From Alitta virens (taxonomy: Eukaryota > Annelida > Polychaeta > Phyllodocida > Nereididae), in NCBI GenBank assembly GCA_932294295.1, contig OW028586.1, forward strand, positions 10,383,790 through 10,447,789: a DNA stretch of 64,000 bases, given 5' to 3'. A program made the position numbers and the translations under genes. Shown piece by piece: positions 1-64,000 of the stretch; within the stretch, counting starts at the first letter, position 1; each line of letters starts with the position of its first letter. Below the pieces are notes generated by a model, which saw nothing but the letters and a program-made list of their open reading frames with translations, ran no database searches and was not told the origin of the DNA.

Positions 1-971
1 CCACCTAACCCAGATAGATGCATCTGTGTTGTAAAGAAGGAAATTACAGTCACGAAGGAATGTCTTTGAGAAAGAGGGCCTTCCCATCCATAAACAAAGT
101 AGGGAAGTGTCAAAGTGTCAAGAAAGAAAAACAAGGAAAAAGTGGAACTACACAAAATCCCAGTCACGAAATATCAGAGAGTAGGCCCCTTTAATACAGT
201 ATAACCACTTTAAAGTGGACACTCAATAGAATTCTAAACTCCAATCAAGGACTTTTTTAAAGTCCTTGTTCCAATACTGTGAAACTTGTTTCCAAAGCAT
301 ATGTAGATATTTCTTTATGTATGCCTATAATGAATGCTCCAGTTGTCTAAGTTCACCATAGTGTAAAAGTGTATCCATTTCTTTCTCACGTGTCCTTGGG
401 AGTAAACTCAAAACAGATGTTTAGAACATGTGTCCTTGTTAAGCTGAAGAATAGCTACTGTCAAAAGTTTTGTCAACTTCTTGATAATAAAGATCCTGTG
501 GTGATCCACTCGTGATCCTATAATACTAAAATACTTGTTTTAGTGACACTGACACTATGGGTCACCAAGTGTCATTTCTCATTCACAAGTTCAGTAAATC
601 CTTGGATATAGTAGACCTTCAGCTGTTCCAGTCATCATCCAAGTTCTGTTCTAATGTATTATAGTAGGTCCCATGTACCTATTTAAGATACTAGTGAGAG
701 TTCTCTGAATGTGCATGTTGGTACAGTAGGTCTCACAAAAACCGACTATACAGGAATAGAGCAAATTTTTCAAGTGTCCCTCTTAGAGCTGTTGGTCCTG
801 TGTTAGAAGTACATTGCATAAAATACTTGGAATGGTGTAATATAATCACAATGGATGCATCATATATCACCACGAAAGCTTTCTGTATAAGAGGTACGAA
901 AGAGTCACAAGCACTGCTATAATTTGTGTTGCTGTGGTCCAAAATGCTCCAGACTCATACCACACTCATTT
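1..971. other. No gene or clear repeat seen
   Basis: AT-rich sequence with only short chance ORFs and no splice-supported exon. Confidence 0.4.
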
Positions 972-976
972 AGCAT

Positions 977-1008
<32 letters not shown>

Positions 1009-1014
1009 GTAGCT
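972..1014 (+). repeat. (CAG)n microsatellite, interrupted
   Basis: Runs of AGCAGCAGC interrupted by AGT triplets. Confidence 0.95.
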
Positions 1015-1268
1015 CCAGTTGTGATAGCAACAGCCAGTCTGTGCACCTCCATCAACTTGTTGTTGGCCAATCACGTTTTAAAGTGAGACAGACAGGGCCC
1101 CAGTGGGTACCCTTGTGCTACCCCTGCATGGCATTAAGTCCAGCAAGTTGAATAAGTGATTGTGTTAGTCTCGTAGGTGCCAATGAATAAGTACACAAAG
1201 TAGCCACCATTGGTCTCTGACTTGAGGAAAGAAATATATATAGTCACTAAAACTCATCTGTGAAAGGG

Positions 1269-1523
1269 CTACCACAGCTCATCAATGTCATAGAAGGTCA
1301 TCCATCCATCAATAGTGGCAATTTCTGGACTCAGAGGAATGCACTTTACCCAAACCTTCATAAATGCAATCCTTCATTGCTTGTAAAAGCCTGGTTGCTC
1401 CATAGTAAAAGTGATGTTGCCATTGCTGTTATATCCCACACTTCGATAATGGCAACGTCCTTGATAGCGGTAAGGTCCTGTTCGAAAGCACACATCTGCA
1501 GCTCCGTCTTTCACATACAATCC
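1269..1523 (-). pseudogene. Possible decayed coding remnant, unidentified
   Basis: One minus-strand frame reads protein-like for about 50 codons (VCFRTGPYRYQGRCHYRSVG, then YNSNGNITFTMEQPGFYKQ), hits a TGA, and continues in the same frame for about 33 codons (FMKVWVKCIPLSPEIATIDG) to a TAG. Just upstream another frame is open. This suggests an old coding piece with a stop and perhaps a frameshift. No family is recognised and chance is not excluded. Confidence 0.25.
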
Positions 1524-1973
1524 TTAAACTTTGATCCTACGGTCAGTGTCAATGCTGGTCCCTTGATAATGGCAAGATTTGGTGCCAAGTTCTGCATTTG
1601 ATGTTGTCCAATATTGACACAAAAGCATACAATGTAAGTCAACAAAAAAAGTAACAAACATCTCCACCATCTGTGTCCAATTAAGTAAATTAACACAAAA
1701 GACACTTGTAATAGAAGCAAGTGTTCATACTATGGCCCACCTTAACATGGTAACCATCCATCTTGTACAGGTGATAGAGAGGGGTGTGGGAGTTCACCCC
1801 AACACAACTACATCACGTGTAACACCCCTCTTTACACACCCCTTTCAAAAGCATCTGTGGTGAAAGGTACGGTGCAGCTCCTGAGTGCGGACACCACTTT
1901 TCCATCCAACCTCTGGCCGTCAATGAACATACAGACCAACAAAAGTGAGCGCTCCTATATCTTAAGCCTGCTG

Positions 1974-2064
1974 ATATGTTTAGTAACAACAACTTCATTC
2001 AGTTTGATGTAACTGTGTTTATGCTTATGGCCAGCTGAAGCGAACATTGTCTAAAGCTTGTTAA
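1974..2064 (-). repeat. Dispersed ~100-bp unit, copy 1
   Basis: Reverse complement of a unit reading AGCTTTAGACAATGTTC.CTTCAGCTGGCCATAA..ACACAGTTA.ATCAAACTGAATGAAGTTGT. Three more copies lie at 2588-2673, 10322-10440 and 16540-16641. Copies end with TTACTAAA/TTACTGAACATAT. Class unknown. Confidence 0.85.
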
Positions 2065-2452
2065 TTTTTCTCCGATATTCATAAACTCAATTGGCATGCA
2101 CATGGGCGTAATATCAACAATATATTCATGGTATGAGCATGTAGTGACCATTTTGTGTTGGTTGTATTTTAGGTTGCATCTTTATAAAATACATTAGTTC
2201 TAGGGGCTGTGCAATACTGTCCGTTACATCGAGGTTTGACACCACTAAAACAGGCGTCAGCGTTCCCAGCCACAATAACCTGTGTGAAAAACAAGCTCCA
2301 CTCTAAATATTACAGGTTCTGTAACACTATGAGCACTTTGACTCCCATATCAATGCTCTCTGTAATGTGGGAAGATTGGCGAAAGTTTACCACCGCCACT
2401 TGGCTAATTCTTGCTAATGCAGGTATACCAATTCTTTACTTCACACAATAGG

Positions 2453-2471
2453 GTGGGGGGGGGGGGGGGGT
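2453..2471 (+). repeat. Poly-G tract
   Basis: A run of 16 G after GGGT; similar G runs occur at 24301-24314, 29287-29308 and 40716-40727. Confidence 0.95.
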
Positions 2472-2587
2472 CACCACTCTTTACATGCCTATATAAAGTA
2501 TCGCACAAAGCGAGTACATCCTTAATAATCACCAAATTGTCGACCAGTTTCGCATTTAATTTAATCGTTAAACTCCTTTTTCAGTAC

Positions 2588-2673
2588 GTAGCGCTCATTA
2601 GCTTTAGACAATGTTCACTTCAGCTGGCCATAAACACAGTTAAATCTACTGATAGAAGTTACCATTGAACATA
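2588..2673 (+). repeat. Dispersed ~100-bp unit, copy 2
   Basis: Reads TTAGCTTTAGACAATGTTCA and CTTCAGCTGGCCATAAACAC, with divergence in the second half (AAATCTACTGATAGAAGTTACCATTGAACATATT). Confidence 0.8.
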
Positions 2674-2715
2674 TTGGCAGTCTTATGTGTGGTCACACTC
2701 ACTTTTGTTGGATAT

Positions 2716-2885
2716 TGTACCAGGGCTGGGCACGATTTAATGTGTACTTATGTACTCGTGTACCCGAGTACATTTCAAGTACTGTACTCAGTACTCATGC
2801 CATATCACGAGTACAGTACTTGTACTCGAGTACATTGCCAAAGTACTCGTACTCATATGAGTACTTTCTGAGTACATGTGGGTTA
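2716..2885 (+). repeat. GTACTCGAGTAC-rich repeat, possible hAT-type MITE
   Basis: It begins CAGGGCTGGGCACGATTTAA, the kind of end seen in hAT-type nonautonomous elements, then carries more than a dozen GTACT/AGTAC words, many as self-complementary GAGTACTC or ACTCGAGT. The right end is unclear. Confidence 0.5.
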
Positions 2886-3652
2886 ATGCTCCAGCAGTAA
2901 TCAGGATTTTATGTACAATAAAAGTACATACATTTCATGTGGCCAAACTACAATTACTACATACATTTCTAGACAAGTCAGAATGACCATCACACCCATC
3001 CCAGCATATCATCAAAGCAATGTAATATATACATGTATTATAGTAAATTTTTCTCAATAATTTCAATTTGACTTCGCAGTTGTTTTGTGGTACATCCAGG
3101 ATTCCATCAGATGACGTCACGCATACCCAGCATTCAGTGCATTTTCCCGCCTTCCATGCGTTCAGTCATTCTCTTACGGATTGTCAGATTTTGCCTTTTT
3201 TGCTCAATCAAATAATAAGGAAAATGTAATGATGGGATGACAAGAACAGTAACTCTAGTTACTCCACATGATATGCTTACTTACAGTGTACCAAATATCA
3301 TCTGTGCATAATATTTTGCCCAGCTTTCTTGACAGTTCCCAACTTTCTAGTGAACCCCCTTGCTGAATTCTTTTGCATGCCCCATTCATGTGGTATAATG
3401 CTGCACAGATCTAAATCTACCTCAGCACCTGAGCTGCCAATACCTAGTGGCTTAGTCACTGCCTGCTACTGAGGTGCTCATTAACACAGCCCTAGGCAGG
3501 TGAGCACTGCTCACTCAGGTGCACCAAGGAGCTCCAATGGAAGTCTGGTGCATTCTGCATGAAGATCTGGTGCATTGCAGGAAATTGCTAGTATATCTCT
3601 GCAGGTATAATCTGTGCAAGTTGCAGTAAAAATTGCAGTGACTGATACTCTA

Positions 3653-3973
3653 ACAGTCTTTTCACTGAGCAGCCCTGAGTTCAGCAAGACATAAGTCCTT
3701 CCTCTAATCTTATTACTCATTTTGCTTTTCAGACATAGAAGATAATCACTGACTTATTCAATAAATATAACATTCTCAGAAAAATAACAAAAATCAACTG
3801 AATGATAAGATGTCAAATATACATTAAAGTGCACTAGATATACTGCTGCTAGGATGCACTTTGCTTCAGCCAATCATAGACAAGGGCGGGAACTTTTTCA
3901 GCTAATAGAATTTTAGTATTCTGTTGAAGCCACCTGGTGGAAATATAGAGAACCTTCCGTGAAAATCCACTAC
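3653..3973 (-). mobile_element. MITE-A copy 1 (~320 bp)
   Basis: Family defined by ends ATAGTGGATTTTCACGG and (reverse complement of the other end) ATAGGGTCTTTTCACTG, which match at about 13 of 17 bases. The body contains CCACCAGGTGGC, ATTCTATTGGCTGAAAA, GTTCCCGCCCTTGACT, TTTTAATGTATATTTGACA and TCTGAAAAGCAAAATGAGTA. Seven copies in the window, both strands, no coding capacity. Confidence 0.88.
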
Positions 3974-4137
3974 TGAACCTAATCATGTAGAGAATTTGAG
4001 TCCCAATATTGCAGTCTGATATGGATGGTATAGAGAATACTTAACCTTGTGGCTGACAATCTGATTCTGCAGTGTAAAAAATCTGGCCTAGAAATATGAA
4101 AATGTTATAGTTTTGTTGTTTTTGTTCGTGACCAAAG

Positions 4138-4935
4138 ATTTTGTTGTTGTTGTTGTTTTCATCTACTGGTTTTCTCTGTAGCACTGTCTGTCTGTCTGCC
4201 TGATCCTCTTTTCCTTGTCCTCGTTGCACGGTGTCTCTCTCTAATAAGTGTATATTTTGAATGTCTCTTTCTCTCTTAGCGTCCGTCTCTCTTTCTCCTC
4301 TTGTCTCTCTAAGCATGTGTCTCCCTTGCTGTCCTGACACTTTAATTGTCTATGTCTAAGCAGCCAATTTTCTATATCTCTCAGACTCTCAGTCGAACTC
4401 ATTACAGTCCTTGCACTCTGTCTATGTCTCTCTAATTGTCGCTTGGGCTTTGTCTCGGTCTTTCCGTCTCTCTTAGTACTATCCATGTCTTATTCCATCT
4501 GTGTCTCTCTAAATGTCTCTCTGTCTGGCCATGTTCATTTTTTTCTTGTGGCCCCCTGCCAGTGGCCTTCCATGCCTTCAGGGGTCTCCTACATGCTGAT
4601 GTTGTTTTGGTAACCGTTATGTTTATTACTTGCCAATTTTTATTATATCATTATCATCATTGCCAATTTTTATTTTATCATGGTTACACCTTTTTTTTTT
4701 TAATCATGTATGTCTTATGGTTAAATAAGCTATCTACCTGTCTACCTATTTATCCATCCATCTATCCATCTATTTATCTATCTATCTATCTGTCTGTCTC
4801 TATCTATCTATCCATCTACCTATTTATCTATCTATCTATCCATCTACCTATTTATCTATCTATCTATCCATCTACCTATCTACCTATTCATCTATCCATC
4901 TATCTACCTACCTATCTACCTATCTATCTATCTAC
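4138..4935 (+). repeat. (GTT)n, pyrimidine-rich TGTCTCTC region and (TATC)n microsatellite
   Basis: (TTG)n at 4138-4160, degenerate TGTCTCTCT repeats over 4180-4530, an intervening unique stretch, and a long TATC/TACC/CATC microsatellite at 4730-4935. Long ORFs here are repeat artefacts. Confidence 0.9.
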
Positions 4936-5847
4936 TCGACAATGCATGGAAAAATGAAAATAAAAGTTCTGATTGTTTTTCTGTCTCTTTCTGAGTGTCT
5001 ATCTCTTTACCCTCCTTGCTCTCTATCTTTGTCTCAGTGTCTTGCTTTCTGTCTCTCCACCTGTTCCATCTTGTTCCATCCATTATCTAAAGCACCTTTC
5101 TATCCTTTTTGCCACTCACAGAGCACCTTTTTGCCTCCACTAATAGTGGCTCTGCTGTTTGGATAAATGAGAGTAAACTAGTGGATAAACAGTCTCATCT
5201 ATTTTTCACCAGCCTCTCATGCTCTTTTTATTCTTATGCATCTATATTACCAGAACAATAAAAGAAATTCTCACATGCGACCAAATAAAGTTCTTCGAAT
5301 ATTTGAGATGACATCATGCTCATGCTGAGATTGTTTATATCATTTCCCAGTATATTTATTTGCATAACTGAAGCATGTTTTCTGTATTACAGTGGAGTAT
5401 ATATACAGAAAAGAAATATGTGCTACTACTCCCGAAAAACATGTGGATGATCATATGATAATTAATATATAATATCAATTTTAAATCCTACTATGAAATT
5501 ATTTGCAATCGAAAATCAGATCACTAAATTCTATTTTCTGTATTTATGGCAATTCAGCAAAATCAATACGGATTGCATAAGGATTACATCTAAGGGGTGG
5601 TAGGTACCCTCTGGCTCTGTAGGTTTCTTTTACCCCTTTTTAACCTGTCAGGTGCTCATATGAGAGTGAGTGAAGCAACACATTGCCTGAATAATCACCT
5701 GGTCACACGAAACAGCATTTCCAAGCACTGGATCAACAGTCTTTACCACAGACCCACATGTGCCATATACCGCATTCACCTGGATCAAATATACAGTAGA
5801 GCCTCACTGTTAAGACATTCGTCTGATCAATACATTCACGTGATCAA
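4936..5847. other. No gene seen
   Basis: More TCTGTCTC-like sequence to about 5070, then AT-rich unique DNA without splice-supported exons. Confidence 0.4.
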
Positions 5848-5978
5848 ATACACAGTGCTGAGGCAAGTAAAAGATCCCACCCATGGGGTGAATGTGTAAC
5901 ATGGGTGGACTCCTCTCTCACCTCATTAATCAACCCTCGATAGCGGCAAGAACTTGCCTTAGAGTGCTGCCCTTTCCA
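5848..5978 (+). repeat. SINE body fragment
   Basis: Shows the SINE tail words CAGTGCTGAGGCAAGTAAAA, GATCCCACCCATGGGG and AATCAACCCTCGATAGCGGC. No tRNA-like head is attached. Confidence 0.75.
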
Positions 5979-6006
5979 CATATATCTCTATGTCTATTTA
6001 TCTATA

Positions 6007-6079
<73 letters not shown>

Positions 6080-6127
6080 GTCTATCTGTCTATCTATCTA
6101 TCTAAATTTCTGTCTATCTATCTATCA
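6007..6127 (+). repeat. (TA)n followed by TCTA/TCTG microsatellite
   Basis: About 35 TA units, then TCTG and TCTA tetramers, directly after the SINE fragment; this looks like an expanded SINE tail. Confidence 0.95.
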
Positions 6128-6309
6128 CTACTAAGACATTCATGTGTACAGATATATACAGCAAAATCTCGCTATTAAGACATTCATGTGATAAAATACA
6201 TAGTGAATCTTCACCATTGCAATCAGTGTTGATCAAATGAACAGTGAACGGCTGAATGATCACTATTACAGTCAATTTCATAGAGTTGGAAACTAGTCCC
6301 ATAGACTGG

Positions 6310-6422
6310 CAGCTAAACTCCAGAGGACGTCATGTGAACTCAGGACTCTTATTGGTTGAGAGACTGCATGCCGCAACCAATGGGAGACCTGGAATCACAT
6401 GTCGTCCTCTGGAGTTTGGCTT
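6310..6422. mobile_element. Single-copy foldback element (~113 bp)
   Basis: AAACTCCAGAGGACGTCATG near the left end is mirrored by CATGTCGTCCTCTGGAGTTT near the right. Inside, ATTGGTTG..CAACCAAT forms an inner inverted repeat. One copy in the window. Confidence 0.75.
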
Positions 6423-7297
6423 CTATGACTATGAGATTGTTTCCAAACATCTTATGAAAATGACTGTAGGGAATTCATGTGGATCAGATATGCATTGAAT
6501 AGTTACCGCCATGACAGCCCTACAGGAATAGAAACCTTGAAAGAGATTTCCAGGGATCGAAATAAGGTTCAACAATGGTAACCCGCTTTCCGGTTACCAT
6601 AAATATTGATGTAGTAACCGCCCCTAACCGCAACTGTTGTGACCGAATAATTTGAAGCATTTTTTCACGAAAGTCGGTCCGTTCGCAGGGAAAATATTAC
6701 CTGAACCATGGTTCTCGACTTATCTCGGTCCCTGGATTGCTAACCACAGATCAACTGCTACTAGAGTTCGCATTTATGAACCATGTAATTCATCAGTGGA
6801 TCATATCTTTGCCTGATATATTCCTGATACTGATTAAGTACAGCTTAATGCTTCCACTGAGCTTCCAGCCTATGCATCTTCATTGGAAATTCAGATTGTA
6901 AATTTCAGAGTCTTCAGACATTACCAGCCCAAGGTGTCCGTTCCAGGCGGAAGATGTCTGGTTTTTTTTACCCCCTTTGCACACCTGGGGAATCCACTTC
7001 CGGGTGCTGAGGGGGTTAAAAAGTTACGTAACATCAATCAAGACGTCTGCCTGGGCCTTTGGGCAACGTCAAAAAAAGTTTTCGGTTAGTTTCTTCTTAA
7101 AAACAGAAGAGCTGTTTGTGTTGGTTCTGAGTCGATTCAGTTGTCTAACTATAAATCAGCTTGTCTTCTAACTACGAGACTTACTTCAATTTCAATCACT
7201 CCGAGTCAACACAAAACATCAATAAAGGTGAGAAAACTATACAGACATGAACGATAAGAACATTAGCATTTATCAGCCTCTCTGTAATTTGAATTGA
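6423..7297. other. No gene seen
   Basis: Unique sequence with short ORFs only; no splice-supported exon. Confidence 0.35.
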
Positions 7298-7583
7298 CAC
7301 ACGTCTTTCCTCTCCTCTTATTACTCATTTTGCTTTTCAGACATAGTAGGTCATTACTAGCTGATTCCATAGATATAATTTTCTCTGAGAAATAACAGAA
7401 ATCAAATAAATGATAAGATGTCAGATATACATTAAAATGCACTAAAAATACTGCTGCTAGGATGCACTTTGCTTCAGCCAATCAGAGTCAAGGGCGGGAA
7501 CTATTTCCACCAATAGAATTGCATTATTCTGTCATAGCCACCTGGTGGAAATATAGAGAATCTGCTGTGAAAATCCATTATTT
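7298..7583 (-). mobile_element. MITE-A copy 2, truncated at one end
   Basis: Reverse-orientation copy lacking the CTGAATTC..CAGTGAAAAG end; it keeps TTACTCATTTTGCTTTTCAG through TGTGAAAATCCATTATT. Confidence 0.85.
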
Positions 7584-7734
7584 TACTAAATGTCAGTGAA
7601 ATACCGAGAATAGAATGCAGGTCCTGGTTTTTGGTTTCAGCATGATGTCTAATCATGGAGAGAAATGACATTTGCTTTGGCTTTGTAACTGCATTGTATA
7701 ATGACTACAGATTCAATGTTAGAAATCTAAAACT

Positions 7735-8066
7735 AGATCAGCCTACATGCTGCCAGAGGCAGATGTAATGATGAGTTTATAAGGCATGAGAGTCCATACC
7801 AGGTTACACATTTACCCCATGGATGGGGTCTTTGTTAAAATCCCAGGCCCGGGCACTCTTCATGAGCAACATCTCAGCTGGATTTCGTTCGGATAAGACG
7901 TTAAATTGGTGGTCCCTTGTACACTGTGTCTATGCTGAGGCAAGTAACAGATCCCACCCATGGGGTAAATGTGTAACATGGGTGGACTCCTCCTCTCACA
8001 CCTCATCAATCAACCCTCGATAGCAACAAGAACTTGCCTTAGAGGGCTGCACTTCCCATATCTATA

Positions 8067-8097
<31 letters not shown>
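7735..8097 (+). repeat. SINE copy with (TATC)n tail
   Basis: Contains CCAGGCCCGGGCACTCTTCA, CATCTCAGCTGGATTTCGTT, TGCTGAGGCAAGTAACAGATCC and the CAACCCTCGATAGCAACAAG end, then a TATC microsatellite (8061-8097). A reversed SINE tail (CTGCCAGAGGCAGATGTAATG) precedes it, so two copies abut. Confidence 0.75.
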
Positions 8098-8809
8098 TAC
8101 TTGTCCCAGCACAGACAGGCTCTACCAATTTTAAGTCTCATACAACAGGACAGAATCTCAACTTAGTTCAGTCAAGTAAAACCACAAAATAATAGATTCT
8201 ACTAGTTTTAACGCCCAACCAATTTAAGAATAATCACAGTTATAACAACTTTGGTAATTCAGCTCAGCTTGGGATAATCTGGGAACTGGTTTTCTTACAC
8301 AAGAAACTCACTGAAAAACACAACTTGGTATTTTTTAATCATTTTTTTCCCCTTGTATTTTGGCCAGGATAACTTAAGTCTTCACTTCCTCTGGGGTGAT
8401 GTAAAAAGTGTTGTGAGAGCTTTCCTTGGCTTGATTGTTTGCTTTCTTTCTTGCATGGATGCTGACTTGAGTGAAATGAGCCTGTTCTGTGAGAAACATG
8501 TCTTTCTACTCAACTTCATGGGCCTCGTATCTCTTTCAATGTCTGGAATCAAGTTCCACGTGGTTGAGCGATAAAGCTGCATTATTAAAGCATAAGTAAT
8601 GATGAGATGGTCTTAGACTTACACGATTAGCAACCTCAAGAAATAGTTCTATTAACTCAAGAAAGTCATGCAATGAATCAACCTTGCAGCTGGCTGTCTG
8701 GCTGCCTGGCTGCCTGGCAACTTACCAACCAACACACCAACCAGTCAACAAACTAACCAGACAATCACCACACCAGCCAACCAATATATATTTGAACTAG
8801 TTTTGCATA

Positions 8810-8950
8810 CATGGCCAAATGTGCCACGTGCATTTTCCATGCGTCTGGATAAACGCATGGTTTTCACCTCGATTATAATTAGGCAAAAACCATGCCTTTT
8901 CCATGCATTTATCCTTCTCATGGAAAACGCACGTGGCACATTTGGCCATG
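8810..8950. mobile_element. MITE-B copy 1 (foldback, TA-flanked)
   Basis: Ends CATGGCCAAATGTGCCACGTG and its reverse complement, flanked by TA on both sides as for Tc1/mariner-type insertion. The interior GCGTTTTCCATG..GGATAAA words pair, so the whole element can fold back. Four copies in the window; no coding capacity. Confidence 0.9.
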
Positions 8951-9439
8951 TAGGATAGAATTAAAAGTTAGAATCTCTTTAGTTAATTCATGGAGTCACC
9001 AGTTCTGGCAAGCGGCTCTTTGGTTGATTAATCTTAAAGGTTAGACCGAAATATTGCTGTCATTTGCAAGCGAGTCGATATGCGACTCTCGTTTTGAGGC
9101 AGTTTGTCGGACTACTCAAAGGTGTGACAGATAAATTAATATAATAACTGACCATACACTCCAAGCTATGACAATAAACTGTCAAGTATGGACAGCTATA
9201 TGCCTCGCTTATTTTTTCTTGGTTGGAAATATCAGTCAACAGATATGCCAGCCTATGAATGCATTCAGTCCATAGTCCATCACAATATTCTGGCTTTATA
9301 TGCAGCACCGGTTGTCCATAAGCAAGCCACTGTAGACTGAGTAAAAACAACATATATGAATCCCATCATTTTCCCCCAAATCGACATGGTGGCTTGTATG
9401 AACAACTAGATGGATGGATGGGTGGATGGTTAAAGTGCA

Positions 9440-9568
9440 GCCCTCTAATGCAAGTTCTGGCTTCTTTCAAGGCTTGATTGATGAGGTGAGAGAGGGAGAG
9501 AGGAAGAGTCCACCCAGGTTACACATTTACCCCATAGGTGGGATCTTTGACTTGCCTCAGCATAGACA
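9440..9568 (-). repeat. SINE body fragment
   Basis: Reverse-orientation words GTGCAGCCCTCTAATGCAAG, TTGATTGATGAGGTGAGAGA and CCATAGGTGGGATCTTTGAC. Confidence 0.75.
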
Positions 9569-9659
9569 CTGAAACTTGATCTTTTGTACAAAACACTACA
9601 AAACGTGTGCTTATGTTGTGCATGTATATTGGTTGGTCAGTTGGTGTGTTTGGTCGTTA

Positions 9660-9992
9660 GTTTGGTTGGTTGGTTGGTTGGTTGGTTGGTCTGTCAGTTG
9701 GTTGGTTGGTGGATTGGTCAGTTGGTCGGTTGGTTGGTGGATTGGGTAGTTGGTCAGTTGGTTGGTTGGTTGGTCAGTCGGTTGATTGGTGGGTCGGTTG
9801 GTGGATCAGTCAGTCGGTTGGTTGGTGGGTCGGTTGGTGGATCAGTTGGTTGGTTGGTTGGTTGGTGGATCGGTCAGTTGGTTGGTTGGTGTGTGGATCG
9901 GTCAGTTGGTTGGTTGGTTGGTGGATCGGTCAGTTGGTTGGTTGGTGTGTGGATCGGTCAGTTGGTTGGTGGATCGGTTGGTATCATGACTT
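9660..9992 (+). repeat. TTGG-based minisatellite
   Basis: TTGG runs alternate with GTGGATCGGTCAG and GTGTGGATCGGTCAG units. Long ORFs in two frames (Gly-Trp-Leu-Val rich) are by-products of the repeat. Confidence 0.93.
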
Positions 9993-10321
9993 TTCTTGCA
10001 CAGTTGTCTCTCAACAAGGAAAATAATACTGCAAGGTGCTCTGAATGGCAGTCTTAAAACAGGGGTTTCACATTAAGACGAAAAAAAGATGTTTCATGAA
10101 GTCCTGTTTATCGCAAATCTATCATCTATCCACTTGAAACTACTCGCAAAGCCTTTCAGAGTCTTTTACCTACTATTAAAACCAATCCAGTTTGAGTCTG
10201 GGCTCGTTATTCATGCTGTAAGTTGAAGAGACAGCAATATTGTAATATGCAATATGCAATTCAGTGAAACACATCTCATCAGTAGATTCAGTACCACCAA
10301 AATTACGAGTGATTTCTTTTT

Positions 10322-10440
10322 CATTTTGTAGCATTGACTAGCTTTAGTGTTTAGACAATGTTTGCTTCAGCTGGCCATAAGCATAAACACAGTTATATCA
10401 AACTGAATGAAGTTGTCATTACTAAAGATGAAATCATATT
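10322..10440 (+). repeat. Dispersed ~100-bp unit, copy 3
   Basis: Contains TAGCATTGACTAGCTTTAG, AATGTTTGCTTCAGCTGGCC and ATCAAACTGAATGAAGTTGT. Confidence 0.85.
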
Positions 10441-10446
10441 CTTTAG

Positions 10447-10528
10447 TAGCCCGAGAAACTGACCACACGCCACTGTCGGCTCTTATTCATACTGTGAGAG
10501 CTAAGCGAACATCAGATTTCTCGGGCTA
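10447..10528. repeat. 82-bp sequence with 12-bp perfect terminal inverted repeats
   Basis: TAGCCCGAGAAA at the left is mirrored by TTTCTCGGGCTA at the right. CTTTAG lies directly left and three bases to the right. Possibly a tiny MITE; single copy. Confidence 0.6.
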
Positions 10529-11256
10529 ATGCTTTAGATACTGACCATCATACTGTGTGTGAGAACTCTTACACAATCAACGGATGGTAATGAGACCAAA
10601 ATGCAGTTTTACAGGCCGACATTGGTGATATTGAGTGTGGATGATAGTCAAGACCAATATTACTGAAAAGTGTAAGGATCTGTAACAAATTACTAGCTGA
10701 GGCCAGTAAAACTGCATATTGGTCAACATTCCATCCACCATTTGTGACATTCTACACCTAGATTATTTTGACTTGATACTACTCCAAGTTTGTGTTAATT
10801 TGTTATTACAATTTAGGTGTAGAATATAATACACTATTTCTGTAAAACAGACCTAAACACATATGCCGATGTTTCCTGATGACAAGCTGAGTGTTTCACC
10901 TGGAGTAGTTTTCAGACATCTATATTTTCTAGATACACAAGCTGCAGACATTTTGCACCATGAGCTTGACACCATGTTTACAATACACTTGGGCAAAAAG
11001 ATACTTGGCAGCAGTAAATGAAAAGGTCGTTCATTTTTTTGCTTTTGACACTTTTTGACAGTGTTTATCCTCAGTCTAATGCAGACTGCATCAGAAATAA
11101 ATCTTCTGTACAGTAGGCCTTCTTTAAAGTGACTGAATATGCCATTAGCCTTGTGATGAAATCATGGAGGTATTATAATTGTAGATACCTCCATGATGAA
11201 ATACCTGCATGGTATATGGAGGAGAGTGGACAAACTGTGAAGTAAGTCAGCGACAT
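10529..11256. other. No gene seen
   Basis: Contains inverted pairs TTCTACACCTA/TAGGTGTAGAA (10751-10822) and CATGGAGGTAT/ATACCTCCATG (11163-11195), but no supported coding sequence. Confidence 0.4.
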
Positions 11257-11534
11257 ACAGTTAATTTCATTAAAAACGGCCCATCAAATTGAACCTAGTC
11301 AAAGCTGTCATTGCTGGCTACTCAAAACCGGATCTAAAAGTACATATTTATGATATATTAGGTTAATTTCTTACATTTACCAAGGTTTATATTTATATAT
11401 CTGGTGATAGATGTAAGTCGATTATTGGCCATAGAAGTGGACAGAAGCAGCTGGCTTTAGCATGTTTAGACCACAGCCAGGTACAGGTCATTACAGACAG
11501 CTAGAATCGACCGTATTTTGTATGAAACTAACTG
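11257..11534 (+). mobile_element. MITE-D copy 1 (~280 bp)
   Basis: Ends ACAGTTAATTTCATTAAAAACGGC and (right) ATGAAACTAACTGT give a terminal inverted repeat. The interior has GCTGGCTTTAGC and a GACAGCTAGAATCGACC segment. An inverted copy lies at 13516-13814. Confidence 0.8.
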
Positions 11535-12540
11535 TACATGTTCCAGAATTTCACATTTACATTTATAATGTCCAATTGTCCATGCTTAATGGTAATTGTG
11601 ACAGTTTGTCATACAATCTTGAATTCTCTGTCAAAGCAATGATGAATTTTACTTTATAGACCAATTGATTATATGAGATTGGAAAAAAAAAGGTCGAAGT
11701 ATATGTTGTCTGTGGTATTACCCAGGCAATCTAAGTGACTTCAATTCAGTATTGTTTCCTTTAAGCTATTTTTTTCTTAATATTTACTTAGTAAAAAAAA
11801 ATCCTGCTTTTATCAGAGGAAACCACAACTGTTCCAATTTGACTCAGTACAACTATGACGTCATACAGTAATCCTGCTACAAGCGACCTCTACTGGATTA
11901 TACGCAAAGAATTAACAGACATGCAGTGATCCTAAGGTGACAAAATGAAGTTGTTAGAAATCCCTAAAATCTTCATGCGATTATCTCATGAAACGTGTCT
12001 TCTACTTTTACACATTCAAAGAACTGGGCAAAAATAACGGAGAAAAAACAGCAGAGAAAAGCAGAAGCAAGGCCTGTGCTGGACTAATCAAATGTCTGGC
12101 AGATTGATCTGGAAGTAGTGCCAGATTATCTTTGCATTTGTAACCAGCCTGGCTCCATTGACCCATATGAAAAAGATTATCACGAGAATGTTGCTGACTG
12201 CTGCATAAAACATGGGGTGAACCATGGGGTGAACAACGCAAAATAGAAATCGGAACCCCATTATATCTCCCCATAAGCCATAGCCCAGCCTTGTGAGTGT
12301 GTGGGACCCGATTGGAGAAATAAATAATGATAAAGAAAACATTAACTCGATTTCCATGATTTGCATCTCCAGGGTGATGAGGCTGTAAATAGAATTCACA
12401 TGCATGGGCCACCGGCAGACATGGTGAAAAGGTTTAGAGGAAATATACAGCCTTGTATAACTCCCATCAAATACTGATCCAAAGGGCACTCTGGAACAGG
12501 GCTTTACGTCCTGTATTTCTGCACCTGATGGGCTAATTAG
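11535..12540. other. No confirmed gene
   Basis: A pair of overlapping minus-strand ORFs (12008-12489, about 134 codons each) is open in two frames; neither shows a recognisable domain or paired splice sites. The rest is AT-rich. Confidence 0.35.
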
Positions 12541-12587
12541 GACAGGTAGGGATCATGGCAATGAGACGAAGGATGAAACAGCCATCC

Positions 12588-12665
12588 AACATAGGCTCGA
12601 CCGGGAAATGAACCCGGGACCCAGTGGTTGGAAGCCCAGCACGCTACCACTGAGCTAGGTCCCCA
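12588..12665 (-). repeat. tRNA-Gly(TCC)-like SINE head
   Basis: The minus strand reads GGGGACCTAGCTCAGTGGTA (box A-like), an anticodon-loop-like CTTCCAA (TCC), and CCGGGTTCATTTCCCGG (box B and T arm). It is too degenerate at the acceptor ends for a functional tRNA and is followed by SINE body, so it is a retroposed promoter head. Confidence 0.65.
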
Positions 12666-12679
12666 CGCTTTCTTCACAA

Positions 12680-12790
12680 ACTTCATCTCAGCTGGATGTC
12701 GGTCATACGAGACGTTCAATTGGGGGTGCCTTGTCCTCTGTGTCTATGCAGAGACAAGTTAAAAGACCCCACCCAAGGGTTAATTGTGTG
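12680..12790 (+). repeat. SINE body, opposite orientation to the adjacent head
   Basis: CATCTCAGCTGGATGTCGGT, CTATGCAGAGACAAGTTAAA and ACCCCACCCAAGGG read on the plus strand, while the tRNA-like head next to it reads on the minus strand: a rearranged or composite SINE. Confidence 0.65.
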
Positions 12791-12837
12791 ACATGACTCC
12801 CAAACCTAACATCTGATCATTTTGTATAACCAATTGA

Positions 12838-13098
12838 GTCTCTTCACTGAGCAGCCCTGAATTAAACAAAACATAAGTCTTTCTTTTCCTCTTATATTAA
12901 CTCATTTTTGCTTTTCAGACATAGAAGATCACAACTAACCTATTGAATAAATACAACTTTCTCAGGGAAATAACATATCATTAAAATCCACTGAAAAATA
13001 CTACTTTTAGGTGGAACTTTTCAAGCCAATAGAATTTCAGTATTCTGTCGTAGCCACCTGGTGGAAATATCAAGAAACCTCTGTGAAAATCCACTATT
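12838..13098 (-). mobile_element. MITE-A copy 3 with internal loss
   Basis: Keeps both ends (TCTTCACTGAGCAGCCCTGA and CTGTGAAAATCCACTATTGA) but lacks the CCAATCA..GGGCGGGAAC segment. Confidence 0.85.
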
Positions 13099-13515
13099 GA
13101 TATTACCACTTGTTGCTACCCCAACTGTTTCTGGCATAAACTACAAAATAACACCTTGTTAATGAGTGCATTCTTATCTGTACCCTTCATATTTTAGTTT
13201 CCCACTTAGGCCATTGTTTGTTGCCTCACATCTTTGTTATGAAGTCTACCATCAAAGCAACGTGTTAAATGACCTTTGCCCTGGTCAGTGTTCTTATTAC
13301 CCCTCGCAGGGGGTATGGGGGCAAGCACTGAGAGGGTATGTGAGGAATGGGGTATTTAGGATCCAAGCCAAGATCACAAGTAAGTACCCTGACTAATGAA
13401 TAATACTTGTCAGTCATATACACTGTTTATAGGTCATGACAGAGAGTAAAGTACCCAAACATACAAGAGACCTAAGTGGTCCCTAACTGACCTAACTTTA
13501 TGTTGTGTGTAAGGT

Positions 13516-13814
13516 ACAGTTAGTTTCATTAAATATGGTCGACTCTAGACAGCTGTAGCGACCTATTCCTGTCTGTAGCTAAAGCCAACAGCTTCTGTCT
13601 ACTCCTAGCTTATAGTCGGCTTACACCAAAAAATATAAATTTTGGTAAATGTATGAATTTATCTGATATGGTGCTGCATGTACTTTAAGATCTGGCTTTG
13701 AGAAGTCAGCTATAGCCAGGCAGTTCCGTTTAGTGGCAGGTAGCATCGAATAAGAAGTTGTCTAGCTTTGTCTAACTTCAATTTGACAGGCCGTTTCTAA
13801 TGAAACTAACTGCA
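13516..13814 (-). mobile_element. MITE-D copy 2 (~300 bp)
   Basis: Inverted relative to copy 1: starts ACAGTTAGTTTCATTAAATA, ends TTTCTAATGAAACTAACTGC, with GACAAAGCTAG and CAAATTGAAGTT words reversed. Confidence 0.8.
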
Positions 13815-13819
13815 GATCT

Positions 13820-14050
13820 ATGACTGGTCCAGCGGTTAAGGCATTGGCCAGCTCTTCTTAAGGTCCCAGGTCCAGTCCTTTATCTAGAGTCCTTTTGGGG
13901 TTAAATATCAGCAGGATGTTACATCAGTATTATTTGACAAAATGCAGTGTCGTTTACTAGGTGTCTATGCTTGGCAAATATACAACCCCACCAATGAGGT
14001 AAATGTCAAATCATCTTAATAATGTATGCTTCTGGTAGCTGACCATAAGC
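13820..14050 (+). repeat. SINE copy with tRNA-like head
   Basis: GGTCCAGCGGTTAAGGCATT (box A-like) and CCAGGTCCAGTCC (decayed box B), then the AACCCCACCAATGAGGTAAA body and a TTCTGGTAGCTGACCATAAG end. Confidence 0.7.
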
Positions 14051-15728
14051 TGACCAGAGAAACATACTCTACTTCACATCAATAGTACAGGGTCGTAGCC
14101 TGGGAAAAGGTCAAGGGGGGGGAGCAGTTAGGTCAAAATTCACACTTCTGATGTTCCATCAGTAACTATAAATGTACTATATTATTTTGCAAAATTCTAG
14201 AGGGAGAGTTGCCCCCCCCCCTCCCCCTGCAGGCTACGGCCCTGTAGTACAATTCAATATCAATAATATAAAACACTATAACATGCAGGCTCAGAACTGT
14301 TATCAAGGGGGGTAGGGCATAATTCTGTATTTTGCTGACCATGTGAAATCTCCACCATGAATCATACACAGACCATGCAATTTCTGGTTGGGGTGATGAT
14401 GTAAGAACTATTCATGACTGTGATGTTCACATCAAAAGAACTTAATTTAGACCATGAACTGCTTGCATGCACTTTTATGCTTGTAAAGAAACCCATGGCA
14501 GAGACTGGGAACGTGTGTAACCCAGATGGTTTAGTTGTAGCATTGAGACAAGAGTCTTGTCTCCATGGTTGTAGCAAGGTGTAGCACTATGATTGTAGAT
14601 TGTAGAAAGAGCCATTAGTATTAGAAGTATTCACTAAAATGCTTTAGTTCTTTTTCCTTTTATTTATAATGTAAGGGGTGTGCACAATTTTACAGCTTTT
14701 TAGAAAGCTAGTGCACATCCCCCACAGTATGCTAATGTCATTTATTGTTTATGTAATGTACTAACCGTATTGAACTACTACATACTGTGAACAAATAAAA
14801 CATCTGAAACATCTCATCCGATTTTGTATTCTTTTTAATAATGCAATTAGGGCCTAAAAAATTTTTAGCATGAGCCAATTGTGATGTGGTCTTAATGTAG
14901 AAAAAATTCATGGCAAAAATATATTTGGTCAAAAACACCTTTAATAACGAGGTGGACTGTAATAGCGAGGTGTTCTTGAAGTGAGTTTACACTGCAGGTC
15001 TTACAGTACAGCCCAACTACACCAGAGGGCGGTAAATACAAGTTGGGTTTACAAAGCTCCCCCTGGTGATTTCCAACCCTTTTACCAAACATCATTTACA
15101 TGGTAAAACATGCAGTGATCTAATGATGCAAGTGATCAGCTGACACAAGACTTACAATACATACTTGCCAGAATAAATTGTTTCCATGACAACCGATTGT
15201 GTTGACATGGGTTAGGTCATGTGACAGATGGCGTTTGTTCATGTGGCCAAAGCAGGACCCGTATTCGTGAGTAACACACATACCCCCCTCAAAAAAAAAA
15301 GAAGTTCATACCACACAATTAATATGCTATGAAAATATATAATAAAATACTGACAATTTGAACACCCCCCTAGTAGTAGAAGTAGTAGTAGTAGTAGTAG
15401 TAGTAATGATAATAGTAGTAGTAGTAAGTAGTAGCCAGTAGCAAAATATTTATTGAAGTGACTTGTGTGCAAGTATAAACAATATAATATTTACAAATCT
15501 ATATTACACACCCAAACCCAACAAGGATTTATAAGTCACTAAACATATAATAGTTTTACATCAACAGTAGGTTATTAAAAAAACATGTTCAGCTCTGGTT
15601 ACTTTCACTAAGATATTAATTAGAAACAATCATTTTAAAAACCTGATAAGTTATGATACTCGTTATCTATTGTAAACAAAATCATACAAAGCAGAATATG
15701 TACCAATAAAACAATCATCCAAACATCA
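14051..15728. other. No gene seen
   Basis: Contains a G/C-run pair near 14110-14225, a fragment of the TTAAGACCAC-type element (about 14940-14975), an (AGT)n microsatellite at 15372-15428, and AT-rich DNA. No exon is supported. Confidence 0.4.
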
Positions 15729-15834
15729 ATAGTGGATTTTCATCATTAGCTATGATCTCCTATGTCTAAAAAGCAAAATGTGTAAAAATAGAAGATAGAC
15801 TGATTCCTTGCTGAATTCAGTGAAAAGACTCTAT
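15729..15834 (+). mobile_element. MITE-A copy 4, internally deleted (~106 bp)
   Basis: ATAGTGGATTTTCATCATTA jumps directly to TATGTCTAAAAAGCAAAATG and ends CAGTGAAAAGACTCTAT. Both termini are kept while about 200 bp of interior is gone. Confidence 0.85.
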
Positions 15835-16539
15835 GCCAAGCAGTTTACCGTACATATTGCAGCATGATGTGTCCTACTAGACTTAGAAAAACAAATCCTA
15901 TCTTTCTCTTTCCTAGTAATAATGTAGCTTGTAAAATTGCTTCAAATTGAAGGCTTAAACTCTTGAAAAAATCCCTACATGACTCCAGGGACCTTCTACT
16001 TCTAAATGGCCTTCTAAATGATCTATAAGGCTGTTAGAATCGTGACATGACTAACACATCTCAGATATAAATGACTAATTCTCAGGGCTTATTAGTCATC
16101 TCAGCAAAATGCTATTAGTGGACATTAAACCACGAAATACTGGGTGGGTCATTAAGAAGTCATTTGCAAAAAAAAAAAAGAAGAAGAAAATCCAGGTAGG
16201 CCTCTCTTAATCACACTTGGCAATTATTCAAATCATGAATCACTGGCTGCTTTTGGATTTCATACATAACATATAATTATTAGGATAAATCAAATATATA
16301 TATATTAACATCAATTGTATAACTGACATGAAATTAATCTATTTCCACTGCATACACTAAAAGAAAAGATATATGAGGAAATATGACATAAATCAAGTTA
16401 CATAGTTATGAATGGCACAAACAATTAATATTATGATAAACATAGACAGACTTTTTTTTTTAGTATACAGTGGACTTTCACGACAAGACATTGGTCTCAT
16501 TATAGAGGTGGTATTTATTCTGGAATTGTTCACTTTATT
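15835..16539. other. No gene seen
   Basis: AT-rich unique DNA with an A-rich GAAGAAGAAAA stretch near 16170. Confidence 0.35.
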
Positions 16540-16641
16540 TTTCAAATTGTAGCATTGAGTAGCTTTAGACAATGTTCACTTCAGCTGGCCATAAACACAG
16601 TTATATCAAACTGAATGAAGTTGTTATTACTGAACATATTA
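16540..16641 (+). repeat. Dispersed ~100-bp unit, copy 4
   Basis: Reads TTGTAGCATTGAGTAGCTTT, AGACAATGTTCACTTCAGCT and TCAAACTGAATGAAGTTGTT. A 74-codon ORF (16662-16886) follows, with no recognisable domain. Confidence 0.85.
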
Positions 16642-17329
16642 ATATAATATTTAGCGATTGAATGGCGGAAAACTCACTTTTGTCTGATACTGTATATACT
16701 TTTTTCTTATCTTCGAAAAACTTGAACGAGACTTTGAGATTACTTGAAACAAAATATTCATGCTCAATAGACTCAGCCAATTTCCTTTGTCAAAACGATT
16801 TTCCAAGATTCACGAAAAGAACAAGAAGTATCAATTTGTTGCCATGGAAACCCAACACAGACTTCCTCTGTTTAAACATTAATTGAGCCAGTTCCTGTAC
16901 CAGACAACGACCGGCGTGACTGAGAGATGAAATAGTTATTTCAACCAGGAGAAGGAGAAATAGCATTGGTGCATTCAGATGAAATATTAGTCAGTATGGG
17001 CCTTTTGTAAAAATTAGTTTTTCAAATTGTATTATCTTGTTTAATTAAATAATTTATCTCTCTTATTTTTTGTTAAGAATTGAATAGCCATGATTAAGAG
17101 CATTCTATGAAGATCACCTCAAATTTAAGACCACTTTCCCATACCAAAAAATTAATAAAACTTTTTTTTTTCTTTTTTTTTAATGGAGCCCCACCATTGA
17201 ATCTATTCCTAAGTAAAAAAAAATAAAATAAAAAAACAATTCTGGGGGGATTTAAGACACTTATAATTAATATTAAATCCCAAAATGTGATCATACTGTA
17301 TTTGCACAATCCAGATATATAGTATAGTT

Positions 17330-17400
17330 TCAGTGTAAAGACCACCTCGATATTAAGACCACTTCAACGATTCCCAAGGGTGACAATAAAGTAATGACAG
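17330..17400 (+). repeat. TTAAGACCAC-type element fragment
   Basis: CAGTGTAAAGACCACCTCGA and TATTAAGACCACTTCAACGA are end-like words of the family whose best copy is 27165-27627. Confidence 0.7.
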
Positions 17401-17688
17401 GGCAGAATGAATAGCAGAAACAGCAAATTTTTGTCATCGAAGATGATACAGAAAAAGCACCGGAAGTCTGTGGACACAGCAAATGACAGGGAATTATGGG
17501 AAAATTGCCCCAGAAACAATTTGCCTCTTCCGAACATACCAATGCTGCCTCACAGAGTCCTATATATACATTTAATGGCGCTTATCATTGTGTGGTAAAC
17601 AGAATTACACCAAAAGTGCTTTTTCAGCTAAATTTACCATCTTCACACATGTGTTAATATAAAGACTAGCAATACACATCGACATGTA

Positions 17689-17839
17689 CATGGCCAAATG
17701 TGCCACGTGCGTTTTCCATGAGAAGGATAAACTCATGGAAAACGCATGGTTTTGACTCATTAAAAATTAGCTAAAAACCAATGCGTTTTCAGTGCGTTTA
17801 TCCTTCTCATGGAAAACGCACGTGGCACATTTGGCCATG
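17689..17839. mobile_element. MITE-B copy 2
   Basis: TA-flanked, same termini, 151 bp. It carries an extra CATGAGAAGGATAAACTC stretch, so it is the most symmetrical foldback of the four. Confidence 0.92.
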
Positions 17840-18149
17840 TAGGTCTTTCGTGACCTCTACATGTCTATAAAAAGTCATTCACATTGCATCAAGCAATGAA
17901 CATTGTGATATACACTATAGATAATTTATTAATATTACAATACTTTTAAATATAAATAAATTAATTAATTAAAAGCAGCATATACGTGTATAATCTTTTT
18001 TTTCACAAGGTGGCTCCCTGGACAGCGACAAACTGATTGCCTTAAAGGGAGACTCCTCGCTCCACTCCCAGTAAAAATTTTAATTTAGAATATGAAATTG
18101 CTGTAATATGTCCTCCAGTGAGCAAATAAAAACTGTGTAATTGTCATTG

Positions 18150-18275
18150 GTTGGTTGGCTGACTGACTGACTGGCTGACTGACTCACTGGCTGGCTTGCT
18201 GACTGGCTGACTGACTGACTGGCTGGCTGACTTGCTGACTGACTCACTGGCTGGCTGACTGACTCTCTGGCTGTC
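18150..18275 (+). repeat. (CTGA/CTGG)n tetranucleotide repeat
   Basis: GACTGACTGACTGGCTG-type repeats; a Ser-Gln-rich ORF on the minus strand is an artefact. Confidence 0.95.
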
Positions 18276-18529
18276 TGACTAATAATAAAAAAAAAATACA
18301 TCGACCATAGTTTTTGACACTTGAACGTGCATCAGTACACAATGATCAGTACTCAAAAATTCCTGATACATTCGTCATCAATTCCAAAACATCCTGGGAG
18401 ATAAACATCACAGAAAAATTTCCAATCCAAATAAAAAAGTAAAAGATAAATCCCTCATCAGTCGAACGCGTCACAGTGACAATTGATAGCTGATGACGTC
18501 ACAGGGGCACCGAGTGCAACACCGAGTGC

Positions 18530-18860
18530 AATATTGGACAGACAGAGCCACAGATAGACTGACTGACAAAAGATAAAGAAAGACATGCAGACAGGACACG
18601 TAAAGAAAACCTACAGACAAGAAAGACAGACAGACAGACCGACCTACAGGGATTGGATAAGACATACAGACAGACATAGATGTGTGAAATGGACTGGAGA
18701 ATGGGTAAGTACAAGAAAACCTCAGACAGGACCAGACAGGACAGCCAGATTCACATGTATAGACTGACTGAGAAAAGATAAAGAAAGACATACATACAGG
18801 ACAGATAGACACTATCAGAAAGACATTGGTTAAAGAAAGACAGAAATTTGGGGCAGATAC
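18530..18860 (+). repeat. Degenerate GACA-rich repeats
   Basis: AGACAGACAGAC words with related segments GAAAACCTACAGACAAG and GAAAAGATAAAGAAAGACAT repeated twice. Confidence 0.8.
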
Positions 18861-18889
18861 ACAGACACGAGTTGAGCAAAGATATATGC

Positions 18890-19003
18890 CTACTGGTCTG
18901 AAGCTGCTTATTCAGCTGCCAGAGACGGACGTAATGATGAGATGATAAGGCTGTTTGGAGTCACACCGTGTTTCACATTCACCCCATGGGTAGGGTCAGC
19001 CAG
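18890..19003 (-). repeat. SINE tail fragment
   Basis: CAGCTGCCAGAGACGGACGT, AATGATGAGATGATAAGGCT and CACCCCATGGGTAGGGT, reversed relative to full copies. Confidence 0.7.
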
Positions 19004-19119
19004 CATATAGCCATCGAGTCCAAGAACTACTGAAGGACAAAAAGTTCAGTCCTGTTTTTACTATCAAATTTATCACTTCAAATAATATGAGAAAAACTAT
19101 TGCGAAACGACTACAACAT

Positions 19120-19300
19120 ATGGCTTCGACTGACTGACTGACTGACTGACTTCTTGACTGAATGAATGACTGACGTGCTGACTGACTGACTGACTGACTG
19201 ATTGATTGATTGATTGATTGGCTGACTGACTGAAAAAATGACTGACTGACAGGCTGACTGACAGACTGAATGAATGACTGACTGAATGACTGAATGAAAA
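19120..19300 (+). repeat. (TGAC)n / (TGAT)n repeat
   Basis: TGACTGACTGAC with GATTGATTGATTG and GAATGAATGAC variants. Confidence 0.95.
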
Positions 19301-19647
19301 CTGTTCTGGAGAGGATATAAACACGGATGAACATATAATTATTGCCATATCTTTTTTTTTTTCTTCTTTTTTTCCGTTAATCTTATCAGGAGATCTCTCA
19401 CCTCTGTAGTCGGTTGACCTTCGCCTGCCCCACGTTCCGAACCCCCAACGAACACTTTTGGAACGTTTGCTTCTTTTCCGAAATCCTTCCAAGGTATCCA
19501 TGGCAACCGAATTGTTCAAATTCCGATCCTGATATCAAACGTAGGGTTGACAAGTGGCCCGAAACAATGCGAAGTTTCTCACACAAATATGATGCAGATT
19601 TTTCACATGAACTCCGGGTCAAAAAATGTATTCAAAATGTTATTTTG

Positions 19648-19890
19648 CAGTAAAACCTCGCCAAAGAGACATATGTAAAACCCACTGGTCTTAATGATGA
19701 GGTGGTCTTAATAGCGAGGTAAAATGTAGAGTCGACGATACACAATGTGTGTCAAATGATCTTAGATTAGTCCGATAAACTGCCTCACGACGAAACCTAT
19801 CGGCGCGGTTGCAAAATGACAGCACTGTTTCGGTCTAAGTCTAAATAGTGAATTGTCTCAATAGTGAGGTTAGCTTACAGTTGAGGTCTA
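19648..19890. repeat. TTAAGACCAC-type element
   Basis: Starts CAGTAAAACCTCGCCAAAG, contains GGTCTTAATGATGAGGTGGT and CTTAATAGCGAGGTAAAA, and ends near CAATAGTGAGGTTAGCTTAC. Confidence 0.6.
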
Positions 19891-21150
19891 CTGTACTTCT
19901 AAAATATGTATTCCCAAGTATCAGACAATAAATCCAATTCCCTCTATATCAAATTAATATATTTCAATTCACATCACATTCGATGCAAAGTTAGGAAGAT
20001 TCAAGTTCAGCGTGTAAATGCGAAAGTGTGCAAGTTTTCGCTCCAATACACGAAGTTGATTATAAAATCTAAGTTCTATATGACAAATAACGAGTACAGC
20101 AGTCAGAACATAATCTCACCAAATATGAAATCCACGATTCAGCATAAAAATGATCACGATAATAGTGAACGTTAAAATGTGAATAGAAATCGTGAAATCC
20201 AGCTATGTCAAAATATCCTGTATAAAAGTTAGTTAATTTCCTGAAGCCTGGAGGGATTATATGCACTGAGTTGGTAAATATGATAACAGTACACTCCACA
20301 CAATTGAATATACTGTGTATCAATTATTGCATACATCTATCTATTGGGACACAGTCAATATCCAAGCCCATGAGCCAATATCTAACGCATTAATAGTGTT
20401 ATGTAATTAGCCTATATTAATAACTCGCACGCCATATGTAAGTGTAGGACACATAACTGTGAAATTATATCAATTCTGGCAAGTTGCAACATATATATGT
20501 AAAATTATAATCCATAATTGTTATAAACACACTTGTAAGTATGTCATAGTCATTATGTAATTTCCATAATTCGTGTGTAATAATCATATATATACATGTA
20601 TATCTGTATTCCAGTCACTGTATAGAATTCTAGATCTGCTATATCATGGAGGCACAACTCAATATCAATAGCATTCGTGTAGATACAACTTCCAAGTCAA
20701 GCTAAATAAATAGAATATTCCAATCCAATAAAATGTAAATTGCCACTTCAAACACCAATATTGTCAGTGTCGAATGAATACACTCAGCTGCTAAACCAAA
20801 AGTTTCACTCAAAACTATAAGACAATCCAATTGCGGTGTTGTTATAAGAACCCTGCCTCACAGAGCATACCCATTTCATTGAAAGCCAACAAGTGGCAAA
20901 TCAGCTGTAGCATCCTTGACAAGCTGCAGCCAGCAGCACTCTGGCCCGGCCATGACCACCCCCATATATTTGATGCTCAGTGTGTTCACAGAGTGTTCAA
21001 AGAGTGTTCACCGAGTGCTCTCTGCTGCTTGTGTTCTGGGCAAGATCACTAGCTGAGCGAAAATACACAGTCCTCTGGCCTAGCTGGCCACTGTGCCATG
21101 CACTGCCAAATACCACATTACTGACACTAGGTGACGCATGACTTTTCAAG
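19891..21150. other. No gene seen
   Basis: AT-rich; ORFs up to 89 codons on both strands lack splice sites or domains. A GTGTTCA triplication occurs at about 20982-21012. Confidence 0.4.
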
Positions 21151-21154
21151 CTCA

Positions 21155-21290
21155 GCCAGCTTATATGATCAGCTGCTGGCAGACGTTATGATGAGATGAT
21201 AAGGCTGCTTGGAGTCAACACCATGACACACATTTATCCCATGGGTGGGGTATTTTACTTGCCCCAGCCTTGGAAGAGCTGGACGTCGAT
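21155..21290 (-). repeat. SINE tail fragment
   Basis: CAGCTGCTGGCAGACGTTAT, GATGAGATGATAAGGCTGCT and CCATGGGTGGGGTATTTTAC. Confidence 0.7.
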
Positions 21291-21334
21291 GGTTAGAGGC
21301 AGATCAAAAAAGCTAGCTCCAAAAAGCACAGCAT

Positions 21335-21590
21335 TTGGGTGGCCTAATGGTTTAAGCCTTAACCAGCTCCATAAAAAGTCCCGGGTTCAAATCCCGACCC
21401 GGGTACTCTTTGTGCTACATCTCAGCTAGATGTCATTCGCGAACAATTCAACTGTAGGTGCCATGTTTCTATGCTGGGGCAGGTGAAAGGCTGCACCCAT
21501 GGGTAAATGTGTAAGATGGGTTGGACACCAACCTTATCATCTCATCACTACCTCTGCCTCTGGTAGCAGGTAAAATAAGCCCACTTAAAT
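21335..21590 (+). repeat. Near-complete SINE with tRNA-like head
   Basis: GGCCTAATGGTTTAAGCCTT (box A-like), CCGGGTTCAAATCCCGACCC (box B and T arm), the CATCTCAGCTAGATGTC body, a CCCATGGGTAAATGTG segment, and a CTGCCTCTGGTAGCAGG end. This is the best reference copy in the window. Confidence 0.82.
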
Positions 21591-23221
21591 TCAGATCAGT
21601 TCATCAAATCAATGTATATTTGATAAAATAATATATTATCATTAAATATCTATGACTATGGCCCACTCAGCATTCAGTCTTACCATGAAGCCACCAGTTC
21701 TGGTGCTCATGGTCTTACCATGGTCTTACCTAACATACACTAAATGGAGAATGGGACTATTCATTCAGCTGAATGTTTGGGGCATTTTAAAGTGTCCACA
21801 GCTGGAATGAGTGTTTACAGCTGGGCATGAACATAAACAGCTGAAATGGGTCAGTCAGAGAGATGACCATTGGTAGTTTCAAGAGTTTCCAGCTGGTGAT
21901 CAGGCAACATACATTCCAATGACCTTCAGACTGCCATTAAAAGTCAATCTCAAGGTCATTGAAAGGTCACAGGTCAAATGATCGATGAATTGCTAAATTC
22001 AACAACAAATATAGTTTAAAGTCAACCATTGAATATCACGGTATGACCTGAATCATCCATGTTTAAAACATTCAATCTGATGTTATTAGAGTTCATATTC
22101 AACATGCTTCAGTATTGAAGATCTAATAAGGTCATCATGAAATACCACAAAATGTAGGCCTATAAGCTAGGTACCTCAGAATTATAACCAACATTAGGAA
22201 TCACTGAACTGGTCTTAAAATCGAGGTGGTCTTAATGCTGTATATTTTACCTTCTGTTAAACGACCACCGGTCTTAAACGACCGGATTTAATTCCCTTAT
22301 TTGGTCGTTTAACACAGGTTTGACTGTAGTTAGAGACATTACACAATTGAAAAATTTAATAAATTCAAAAAAAAATACACACATCGTTCAAATCCAGACC
22401 ATTTAATTGTATCTATGGATAACAAGTGGTCATTTTCCAGAGTGTATATAAACTTTTCAATGCCATCCCACTCAGACCAAGGACAAAACCAGATATATCC
22501 AATGCCAGGACTATTATGATTATTATAAATCAAAGCTAACATAGATTGGGTCAAATCATCAGTTATCCAACACCAGCATTCATCATTTTGCATGTAACGA
22601 AATAAGTCTGTCTACCTGATGACAGATCAGAATAAATTCGATACAAACAAATAGTGGCCAGCATATAAAAAATAACTAAATCTCAGTATCGAATTTGAAA
22701 TCTGCTTTATGCATGTTTTCAGTGAAAACATATTTATCCTCTTAAATGTAATCCTTCTATAACTAATCCCTTTAGATATAGACATCACAAAGAGAGACTT
22801 ATCTAGGGATTAAATGAGGTGAACATTACATTCAGGGTCTTCCCTATGTTTCGGGAACCAGTAAAATTGAAAATAAAATAAAAATCTATACAATTTTACA
22901 TTCATTAATTTATTCTCTGTTGAGCTCAACCATTAAAACTTCGTTAAAACATGATGGTTCACCCTGGAGAATACACAACCATATTCAGTGAATATCAGAT
23001 CACCTAAACAGAAGTTTTTACCCATTAGGGGGTAATTACCCCACCCCTAAATAACATCCCCATGCTACGTTCTTCGCCCACAGAAATAGCAATGCCCTGA
23101 GCATAACAGCATAGCCAGAAGTAGTTTTTCCAGAAAAGGGCTAAATGAAAGACCCTAACCAGAATGTACTAACGCTATAAGTTAAATAAAAAAAAAAATT
23201 AAAAAGTATTTCTAATGTAGT
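21591..23221. other. No gene seen
   Basis: Includes an element at 22205-22330 with GGTCTTAAAATCGAGGTGGT and an inverted ACGACC../GGTCGTT pair. An 84-codon minus-strand ORF (22339-22593) has no recognisable domain. Confidence 0.4.
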
Positions 23222-23335
23222 GTCTCTAAGAAAAGACACTACCTCACCCGGGTATCGAACCCATGACCTCTCAATTAGGTAACAAGGACTTTGGCCACCA
23301 CTAAAGAGTCTCACCATGTACCATGGTGTGAGGCA
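23222..23335 (-). repeat. tRNA-like SINE head, second type
   Basis: The minus strand reads TTTAGTGGTGGCCAAAGTCC and CATGGGTTCGATACCCGGGT (box B and T arm), followed by the inverted GTGTCTTTTCTTAGAGACAC. Confidence 0.55.
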
Positions 23336-23544
23336 AACACTTCGCAAATACCTTCACACAATTCCAAGTCTAAAAATAGCATCCTGTCCGGTCCAAATTA
23401 AAAGAATAATAGGAGCAGAGCACACCTGTCTTGGTGACAGTGAATGCACGGGACTTGTGGCCTTTCAATTACAGCCCTTGAGCAGCCATTGGATGCTGCA
23501 GTTGATGGTTGTCACCTCCGCTGAATGTCAGAACATCACACCAT

Positions 23545-23592
23545 TGCTGCTGATGCTGCTGCTGCTCCTGCTCCTGCTGCTGCTGATGCTGT
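23545..23592 (+). repeat. (CTG)n / CTGCTCCTG microsatellite
   Basis: CTGCTGATGCTGCTGCTGCT with interruptions. Confidence 0.9.
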
Positions 23593-24029
23593 TTCAGCAC
23601 AAGAGTGGGTGGTCCTCTTACTGTATATTCTTGATTATAAGCCGGGGGCATTAACTTAGCAATATACTTCGCCGGAACATCAAATGTTATGAAAACTGAT
23701 CATCAGAATTATTACACAAACAACGAGCCGCACTGGTTCGATATTGGCCCGGCATTGGGAATGTCCGCTCTACGTTGGCCCAGTGTTGGTTCTAACTGGC
23801 ACAAAACCCGTCACTAGAACTGAGCGACAACACGCAACACAGCTCCAACTTGGCCCAGCATTGGCACTGTCGGTACAACATTGGCCCAGCGTCACTACTA
23901 ACCAGTGTAATGTTGACCCGATTGGGAATGTTAACGGGGGTACTAGGAACTTTGTGTGAAATGTCTTCTCTTCATTACATCTGCTTGTAGTCAAACTAGC
24001 TCAACTTCTGATTACATCTGACATCTCAA

Positions 24030-24300
24030 TGTCCTTGGTCTTGAAGCTTTAGTTAGTTTATATGACCATATGGAACCACTAGAACCAGCTACCAGAGAGA
24101 CGAGAACAGAAGGCTTGGAGTCCACACCCCACATTTACCCCACAGGCCGTGTCTTTTACTTGACCCAAGCAGAGACACCAGGTAAAAAGCACCGCCAATT
24201 TAACGTATCTAACATCTCAGGAAAAATGCAAAAACCGAGATTTGAATCAGGGACCTCCAGGCGGAGCTAGGTTCTTTACCACAGAGAGCAAGAACTTGCC
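24030..24300 (-). repeat. SINE copy
   Basis: Reverse words CAGCTACCAGAGAGACGAG, CATTTACCCCACAGGCCGTG and TTTGAATCAGGGACCTCC (box B reversed). Ends near a poly-G tract. Confidence 0.7.
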
Positions 24301-24704
24301 CTGGGGGGGGGGGGGATGTGGGCTGCACTTAATCTGCCCTATCCTGATCTGATACATTACAACCACCATTGACCATAATTATGATAATATTGTACATAAA
24401 TAGCTCATTGATTATTTCTAATATTAACATCCTTGTGTGGTAAAACCCACATCAATTGCATAGTTATGTGTTTCAACGAGGTAATTTAGAATACAAAGGA
24501 CAAATGAATTCTGTTCTCCGTGTTCATACACACAATTATGCAAAACTTCTGAGCAACCACAGTTGATTTTGGCTTTTTCATATCTCACAGAGTCGTTAAA
24601 CAACAGGGTCATTAAATGTACTGCATTTGGACAGTTCTGACAATTTCATTGAATCTGTATCTGATATGTTTCAGAACAATAGCAACAATACAATATAAAA
24701 CAAT

Positions 24705-24930
24705 ACAATACACAGCTGGTGGGCATAGTGGTTAAGATCCTAACCACACAGTTGAAGATCCTGCGTTCGATTCCTGCCAGGCACTGTTCTCTGAAGAGCC
24801 TGAATGTCATTGTCAGTGGCGTGAGAAGCACCAATTTAACATGATTGAGACTCAAACCTTTCTCCAAGCAGTCTTATCAGCTCATCATTACATCTGCCTC
24901 TAGCAGCTGGTCATGTAAGCTGACTAAGCT
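24705..24930 (+). repeat. SINE copy with tRNA-like head
   Basis: GGTGGGCATAGTGGTTAAGA (box A-like), TGCGTTCGATTCCTGCC (box B), and a CATCATTACATCTGCCTCTA tail. Flanked by AATAC microsatellites at 24685-24715 and 25122-25160. Confidence 0.75.
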
Positions 24931-25639
24931 ACTACTTCAGACAATGGGTAAGAAACAGTAACTGTTGGAATCACTGTTAATGTGGATCTTGTATTTTTTG
25001 CATACGAAATAAACTATAACTTTACTAAGAACATGTTATGTCATTTCTCATATCATTTGTAAATATTTGTAAATAAAGTTTTAACTTATCTTATCTTATC
25101 TTACTAAGCTTCAGATAATTGCATCAATACAATACAATACAATACAAATACAATATTTATTAGATACATAGGACAGCTTCTATCTTCAACAGTAGGGCAA
25201 TAGTTTCCTCCTACTCTTCCCCATATATGGTTTCCTAACTGATGGGAAAGGCAAACTTTGTCTGATGGGACTGGACCCAACTGCATCATTTTCACGCTTC
25301 AAGAACTCCCCCATCGATAAACAAGCCTGCACAATAGGATGCATAAGCTATTGGGGATTATTAGAGGCTATTCTATTGTAGCGCAATAATTGTATAATGC
25401 ACATATATATATTAGTATATAGCATAGTCAATACCTGATGAAGCGTTGCAGGACAATTTAATAGTTAATTCTTTGGATAGTACAGAAACCATACAACTTG
25501 CTACATCTCATTTTCCTATGGCTAAGACAGACAACCAGAAAAATGAAAGACAGACAGCTAGATATATAGACAGACAATATATTGAATTGTATTGTATTTT
25601 TTCTGTTGTATTATCTCAAACTCTCAATGCTGGTCTAAA

Positions 25640-25930
25640 GCTTAGTCAGCTTATATGACCAGCTGTCAGAGGCAGACATAATGATGAGATGACAAGGCGA
25701 TAAGGCTTCGATTCAACAACATCAAGTTGCACATATACCCCATGGGTGGGGGTCTTTCACTTGCCCTATCATACACAGAATTAGATCACCGAGTACAAGG
25801 TACCTCCAATTCAACGTCTCCTGTGATCGACATCAGCTGAGATGCCGCTCATGAAGAGTCCTTAACTGGGATTCGAACTTGGGACCTTCGGCAGAGCTAC
25901 CAAGTGTGGTCACTGAAAATCTCTTCCACA
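25640..25930 (-). repeat. Near-complete SINE
   Basis: Tail GACCAGCTGTCAGAGGCAGA, body CCCATGGGTGGGGGTCTTTC, then TGGGATTCGAACTTGGGACC (box B reversed) and GCAGAGCTACCAAG (box A side). Confidence 0.8.
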
Positions 25931-27164
25931 ATGTAACTATTTATAACCACATTTAGTGATTCCTGAGGCCAGACGTAATTGTGTGGATAAAATGACAGTA
26001 TATAAAGCCAAACTCATAGAAATAAACAACAACAAAGGACAAAGCGAAAAGTATTCATATAAGCCTTTTAAGGGGGAAAAACCAAGATTCAGTAAAAATG
26101 ACTTTCCAAGATTTGACCTTGACCTTTAGTTCAGGATTAGACAATAGTCTCATGCCATTTATTCTCAAACAATTTATCTTGTTCCTTGAAAGACATAGAC
26201 CACATTTTCCAAATGTCCATCTTCAATTATCTAAACTCACTGAATGGTACTGCCTCCAGGGGCCCATGCCTTTTCTGACAGCACAATACAAAAGATGACA
26301 TCCACCCAATCAGTCTTTGTTCTCCATTGATAAATGTCAAACAACTATCAGTTGGCTAAATGCAATATGAAGACTGTGTGTCACTGTGATCTGTGGACAG
26401 AATTACAGAGGAACTCCACAATAAAGACTGTTCAGTCTTTAGAGTTGAGACCATTTCGATTGTAAGAGACCATTGCTACTTCTACAGGGTGGGGACATAA
26501 GACCTGCACCACTTGAAAACTTCATGCTTATCATTTTTATAAGTCCATATAATTCTGCTAAAAAAAAGATTATAAATAAATGTCCACTATTAATTGTTTT
26601 TTTTTTTTTTGGTTGGTCATAAAATCGACAGAAACGTTCACAACAATTCAAAATCCCAATTTTCTAGTTGATAAAAACACTTCTGGGTAAAGAAAAGCCT
26701 GCTTCTTTGTGACCATAACATTATAGCTTTATTAATATATAATGACCAAATTGGCATAAAATTCTCATTGCAACGATAGGGAACTGGAACTTAATTCGTA
26801 CAGTGAGGTACACTAATGGGTTAGAGAATTGGGCTTTGATTTTTGGTAACACTTATATCTACTTTGGGCTTCTCTGTACATATATGTAAAAAAATTAGAC
26901 CAAATAGCAAGTGGACATTTATTTTGGATTACTTTATAATTCTATAAGTAATAATAACTAAAAAGAACAAAGCATTGCTTCATTTGAACTCATACTATCC
27001 AATATGATGTGTTTCAAGATGATCATTTGGTTAAAATAAGAGGAAATCTATTGCGCAGTTGTTATGTATACATTGTGCCCAATTAGCTTGTGTACATTGT
27101 CATCATTAAGACCCAAGGCAAGAAGCCCATACAAATGTACAGTATGTATTTCTACAACTACAGT
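25931..27164. other. No gene seen
   Basis: AT-rich; a CTCCACAATAAAGACTGTTC..TTGAGACCATTTCGATTGT stretch near 26413-26470 is another TTAAGACCAC-type remnant. Confidence 0.4.
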
Positions 27165-27627
27165 GGAATTCCAAAATTAAGACCACCTAGTATAAAGGAC
27201 ACATTGGATGGGTCTTACAACTGTTATCATAGTGTATAAATAAATCCAGTATTTATTTATTACTTATTAAATTATATTTAAACACGTACATAATTTCAGC
27301 AAAAGCTGTTTCACAAATAGGTCCTGTATGTACATATAAATAACATAAATTAAAACACAAATTATGAATAGACAATAAAATTAATTTAAGCTAAATTAAA
27401 AAGAATAAATCATATTTAAAATACAATTATTAAGACCTTCTCAATATTAAGACAACTTAGGTGGGTCTAAGCATGGAATCATCATTCCTAATATTATAAT
27501 TAATAACTACTTCATGGTCTAAGTGTTATGGTTAAAATGCAACAAGGTTCCAAAATTAAAGACTACCTCGATATTAAGACCACTCATTGATTTCTTAGGT
27601 GGTCTCAATCGCGAGGTTTCACTGCAT
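27165..27627. mobile_element. TTAAGACCAC-type element, best copy (~460 bp)
   Basis: Left end CAGTGGAATTCCAAAATTAA and GACCACCT; the reverse complement of the right end is CAGTGAAACCTCGCGATTGA and GACCACCT. The interior is AT-rich and noncoding. CAGTG..CCTCG termini are reminiscent of pogo/Tigger-like nonautonomous elements; that assignment is inferred. Confidence 0.7.
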
Positions 27628-27964
27628 GTACATTGAACAAATGATGTTAATGTCAATTGTCATGTTTGCAATCACCAGTAAATGGCCATTGCCAAATATT
27701 AAGTACAAAATGTATTGTCAAATGCATTGCCAAATGTATGACCTCATCAGGACAATGAGCAACCTGTCACATTGTATGTCCACATATTGGCACATTCGGT
27801 GTCAACGTGACCTCAACGTGACCTCCACGTGACCTCTAAGGTCAAAGGTTAAAAAGGTTAACTCAATACATTGTAACAGGCATTGTGTGCAACTGTTCAG
27901 AGATTGTGTTGCTGCCCACCCACGAGGGCAAGTACACCTTCCAAGTATAAATTAATTAATTAAT

Positions 27965-28060
27965 CTACAGCTATGTGGTCCAGTGGTGAAGGACTTGCTG
28001 AGCTTTCATGAAGGTCCTGGGTTCAATTCCATGCCCAAATGCTGATTTTTCAGACCATTG
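27965..28060 (+). repeat. tRNA-like SINE head without body
   Basis: TGTGGTCCAGTGGTGAAGGA (box A) and TGGGTTCAATTCCATGCC (box B). The sequence after it is not SINE body. Confidence 0.65.
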
Positions 28061-28954
28061 AAGATTATCAAAATCTTCAAAATCATGAATCCATACAAAC
28101 TGCAATGGCCTTACCGTTATCAATAAATAGGCCTGTTCGATCAAATTCACTAGGTAAGTATAGGTTTATTTGGTTCTTTAGAGAATCAATCAATCATTGA
28201 TCAATCAACCAATCAATCGATCTACACTAGACTACAGGTTGTCAAAAACTACAAAATTACATCATAATCAATGGACGTTGAAATCACTCGTAAGCAATAT
28301 CAAAGTTTAGGTATGTTACTTTCTATCAGTATATTTACCTTAATTTTAGTATATCAACTCATCATATCATTTGCCAAAGCCAGATGACTGCCTGCACAAT
28401 ATAGGTGATATGCATATCACTCCTATCAGTCCATCTCGAATACCAAATACATCACATTTAGACCTCACATTATATTCTAGTTTTACAAAAGTCTGTCTCA
28501 GCTACCCTAACAATAAAATATAGTTGACAGAAAAAATATATATTACTCTGAAATTATCTACTGCAGTTTTTCCTTTATATAATCTGATTTACCACTGCTC
28601 ACACATGATTTAGAATTATGCCCATGTACTTTATAATTTTAAATGTCACAGCGTTATCATGGTGGAGATTAGTTTTCAGTAGAACTTTTGAAAGATATAT
28701 TAAATGTTTTACGTCACCATGCGGGTGTATTGAGTATTATCATCAGTGATGTTAATTTATCACTAGTCAAAATGTGAGTATTCTATCTTGACAATTTTGA
28801 AATGGTAGAATTTATCTGTGAGAAAAAGTTCCCTCTGAAGTTCAACAACACCCCAGCCAGCAATAAAAGCTAAATTTTAAATTTATTAGTGAAAGATCAC
28901 TTCAATATTTAGACGACCTCAGTATTATGACCATCTCAATATAAGATGGATAAA
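28061..28954. other. No gene seen
   Basis: AT-rich unique sequence; a short TTAAGACCAC-type remnant at 28890-28945. Confidence 0.35.
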
Positions 28955-29095
28955 GATAGATATGGAAAGTGCAGCCCTCTAAGGCAAGTGCTTGCCGCTA
29001 TCAAGGGTTGATTGATGAGGTGAGAGAGAGAGAGGAGTCCACCTAAGTTACACCTTTACCCTATAAGTGGGGTCTTTTACTTGCCTCAGCGAAGG
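28955..29095 (-). repeat. SINE body fragment
   Basis: GTGCAGCCCTCTAAGGCAAG, GGGTTGATTGATGAGGTGAG and TAAGTGGGGTCTTTTACTTG. Confidence 0.75.
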
Positions 29096-30284
29096 GTCAC
29101 CTCACTATAAATAACAACAGTTTTTTTTTTCTTGTACCACAGAGGTGTTTGTATCAATGGATTTGAGAAGTGTCTAAAAACTGGGATTCTTAATCAGTTC
29201 ACAGAGTAGTCCTATATCATTTTGAAAATCACAAGTCTACAGTTTACAAAATAGCCTTAGGACTTCAGGGGCGGATCCATAAAAATTTTGGGGGAGGGGG
29301 GGGGGGGGTGACAAATTGAAATATTGCGGGGACCGCTGAATTTTTTTTTGAATTTTTTAATTAAAATGTACTAGGCCAAAGGGGGTGGGGAGGGTTTAAA
29401 CCCCCTAAATCCGCTACTGGACTTAATTTAACATTTCAAAAGGAAATAGAAGCATATTTGTCCAAAAAAATTAAAAACCTGTATGAATGCAATTTAATCT
29501 CACTGTAATACATTGTATCTACTTTAGTATATTAAATAAAACTTGCATCAATACAATTTAACATCTAATTCATGTCGAATCCTAGCTCTACATTGTTTTT
29601 TTTTTAATCTATAACATGAAATGAAAAATATGCTATGAAAATTAACCGCCCCCAGACCAAGCGTATTAAGCAAATATCACAATGAATAGGCAGACAAATT
29701 AATTTTTGAAAAAACCATATTATTAAAAATATCGTATGTCAGAAATGGTATCTCCAGACATGATAGGACATTTTCTACAATTCTGTAAAAAGGGGGAGGG
29801 GGGACCAATAAATTCTATATCAGATTTCTGTGCCAATCTGCCCACGTAGATTCAAAATAATAGATAAATTCTAGACAATTGAAAGAACATAATGCATGAA
29901 ATCATTACCAAGCATATAATACATGATATATATTAAATTCATATTCCGTATTAATATTTGATGGATAGCATCCATCAAAAACCTCTCATATGAAACATGA
30001 CGGCTTTCTATGAATTTCAAATCATATAAAATTTCATTAATTGAAGTCATTCAGCAGTTTAGCATTATCCAATGGTTATTCTGAGACATGTTACAATGCA
30101 TATTAAAGAATATTGTACAGTGATAACAACCTTTATATTAAGACCACCCAGTGTATTTAATGGTCTGAATGCATTAGTTATTTATTATATTTAGTTACTT
30201 ATTTATATATTTTTTCATTTTACTTATTTATTCATAGTTGCAATATATAAGCTTAAGTGAATTAACACTGGGCCAGAATAAGCT
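29096..30284. other. No gene seen
   Basis: G-rich tracts at 29284-29310 and 29381-29390, otherwise AT-rich without supported ORFs. Confidence 0.35.
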
Positions 30285-30698
30285 AATCTTGTCTTATCTT
30301 ATCTTAACTTATCTCATTTATGTTATTCTTATCTCATTTATCTTATCTTATCTTATCTTCATTTATCTATTCATTAATTATGTGTGAATAGTTACATTAT
30401 ATAAGGTTAAGTGAATGAACGCAACACTTAGCTTATCTCATCTCTGATATCTCATATCTTATCTCAAATCTCTTATCTTATGACTTACCTTTTATCTTAT
30501 CTTATCTTATCTTATCTCTTAACATATCTCTCATCTCATCTAATCTCATCTCCTGTTATCTTACCTTATCTCCTTATCTTATCTCTTATCTTTTCACATC
30601 TCTCATCTTTCATATCATATCTCATATCTCATATCTCATACCTCATCTTATCTTATCTCATATCTCATATCTCATATCTCATATCTCATACCTCATCT

Positions 30699-30729
<31 letters not shown>

Positions 30730-30730
30730 T
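30285..30730 (+). repeat. (CTTAT)n / CTCATAT minisatellite
   Basis: Interrupted blocks of TTATCTTATC with CTCATATCTCATATCTCATA higher-order units near the right end. The 99-codon plus-strand ORF here is an artefact. Confidence 0.95.
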
Positions 30731-31461
30731 ACAGAATTATCTAATAATTTCAAAAATTACCCATCATAAACTTTTTTAAAACAAATTCTTGACACAGCCA
30801 ATATCTTTCATACCACATGCTTCCTGCCTCACTCTGCCACAGGCTGTCATGCAGTGATTTCTCAGCCCACGCTACAATTTCTCATTGCAGAACTGTCACA
30901 CTTTTTAATATCAAAAAGGGGCCTCGACACCCACTTCTACACATCTATACAGCAATGTATGTAGGCTGACAGAGGGTGTATCATTTGCACAGATTAAAAT
31001 ACTTGATGTATATCTAAAGGAAATGCTGGTCTACTCAAAATGCCACTGGCTTTTAATTTAATTTGCCTATTCGTTTCATTCTCCTTTGGAAGTGATATAA
31101 ATATACATTTGACATATGTGGTTTCCTGTTTTTTTTATGGCCGTAGGTATTTATTTCTTATTTTAGAAAGATATATATCAGAGACAGCTTATGAAATCTC
31201 CAAGAGAAGATCTTTTATTCTACTCAATCTACAATATGCAACATATTAGAAACTGCTACAATGACACTACACAATTAAAGTCACCACTTCTAGCCTAATG
31301 TGCCAGCCACTACAATATGTAAATAATATTCTTTTTCCCTGGGAACGTTTATCTGTATTTAAGCAAATTGTGGTCTAGTAAAGAGATATTTAATTCAATT
31401 CTATCATTGTGTGTCTCCTACTTTAAATTAGCCAGGCAAGCATGGCCCTCAGTTCCTTGCC
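30731..31461. other. No gene seen
   Basis: Short ORFs only. Confidence 0.35.
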
Positions 31462-31786
31462 AATAGTGGATTTTCACGGAAGGTTCTCTGTGTTTCCACC
31501 AGGTGGCTAAAACAGAATACTGCAATTCTATTGGCTGAAAATGTCTCCGCCCTTGACTGTGATTGGTTGAAGCAAAGTGCATCCTAGCAGCAGTATTTTT
31601 AGTGCATTTTAATGTATATTTGACACCTTATCATTCAGATGATTTTTGTTATTTCCCCAAGATAGTTATATTTATTGAATAGTTTAGTAATAATCTGCTA
31701 TGTCTGAAAAGCAAAATGAGTAACAAGAGGAAAAGAAAGACTTATGCCATGCTGAATTCAGGGCTGCTCAGTGAAAAGACCCTATA
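31462..31786 (+). mobile_element. MITE-A copy 5, full length (325 bp)
   Basis: The best full copy: ATAGTGGATTTTCACGGAAG to GGGCTGCTCAGTGAAAAGAC and CCTAT. It includes CTATTGGCTG, TCTCCGCCCTTGACT, GATTGGTT and the AAAGCAAAATGAGTAACAAG segment. Confidence 0.92.
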
Positions 31787-32754
31787 AGGTCATAATAACA
31801 ACCCCATTCAAAGGTCACTGAGGTCTGACCTAAAAAATTGTCTATAATTAGATATGATAATAGAGAAATAAAGAGGCTAAAATGCATTAACCCTCTAAGA
31901 CCTGTCTTATCATATTGCTTATACCTTACAGTTAATGGAATTGATGTATGTAAACATCCGCTCACTCGTAAAGTGAAAATTGCACTTGATGAGTCATCGG
32001 TGACACGTGGACCTATATTTTGTGTCGAAGTTTAAGTTTCCTGATGACTCATACTGGCATTCATTGTAATGGGTAATCTAGTGAGGATCCTGCATTCACT
32101 CAGCCTTGTCACTAATGACAAGGCATAGCTACAGTCACACCACCTGCCCTCTAGTGATAGAAAACACAGGTAGCAGTGATTGACCTTCCAATGACCCCCA
32201 AATGAGTCATAACTACCTTATGAGTCATCATGGGATAGAACAGCTATAATAGAACATATAGGAGGGTGACTCGTCAATGCAGTTTTTAGCAGAAGACGAG
32301 AAAAGTCTACATATCAATTCTACCATTTTTAACAATGCTCAATGCATATATATGTACTTTGCAAATTGTCCACCTGATATGGCAAAAAACATTTGTATTG
32401 TCAGTTAAAACCCACTATTGTGTGAAAATAATTGGATATATAATGCCAATATCACAATGAACAAAATCGTCTAGCCAAAAGCATAGAATACAACAAAACA
32501 CGCACGGCACTCCTCAGCTTCCCTAAAACGCCTCACTTTTTTGCCTTCTTTATTTTCTAGGAAGATGACATTGGCAGGTCGTCCGAGGTGTGTGGGAGTT
32601 GCCGGTAGGGTTGAATAGGGTTGTTATTGTAGGCGTGTCGTCATCAAAGCAGCATTACTAACTTCCTCTCTGCTCTATTCCCATTCTTGTCCGTCTTCCT
32701 ATCCTTCCATTCTTCCGTTGTTATTCTTCATTTATTCCTTATTCCAATAGATGG
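31787..32754. other. No gene seen
   Basis: Contains several GTGAGTCATC/GATGACTCAT words (31988-32050, 32221-32275). No supported exon. Confidence 0.35.
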
Positions 32755-32872
32755 ATAGATAGATATGGGAAGTGCAGCCCTCTAAGGCAAGTTCTTGCCG
32801 CTATCGAGGGTTGATTGATGAGGTGAAAGTGAGAGGAGGAGTCCACCAATGTTACACATTTATCATTTATCT
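32755..32872 (-). repeat. SINE body fragment
   Basis: GGGAAGTGCAGCCCTCTAAG and TTGCCGCTATCGAGGGTTGA, preceded by GATA tetramers (32752-32765). Confidence 0.75.
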
Positions 32873-34227
32873 TATAATATTTCAAGTTATTTATGATCAT
32901 ATGAGACTCCTGAAGGTAGAAAGTGCAATAGGTTTTGTTTAAATTTTTTGATAACCAACTGATGTGTTAAAAAAAAAGTCCACAATAAAAAATGTGTAAT
33001 CGATCATCTAATTCTTAGACAACCCGACCGATGATCGATTATAGATTATAATCGATCATCGTGACACCACTAGTTATAGCTGTATTTCTTGCCATACTTT
33101 TTCACCACATAGAATGAAACTCTGTAATAACGAACACATTCGTATAACCGGAAACGATAAATATGCACTCTTCGAAATTTAAATTTTACCCAAAAAAAAG
33201 TTGGGAAAAAAAAAAGGAAAAACGTCTCCATATATATGCATGATAAGCCTAGAGGACAACTAACAGCCAGACTATCATCATGATATTTACCACACTCCAA
33301 TGACAGCAGAATTCCCCATCTGACCACCGTCCATTTAACTACTGACCACAATGGTCAAGCTCAATTTACCCCTCCCTACTCTCATTTTCTCTTTTGTGCT
33401 TTTTTGCATTTTTGTTGCTATCAGGGCAATTTCTTTGAAAGCAGGATCCAACATTGGTTTCTCAAATTGTAAGAGATAAAGATCAATAAAAATCAACTTA
33501 AGGGGTTTTTTCAGTCACTTTACCCCCATAATAAATGATAATAGGGTAGTCTGGTAACTCCTGACTTCATGACCAAATTAAAGAATTTATCAGAAGGAAT
33601 TCTACATAGTGGTATTGGTAAACCAGTTATTTCAAGTATGTAAAAAAGCAGAAAGCCTGAAATTTAAATATTGTCTGTGCAATTAATGCACATGTGCACT
33701 CTGGAAATTTCTTTATAGCTCAACGTTGACTTAGGAATTTGTCACAAAACAAAGTTTTTGAGTTGAACCACAATAATGCAACTAAAATGATAATACTTTT
33801 GAAAAAAAAACACAAACCGTTTTGATAGTTCATAAACATGATAAAAAGTTATAAGATTTCACAAGCAGAAATTTGACCTATCTGAACCCATACAATTCAC
33901 CTAACCAACAGTCTCCATATCATGAAATGTTTCTGAAACTGGTTGTTTCAGATACGCACACCAGGTGGAGAATTTGTTCAGTAGCCACCTGGTGTTCAAG
34001 TAAAATATTCCTGGTTACCATGTTCCTAATTCAGCCTGTTTTCTGTACATGATATAAAAACGCAGGAGAACTATGATGTCTCTACCTATGACAACAAATC
34101 AGGTTCTCACCATAGCACTAAAAATCCATAAAATTATAGCTTCAAATTATACAATGAATACTCCACGGAGTCACATACAACTCCACTACTTATAACACCA
34201 TGATAAAATGAAGGAAGAAGTACTCAC
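32873..34227. other. No gene seen; downstream side of the host exons
   Basis: If the host gene continues, its next exon should lie here or further left, entering after one base of a split codon. I found none that I could support. A palindromic CGATCATCGGTCGG..CGATTATAGATTATAATCGATCATCG stretch lies at 33000-33060. Confidence 0.35.
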
Positions 34228-34366
34228 AGAAAGGGAATGCATGGTGTATGGCATTTTCCTTGATGCTCTCCAGCGCTTCGTAACCCCATCTTTTGTCGAA
34301 TTCCACTTTTCCGCCATCGAGGCGGAGCTTGGGAAGTTTTACCGGTTTTCTCTTTTCGTCTGCTGC
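34228..34366 (-). CDS. Internal exon of an unidentified host gene
   Basis: An open 139-nt exon flanked by acceptor TTGCAAATTGCAG and donor T|GTGAGTA, starting in phase 0 and ending in phase 1. It encodes about 46 residues (ADEKRKPVKLPKLRLDGGKV ... WGYEALESIKENAIHHAFPF), charged and soluble-looking. GC and codon use stand out from the AT-rich flanks. The exon 35463-35339 upstream ends in phase 0, so the two join in frame. I do not recognise the protein, and further exons were not found. Confidence 0.62.
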
Positions 34367-34424
34367 CTGCAATTTGCAAAAAGATCAAGTTTAGTAAATT
34401 AAGCTAAAACTGTTTCAATTGTTA

Positions 34425-34494
<70 letters not shown>

Positions 34495-35338
34495 CTTTAT
34501 TCACTGTTTATAATACTGAAATTCTTTCTAGACTACATCTTCACGATGTCAAAGTGTCACTCATTGTCGCTCGTACGGAGCGACATCTTGACCTCTTGGG
34601 CCGTAATCACTGAGGATTTGCAATTGCTGTAATCTATAACAGTATAATATGAGTTGGTATTCGTCTTCGCTGGCCCGCTGCGACTAGCTGACGCAGTACG
34701 CAGGTAGGGGCTGCCATTAGCCGGGAGGGATTCCTCCCGGTAGTGTGCGTGCGCATCTCTGCCTTTAACATTGAAAATGCGTGGACCGGAACGTGTTCCC
34801 CAGTCTAAAAATAGCACAGCCAATCAGAAAATTCAGTGCTTGGCCAATCAGCCATGGGAGATGGACAGCACCGACCTGCCTATCGCGTTTCCGCTTAGGC
34901 AGGTCCCGGTCAAGTATTAGTCAATACAGCCAGTGAAGAGCCTTGCATGTGCTGACCTCTGGTGGTAAAAACATGTGTATAGGCCAATCAGAAACCAGCT
35001 TACAACATGACGGTATGACACCATATTCCAAATATGGAAAGGCCTTCTCTGATGGTGCAACACGTTTCTACTGTATCCAATCAGAAAGGACATGAATAAC
35101 CACACAAATTTAAGCCATTCGGGGCAAAGGTCGCTGTGCCAGCTCCATGCACGGCGATCTTTGCCAGAGGGAAAATGTCTAGACTGGTACAATCTAAGAG
35201 TGAGCTCCATACAAAACCGAAATCACAAATTATGTTTCACACCAAAAACAGAGCTTAACACCAGATACAAATGAGGGACATAATCTTATCAGTTATTGGT
35301 AAGAGATTTTTTTTATTCTTTTAATTACAGAAAGTTAC
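34367..35338 (-). other. Intron between the two host exons
   Basis: 972 nt. It holds a long (TA)n tract at 34428-34492, a CpG-richer stretch at 34670-34900 with the palindrome CCGGGAGGGATTCCTCCCGG (about 34721-34740), and four CCAATCAG words between 34810 and 35090. The latter could be an intronic promoter or old element; no TATA or ORF supports one. Confidence 0.5.
34428..34492 (+). repeat. (TA)n microsatellite in host intron
   Basis: About 32 uninterrupted TA units. Confidence 0.97.
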
Positions 35339-35463
35339 CTTTTCAGTGCGGTGGTGTGAGTATCTTCTATCGTCTTCATTGCAGACACAAAAATGTGGTT
35401 CCCAAATCGGTCGAGGCGTTTTGCCTTCTCTGAATATATTGTTCTCAGCATGACTGTCCACTT
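35339..35463 (-). CDS. Internal exon of the same unidentified host gene
   Basis: A 125-nt open exon between acceptor TTTTTGCGTGTTTCAG and donor AAAAG|GTAACT, entering in phase 1 and leaving in phase 0. It encodes about 41 residues (VDSHAENNIFREGKTPRPIW ... CVCNEDDRRYSHHRTEK). The exit phase fits the exon at 34366-34228. The family is not recognised. Confidence 0.6.
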
Positions 35464-37184
35464 CTGAAACACGCAAAAATAAACAAAAGTTATTGTCTAC
35501 AAACGAATTCAAGTTTTTTTGGTGTATAACATCATTTAAACATCCATCGAGATAATGGCAAGTATTATTCCAATATAAGCAATGATAAGAAGTGCATGTT
35601 TATCACATGTATTTGTATTATATTTTTTTCCACTAAGTTGGATTTTACAAGGCAATGGAAATATATTATATTTTAACATTTACTCTTTTATCTTTTTTCT
35701 TTTTCATATGTAGAGATAAAATGCTCAAGTTACAAAAATAGTCAATATATCTTGTTGAAAATTTAAAACAAAACAAAATAAAATTCACTCCCAAAATTGA
35801 GGGATATTAAAATAATATATAGTGAAAAATCAGGTTTGAAACTGCAGAGCAAATATTCATATATCTATCTACTATCTCTTTGTTATGGCTAACAATCTGT
35901 GATGCATGCTGCACCATTGTGTATAAAATCTCAACCCTCAACTGCTTTACTTAACACGAGGTGGCGACACGAGTCAGCGGTACCATTACAACTCAAGCGA
36001 CAGGTCCTGGAGCAGGCTATTCCATTCACGAGTAATGAATGGGAGCATGACCACAGCATATATTGTGGTTTGTTTACAGCTGAGCCCAAGACCTCTCAGT
36101 GACAGCAAATGTTAACATCAAACAAATGTCATTTTTCCTAAGTATCCTTTTGGTAAATCCCGCTACACACCTCAACAAAGGATAAATGACCAAAAACTAT
36201 TTTTTGGGTCGTTTTACTGTTAAATTGTCAGAAATTGGGCATTTAAAATTGTAATTAATGTATAATTATATGCGTCATTTGTATGCACAGTTTTGGCAAT
36301 AATATTCCATAACATTATCTATACTAGTCTACAGTACATGTAATTTCATGCATCATATAATAAAGGGAAAATTGCAATGTTATTTATCAATAAACATAGC
36401 AATAATCTGCTTCTTTTTTTTTTCCTTTTGAAGACCATAATTCAATAATTACAGTAGGATTATTAGCTGTTGTAATAAAGAAATTAGAAAAGCACCTAAA
36501 ATTTAAATGTATCATGTATACACCAGTATAATTTATAAATAATCAGCTATTTTGACAATATTAAACAGTTCACTCAGTTCAACATAATTATAACTAAATA
36601 ATCTGGAGTAAGAATTATGATTACAACTTTTAAATTGTATTCCTACAAAGGAAAACACCAATATCATAGTGTAAATGCCTGATTCGTTTGCATGTATAAA
36701 CAATAATAACAGTAGTTTTAAATTTTTCTCTAAAGTCAACCAATCTCAAATGTAAAGCATAAAAGTCAATATATTTAGATCAGTGTGATCAGGTACAGCT
36801 GTCAACATTTCAATAAATGTCTACTGTTTTTATGTCTATTTATAACGTGTCAATATTTCTCATTTAAGCTCATCAATATATACGAATAATATGGATAACA
36901 AAGTCTACATTAGCACTGAAGTGTAAAAAATTGTACGCAAAGAATTCATTGAATACTTTAAAATGTTTTCACAAATTTGGGTTTGTTGAGTACACAGGAA
37001 CTATATGGGCTGTTGCTATGAAAACATTTTGTACAGCCCCAAGCTACATTTGTGTATACGGCCACACAGACCCAAATGAAACAGGCTATAAAATAACCAG
37101 GCTGGGAATGAGGTGATATATGGCATGAGTTACTTGCAAAAATGGCACAAAACAATAAAGATGCTAGCAATAAAAACTATATAT
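35464..37184. other. No further exon recognised
   Basis: Upstream side of the host exon; AT-rich, with ORFs up to 70 codons on either strand but no convincing splice-flanked exon. Confidence 0.35.
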
Positions 37185-37300
37185 GCAGTGAAACCTCGTT
37201 ATGAAGATAACCTCACTATTAAGACCATATTATTGCAACTGTCCAGCACCTCAATATTACCTTGGAGAAATTAGTCTAATTTCTCCAAGATATTACCGTT
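37185..37300. repeat. TTAAGACCAC-type fragment with perfect hairpin
   Basis: CAGTGAAACCTCGTTATGAA and CTCACTATTAAGACCATATT, then CTTGGAGAAATTAG and its exact reverse complement around one central T (37261-37289). Confidence 0.7.
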
Positions 37301-37503
37301 TGATTACGGCAACCCACCAAAAAAATAGCAACAATTTCATGGTGATATTTGTCTGTTTATATAAAAAGAAAAACCATTACTATCATAAATTAAATATATA
37401 ATATAAATGTGTAAGAGTCTACAATATTTTGATATTTCTTTAATTTAAAAAGTCGTTTTTAACCTGCTCCTTATCATTTTATTGCTGCAATTCTGACTTG
37501 TTT

Positions 37504-37540
37504 AACCATGGAGCCACCAGTTCTGGTGGCTCCATGGTTT
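37504..37540. repeat. Perfect 16-bp palindrome (CATGGAGCCACCAG family)
   Basis: AACCATGGAGCCACCA, a short centre, then TGGTGGCTCCATGGTT. Related but weaker copies lie at 8989-9009, 21683-21712 and 44917-44943. Confidence 0.9.
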
Positions 37541-38254
37541 AACCATGTTATAAAGGTCAAATAATCTAATGATATAATTGCTTGCAATGAAATACATGCT
37601 AACCTTGTCTTAAGAATACCTCAGTTGTACGACCACTTCCAAATTAAGGTGGCAAACTCTCAGCCTAACCAGTATTAAGTAAGTAATTTATAATAAGTGT
37701 ATCTTCGTTATAATTTATCACCCACACTGATTTCAGCTCAAGATATTCTCAAAAACTGAAATCAATAATGAATGCATTTCTGGAATATCCATGTTTATAA
37801 GTCAATAATGAACAGTTATGAGTGAATTTGTAACAAATCTATATCATTTGACCACCCAAAAAACAAAAACGTAAGGCAATCAATACACAATTGGTCACCC
37901 CCTCCCTTCCCATTTTTAAACAATCAACTCTAATCAATGGCTCATAATAACTAATGCTGTCATTGTGGACAGTCTCAATTGGCAATTAATCCATTGATGA
38001 AGCTAATCTGTACTGACCGTTTGTCAATATCCACTGAATGATCGATGTCAATTGAGCAGATCAATTATTGAACTAATTAAAGAGTTCAAATCAATCCGAG
38101 TGCACTCCCTACATGCACTCCTAATGCGAGTGTATCGTGCATAGGGCACTAGGGCTAGGCACCGAGCAATTAATATAACAAGTCTCACCTCGTCAATTAA
38201 GAACGTATATATGACCAAAAAAATCACTAATGTTGACAAGAAAACTAACGTTAA

Positions 38255-38352
38255 GTGAAAGACCTCATGGGGTAAATTTGTAACATGGTGTGGACTCCAA
38301 GCAGCCTTATAATCTCATCATTACATCTGCCTCTGCTAGCTGGCCATAGAAT
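38255..38352 (+). repeat. SINE tail fragment
   Basis: AGTGAAAGACCTCATGGGGT, ACATGGTGTGGACTCCAAGC and CATCATTACATCTGCCTCTG. Confidence 0.7.
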
Positions 38353-39371
38353 ATGAAAAGTTTTAGACCAATAATATTCAGACAGTACAATACAATACAG
38401 TACAATACAATGCTCTAGTTAATTGCTTCATTCTGGCAAAGATCCAGTTCATGGACAATCCTCAGGCTGGGGAATTGAACCCATGAGCATATGATGAGTG
38501 TATCATTTATAGGTTGGGAAGTACATTAAAGGTGCACTGTCTGTCAAATTTGCGCATTAAAATAATGATATAAATCAATACTGCCTTCTTGTCTCGTGAT
38601 GCTTTTCACCATAACATACCCACTATTGCACAACAATTCAGTTTTAATTTAAAATAAATAATAGAAATATTAGTTTTCATGCCATAAAAAACTCAATATG
38701 TAAACAAACCAAGGGATGACGTCACAATACTGAACAATGGTGATGATGTCATTTCCATTGTGTTTCCAATGTTTTGGTCTGGATTTTCTCTCAATGTATA
38801 ATTAATTTTTAAGTAATTAATGTCTTATAAAAATCATTAATTCACACAAGTTTAGTGTGTGTTGATTAATAAAGGTAATTTTCAAATGTTTGATAGCATA
38901 TTAGAAAACTGAAAATTTGACAGACCCAATAACTGCTTTAACCATTGTGTCATCTCATCATTATGTCTACCTCAGTCTACTTCTATCACCAAACCTAACA
39001 ATAATGACTATCTCCACAGCAACTACTGTTTTTTACCCGTTTTACGTGTTTTAATATTTAACTAAACTGACTGTGTATCCAAAGTTAAACATGTGAAAAC
39101 ATTTACAAAAAACAAAGCCCGGAAAATACATCGTGTAACACGTCCTAAGCCAGTGCAAATATTTGAAGTTTTCAATGTGTTTCCCTGGTGACTGAGAAAC
39201 ACTGACAATTTGCGCATTGCAGTCACTTAAAATATGCAAGTAGGCAGACCCACTATTTGCTTTGAATTCTGTTAAAATGTGAATGAAATTTTTTCCAAAT
39301 TGCACAAAAACTAGACTTGTCTGTCTATTTTTAAATGGACACGTTCTATTTACCTACACTAAGCCCCAGAA
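38353..39371. other. No gene seen
   Basis: ACAGTACAATACAATAC repeat at 38386-38412, otherwise unique AT-rich DNA. Confidence 0.35.
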
Positions 39372-39680
39372 TAATGGATTTTCACGGAAGTTACTTGATA
39401 TTTCCACCAGGTGGCTACGGCAGAACACAGCAATTCTATTGGCTGAAAAAGTTCCCGCCCTTGACTCTGATTGGCTGAAGCAGAGTGCACCATAGCGGCA
39501 GTATTTTAAGTGCATTTTAATGTATATTTGACATCTTATCATTCAGTTGACTTTTGTTATTTTCCTGAAAAAGTAATATTCATTGAATAGGTTAGTTATA
39601 TCCTATGTCTGAAAAGCAAAATGAGTAATAAGAGGAGAAGAAAGACATATGTCTCGATGAATTCAGTGAAAATACTCTAT
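39372..39680 (+). mobile_element. MITE-A copy 6
   Basis: ATAATGGATTTTCACGGAAG to GAATTCAGTGAAAATACTCT; retains ATTGGCTGAAAAAGTTCCCG and ACTCTGATTGGCTGAAG. A TTAAGACCAC-type remnant abuts on the right (39681-39750). Confidence 0.9.
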
Positions 39681-39750
39681 TGAGACAACCCTAGGAATCT
39701 TTGAACATGTTGAAGTGGCCGTAATAGTGAGGGTGGTCTCAATTGTGTAA

Positions 39751-42346
39751 TTGTGTCGTAGTGTAACAAAAATGTGTAACTAGTTTTGGCGATCTGAACA
39801 ATAACAGTGGTTGCAAATATTCCATTAAAATTGATCTTTTTTTTATCAATAAGTGCGCTACTATCCAAGATTTTTGGCTAAACCAGACAAGATCTTTTTT
39901 GAAGATATTGGTTGAATTTACCACCTTATTGGTGAAACAAAACCTTCAAAAATAACCAAAAATAGTTAATTCAACTATTTATATTGTTCAAGATAACCCA
40001 ATATCTTGGTTAAATCAACCAAAATCTTAGCTGGACAATCAGACTGATAAAAAAATATATGAATTTTAAAAATCTTTTTTATTTTATTTTTTTAGCCGTA
40101 TTCAAAGTCAACATAATGAAGATAGTCTACATATTATGTGATCTTAATAGTAGGGTTCGACAATGCTATATTTGGATAATAATCATATGTCATGGGTTAT
40201 TTTTCGGTATATGATATGCATTATAAGGGTAGTTGCAAAATCCCCATAAAACAACAGGAAGTCCTATATGGAAATATTGGCATTAAATTGACATAATATG
40301 AAAAAATGGGGCATGCATGCATTTAAAAAGCAAATGGTATTCAATAATTCATGAAGCCCTACTTTCACAAAAGCATGTTAGAGTTTTACATTTTTCATAT
40401 AAAAAAATTGACATATTGTTTTTGGGCTAATGATTTCCAAAATGCAAACAGTCCAATAAGCTTTTAATTGCATGGGAACCCACAATACTGATACACATGT
40501 ATTCAAAGCTTTCTAGATTAAATTAGATCTATGCCTAGATGCATGCAAATTGCAAATATACAAAACATGAGCATTTATACTGTATACCCTACATAACATT
40601 TCATCTGTTAATATTGCAGCCTTGTTGACAGCTGTGTGAACATAGTGTTTTATTTTTTATGCCTTTAAACTTAATGCCACATTGTATACATAAAGATTTT
40701 TTATTAAAAAAAAGGGGGGGGGGGGGGTCAATGAAATTGAATCTGCCTACAGTATATGTTTTAGCTTTAATACTTAGGTAGCCTCAACATGCTCAACAAC
40801 AAATAAAGCTGTCAACCTAAATTAAAATATTCTGATTTCATGAATCATCATATGATAATAATGAAGTTATAGAGATATCGTCATAACTTTAAGATAAAAT
40901 AGAAGTTATATCATTATAATTATATCATAGAGATAATGTATATCATCATTCATAATCATTGGAAGTTATAGTAATAGTTACATGATTATATTGATCAGCA
41001 TAATTTTAATTTTTTTTCCAACTGTCTGCCTCATCCCCAGGTACTTCCTAGCCTGGCAGCAGTTAGCCTAGCAGCAGTCCTGTCATTTTCGCGGTATTTT
41101 ACACAGGCTGATAAAATATTTTCAGTTTGGACAAAATACACACCGTAGTGCCTACTATCACCTTTTCCCATTGAAAATAAGTAATTAGGTTTTTATCGAC
41201 GATGACTAATTCATTCAGTACTAACGTTTAAAATGTTTAAGAAGCAGAAGTTGAAATTGCGGATTCACTGCATGAAAATGATAATTGTTGAAAAATAACA
41301 GCAAGTCAAGATTAGTAATAGCGCGTGCACTCATTATTTTTTAGCATACAATTGATTCGGATAGGTTAAAATGCTGTATAACCGAGTGCACATTGAATCC
41401 CACAAAAAATAAAGACTGCTGTATGACCCTCATTCTGCAAACTCGGACGCAATAAGGGCCATGCTTGCTTTGCTAGGTACTTCCTACTAAAAGTACTCTT
41501 TTTTTTTGGCAGCTCTTGGTTTTGATAATGTAGCCAAGTGCGGATATGTGCATTGATAACACAAACAGGGTTATCTGGTGCACCTTTTTGGTATCCTAAA
41601 AAAAGTTTACAGATGATAATAATAATTGCCTGTGGAAAATCCCTTCACCAAACCTGGAAACACACATACTATGTCTGACTCACACTATAAACTGCTATAT
41701 ATATTCACTTACACAGTGTGTGATGTCGCCTAACAGCCCAGTGACCTAATTATGGACATTCTTTGCTAGTTTACCTAGTTAAACAAAATGATTGGTTAAA
41801 CTATGTAGCCGATAGGCTGTGTCTGGACTCAAGAAATCTTCTCTTTAAATACAAGAGAAATGGATTCAATATTGTTTTAGTTTAGGCAATTTTACTGAAT
41901 TACCCGCTTGTCAGAACAAGAATTGCGTAAACTCAACACATGAGCATCTAATTATTCAGTAATATCTTTGTTAGACCTTTAATACCATAAGCCAGCCTAT
42001 CGACTATAAGAGAAATTGATTAATTTACTTAATAAGATGATTAAACGAGCAAAACGTGTACATAATTAGGTCGCTGGGCTTTGAGGTGACGACGACACAT
42101 TGTATAATAATTGTCAAAAGAGGTTTATCTGGAACTATCCAAAAACAACTGGCCCTTCACTTACAACCCTATAAGTTAACTATATGATAACATGGCTAAC
42201 TGCAAACGATATCAAGTGACAATAAACTATTAACGGTGATAAAAATGGTTTTTATTACATGGAAATAATATCTGAGTGTGTACACTATTGGTATTCATTG
42301 TTTATCATGTTTATGGTTTACAGCAGATATCTTTCTTTCTTCGTAC

Positions 42347-42381
<35 letters not shown>

Positions 42382-43581
42382 CTGTTCCAAAAAAAAAGTA
42401 ATTGGCATTTGGAATATGATATCATAAATAATTCCACCAAATTCAACCCATTGAAATGAACCATGGTTGAATAAACAAATGAATGAATGAATTTTCTTCC
42501 ATTATAAGCTTTTCCCATGTATTTATTATCATATTCCTTGTATATAGGACAGGTAATGAGCTGAAAATGTGGAAAATTCACATTTCCTTAACCTCTCCGT
42601 CTCAACTACTTTGACGCCTACATACATCATGAACAGGAAATTTTGCTGAAATGTCTTAATCATAGTATTTTCACTTTCAAAACTTTAATTTGACATTAAA
42701 TCATGCTTTTTCGCAAAAGTGGAAAATGTGGAAAAATGCTAAATTTGTGTTGTTTGCTACATTCCCTAAACACTGCTAAACCATGGACTGGATGTTCACA
42801 ACGACATCCATAGAATTAGGGAAATATAGTGTAAATGTTTCAAAATTCATAATCCTTGTATATAAGACATCACATTTCTTGGGGGGTAACCGAAATAATT
42901 TGCCATTTTGCCCAGTATTTATAATTTGGCCTTTCATTAATTACTGTCTATGCAATGGTGCATTCCAAAGTTGTATTACAATATATTTCTAATTTCGGGC
43001 TACCATAAATAAGTAAATTATATTGTCAAGAAATACACTCAGGCCAACATTCATTGTTGTAATTTTCTCAAATCAGCCGAGGGTATGCTGCAGCGGCAGC
43101 CTATGTTTTTAGCTTTGCCAATTACCATTTTATCAACCTTACCCCAACTCGTGAGGTAACAGTTCATAAAACCTTTAACCTGTCAATTCTGTTACCATAG
43201 AAACCACAAATGATTCCCACCCTCCTGTGGACTCCCCACGAAACCACTCAGGGTAATGGGCCAGTCAACTTCTTCCTTATTATGCAAGGTGGGACAACAT
43301 TTTGGATGATATATAGACAGATAGATCTGTAGGGTAATATATAGGCAGAGATATATATCGTGTATACATATATAATGGTAAGGGTGATTAATAAAACACT
43401 AAAGATATACCCGGTGATTCAGTAATACCATATGCACATATGATATGCCATATGTTTCACAAATATGGTGTAATTTGTTAATCAATGACCAAAAAACTGC
43501 CAATAGTGTTGGATCATAATAAATGTTGTTTATTTGCCCAATTAAATATACTTAAATATCAGTGATTTTAGTGAATGGAAA
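39751..43581. other. Long gene-free AT-rich stretch
   Basis: Poly-G tract at 40716-40727, TATAATAATGAAGTTATAGA-like repeats at 40840-40990, (AATC)n at 42346-42382. No exon supported on either strand. Confidence 0.45.
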
Positions 43582-43900
43582 CAGTATTTTCACTGAGCAG
43601 CCCTGAATTCAGCAGGACATAAGTCTTTCATCTCTTCTTATTGCTCGTTTTGCTTTTCAGACATAGTAGGTAATAACTAACCGATTCCATAAAATATAAT
43701 TTTCTCAGTGTAAAAGCGGAAATTAATTTAAGATAAGATGTCAAATATACATTAAAATGCACTAAAAATACTGCTGCTAGGATGCACTTTGTTTTAGCCA
43801 ATCATAATCAAGAGCGGGAACTTTTTCAGCCAATAGAATTGCAGTATTGTCATAGCCACCTGGTGGAAATACAGAGAACCTTCCGTGAAAATCCACTATT
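43582..43900 (-). mobile_element. MITE-A copy 7
   Basis: AGTATTTTCACTGAGCAGCC to TTCCGTGAAAATCCACTATT; keeps CAATCATAATCAAGAGCGGG and CCAATAGAATTGCAG. Confidence 0.9.
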
Positions 43901-44445
43901 CAAAGGATATATATCAAGTGTACCAAAACTTCTTCCACCACTGTAAATACCAAAATGCAGTCTTTAGTAGCACAGCCATAAAAATAACCACGATAACAGG
44001 GAAGACTGTATCGTGCCTGATAAACCTTGACAACACACAATGAGCCCCTAGGGCTTATCATAGTGCCTATTGCTGGGTGACAATTGACTGCAGGGATTCT
44101 ATGTCCTGCAATTTTTGTCAACATTTTGTACAATTTTCCCCCCGAGTGGCAGAGCTTTTCAAAGCGCCCCAAGCAGCAATCAAGATATTATTAGGCACAA
44201 TGGAAACACAGCTCAAGAGTGTATCAGAAATGAGGCGAGAAAATGATGAAATTGTTTCAATATATCTTAGTCAATAGACCGTGTCAAAATGCTGCAGCAC
44301 AACATCAGTGTTAAGACAACTATTTGTTGCAGGTTACCATGGTTACAGTGGATTTAATAGTGAGGTGGTTCATTGGGAAAGTATTTCATAATGTATGTGA
44401 ATACTTTCATGGAACTTCCAAATGAACTATCAAATAAAGTCAATC

Positions 44446-44535
44446 AATCAATCAGCCAATCAATCAATCAATCAATCCCCACTATGAAGGCCACCCTTGG
44501 GAATCATTAAAGTGGCCTTAATATCGAGGTGATCA
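44446..44535 (+). repeat. (AATC)n plus TTAAGACCAC-type remnant
   Basis: AATCAATCAATCAGCC tract, then CACTATGAAGGCCACCCTTG and GTGGCCTTAATATCGAGGTG. Confidence 0.75.
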
Positions 44536-44659
44536 AATTCTAGAACTTTCTTTTACACAATGCAATCAGTTATGGCATATAATGAAGTGTTCTTAAATTC
44601 CTATGATCTTCATATTGGGTGGTAAGTAGGATTTTTGTTATGCATGATTTGACTTCCTC

Positions 44660-44822
44660 TTGTAGCCTGAGGTGGTCTTAAAACGAGGTGATCTTAAAAA
44701 CGAGGTGGTCTTAAAACGAGGTGTCTTAAAACGAGTTGGTCTTGAAATGAGGTGGTCTTAAAAGGTGGTCCTAAAACGAGGTGAACTTAAAACGGGGCGG
44801 TCTTAAAACGAGGTTCTACCGT
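44660..44822 (+). repeat. Locally amplified GAGGTGGTCTTAAAAC array
   Basis: About nine imperfect units of GAGGTGGTCTTAAAAC (variants GAGGTGATCTTAAAAA, GAGTTGGTCTTGAAAT, GGGGCGGTCTTAAAAC) end in GAGGTTCTACCG. This is the terminal word of the TTAAGACCAC-type elements turned into a tandem array. Confidence 0.9.
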
Positions 44823-45953
44823 TTATCAAAATCCACAATCACAGTTCACCACACCTGCAAATTTTATCCCTTCATTGAGACAATTATCCTTAACCTACAG
44901 CCCTTGTATAATTATATCATGGAGTTCTGGTGGCTCCATGATTATATTATATTATTGTGAGTAGGGCTTAATATTTCACCATGACAGGGGGGATTTTACA
45001 GCGTATACAATAACCTACAATAATATAAGGAAGGGGTGCATAGTATGAAGGCGCATTTAAGAATACACCTGTAGTACTTCCTGGTTTTTAGGGCACAGTC
45101 TAACCCCACACTGGTGGACATGGTGCTATAACATAAATGTATGGAAGAGGAAGATATTACGAAAATATATATTACACAGTTAACAAGTATCTATAATTAT
45201 AATTATAGACCATCTTATGACTCCAGTGTCTTTTCGTTGTCATAATTGTAAATAATTTGCATTGATATCTTGAATGCTTCCATTTTGTATTACATACCAT
45301 GTATGGTGCTTCACTTTACTGCGTTGCATTTCGAAGCAGCCCAAAAACTTTGCTAATTAATTCCTGCCTCTATACCGTTGTATACTTCTTTATCATGCCC
45401 TATACATGACACTCCAATCTACCATTAATGGAATACTCTACTCAATGTACCGTGAATAGCTCTGGGTATTTGCCAAGTAAATTTGTAGGTTTATTGATAT
45501 CCTTCTATCTATCACACTTGAAGTACCCTTATAGATTATGGAGAGCCCTCTCAATGTACTGGAGGGTCTTAGTGTCCTTCACTGTGGTCAAGACTAGACA
45601 GGTGGGTGGTCAGTTGAGTGGTCAGCTGAGCTTATTTGTGCACTGAACATTTCGTATGATTCCATTACCATAGGTCACTGCATTGCAATATAAGCTTCCA
45701 GCTTTTGGGAATATAAATACAAAAATGTTGGTAGATTAGTTGGAACTTGACTGCAATGTATATTTGGAGGTAAAAAGTTTCGGTATTATTGTTGTGGTGT
45801 TGTATTTGGCTATTCCTTTTTGAAGTAATGATGGCACAATATCATTAATTGAGAGTTACAAACTGAGGATTTTGTAGTCCATGAAAACTCCCCATCGGAC
45901 TGGGTAGAACTGGTACCAAAGTCAAGTTCAATGCTATGTAAATGCTTAAACTA
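44823..45953. other. No gene seen
   Basis: Includes the palindrome ATCATGGAG..CTCCATGAT (44917-44943). ORFs are short. Confidence 0.35.
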
Positions 45954-46094
45954 CATGGCCAAATGTGCCACATGCGTTTTCCACGAGAAGGATAAATGCA
46001 TAGAAAACGCATGGTTTTTAGCTAATTATAATGAGGCAAAAACCATGCGTTTTCCATAAACGCATGGAAAACGCATGTAGCACAATTGGCAATG
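45954..46094. mobile_element. MITE-B copy 3
   Basis: CATGGCCAAATGTGCCACAT to TAGCACAATTGGCAATG, flanked by TA on both sides; more diverged at the right end. Confidence 0.9.
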
Positions 46095-48362
46095 TAGTAG
46101 TTAACTATAATGCTGAAGGAGGGAGCAGCTCTGTTCCATTGGTTAAATGTACAGCACTTTCACTGAATAAATGTACTAAATGTATAGTACTTTCAAGGTA
46201 CTATTATCTTCATGTGCATTAATGCCTATAGATGTAAGAATCACTCAATCAATGACAAACTGAATCATATCAAAGAACAATACAAAACAGGTGTCCTTTC
46301 CAGTTTTCTAAAAATTGGATGCACTGGTCACGGATGCTATCATTTTTCCTTTAGTATCATCCTAAGTCTAACACAACATCAGAGAGTATAATCAAAGGCT
46401 ATAAACTCGAGTAACTGACACCTTAACATAGGTTCAACAACGTATGGGGTAAGATATAAAGAGAACCCCCACAATTAAAGACCAGTTTCACCCCTGACTG
46501 CAGGAGTTGGAATCGAGTAACAGAATCAAGAGCTGGGGTTTTTACCCCCAGGCAATACTATTATGGGCTATTCTGAACAAGGTTCCTCTGCTTTTGGCTA
46601 AAGTTTAATGTAATGTGTTCAAGTTGAACCACTATAGCAATAAAGTTTCATGAAAGCTCTAGGTTCAACTGACCCCACTTTGTAAATTGCTGCATTGGAC
46701 AATAAGTTTGAAATATTTCATTATTCTCTATTAATGATTGACTATCATAACTATGATTGTAAATTTGCATTGCTTAGAGATTTGTTTAGCATATTTACCA
46801 GAAACACACATTTATGGGACCTACATACAGCCTTATCATCTCATCATTACATCTGCTGCCACAACACTGATAAAATATGCTTAGTAGTGCAATGTTTGTG
46901 TTGGTTGATAGTAATGTTCATAATTTACACAATTTGCTGACATATTTCTAGTTAATGATGGTGTTTTGTTAGATATTAAAATGTATATTTTGATATTAAA
47001 ATTTGAAATAGGGCTAATAAATATGCAAATTTAGCCAAATATCAAGCATAAATGACTGTTGTCTAAATTTTAAGATTAGTGACAATAGTATAAAGATATT
47101 AGAGTCTAAAATGTATTACAACTGTATATATAGTCTTATGTTATGATATGATCTTACTGGTTAGTAGTGACTTCAATGCTAGGGCTCCACCATACATGCT
47201 ACAGCTTGTGAGTTGACATACATGATATACCCCATTGTAAAAGTAGGCCAAGCCTAATCATATTCTGTCCTAGCGTGAGACATTGAAGTCCCCTGTGCTC
47301 TTTATAGCTATTGTTGTTGTGAGAGAGCTTTCCCCCATGTTCTTATACACTTTCTCCACTCCACACGCACTGGGCGAGTTGAACAAAATCTCCACAATGT
47401 CAAAGGCCTCTCAGTTGTCAATCTTTCAGCTGTTCAGCCAGTTCAGAAGTGATTTTGAAATTTGAAATGGAATGACTCACATATGCAGGTGTTTCAAGTC
47501 GATGACTGCATAATATCAATATCAGATCACAGTCATTATATTGTTATGATAACACAATGGAACCTCGCCATTAAGACCAAAATATATTACAGCGATTATT
47601 AAATTATTAAGACCACCTCACTAAGAAAACCTGTGGTCTGAAAAAGGTGGTTGCAACGCCTTCGCGCTGTACAGCGGGTGTGTATTTTGATGAATCGACA
47701 AGTGAAAATAATTACTTTTTGACTCCGTGCTTCAACCGCTTTCATCATTTATTGTTCATAGTTGTATACAAGTCATTATACCAACAAAAAAAAAGCACAT
47801 TTTTGGTCACGACGTGGAAGTGGTCGAAGCACGGATGCGATTTCAGGCAAAGTTTTCTTAGTGCTTTTAAGACTCCAAATTCAATGATTAGGACCATCTC
47901 AATATTTTACTGATGCTCCCAGGGGTGGTCTTGATTGTTGGGTTTCATCAAATCTAACATTTTGAGACATTAAAGATAAAAATTGGCAACAAAAAAGGCT
48001 ACAGCCACCTGTGAAATATGATCATGATCAAATATAATCATCTTCTGATGCATATTTCAGCCATTTCAAGGTGATTTGGGAGTCAGCCAGATGATGTTAC
48101 CATGGTTACAGTTTCTTTGTTGTTGGTCATGAGGGCAATTCCAATTCCCAGCACATATTAAGAAAATATCATTTTAATATGATAAATATATATCAAATTA
48201 AAAGTTTATTCACACAATGGTGACAGTATTAATTATATTTATATACAATATTAATTTATATCACATTGGAGAATCATCAAGTGGCTTCATGATAAGCAGG
48301 CTCCGAGCGTAAACAAAAAGATGGTAACCCACACATCGTTCTCCTTTAAATGTGCCTTGGTA
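46095..48362. other. No gene seen
   Basis: TTAAGACCAC-type remnants at 47556-47650 (GGAACCTCGCCATTAAGACC) and 47888-47945, otherwise unique. No supported exon. Confidence 0.4.
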
Positions 48363-48502
48363 CATGGCCAATTGTGCTACGTGCATTTTCCATGTGTTTA
48401 GATAAACGCATGGTTTTTGCCTCATTATAATTAGTTAAAAACCATGCATTTTCCATGTGTTTATCCTTCTCATGGAAAACGCACGTGGCACATTTGGCCA
48501 TG
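48363..48502. mobile_element. MITE-B copy 4
   Basis: CATGGCCAATTGTGCTACGT to GTGGCACATTTGGCCATG; left flank TA, right flank TT. It is the last clear host repeat before the virus-like element. Confidence 0.9.
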
Positions 48503-48974
48503 TTACCCATGGTCGGTTACCTGAAATTTATTTTAGGTAAAATATAGGGCAAGGCGAACGAAACTGCGTTTGCGGCATTTCAGTTTAAGGTAACCTCTAG
48601 GAGAACGAAATGATCGTTCACCTGTTAAGCTCAGGCCTGCTTAATAAGGTTGTCCAAATTCTGGATTTTTTTTTTTTTTTTAATATAATCAGTCCTGGGA
48701 CCTGTTGAAATGGTCTTAAAAGTGAGGTAGTCTTGCCTGCAGCATAATACACAATATTGTATTCAATTATTCATGATACTGGGTCCTCATAATTGGTAGG
48801 TTTCACTGTTAAAGCCACTGTGCATGTTGAGTTTGCTATGTCGACTACCGTGCAAAATTATCAGTTTTTCTACTAATTCATTTGATAAATTGTGCGTTAG
48901 CATGAAAATACAATATTAGCTTAATTGGTCTTGAGCTATTATCTGATACTCCCATTGTGTGTTTAAACTACATT
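48503..48974. other. Host flank of the virus-like element
   Basis: Poly-T at 48667-48682 and a GGTCTTAAAAGTGAGGTAGT remnant at 48711-48732; no gene. Confidence 0.4.
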
Positions 48975-49200
48975 AGTAGTAAAGGGCCGAGCTCTACAGA
49001 CGTCAAAGGAATCCACTTGACATTTGGTGAAACGGAGGTAGTAAGGTAGCAACATCAAAGGGAAACCCATTGTCTTTTGGAGAACAGGATGAAGTAGGGT
49101 AGTAATTAAATTTCACACTCCAATGCATCCGGTGAAGCTAGGGTAGCTTATGTGAAGGAAGGGTAGGTAATAAATCGCACACCTGTCAAAGTCATCACGT
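48975..49200. repeat. Candidate left terminal region with imperfect direct repeats
   Basis: The sequence starts AGTAGTAAAGGG, and Polinton termini are known to begin with AG. It then shows two clear units with a period of about 52 bp (49001-49049 and 49053-49102), both running TCAAAGG..CC..TTTGG.GAA..GTAG.GTAG, with weaker echoes at 49112-49146 and 49186-49215. It lies between the host MITE at 48363-48502 and the polymerase start at 49375, where a terminal inverted repeat should be. The partner repeat lies beyond 64000, so inverted-repeat status cannot be tested here. Confidence 0.45.
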
Positions 49201-49374
49201 CATAGGAAACCCCCAATTCTAAAAATAGAAAATCCATTGCACCCTGCTGCGATGAAGTCATTTTCTAAAAATAACTCGCCATCCTGTAGCGGGCCAGCAG
49301 GCCAGCAGGCCAGCAGGCCTGCATTGAAATCACCATCATAAAAGCGATTGGTACTCTTGTTCCTCATCATTGAA

Positions 49375-52300
49375 ATGGCAGAGAGCAGAGATGACGCTTT
49401 GATCAATGAATATTTTCAAAGTAACAATGGTCTCAGCGAAGTCTCTCAAGTTAGAGATAGATACAATCAGCTAACAACAAATGATTCAGCGTACAATGAT
49501 TTTAAACAAATGCTTCAAAATTTCACAAACTCGCACGATTTAATGCTATTCGCTCATAGAAACGATCTAACCCAAGACCCTCAGGTTAAAGATAGACTTT
49601 CTCAATTCACTAGCAATAGCAATTATCTGGTAACCGCATATGATGATTTCACACATATGATTCAAAATTTCACAAATGAACAAGATTTAATACAGTTTGC
49701 ACACAGAAACAATCTGATTGGGGATGCACAAATTCAAAGCAGACTTCAGCAGTTAAACAACCATCTTTACTGTCAAAAATGTTTCAAACAATTCACCAAT
49801 AGAGTCTTTCAAGAACTACATCAAAGCAATTGCCAAGGTAATATTCCCATTCAAACAGTCACTCATGATCCTTTTCCTGAATTCAATCAACCAGTACAAC
49901 CAGTACAACCAGTAAAACCACTACCGCATAACTGCAATGTTTGTGGTAAATCTTTCACCACTAGCTTTAAGAGGAACACACATCAAAAGAAATGTACAGG
50001 ATTCAAAAAATGCGTACAATGTCATGCACAATTTACTTCAGTTTCTTTATTCGGTGTACATAAATGTCAGGAAATGATGAAATGTCAGCACTGTAACAAA
50101 CAATTTCAAAGTTTCTATGCAAAGCAAAGACACGAACTTAAATGTCAACTTCCTAAGGGAACAAAACACAAATTTATTAGTCAAAAAAATAATCCAACTG
50201 ATCTCCAACTACTGCAAAGTCTGCAGGTACCGCAGGTACCGCAGGTACCGCAGGTACCACAGCAGACTTTTTCGTGTCCAAATTGTTGCAAAACTTTTAA
50301 GAAAAAACCCTCATTAACCGAACACATGAAAGTTTGTGAGGGAGTGTTTGACTGTCAAAAATGTAAGAAAATTTTCACCAACAGCCTAGCTCATGATTCT
50401 CACTCGTGCGAAATTAAATGTCACTCATGTCACGCCATATTCAAATCAGAAAAAAGTTTTGGAAAACATATTTGTAAAAAAACTCGAAAAAGGACACTTA
50501 CTGATTCACACAACACTGACAACACTGTGCAACCATGCAAACGAAGTTGTAATAGCGTACAAACAAATCAAACCGCAATTGTTCAGCCATGTGTTCAGTC
50601 AACCATTCAGTCAACCATTCAGTCACCTGTTCAGTCACCTGTTCAGTCAACCGTTCAGTCACGAGATGTGCTATGCGAAGTTTGTGGGAGGATTTTTAAC
50701 TCTGAAAAGAGCCTGAGTATCCATAAACGTTATCACAAAAAAAATCAAAGAATTAGATGTAGACGATGTTTAGAGGAATTTCAGGATAGACACTCATTAA
50801 ATATTCATGTAAGAGATTCTCATTTCCAACGAGGTAGAGGTCGAGCTCAAATAGTATCATTAGAAGATGAGAAATTGCAAGAATTTTACAATAGATACCA
50901 CTCATTCATTTATGATAACCACGAATTAGGGCAACCGCAAAGCTTTTATAATTATCCAGTAGTTGAAGATTTCAGCATTGAAGACCTTATGGGTTTTGCT
51001 AACGAAATATTCGATGACCAAAGCCAATCCTTTAAGTTAAATCTATCTTTTGGATCCATTTTACAACATATTGAGTCTGGAAAATACCGTTATTTCAAAG
51101 CCTATTCTAATGATCCCCTATTTGATCTACCCATTAGCATTTCAAATAGAGCAGATTTAGAGAAGCTCAGAGATCAACTGACTGAGATAGACGTTACAGC
51201 ACATATTACTAAAGAGAGGCCTTCCACGAAGTGGAAATTAGTTCTTATAACAAATGTTAGATTCTACATTACTTCAACAGGGTTCCCTTTAGGATCGGGT
51301 GAACTTCCCAAATATATCAGAAATAGTAAATCTATTATATCCCTTATACATAGTTTTAAGAGTAAAAAGAAATATGAAGACAACCTTTGTCTATTCAGGT
51401 GCTTAGCATTCCACAAACACAGAGATCTATATAAAAAGACTGAACATTTCGAAGAGAAAGTTCACAAATATTACCAAGAATTCGCAAACGCTTGCGAGCA
51501 AGATTTGGAAGGAGGAGTTGACCTGCAGTTAATTCCAGATTTTGAGAAATTTTTTCAGTTAAACGTCAACATATTTTCTTTACACGAAGATGAAACTGCA
51601 CACCCCATATTTAAATCAGGTCATAGATACGTCAACAGTATGAATTTGAATCTTTACCAGCATCACTTATCATATATCACTGATATTAATAGATATTGTA
51701 GTAAATATCAATGCTCAAACTGTGAAAAACACTTCAAAACTTTCTTCATATGTAAAAGACACAGCCAAACGTGTACATTAGCAACGAAATATCAATTTCC
51801 GGGTGGTTTTTACGATATGAAACGAAATATTTTTGAGCAGTTAGAAGAATTTGGAATAGATGTCTCCAATGATGAACGATTTTACGAATATTTTATAGTC
51901 TACGATTTCGAGGCATATTTGAAAAAAATAGAGAATGATTCGGTAGAAAATACAATGATTACAGCAGAGCACATTCCAATTAGCGTTAGTATTTGTAGTA
52001 ATGTCCCAGACTTTGAAGAAGCTCACTGTATTGTCGAACAAGATCGCGAGACGCTTGTGAAGGCAATGCTCGCATATATGACTAGAATTCAATCAACCGC
52101 GCAAGCGCTTGTTCAAGAAAAACTTAGTTTTGTAATGCAGGAACTGGAATCTCAATTGAATACTTGGAATACTGAAGTAGATGAGAAAGAAAGCTTCAAT
52201 GCCATAATGCGTACAAAAATCCAAAACATGATTGACGCATTCGAACATTATTACACTCAGATTCCAGTTTTAGGTTTTAACTCTGCAAAGTATGACATAA

Positions 52301-54786
52301 ATTTAATCAAAAGAGAAATAGCTAGATGTCTAGAATTGCACAATTCAGAACGCAAGTTTATAGTCAAGAAAAACAGTTCATACTCCTGTCTTGCTAATGA
52401 GAGTTTTAGATTCTTAGATGTGATAAACTACTTAGCACCGGGCACGAGTTATTCTAGCTTTTTAAAAGCTTTTAAAATTCAAGAACAGAAAGGATATTTT
52501 CCATACGAATTTTTTGATGATCCCTCCAAGTTAGATTATCCAGAATTACCTCCGTACGAAGCCTTCTACTCTAACCTAAAGCAATGTAATGTCCTGGAGA
52601 CATTTGAAAATTACCAATGGTTGAAAACAGTTTGGTTGAGCGAAAATATGAGTTGTTTTAAAGATTTTCTTATATGGTATAATAATTTAGATGTGACACC
52701 ATTCGTTAAAGCAGTTATGAAGCTGCAAGACTTTTATAAGGTTAAGCGAATAGATATTTTCAAAAGCTCCATTAGTGTCCCAGGAATTGCTAGGCAATTA
52801 GTTTTTCAGAGTGCAGAGAAAAATGGTGCCTATTTTTCTCTGATTGACCAAAAAAATTCGGACCTTTACTTCTCCTATTTACAGAATATAATTGGAGGAG
52901 CTTCTATTATTTTTCACAGACAAGCTCAGAGAGATAAGACATTTATTCGGGGTGGTAATAATCGGGTGAAGAGAATAATAGGATATGACGCTAATGCGTT
53001 ATATCTATACGCCTTCAGCAAAGAATTTCCAGTGGGTTCATTCATTAGAAGACACGCGAAAGATGAATTTAAACCCGTGGTGAGGGATAGATATGATAAC
53101 ATGTTCTATTGGATGGATTATTTAAGTCATAAAAGAAATCTAAAGATTTGGCATAAACGAAATGGAAATAAGGAAAAGAGAGATGGTCGTTTCTTTGCTG
53201 ATGGAGTATCTTGTTCAAATAATATAACTAAAATATATCAATACGATGGTTGCTATTTCCACCATCACGGTGGTGATTGTCCTCTAATGAATAAAAATTT
53301 ATCTGAGAAAGAAAAGAAAAAAGGGTTACTCGCGCAGAAAAGAAGACAAGATAGGAATAACTACTACAAAAAGTTAGGATACGAAGTTGAGGAAATATGG
53401 GAATGCAAATTTCTGAAAATGATTAAAGATACTCCGGACTTGCAAAAATTTGTAGAAAACCAAAGACCCAAGTTTTTCAAAAAACATAAGAAAACTCTGA
53501 CAGAAAAGGAAATTTTAGAAGCGGTGAAACGGGATGAACTATTCGGTATGGTAGAAGTAGACATCGCAGTTCCCGAAAAATGGGAACAAGGTTTCAAACA
53601 GCCGGATAACTTGACACCATACGAATATTTTAGTGAGATGTCACCGATATTTTGCACTACCGATATTCCATTCGAAGTAATAGGTGAACATATGCAAAAT
53701 TTTGCTCGTGATTCAGGAATGAATACAAAACCTAGAAGACTGTTGGTAGGAGGAATGAAAGCTAGGAAAATGCTATTTGCTACACCTTTGTTGAAATGGT
53801 ATTTAGAGCACGGTTTAGTCGTATCCAAAATTCACCAAGTCATAGAATATAACAGAATGAAGTGCTTTCAGGAATTTGTTAGTGATGTGACAGAGGCCAG
53901 GAGAGCGGGAGATAGAGATCCAGATTTATCAATAATTGCCGATTTATCAAAACTTATAGGAAATTCCGCCTATGGATCAACTATCCTTAATAAACTGAAG
54001 CAGACCGATGTTAGATATGTAGAAGGTGAGAATGAGGCTTGCCTCAAAGCTAACGAGAAAGGATTCAAATCCATGACCCAACTTTCCGATGATTACGAAT
54101 TTTATGAAATCGAATCTCAAAAAAACAAGATTAAGTTAGATTTACCAATTCAAATAGGTTTTTTCATTCTGCAATATGCCAAGTTAAGAATGTTAGAATT
54201 CTATTACGATTTTCTCTGTAAATACGTTCCTAGAGATAAGTTTCAAATGCTTCAGATGGATACGGACAGCAATTACTTTTCAATAGCAGGGGAAACATTG
54301 CAAGATGTGATTAAACCAGAACTCTTAGATGAATATAAACATAAGTTAAATGGATATTGTTCGGTTAGAGACATTGATGCTGAAACTCATTGGTTTCCAA
54401 GAACTTGTTGCCCAGAACACACTAAATATGATAATCGTTGCCCCGGGTTATTTAAACGTGAATACGAAGGTGAGATATTCTATGGACTCTGTTCTAAAAC
54501 CTATATCGTAGCCGACAAAGACCATTGTAAGTTTAGTTCTAAAGGTATATCCAAAAACAGAGTCAAAAACCCTCTAGAAATATTTAAAAGCGTTTTGGAG
54601 ACTAAGGAAAGTCGTAGCTCTACCAATGTAGGATTTATCAGTAAAAGTAATACTATTTTCACGTACCAACAGAATAGAGCCGGATTCGCTTATTTTTATC
54701 CTAAAAGGGAAGTATTAGCTGATGGTATCTCAACCAAACCCTTAGATATAATATTAGAACCGATACGAACGAAGTATTTCAGGTAA
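49375..54786 (+). CDS. POLB: Protein-primed-type family B DNA polymerase with N-terminal zinc fingers and OTU-like block
   Basis: A 1803-residue polymerase that would replicate the element. The start is the ATG at 49375; the ORF extends upstream only through non-ATG codons. Residues about 10-125 hold a duplicated unit of about 55 residues (YxDFxxMxQNFTN..DL..FAHRN). Nine CxxC..H..C/H fingers follow at about 133-483, with a tenth at 780-803. An OTU-like Cys block (D669-N-x-C672-LFRC676) pairs with a His motif (HHLSYITD from 763). Exonuclease motifs are D844-F-E846, N969..D974 and Y1102..D1106. Polymerase motifs are D1205 (DANALY), K1526..N1530-S-x-Y-G, D1629-T-D-S and S1707-K-T-Y. Catalytic residues all look present. 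A TATA-like CATAAAAG lies about 35 bases upstream of the ATG. Polinton PolBs are usually nearer 1100-1300 residues, so the N-terminal extension is long. Confidence 0.96.
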   Translation: MAESRDDALINEYFQSNNGLSEVSQVRDRYNQLTTNDSAYNDFKQMLQNFTNSHDLMLFAHRNDLTQDPQVKDRLSQFTSNSNYLVTAYDDFTHMIQNFTNEQDLIQFAHRNNLIGDAQIQSRLQQLNNHLYCQKCFKQFTNRVFQELHQSNCQGNIPIQTVTHDPFPEFNQPVQPVQPVKPLPHNCNVCGKSFTTSFKRNTHQKKCTGFKKCVQCHAQFTSVSLFGVHKCQEMMKCQHCNKQFQSFYAKQRHELKCQLPKGTKHKFISQKNNPTDLQLLQSLQVPQVPQVPQVPQQTFSCPNCCKTFKKKPSLTEHMKVCEGVFDCQKCKKIFTNSLAHDSHSCEIKCHSCHAIFKSEKSFGKHICKKTRKRTLTDSHNTDNTVQPCKRSCNSVQTNQTAIVQPCVQSTIQSTIQSPVQSPVQSTVQSRDVLCEVCGRIFNSEKSLSIHKRYHKKNQRIRCRRCLEEFQDRHSLNIHVRDSHFQRGRGRAQIVSLEDEKLQEFYNRYHSFIYDNHELGQPQSFYNYPVVEDFSIEDLMGFANEIFDDQSQSFKLNLSFGSILQHIESGKYRYFKAYSNDPLFDLPISISNRADLEKLRDQLTEIDVTAHITKERPSTKWKLVLITNVRFYITSTGFPLGSGELPKYIRNSKSIISLIHSFKSKKKYEDNLCLFRCLAFHKHRDLYKKTEHFEEKVHKYYQEFANACEQDLEGGVDLQLIPDFEKFFQLNVNIFSLHEDETAHPIFKSGHRYVNSMNLNLYQHHLSYITDINRYCSKYQCSNCEKHFKTFFICKRHSQTCTLATKYQFPGGFYDMKRNIFEQLEEFGIDVSNDERFYEYFIVYDFEAYLKKIENDSVENTMITAEHIPISVSICSNVPDFEEAHCIVEQDRETLVKAMLAYMTRIQSTAQALVQEKLSFVMQELESQLNTWNTEVDEKESFNAIMRTKIQNMIDAFEHYYTQIPVLGFNSAKYDINLIKREIARCLELHNSERKFIVKKNSSYSCLANESFRFLDVINYLAPGTSYSSFLKAFKIQEQKGYFPYEFFDDPSKLDYPELPPYEAFYSNLKQCNVLETFENYQWLKTVWLSENMSCFKDFLIWYNNLDVTPFVKAVMKLQDFYKVKRIDIFKSSISVPGIARQLVFQSAEKNGAYFSLIDQKNSDLYFSYLQNIIGGASIIFHRQAQRDKTFIRGGNNRVKRIIGYDANALYLYAFSKEFPVGSFIRRHAKDEFKPVVRDRYDNMFYWMDYLSHKRNLKIWHKRNGNKEKRDGRFFADGVSCSNNITKIYQYDGCYFHHHGGDCPLMNKNLSEKEKKKGLLAQKRRQDRNNYYKKLGYEVEEIWECKFLKMIKDTPDLQKFVENQRPKFFKKHKKTLTEKEILEAVKRDELFGMVEVDIAVPEKWEQGFKQPDNLTPYEYFSEMSPIFCTTDIPFEVIGEHMQNFARDSGMNTKPRRLLVGGMKARKMLFATPLLKWYLEHGLVVSKIHQVIEYNRMKCFQEFVSDVTEARRAGDRDPDLSIIADLSKLIGNSAYGSTILNKLKQTDVRYVEGENEACLKANEKGFKSMTQLSDDYEFYEIESQKNKIKLDLPIQIGFFILQYAKLRMLEFYYDFLCKYVPRDKFQMLQMDTDSNYFSIAGETLQDVIKPELLDEYKHKLNGYCSVRDIDAETHWFPRTCCPEHTKYDNRCPGLFKREYEGEIFYGLCSKTYIVADKDHCKFSSKGISKNRVKNPLEIFKSVLETKESRSSTNVGFISKSNTIFTYQQNRAGFAYFYPKREVLADGISTKPLDIILEPIRTKYFR
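50222..50262 (+). repeat. In-frame 9-bp repeat within PolB (QVP)n
   Basis: Four tandem CAGGTACCG/A units encode Gln-Val-Pro repeats between zinc fingers 4 and 5. A similar in-frame repeat at 50586-50660 (TTCAGTCAACC/ACCTG units) encodes Val/Ile-Gln-Ser repeats before finger 8. Both look like flexible, length-variable linkers. Confidence 0.85.
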
Positions 54787-54791
54787 AAAAA

Positions 54792-54866
54792 TTTATTATA
54801 AATATTAAAAAAAATTTATTATAAATATTAAAAAAACACAAATTTTCGCAATAAGAATAAAATAAA
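54792..54866. terminator. Overlapping convergent poly(A) signals
   Basis: PolB (+) stops at 54786 and has AATAAA at 54856-54861 and 54861-54866. The convergent membrane-protein gene (-) stops at 54878 and has minus-strand AATAAA at 54797-54792 and 54820-54815, within a duplicated AAATTTATTATAAATATT unit. The two transcripts would therefore overlap at their 3' ends by tens of bases. The signals are read directly; their use is inferred. Confidence 0.55.
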
Positions 54867-54877
54867 ATTAACAATAT

Positions 54878-55611
54878 TTATAAAGACGATTCGGCGTATC
54901 GTTTGGTTCTTGTCTGGGTGGCGTGGACGTAGGCGATAGCGGGTGGGGTAGAGGAGCGACGAGATGGGGAGTGAGCCGATGGGGAGTGAGCCGATGGGGA
55001 GCGAGCCGGGGATCTGGGACCGGGAGTGAGAAGAGTTGGGAAACTCCATCGGTGTGGGTTGGATGGGGAGATTGGGAGGGTTGGGATGGTAAATACCGGG
55101 GTATTACCCCTTACGGAATCATCTCCGGTATAGCTCCCTTCCAAGTCTCGGTTTCTGAAAAGAAAAAGGATTATTTTTGAGATATTTTTCTATATGATTG
55201 AGTAATAGTTATAAATACACACAGAATTATCCAGAATACTTGTGAAAATAAACTTACTGCTCCGTTTCCGTCGATGCATTTTGAGTAAATGCTGACAACC
55301 TCTCAGCGCAAAAGTGAACAATTTTCTTTGTCCTGGCTGCACCCTAAAAATTAGGAAAAAATATCATTATAAAACCGTAAATTGCAATGATATTCGAGTT
55401 ATCTATAAATTTATATCACCGTTAAATTCCACTAATTCGTTATAACATAACTATTTATATATAAATTCATAAAATTAGAGAGGTGAATTATTGTTTAAAT
55501 TCCACTTACGAATAGTTGAATGCTTAATACTAGCATGATCCCTGCCAGTATCGTATACCCCAGGTATAAAAGTTTAACATCAGTTGCTGGGCAGTTGCAA
55601 GTAGAATTCAT
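54878..55611 (-). CDS. Three-exon single-pass membrane protein, novel (accessory gene A)
   Basis: Predicted from splice sites and phases. Exon 1 is 55611-55510 (ATG, 34 codons, phase 0), exon 2 is 55343-55258 (86 nt) and exon 3 is 55154-54878 with the stop. Donors are GTAAGT at both sites; acceptors are TTTTTAG and CTTTTCAG; introns are 166 and 103 nt. The product is about 154 residues: a short N-terminus with two Cys in a CNC motif, a hydrophobic segment at about residues 14-34, then a tail rich in Ser, Pro and Arg with repeated SPSAHSPS units. A likely topology is N-out with a cytoplasmic tail. A TATA-like ATATAAGG lies at 55691-55684, about 75 bases before the ATG. It is convergent with PolB and divergent from the CARD gene. 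I recognise no family; function unknown. Confidence 0.68.
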
Positions 55612-55989
55612 CTCAGAGTGTGGTTCTGTAAATGCTTATTGCTGTCTATGAAGATTGTGATGCTATTTAGAAAAAATTCTGGACCTTATATTCCATTTCC
55701 AGGTGACACTACTCAACTTCAAAGTTTATTGTTTAAAGTACGCTTAACTATACGCGAGTTCATCTTAATGCAATGATACCACGATTGTTTCACACCCCAT
55801 CCATATATTCAGAAGCTACGAAAGTTGACTTAGAGTAAATTGCAATGAAACCACGACTAGGAGGGTTAACAGAAACCCTATCAGGGGGAAACCCCAGAAG
55901 CTACGATTTTAAACAGGTGCATAAAACAATTTATGGTTGGTTTACTGCATGGTTGGTTTACCTGGATGGTTGAATACAGAGTTGAACAT
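55612..55989. other. Intergenic region between divergent accessory genes, left part
   Basis: This noncoding stretch holds the gene A TATA-like box (55691-55684) and two loosely related segments, each with GCAATGATACCACGA-like and AGAAGCTACGA-like words (about 55770-55820 and 55848-55905). Repeated ATGGTTGGTTTAC and GGTTGAA words follow at 55935-55980. No ORF is supported. Confidence 0.5.
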
Positions 55990-56175
55990 ACGGTTGAAAA
56001 AGACAATTACTCATTTTTTTGGTATTATTTAGCAGGGATTTTAGTTCCCGCATTCGACGCACAGTTGAAAAGACTCATTTTTGGTGTTATTTAGCAGGAA
56101 TTTTAAAGCCCGCATTCGACGCACGGTTGAAAAGACTCATTTTTGTTATTATTTAGCGTCCACATTCGACGCACG
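55990..56175 (+). repeat. Three imperfect tandem repeats upstream of the CARD gene
   Basis: Units of about 50-73 bp (about 55990-56062, 56063-56126 and 56127-56175) each read GGTTGAAAA..GACTCATTTTT..TTATTTAGC..GCATTCGACGCAC. They lie in the divergent promoter region between gene A and the CARD gene, so an enhancer-like role is plausible; this is inferred. Confidence 0.75.
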
Positions 56176-56302
56176 TGTCCAAGCGTGCGCGCGCACCCAA
56201 AAGCGTGCCTAAGCGTGCTCAAGCGTGACCGCACGTGAGCGCGCGTGCCCAAACCTGCTCAAGCGCGACCCCCACGCGCTCTATCTAAATAAAATATTTT
56301 TA
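56168..56302 (+). promoter_or_regulatory. Candidate promoter: GCGTG/CACGTG cluster plus TATA-like box
   Basis: Within about 110 bases there are five GCGTG words on the plus strand, a CACGC, and two CACGTG E-boxes (GACGCACGTGTCC and CCGCACGTGAGC). A TATA-like TAAATAAAATATTTTT run follows at 56285-56300, some 25-35 bases before the CARD ATG. GCGTG is the core of bHLH-PAS response elements, and CACGTG is an E-box. Whether host factors use them is inference. Confidence 0.5.
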
Positions 56303-56322
56303 GTTCGAAACATTTCCTCAAA

Positions 56323-56619
56323 ATGCTCAGATGCGATCGTGATGCTTTGCGTAGGAACTTTGTAGTTTTGGTTAGAGAAGTACCTTGTACAGAAGTGCTT
56401 TCATTTCTTTATCAAGACGGAATTCTCAATCAGCAAATGGTAACTGAAATATTAGAAGAAGCACCATCGAAACGAAATTACTCCCTTTTATTTCTGCTAC
56501 AGATGCGAGGACCCGCTGCATTCGCATCCTTCCTTAACGCATTGAAGGAAACAAAAAGAACCGATCTAGCTAATCTCTTAACCAATCTCGAAGACGAATT
56601 CACAAAAGTATCGATATGA
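56323..56619 (+). CDS. CARD-only protein (caspase-2/RAIDD-like death-fold domain)
   Basis: The whole 98-residue product reads as one caspase recruitment domain: helix 1 with LRRNFVVL (residues 9-16), EVLSFLYQDGIL at 24-35, then QQMVTEIL, LLFLLQ and the hallmark RGPAAFASFLNALKETK (62-78) with a leucine-rich last helix. By eye the pattern RGPxAFxxFxxALxETK..L..LL matches CARDs of caspase-2 and RAIDD better than other death folds. No catalytic or second domain is present, so it resembles CARD-only decoys. CARDs pair homotypically in caspase-activating and inflammatory complexes; interference with such a complex is a natural guess, but activation cannot be excluded. The ATG has A at -3. Its stop overlaps the next ORF's start as ATGA. 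Confidence 0.86.
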   Translation: MLRCDRDALRRNFVVLVREVPCTEVLSFLYQDGILNQQMVTEILEEAPSKRNYSLLFLLQMRGPAAFASFLNALKETKRTDLANLLTNLEDEFTKVSI

Positions 56620-56948
56620 GTACTATGAGTACTACGAGTGATGATTTGGATTGGAACATTGCTTTGTTAAATGAAGAATTATTTGAGACAAAACCTAATC
56701 CAAAAATCCTTGTGAATCTTTTTGTTTGCATTCTGAACTCGGTATTAAGTCATACCGAATCCAATAGCCACCAAACCAATCTCTGTCAATGTCATAATTT
56801 CATCCAAACCCATAGACTCAATATTTTGGAGTGTAACATTCAAAATTATGCTTCCACTACTATTCAAACTAATCCAAATTCTTGTTGGATTATGCAAATG
56901 TCTGATAAATACAGACTCTTGAAACAGATGTATTTAAGAATAGGCTAG
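56616..56948 (+). CDS. Unidentified 110-residue ORF overlapping the CARD stop
   Basis: It starts at the A of the ATGA that ends the CARD gene, so translation by termination-reinitiation, or a hybrid transcript, is suggested. A second ATG lies three codons on. The product starts with Ser/Thr-rich residues, then an amphipathic region (LDWNIALLNEELFE), a helical stretch (ILVNLFVCILNSVLSH) and several Cys/His (CQCHNFIQTHR). I recognise no domain. The stop is followed at once by a tandem repeat array. The ORF is supported by its position, the stop-start overlap and its length, not by homology. Confidence 0.5.
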   Translation: MSTMSTTSDDLDWNIALLNEELFETKPNPKILVNLFVCILNSVLSHTESNSHQTNLCQCHNFIQTHRLNILECNIQNYASTTIQTNPNSCWIMQMSDKYRLLKQMYLRIG

Positions 56949-57100
56949 CTAGCTAGCTTGTAGCTTTTAGCTTGTAGCTTTTAGCTTGTAGCTTTTAGTT
57001 TGTAGCTTTTAGTTTGTAGCTTTTAGTTTGTAGCTTTTAGCTTGTAGCTTTTAGCTTGTAGCTTTTAGCTTGTAGCTTTTAGCTTGTAGCTTTTAGCTTG
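56949..57100 (+). repeat. 14-bp tandem array (TTGTAGCTTTTAGC)n after the 110-residue ORF
   Basis: About ten copies of a 14-mer, some with C to T in TTTAGT, begin immediately after the stop codon at 56946-56948. AGCT words occur throughout. A short (TA)n tract follows at 57111-57127. Confidence 0.92.
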
Positions 57101-57127
57101 GCTACTGAAATATATATATATATATAT

Positions 57128-57591
57128 TTGGCTCGATTTGTATTAAAAAATGTGACTCGGTGTCAACTTCCTTTCGTAAGGAGATGGTTGAAGGATCTAA
57201 ATCTCCGCCATCTCGGTGTGACAGCACCACTCATAAATGGCTGAGTCGCTTAATTGTGTACAATACGCTTCATTTCATATTCACCCACTGTGGAAGGGAA
57301 AAATCCGACCCGGGTTAGATTTAACCATCCACATCATAAAGAGGGAGAGAAAACGAGTCACAAAAAAATTTAAAAATTAAAAAAATTTAAAAAAAGGACA
57401 GATTTCAACTGTCTATATTCCAAATTATGCTCAACCGTGCTCTGCGATCTTCCCGTGATGTTGGGCGAATGTGAGAGAAGTGTTTAATAGCTGTTCACAG
57501 CTAACATTTTTTTCATAACAAACTGGCAGAGTGTCTTTTGAAAAAAAAAATCAAGTCATAATATCATTCAATCATCTTTAATATATAATAA
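57128..57591. other. Noncoding interval between convergent accessory genes
   Basis: It contains a GTGTCAACTTCC..GGTGTGACAGC segment (57152-57226), A-rich tracts at 57361-57400 and 57540-57551, and no supported ORF. It would hold the 3' ends of the CARD/110-residue transcript (+) and of gene B (-). A minus-strand ATTAAA lies just downstream of the gene B stop. Confidence 0.5.
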
Positions 57592-59001
57592 TTAAAGCCC
57601 GCTCTCTACATCTTGGGGGCGACCACGAGGCGTCTCAGCAGCGGTAGCGGCAGCAGCAGCGGTGGCGGCAGCGGTAGCGGCAGCAGCAGCAGCAGCGGCT
57701 GTCATGGACCTCGTCACCGGGCCACTCACTGTAGGAGACGGGGATGGCGCACCCACCAAGTCCTGCAGGGTTCTCGGGAGTCTCAATCCGCGTGGAACTG
57801 AAATAAAAAATAATAAACTTAATATCAGCATTTTTCCCCTATTATTAAAACTAATTTACTCTTTACAACGATCCGAGGATTCCCTGCTGGGATATCCCCC
57901 GCTGGTATGACGTCATTTTTAGGATCTCCCCAGCGGAGCCAGCGGAGCCAGCAGCGCCAGCAGCGCCAGCAGCGTCAGCAGCGCCACTCTTTACGTTGCG
58001 GAGGATAATAGAAGCTTCAAGATACCGCATCGCGCATGCGTTGTAGCGCGCAGCGTCAAGGGTATTCCCTCCCGGGTGACGTCATTTTTAGGATCTCCCC
58101 AGCAGCGCCAGCGGAGCCAGCGGAGCCAGCAGCGCCAGCAGTGTCAGCAGCGCCGCTCTTTTTACTACGGAGGAAAATAGAAGCTGCAAGATACCGCATC
58201 GCGCATGCGCGAAGCGATGCTTTTTTTAGATCTAATAATGTAAACATTAACGCGTGGGTAGTGCTATACAGTAAGACGCATAAACGTTCGGTTAATAATA
58301 AAAATTTAAATTTAAAAAGACTTACTTTCTAGAGAAGGGGGAGCCCTTCTCTTGCAAGCTTGACAGCGGCACATGAACATTATCACCCGGTGTATGATTT
58401 TCTGTAGCCATAATATCATGGAAACGGAACAGGGTGGTGGTGGAGCTTGTCTTCTGAATTGGTTGATTCTTCTCCATGTCTTCAGCAAACCGCACATAAC
58501 GCTTACATTCAACGTCAACAATCCAGCCAAAGACACAGAGAAAAATCCGAACCACCCTTCAACCTCCACATCAAACATTTCATCATCATCATCATCATCT
58601 TCATCATCCGTTTTGTCTTCATCATCCGTTTTGTCTTCAGCCACATCATCCACATCATCCATGACAACAGTTGATCCATCACCGGATTCGTCATTACACC
58701 CATAACTCCACTTCCTCAGCCGAGAGATACCACACACACCATAAAGTTCAACATGAAGATAACCTTCTAAATCAGAAGTCTTAACTCCATATCCATCATG
58801 CTCATCACTGAAGTGTACAACCAACACAGTCTCAGTCCTTCCTTCCAGAGGTAGGAAGGGCACAACATTGCCACACTTCATTACTGCATCTTCACAGATA
58901 CAGTAATTCCCCTCCAAACACAAAACCTGAGTTTGGACAAACTCAAACGAACCAAAAAACAATAACAATTCAAGCAATCCAAACATAGTGAAAAAAATCA
59001 T
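57592..59001 (-). CDS. Two-exon type I membrane protein with acidic stalk, novel (accessory gene B)
   Basis: Exon 1 is 59001-58326 and exon 2 is 57797-57592. The donor is AAA|GTAAGT and the acceptor TTTATTTCAG; the intron is 528 nt and the phases match (one base plus two). The product is about 293 residues: signal peptide at about 1-25 (a second Met at 6), small ectodomain with Cys 28, 34, 36, 43, 90 and 102, Asp/Glu-rich stalk at about 115-147, membrane span at about 150-173, then a basic tail with a second hydrophobic patch (about 195-211) ending in a Cys-rich CRCQAC motif. Exon 2 adds a Pro/Ser segment and an Ala-rich run ending ETPRGRPQDVESGL. Read unspliced, exon 1 stops four codons past the donor, giving a 229-residue form. 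No family recognised. Confidence 0.68.
57905..58215 (-). repeat. GC-rich tandem duplication in the gene B intron
   Basis: Two units (about 57910-58040 and 58078-58215) share GCGCATGCGCGATGCGGTATCTTG, CTTCTATT.TCCTCCG, a GGCGCTGCTG/GGCTCCGCTG run and GGGGAGATCCTAAAAATGACGTCA. On the minus strand both read in the same kind of frame (MRYL.ASI.LR..KSGAAD.AGAAG..GEILKMTS), although bases differ between copies. They may be alternative cassette exons, or just duplicated GC-rich DNA. Confidence 0.7.
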
Positions 59002-59746
59002 GTGCTCCTCTCCAATGAAAACTAGAGAATGGGGTGGAACTTGGATTTAGCAGTGAATTTTTCAGTCATATCACTAATTAATAGTAATAAAGATAAATTA
59101 ACTCTACATCAAAGCACATTATGCTTCTGATTAATGAACACAACAAAGACCTCCTTCTAGGATCAATACATCCTTGATCATTGGAGTGATTACACAGTAG
59201 GTGGGATTGGAGCAATATGAAATGATAAGACAAGATACCTTAATCCTTAATGAGTTTGAACCTACAGACACCAAACAGCTGTCAGCCCTATCAGTCTTAC
59301 ATCTAATCTGGGATAAGGTCAATTATGCTATGGTGGCATACCAAACCTAGACCAAACTGTGATTTGGGATAAAGGAGTTGGGTAATAGGTTTATAGCCTC
59401 AATGGATGCCTATCAAACTTTTAATCTGAAAAAACTCTTTCAAAGTTTACTGTTTAAACATAATAGCTGTATCTCCTCACCTCAGCAATTTTTTGAATGC
59501 ACTTAATGAATGTAATGCACCCACATGGGTTATATCCTCAGCAATTTTTTGAATGCACTTAATGAATGTAATGCACCCACATGGGTTATATTTTAGGAAA
59601 TGAAAGGGTTTTGGTTCAATTTATTGATCCATACCCCATTGCACACATGCACACATCACTGCATTTTTTTAAATTATGCAAACTAGGGATTTTTTCAAAT
59701 TTCACTTCAGTTGTGATTAGTCCACTACAGGAAAGAGATCACTAAC
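59002..59746. promoter_or_regulatory. Divergent intergenic region between gene B and RING-like gene
   Basis: The two genes read away from this 745-bp interval, so it should hold both promoters. It contains a 56-bp direct duplication at 59480-59591 (CAGCAATTTTTTGAATGCAC ... ACATGGGTTATAT). No convincing TATA box was seen for either gene. Confidence 0.4.
59480..59591 (+). repeat. 56-bp direct duplication upstream of RING-like gene
   Basis: Two essentially identical adjacent copies, starting CCTCAGCAATTTTTTG and ending CCACATGGGTTATAT, lie about 155-265 bp upstream of the ATG at 59747. Confidence 0.93.
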
Positions 59747-60421
59747 ATGGATGTGTGTGTAATATGTTTGGTAGATGGTGGTAAGCAATTGTTCTGCTGT
59801 AATGCCATAATTCACCACTCATGTTGTTCAGCATACATTAATAATTTCGATTTCGTCATTTATGGTGCTTTGAAATGTCCACACTGTCGTAAAGAGTGGC
59901 TTTTTGAAGAATTAAGCAAATTTTTACATGAGAATTTGGAGGAGAATCCAATGCTGGAAGCGCAGGAGAATCCAATGCTGGAAGCGGAGGAGAATCCAAT
60001 GCTGGAAGCGGAGGAGAATTCGGAGGAGAATTCGGAGGAGAATTCGGAGGAGAATTCGGAGGAGAATTCGGAGGAGAATTCGGAGGAGAATTCGGAGGAG
60101 AATCCGGAGGAGAATTCAATGCTGGAAGCTGAGGAGAATTCGGAGATAGGAATTGAGAGGGAAATGGTGGTATTAGAGGTGGATCAGCTGGAAGCTGGGG
60201 AGGGTGGAGATCCTCAGGTAAGTGTTGGATCACCACAGGATATTTTTGAAACGGAAGACTTTCAGGTAGGACCTTCAATTTATTATGACTCATCAATTGA
60301 TGAGATGGTGGTGGATTACAGCAGAGTCTCATTTCAAACCATCTCTGATGCAATGGTTAGAATTGTTAATGGTAGATTGGAGAGTGTTGAGTGGGAAGCT
60401 GATGAATTTTCGAGATTTTAA
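59747..60421 (+). CDS. RING/PHD-like zinc-binding protein with acidic EENS repeats
   Basis: A 224-residue protein. The N-terminus has Cys4, Cys7, Cys17/18, His23/24, Cys26/27, Cys44 and Cys47; the order is C4HC3-like and the last pair reads CPHC, as in RING E3 ligases. Residues about 65-135 are acidic repeats: three copies of EENPMLEA type, then about eight of EENS/EENP. The C-terminal 85 residues are acidic with several hydrophobic stretches and no recognised fold. A plausible role is a ubiquitin ligase or adaptor acting on a host factor; this is inferred from the N-terminal domain. CAG|GTAAGT at 60217-60225 is a strong donor-like site inside the ORF, so a spliced form with another C-terminus is possible. 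Confidence 0.75.
   Translation: MDVCVICLVDGGKQLFCCNAIIHHSCCSAYINNFDFVIYGALKCPHCRKEWLFEELSKFLHENLEENPMLEAQENPMLEAEENPMLEAEENSEENSEENSEENSEENSEENSEENSEENPEENSMLEAEENSEIGIEREMVVLEVDQLEAGEGGDPQVSVGSPQDIFETEDFQVGPSIYYDSSIDEMVVDYSRVSFQTISDAMVRIVNGRLESVEWEADEFSRF
59936..60130 (+). repeat. In-frame repeats of the acidic region of the RING-like gene
   Basis: A 24-bp unit (GAGAATCCAATGCTGGAAGC plus GGAG) occurs three times, and is followed by about eight copies of the 12-mer GAGGAGAATTCG and one more ATGCTGGAAGC unit. All keep the frame, encoding EEN-containing acidic repeats. Confidence 0.95.
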
Positions 60422-60529
60422 CTAGTTTTGGGGTATTAGTTCCAACTATTTATTACTTTTTAAAAAGTGATAAACAGTTGTATCCAACACTGACCACGTG
60501 GAGGTTCCCCAAAGTACAGTGTCACTAGT

Positions 60530-60740
60530 CCTAAATATTATTTTTTGGTGTTATGATGTTTACAGATTTCTCAATCCTGCCAGTGACATCATAACTTTTT
60601 TTATTTTATTTTTTTTGGTGTTATGATGTTTACAGATTTCTCAATCCTGCCAGTGACATCATAACTTTTTTATTTTATTTTTTTGGTGTCATGATGTTTA
60701 CAGATTTCTCAATCCTGCCAGTGACATCATAACTTTTGAA
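60530..60740 (+). repeat. Three tandem units, each with a 10-bp inverted repeat
   Basis: Units of about 65-75 bp (about 60541-60598, 60610-60668 and 60680-60737) read GGTGTTATGATGTTTACAGA ... CCAGTGACATCATAACTTTT. In copies 1 and 2 GTTATGATGT pairs with ACATCATAAC, and copy 3 has GTCATGATGT (one G-T pair). A loop of about 33 nt and T-rich linkers follow. They sit between the convergent stops of the RING-like gene (60421) and the protease (60825). A 3'-end, insulating or replication role is possible but unproven. Confidence 0.9.
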
Positions 60741-60768
60741 AATTGAAATTTTTTTTTTTTTTTGCAGT

Positions 60769-60774
60769 TTTATT
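60769..60774 (-). terminator. Poly(A) signal for the structural cassette
   Basis: A minus-strand AATAAA lies about 50 bases past the protease stop at 60825. It is the first such signal downstream of the capsid/protease block and could end a shared late mRNA. Confidence 0.5.
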
Positions 60775-60824
60775 TTTTCAGTGCGTTATTTTGACTTATG
60801 GGTAACTTAATACCGCGACAGAGG

Positions 60825-61259
60825 TCAGATAACGCTCTCATACATTAGAGAATATATAAAACTATCAAGATTCACATTTTTCAACAAACGAACGATAGAA
60901 GAAAATTCTATTCCCTGACTACGCAAAATAGTATAGAATATACAAAATTTACCGCAGTCATCGGATTTAAGGTTTTGAAGAGCGATATCATTGTATACGT
61001 ACCTACCGCACTTTTTAATTAAAAACTTGTGCCAATAAGAATGATAGTTTTCCGGGTTTTCACCCAAAGAATCAAAAAATTCGCAAGTATGATTATTCAC
61101 AAATACAGCAACCCAATGAGTGCCTGCACTATTGGCTTCATCGGTATTCAATATAGCTATAGTGTTATCTTTGATTAAATGAATATGGTTAGCAGGGTAA
61201 ACCCCACCAAACTCTGGATAGTGTCTACGTAAAATGTTAGTTATTTCCGAAGTGTTCAT
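60825..61259 (-). CDS. PRO: Adenovirus-type (Ulp1-like) cysteine protease
   Basis: A 144-residue protein with the compact catalytic layout of adenain/Ulp1-type proteases: GTHWVAV with His48-Trp49, FFDSLG with Asp63, Gln95 for the oxyanion hole, and SDDCGKFC with nucleophile Cys102. In related elements and viruses this enzyme matures capsid proteins inside the particle; that role here rests on the family and on its place directly downstream of the capsid gene. Its ATG overlaps the capsid-gene stop as ATGA, so it would be translated by reinitiation or from a separate mRNA. Length is short but normal for Polinton proteases. No breaks. Confidence 0.9.
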   Translation of the reverse strand: MNTSEITNILRRHYPEFGGVYPANHIHLIKDNTIAILNTDEANSAGTHWVAVFVNNHTCEFFDSLGENPENYHSYWHKFLIKKCGRYVYNDIALQNLKSDDCGKFCIFYTILRSQGIEFSSIVRLLKNVNLDSFIYSLMYESVI

Positions 61260-62575
61260 TGTGTAGTAATGTTTCGTGCAGCATCGATACTCAACAAGCC
61301 TTTAAATTTCCCATACAGAAAGACTACTATTGAGTCTTCCAGAGCTTTTGAAAATCTAAGTTCGAGTTTGGTTGTTCCTGTGTGCGAAATTGGAAGCAAC
61401 TCTTCAAAATTTTCTCTATTCCCTAGATCGAAGCAGAATATTGTGTATCCTCTATGGAAATCTTCGAAAGAAATGATAGAGTCTGGGTTCAGTCTGTGAA
61501 GTCTCTGCCAAGCCTCTAAATAATGAGATTGGTAAGCTGTATCACCGAATTTAACTTGAAGTGGTTTAGCTGGGAGAGAAATGTTGTTTAAATACAATCC
61601 TATCTCACTGATGTTAAAGTGACTAAAAAAATATGGATTGTGTTGGAATGAACCGCTGACAGCTGCAGATTTAGCCATACAAACGATTAATTGTTCTGGG
61701 CATTCGGTTCCGAATAAATCATTAATCGTAGCCACTTGACTACCTTTAGCTATAGTGTGAGTTCGCATTTTTGAATTGATATAAGGATATTGAGCTGATT
61801 TAAGTTTTAGGGCATCACTGATAGCAACACCAACTGCTGGGTCTAAGGTAACATGACATAACACTAGCTTAGCATCCAATATTTTAATATTAAATTTTTG
61901 TGTTAATTCGGAAGAGAGCAAGGAAAATTCGGGTGTAGAAGGCCAAAATTTCAATCCAATGTTGGTGTTGTGTAATAATAACCTTTTCTGTTTCATGAAA
62001 TCCACTCCAATAGATCCAGTCATAACAAACTCTTGCCCCTGGTTAACAAACTTTGTTCTTTTTTTCAATGCAGGGTTCCCATCCGTAACGGCATTATCAG
62101 TTCCTGCTACTGCCTTGAAATTACTACAAGTATTTATCGCAGTACTTAGATCTTTGGTGAATAATATTCCCAGTTGTTCGTCTACTTTACTCGTTAAAAG
62201 AGTATCCAGCATATATTTATAAGGATAGCAGTAAGTAGGGATATCATTAGATATCGATTGATGTTGTAAACTGAGGTCAACTTTCTGAAACATTGATGCG
62301 ATTAAACAATTTGTAGGTGCTACATCACCGGTAGCATCATATTTCTCCAATGATTCAACAAATTTGATAGGATCATTCTCCCCTATAACAATTTTACACC
62401 TAAGTTGAATGTGTGAACGGGAAAAGTCGATAAAATTTTGTGAAGTTACACTAAATTCCACACATCCGCTGGATAGTTGTGAGATTGGAAGATGTTCTAT
62501 CATTTGAGATTGCGATATTGCTTTGTTGGTAGGTTGTACGCAAAAAAGGTTGAGAGAATCATCGTGAGCTTGCAT
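61256..62575 (-). CDS. MCP: Candidate major capsid protein (F54H12.2-like family)
   Basis: A 439-residue protein with no signal peptide or membrane span. The N-terminal pattern LNLFCVQPTN (8-17), then IEHLPISQL, VEFSV and the SMFQKVDLSLQ block followed by CYPYKYMLDTLL, matches my memory of the animal-genome proteins annotated F54H12.2-like. These accompany Polinton/adintovirus-type elements and are thought to be capsid proteins. Its position between the core-like and protease genes fits a double jelly-roll shell protein, but no fold can be proved by eye. It starts one base after the core-like stop (TAA-A-ATG) and overlaps the protease start by four bases. No breaks. Confidence 0.76.
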   Translation of the reverse strand: MQAHDDSLNLFCVQPTNKAISQSQMIEHLPISQLSSGCVEFSVTSQNFIDFSRSHIQLRCKIVIGENDPIKFVESLEKYDATGDVAPTNCLIASMFQKVDLSLQHQSISNDIPTYCYPYKYMLDTLLTSKVDEQLGILFTKDLSTAINTCSNFKAVAGTDNAVTDGNPALKKRTKFVNQGQEFVMTGSIGVDFMKQKRLLLHNTNIGLKFWPSTPEFSLLSSELTQKFNIKILDAKLVLCHVTLDPAVGVAISDALKLKSAQYPYINSKMRTHTIAKGSQVATINDLFGTECPEQLIVCMAKSAAVSGSFQHNPYFFSHFNISEIGLYLNNISLPAKPLQVKFGDTAYQSHYLEAWQRLHRLNPDSIISFEDFHRGYTIFCFDLGNRENFEELLPISHTGTTKLELRFSKALEDSIVVFLYGKFKGLLSIDAARNITTQ

Positions 62576-62576
62576 T

Positions 62577-62870
62577 TTATCGTCTCCTTCTTACAACCTT
62601 TTTCTTAGTCTGTCTAGTTTTAGTGTTCTTGCTCCGGTGTTTAGATCTAGACTGAGGCGATTTTTTCTTTTTACTCGATTTTATAGCTTTGTTAATGATA
62701 GAGCGTGACATGTTATCTTTCTGTGCGGCTGCAGTTACAACTTGCAAACCTTTGCCCGATTGAGTAGTTGAATCGTTTACCACAAATATTTTTTGATTTG
62801 GTAAAATTTTTCCATCAATCATTGCAGCGTAATGCTTTTTCCAACTATCATAATCATTAATAACTGACAT
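62577..62870 (-). CDS. Small basic core-like protein
   Basis: A 97-residue protein. The first 60 residues are mixed (YDSWKKHYAAMIDGKILPNQK); residues about 65-97 are almost all Lys, Arg, Ser and Thr, ending in a run of arginines. This resembles the DNA-condensing core proteins or protamine-like tails of adenovirus-type virions. Neighbouring capsid genes support a virion-core role, but composition is the only direct evidence. Its start lies inside the last codons of the penton-like gene (14-base overlap). Confidence 0.6.
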   Translation of the reverse strand: MSVINDYDSWKKHYAAMIDGKILPNQKIFVVNDSTTQSGKGLQVVTAAAQKDNMSRSIINKAIKSSKKKKSPQSRSKHRSKNTKTRQTKKKVVRRRR

Positions 62871-63300
62871 TGTGAAAACGAAGTGTTACGTTCAGTTCCG
62901 AAAGTGATAGTGGTGGTGATGTGGTTTCTCTGGGTTTTATATATATTCTGAAGCGATTGAGTTGTCCTTGAATAGTTTTCAATTTAATCGGGCGTACGAA
63001 TTCTGTGTGAGAAACCTTCAACCCTGGTAATTGAAAAACTCGCAAGACTGGTGACAATTTTCCGTATAGAAAAGATTCCTGACACACATCGCTAAAAATA
63101 TATATCTCTTCTTTGGTTCTTTCGTTAATTCTACATCTAATGTCTAGCAATTCCACATAAGATTCCGCGCAGAGGTTGATATTTCTATCTAGTTGCACTA
63201 TAAAATCATTAGGATTATTGTCAGTGAAAATATTTTTACTATCTGTACTAGAAGCATACACCACAAACGATGTCATGATTAAGAATGTTCTTTTTCTCAT
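62857..63300 (-). CDS. Penton-like minor capsid protein
   Basis: 147 residues from the first ATG. The pattern VYASSTDSKNIFTDNNPNDF, then VQLDRNINL and VELLDI, is the characteristic start of the small jelly-roll penton/minor-capsid proteins of Polinton-like elements, as I recall them. The rest is predicted beta-rich. The start is uncertain: a TATA-like AGTATATTAC at 63320-63311 would put transcription near 63285, downstream of the first ATG, which favours Met9 at 63276, just before the conserved VYAS. The gene leads the minus-strand cassette and overlaps the core-like gene by 14 bases. Confidence 0.68.
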   Translation of the reverse strand: MRKRTFLIMTSFVVYASSTDSKNIFTDNNPNDFIVQLDRNINLCAESYVELLDIRCRINERTKEEIYIFSDVCQESFLYGKLSPVLRVFQLPGLKVSHTEFVRPIKLKTIQGQLNRFRIYIKPRETTSPPLSLSELNVTLRFHNVSY

Positions 63301-63310
63301 TCACCGCTGT

Positions 63311-63395
63311 GTAATATACTACCGGGTACTTGTACGCAAGAGTGCACCCCAGGGTTGCAGCCCTGGGTTGGAACCCCAGGGTTGGAGACCTGGAT
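63311..63395 (-). promoter_or_regulatory. Candidate late promoter with palindromic CCCAGGG words
   Basis: Upstream of the penton-like gene, CCCAGGGTTGCAGCCCTGGG and a following CCCCAGGGTTGG unit form inverted and direct repeats (63348-63385), with the TATA-like element nearer the gene. The inverted repeat CCCAGGG/CCCTGGG could form a 7-bp stem with a 6-nt loop. Promoter function is inferred. Confidence 0.45.
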
Positions 63396-63404
63396 GTACC
63401 AGTT

Positions 63405-63628
63405 CTTAGTCTAGGTCACAAAACTAGGTCACAAAACTAAGTCACAAAACTAGGTAATAAAACTAGGTCACAAAACTAGGACACAGGTCACAAAACTAGG
63501 TCACAAAACTAGGCCACAAGACTAGGTCACAGGTCACAAGACTAGGCCACAGGCCACAAGACTAGGTCACAAGACTAGGACACAAGCCTAGGTCACAAGA
63601 CTAGGTCACAAGACTAGGTCACTAGTGT
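63405..63628 (+). repeat. 13-bp tandem array (AGGTCACAAAACT)n between integrase and structural genes
   Basis: About 15 units, drifting from AGGTCACAAAACT to AGGTCACAAGACT and AGGCCACAAGACT, extend up to and into the integrase stop codon (TAG, minus strand, at 63616-63614). They contain many AGGTCA words at 13-base spacing, plus AGGTCACAGGTCA where two half-sites are one base apart. Confidence 0.93.
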
Positions 63629-64000
63629 TGCTTTTTGGAGATGTTCTATTTCACTTTTTTTCATCCATGTCGAGTGTTTCTTAGGCCAACCTAACCATTT
63701 AACCAACACTTTATCTCGTTTCCTTTTAAGTATTTTTTCTATGAGGTAAGTCTGATTATCATCAACTACCACTTTCTGCAGCTCGTTTTCTTGGAAATGC
63801 CCGTTTAAGACTTCGTTTTTCAAGTCTTTTACTACATAGATTGGTTTGATATCTCTCATAATTCTATCAGCAATGATGAAATGTTCTCTTGTCCACGATT
63901 CGTCAAATGCTCTCATGAATGGGTGTCTGACTACACTTATCCTAACCGTATCGTGTATATTAAAACGAAAATCGGTTTGTATCTTATCAGGTTGCTCCGT
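63614..64000 (-). CDS. INT: Integrase C-terminus: SH3-like region plus chromodomain (partial)
   Basis: The reading frame is open to the right edge, so only the last 128 residues are visible. The first part (FNIHDTVRIS..PFMRAFDESWTREHF..ADRI) is the SH3-like C-terminal domain seen in retrovirus-like integrases of Polintons. The end (YLIEKILKRKRDKVLVKWLGWP..HSTWM) is a chromodomain, with Tyr and Trp residues at aromatic-cage positions. The core with the DDE triad lies beyond 64000. In this family the enzyme inserts the element, and the chromodomain is thought to steer insertion towards marked chromatin. The stop lies inside a 13-bp tandem array, so the array may have eroded or set the C-terminus. 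Confidence 0.93.
   Translation of the reverse strand, partial: TEQPDKIQTDFRFNIHDTVRISVVRHPFMRAFDESWTREHFIIADRIMRDIKPIYVVKDLKNEVLNGHFQENELQKVVVDDNQTYLIEKILKRKRDKVLVKWLGWPKKHSTWMKKSEIEHLQKATLVT

Follow-up and report, generated by a model that had tools for sequence, protein, structure and literature searches.

In the annelid Alitta virens, a Polinton/adintovirus-like element almost certainly carries its own gene for a caspase recruitment domain (CARD), and a search for the same gene in other Polintons found it in three families of one clade and in a second, remote clade. We consider evenly balanced the broader proposal that animal Polintons carry a dedicated death-pathway gene, a CARD of caspase-2/RAIDD type that would have been captured once and then exchanged between clades whose capsids are ~26% identical. 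The stretch analysed, hereafter the window, spans 64,000 nucleotides (G000:C14:10383790-10447789 of the assembly) and was extended by 4.7 kb past its end to see the right end of the element.

A CARD-only gene in a Polinton-like element

The initial annotation claimed a CARD-only product of caspase-2/RAIDD likeness, a claim to be abandoned if a profile search gave no death-fold hit. The product does match the Pfam CARD profile (PF00619, 3.8e-10, 40.1 bits for a cut-off of 23.9) over positions 1 to 84 of 85, i.e. the whole domain, and its best sequence match in PDB is RAIDD (3crd, 9.8e-7), which supports the likeness claimed; the CARD of caspase-2 is presumably close as well. The predicted model has six helices (pLDDT 75.6). 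CARDs head the fold search of PDB and are the top matches by Foldseek and VIA; all Foldseek E values are 0.001 or higher, and the Z values fall in a range flagged by the tool as unsafe for bundles of helices. Judged on sequence and model, the product is a complete CARD with a predicted six-helix death fold. In the protein database it has two relatives only, 98% and 90% identical (three candidates).

The region directly before the gene (56016-56322) contains five GCGTG and two CACGTG motifs and is possibly its promoter; 62-bp tandem repeats and a GC-rich stretch occupy 56016-56270. The CARD stop overlaps the start of a second frame, ORF2, as ATGA. Relatives of ORF2 are P0025 (98%), P0026 (75%), L018 (87%) and L011 (39%); its predicted model is all-helical with low confidence (pLDDT 60.6), and PDB sequences gave no match to it.

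The element measures 19,393 bp, from 48975 to 68367 on the window scale, and ends 4.4 kb past the window. Its right terminal inverted repeat (68146-68367, in L009) is 99.55% identical to the left one, a single position differing, and the second copy of the duplication TACATT stands directly past the right end. The 222-bp repeats and this duplication flank the CARD gene, bearing out the claim that a Polinton/adintovirus-like element carries it; by its sequence, the element is a complete provirus of this kind. Just left of it, a 100-bp inverted pair (45953-46052 and 48404-48503, 93% complementary, 2.35 kb apart) is probably a host repeat.

The PolB-like protein shows weak zinc-finger matches in its N-terminal part, and we located in it putative motifs A, B and C of PolB and a putative OTU-like motif. 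The PF03175 profile has no direct match to this protein, which aligns at 8e-11 to the PolB of the second clade described below, itself matched by PF03175 at 3.9e-45. We take the element to have a Polinton-type PolB, for which protein priming is predicted. The CARD gene begins 1.5 kb past PolB and thus lies, as first annotated, between the replication gene and the capsid block. In the interval 54787-58311 the only + strand frames of at least 90 aa with a start are the CARD, ORF2 and a repeat-rich one at 58036-58332; the interval is rich in simple repeats (a 14-bp unit at 56954-57100, GCAGCG runs).

Two accessory frames follow, both named by eye. The membrane-protein-like one has no Pfam match, and its acidic stretch is of low complexity; its counterparts are only 26-28% identical in other families, where PolB is at 62-72%, and 42% in L019 (a diverged copy of the window's own class A, see below), 95% in L022. 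Such divergence might fit a surface protein under host pressure. The RING-like frame has nothing above cut-off in Pfam (zf-RING_2, E 0.13); it contains 12-bp and 24-bp tandem arrays (59938-60117) and is 89% identical in the L022 copy, whose capsid is 100% identical.

The capsid-like gene, presumably MCP by its position, has 21 database relatives and at least 97 match rows in the genome. No Pfam family matches it above cut-off, and its one PDB match, a designed PPR protein (2.9e-4), is implausible, so that its name rests on gene order (PMC8097293). Gene order also names the minor-capsid-like frame, conserved in other families; the small basic protein is kept beside the capsid-like gene in other families. 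Past the window lie the rve core of the integrase (2.7e-9, L009:1-738) and an ATPase-like frame (L009:2094-2768) with a Walker A motif by eye and a Pox_A32 match under cut-off (E 0.0015).

PolB on the + strand with protease, capsid and integrase genes on the - strand is the arrangement described for most vertebrate Mavericks (PMC8097293). The inverted repeats, the 6-bp duplication, the AGTAGT end and the gene order are likewise those described for Mavericks/Polintons and adintoviruses (PMC8097293, PMC11071296), as are the PolB, the rve integrase with chromodomain, the protease and the ATPase-like gene. The adintovirus described in PMC11071296 has a PolB with an N-terminal OTU-like domain, a hexon recognisable by BLAST and an integrase with a C-terminal chromodomain; among these features, the chromodomain integrase is matched here by profile, and the OTU-like motif is a tentative assignment.

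Table 1. Features of the element, on the window scale unless a contig is named, and location of the second clade
Feature	Position	Strand	Remarks
In-window part of the element	48975..64000	.	part of the 19,393-bp element
Target-site duplication TACATT	48969..48974	.	6 bp; second copy outside the window
Left terminal inverted repeat	48975..49196	.	222 bp, begins AGTAGT
PolB-like DNA polymerase	49378..54786	+	1802 aa from the given Met
CARD-only gene	56323..56619	+	98 aa, single open frame
ORF2	56616..56948	+	110 aa; start overlaps CARD stop
Membrane-protein-like accessory ORF	58312..59001	-	229 aa; acidic stretch and hydrophobic segment, by eye
RING-like accessory ORF	59747..60421	+	224 aa, by eye
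Adenain-like (Ulp1/C5) cysteine protease	60825..61259	-	PF02902 3.6e-6, PF00770 2e-5, both above cut-off
Capsid-protein-like gene	61256..62575	-	439 aa
Small basic protein	62577..62870	-	97 aa
Minor-capsid-like ORF	62857..63300	-	147 aa
Integrase, C-terminal part with chromodomain	63614..64000	-	Chromo 9e-6; rve core past the window
Second clade	L016:1760-9901, L024, L025:1-1665 (G000:C4 about 19214360-19234065)		three copies viewed

Recurrence of the gene in the genome

The genome searched comprises 671,116,069 bases in 23 contigs. It holds at least 150 matches to the CARD (150 of 220 candidates scored), all at E≤2.4e-23; 146 of these 150 have no stop in the matched stretch, and 30 scored copies, that of the window included, encode the identical protein. 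By identity alone they were cut into classes A (79), B (28), C (19) and D (24), the 62% fragment C13:8697946, counted in B, being possibly a D. With the capsid gene as query, 96 of 1256 candidates were scored and yielded 97 rows that belong to 96 elements; in 88 of these elements a convergent CARD lies within 12 kb. Reciprocally, a scored capsid gene is found within 12 kb of 88 of the 107 class A and B matches, the other 19 being without. Four of the eight CARD-less capsid matches were inspected: the element of L093 breaks off inside the CARD; L094 and L096 have PolB and no CARD in the expected stretch, which fits internal deletions; and L095 has no element sequence at the expected place.

The CARD thus recurs with the element, and not, as one had to consider, as a host exon present without it. 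That the frame arose by chance, or is a host exon in or adjoining the element, is hardly conceivable: the CARD lies between the inverted repeats, it stands beside the capsid gene in the great majority of the scored elements, and its protein is conserved with a low dN/dS. These results already refute that explanation, and we found no point in its favour.

The place of the gene is also kept. Three class B copies (PolB 72%, CARD 63-65%) have the CARD at the same place after PolB with a relative of ORF2 next, and four class C copies (PolB 62-65%, CARD 52-53%) have it at the same place too, so that the position is maintained in relatives whose capsids are 60% identical. One copy each of classes B, C and D exceeds the PF00619 cut-off. 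Class A shows the CARD stop overlapping the next start, and so does class C, judged by position; as a general trait this overlap is limited, two class B copies starting the next frame 19 nt after the CARD. We considered whether the class C frame after the CARD might encode the PC4 protein of class D and dropped this idea, as the frame gave neither a Pfam match nor an alignment. The fixed place after PolB in three families and the stop-start overlap just described could suggest a role internal to the element, in assembly, replication or regulation, with host CARDs no longer met. We hold this as very improbable: in class D the CARD is near one end of the element and far from PolB, hence a link with PolB is not needed.

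The three class D CARDs viewed in context (58% identical to that of the window) belong to other, remote Polinton elements. These are ~99% identical to one another, have inverted repeats of ~446 bp at 99.3% and a probable target-site duplication GATATC. Besides the PolB already mentioned they carry an rve integrase with chromodomain, a PC4-domain frame (PF02229, 2.5e-7), membrane-like and RING-like frames, and an ATPase-looking frame with no Pfam match to speak of. Compared with the proteins of the window, theirs are 22% identical for PolB, 25-26% for the capsid, 36% for the C-terminus of the integrase and 58% for the CARD.

Outside this genome, IMG/VR gave no relatives of the CARD, of the capsid (searched as a single protein and as a 14-row alignment) or of the C-terminal 728 aa of PolB, and GTDB contigs gave no capsid relative; PHROGs gave nothing useful and Rfam no match.

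Origin, probable transfer and selection

Host CARDs were collected as 27 stretches chosen by eye from 150 scored matches (272 candidates). Of these stretches, three turned out to belong to class D and the other 24 are presumed to be host CARDs; a CARD divided between two exons would escape this list. Oyster caspase-2-type caspases are described with CARDs spanning two exons (PMC7836458), unlike the element CARD, which is one open frame. A first tree placed Dronc among the element CARDs, on a branch of 2.44, which we read as an artefact. A second tree left out the long-branched Dronc, L077, L082, L083 and L087, all five kept in the first, and comprised 14 element, 20 presumed host and 3 reference CARDs.

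In this second tree the element CARDs fall into a single group (92/99; 86% of 200 bootstraps). RAIDD, caspase-2 and the host CARD L091 (C1:21468393, branch 1.7) join it at an open fork (84/79), and topologies joining the element CARDs with L091 (p 0.39), caspase-2 (p 0.23) or the host CARD L065 (p 0.07) were not rejected. Over the 6 kb followed at L091 no caspase domain was recognized by eye among the listed frames. The initial annotation, which spoke of a captured regulator and called for a phylogeny with host CARDs, is upheld to the extent that the element CARDs stand as one group apart from 20 of the 24 presumed host CARDs recovered, among which no donor gene was identified.

The tree joins class D with class C (98/93) and so nests D among the CARDs of the first clade. 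Placing A, B and C together with D outside, the grouping suggested by the capsid and PolB comparisons, was weakly rejected (p-AU 0.032) in a test run after the tree had been seen. Between A and C the identity is 60% for the capsid and 53% for the CARD, so that, with 58% between A and D, the CARD puts D as near as C, unlike the capsid. CARD identities across the four classes are near even (53-65%), which leaves the order of branching within this group weakly held. The simplest reading of these sequences is that the CARD gene probably moved between Polinton clades; the alternative would be two captures of similar host genes.

To estimate selection, 49 CARDs were chosen for their spread from the 150 matches, the copies with identical protein L001-L008 being unused. 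The dN/dS of the window CARD is 0.25 and 0.28 against L018 and L019; it is 0.54 between the latter two and 0.33 between two class B copies. Between classes it ranges from 0.15 to 0.24 with a saturated dS (1.4-2.6), and it is not computable between A and D. Pooled within classes, without A_L030, A_L031, A_L032, A_L033 and C_L020, pN/pS is 0.33, 0.40, 0.17 and 0.23. Since decay after insertion is mixed in with evolution of the active element, these ratios probably overestimate those of the active gene. By these comparisons the CARD has few non-synonymous changes.

At least 41 of 43 distinct element CARDs keep the acidic positions 19, 32, 42 and 45 and the basic positions 10, 51 and 62; conservation is lower among the 24 host CARDs, a far more diverse set. 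As the 43 are close relatives in four classes, their likeness proves little on surfaces: the kept charges allow contact surfaces under selection and equally a CARD that polymerises.

Possible action on host CARD pathways

CARDs act by binding other CARDs. In RAIDD and caspase-2 the CARD is joined to a death domain or to a protease, whereas the element CARD stands alone; a CARD and nothing else could only add to or subtract from CARD complexes. It is quite likely, in our opinion, that it interferes with a host CARD pathway. That the target is of caspase-2/RAIDD type and the effect inhibitory appears only slightly more probable than the contrary.

We propose a single capture of the gene, from an animal CARD of caspase-2/RAIDD type, and a later spread by recombination from one Polinton clade to another. 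The free element CARD would occupy the CARD-CARD interface through which an adaptor like RAIDD recruits an initiator caspase like caspase-2. Protein-primed replication of the viral DNA would raise DNA-damage and infection signals and, the interface being blocked, these would fail to kill the cell before particles are made. The choice of the caspase-2 platform is suggested by the resemblance of the element CARD to RAIDD and caspase-2; this platform is described as answering DNA damage, and adenovirus E1A as sensitising cells through PIDD and caspase-2 (PMC5086486). By analogy with known viral and host CARD-only proteins we infer a decoy action, as we do the step from a CARD to a block of caspase-2. 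Taken as a whole, the account of a competitor of the caspase-2/RAIDD-type complex, comparable to the vCARD of ranaviruses, is the one to which we incline with some reserve.

Among the closest known counterparts are the small CARD proteins of ranaviruses, FV3 vCARD and GIV-CARD, the latter a CARD-only protein of 91 aa. GIV-CARD is described as reducing apoptosis and the activities of caspase-8 and -9 (PMC4457926), and FV3 without vCARD as triggering more apoptosis (PMC4974522). Ranavirus vCARD and the CARD proteins of lymphocystis and cod iridoviruses are among our fold matches in the viral library, a comparison by fold only. There are differences: the nearest likeness given for GIV-CARD is to caspase-1 and to proteins of the ICEBERG type (PMC4457926) whereas the element CARD is RAIDD/caspase-2-like, and the iridovirus CARDs belong to large DNA viruses of vertebrates whereas this one belongs to an integrating, multi-copy Polinton of an annelid. 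BiIV1_006R of a cockle iridovirus is a CARD gene of a marine invertebrate virus, said to resemble bivalve sequences (PMC12452177); it combines a CARD with a RHIM, unlike the CARD-only gene of the Polinton. The human CARD-only proteins ICEBERG, COP and INCA are of the caspase-1 family and encoded by host genes, and not, as here, by an element.

Some observations weigh against the competitor account. The structure search with the predicted model ranks the CARD of Apaf-1 first, not that of RAIDD, although a ranking by fold does not give the binding partner. The target could then be a different CARD pathway (NLR, RIG-I/MAVS-like, Apaf-1-like or Bcl10-like), the output being inflammation or antiviral signalling and not death through caspase-2. 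The host genome does contain open frames with tandem CARDs, apparently two paralogues (C4:49022521/49022929, in 49022521-49023171, and C4:40897485/40898067, in 40897485-40898306; 552 and 613 codons); a lancelet Apaf-1-like protein is described with a CARD said to act in the induction of inflammation (PMC11747288), and FV3 without vCARD is described as more sensitive to interferon (PMC4974522). Nevertheless the likeness in sequence is to RAIDD and caspase-2, and the element CARDs stand apart from the group of the tree that contains the tandem CARDs (100/99), so that a different target seems to us unlikely, if worth keeping in mind.

The conservation of both charged sets also weighs against the competitor account, as it fits a polymerising CARD as well as a blocking one, and not every viral CARD inhibits. 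The best fold match in the viral library is E10 of equine herpesvirus 2 (TM 0.68, E 0.22), a herpesvirus protein of 311 aa, thus more than a CARD, and an activator of NF-kB. The element CARD, having both charged faces as a polymerising CARD needs, might then promote instead of block: it would seed filaments and trigger caspase or NF-kB, for egress or for the exclusion of competitors. We judge this rather improbable: the two viral CARD-only proteins whose effect is cited above (GIV-CARD and FV3 vCARD) are anti-apoptotic, and an integrating element present in the germ line would pay a cost for killing its own cell. We keep the competitor of the caspase-2/RAIDD-type complex as the preferred account.

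Viral CARD-only proteins are already known, from iridoviruses. In the open-licence literature searched, we found no paper associating "caspase recruitment domain" with "Polinton", nor one listed as describing a Polinton, Maverick or adintovirus that carries a CARD. The terms caspase, CARD, death domain, apoptosis and Bcl do not appear in the main text of PMC11071296, nor do apoptosis and death in PMC8097293.

Whether Polintons/Mavericks are infecting viruses or transposons is a long-standing question, particles being described as not observed (PMC8097293). A gene that is conserved and has no evident role other than in a host death pathway would be selective evidence for an infection stage, and the question would gain a simple handle, the binding of the element CARD to the caspase-2/RAIDD-type CARDs of the worm. 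The gene also adds annelids to the few hosts, and Polintons to the few viruses, for which a viral CARD standing alone is known. If the proposal is true, Polintons contend with the death of the host cell in the manner of infecting viruses, and different Polintons encounter one another inside shared cells, in line with the exchange of modules suggested here between their clades.
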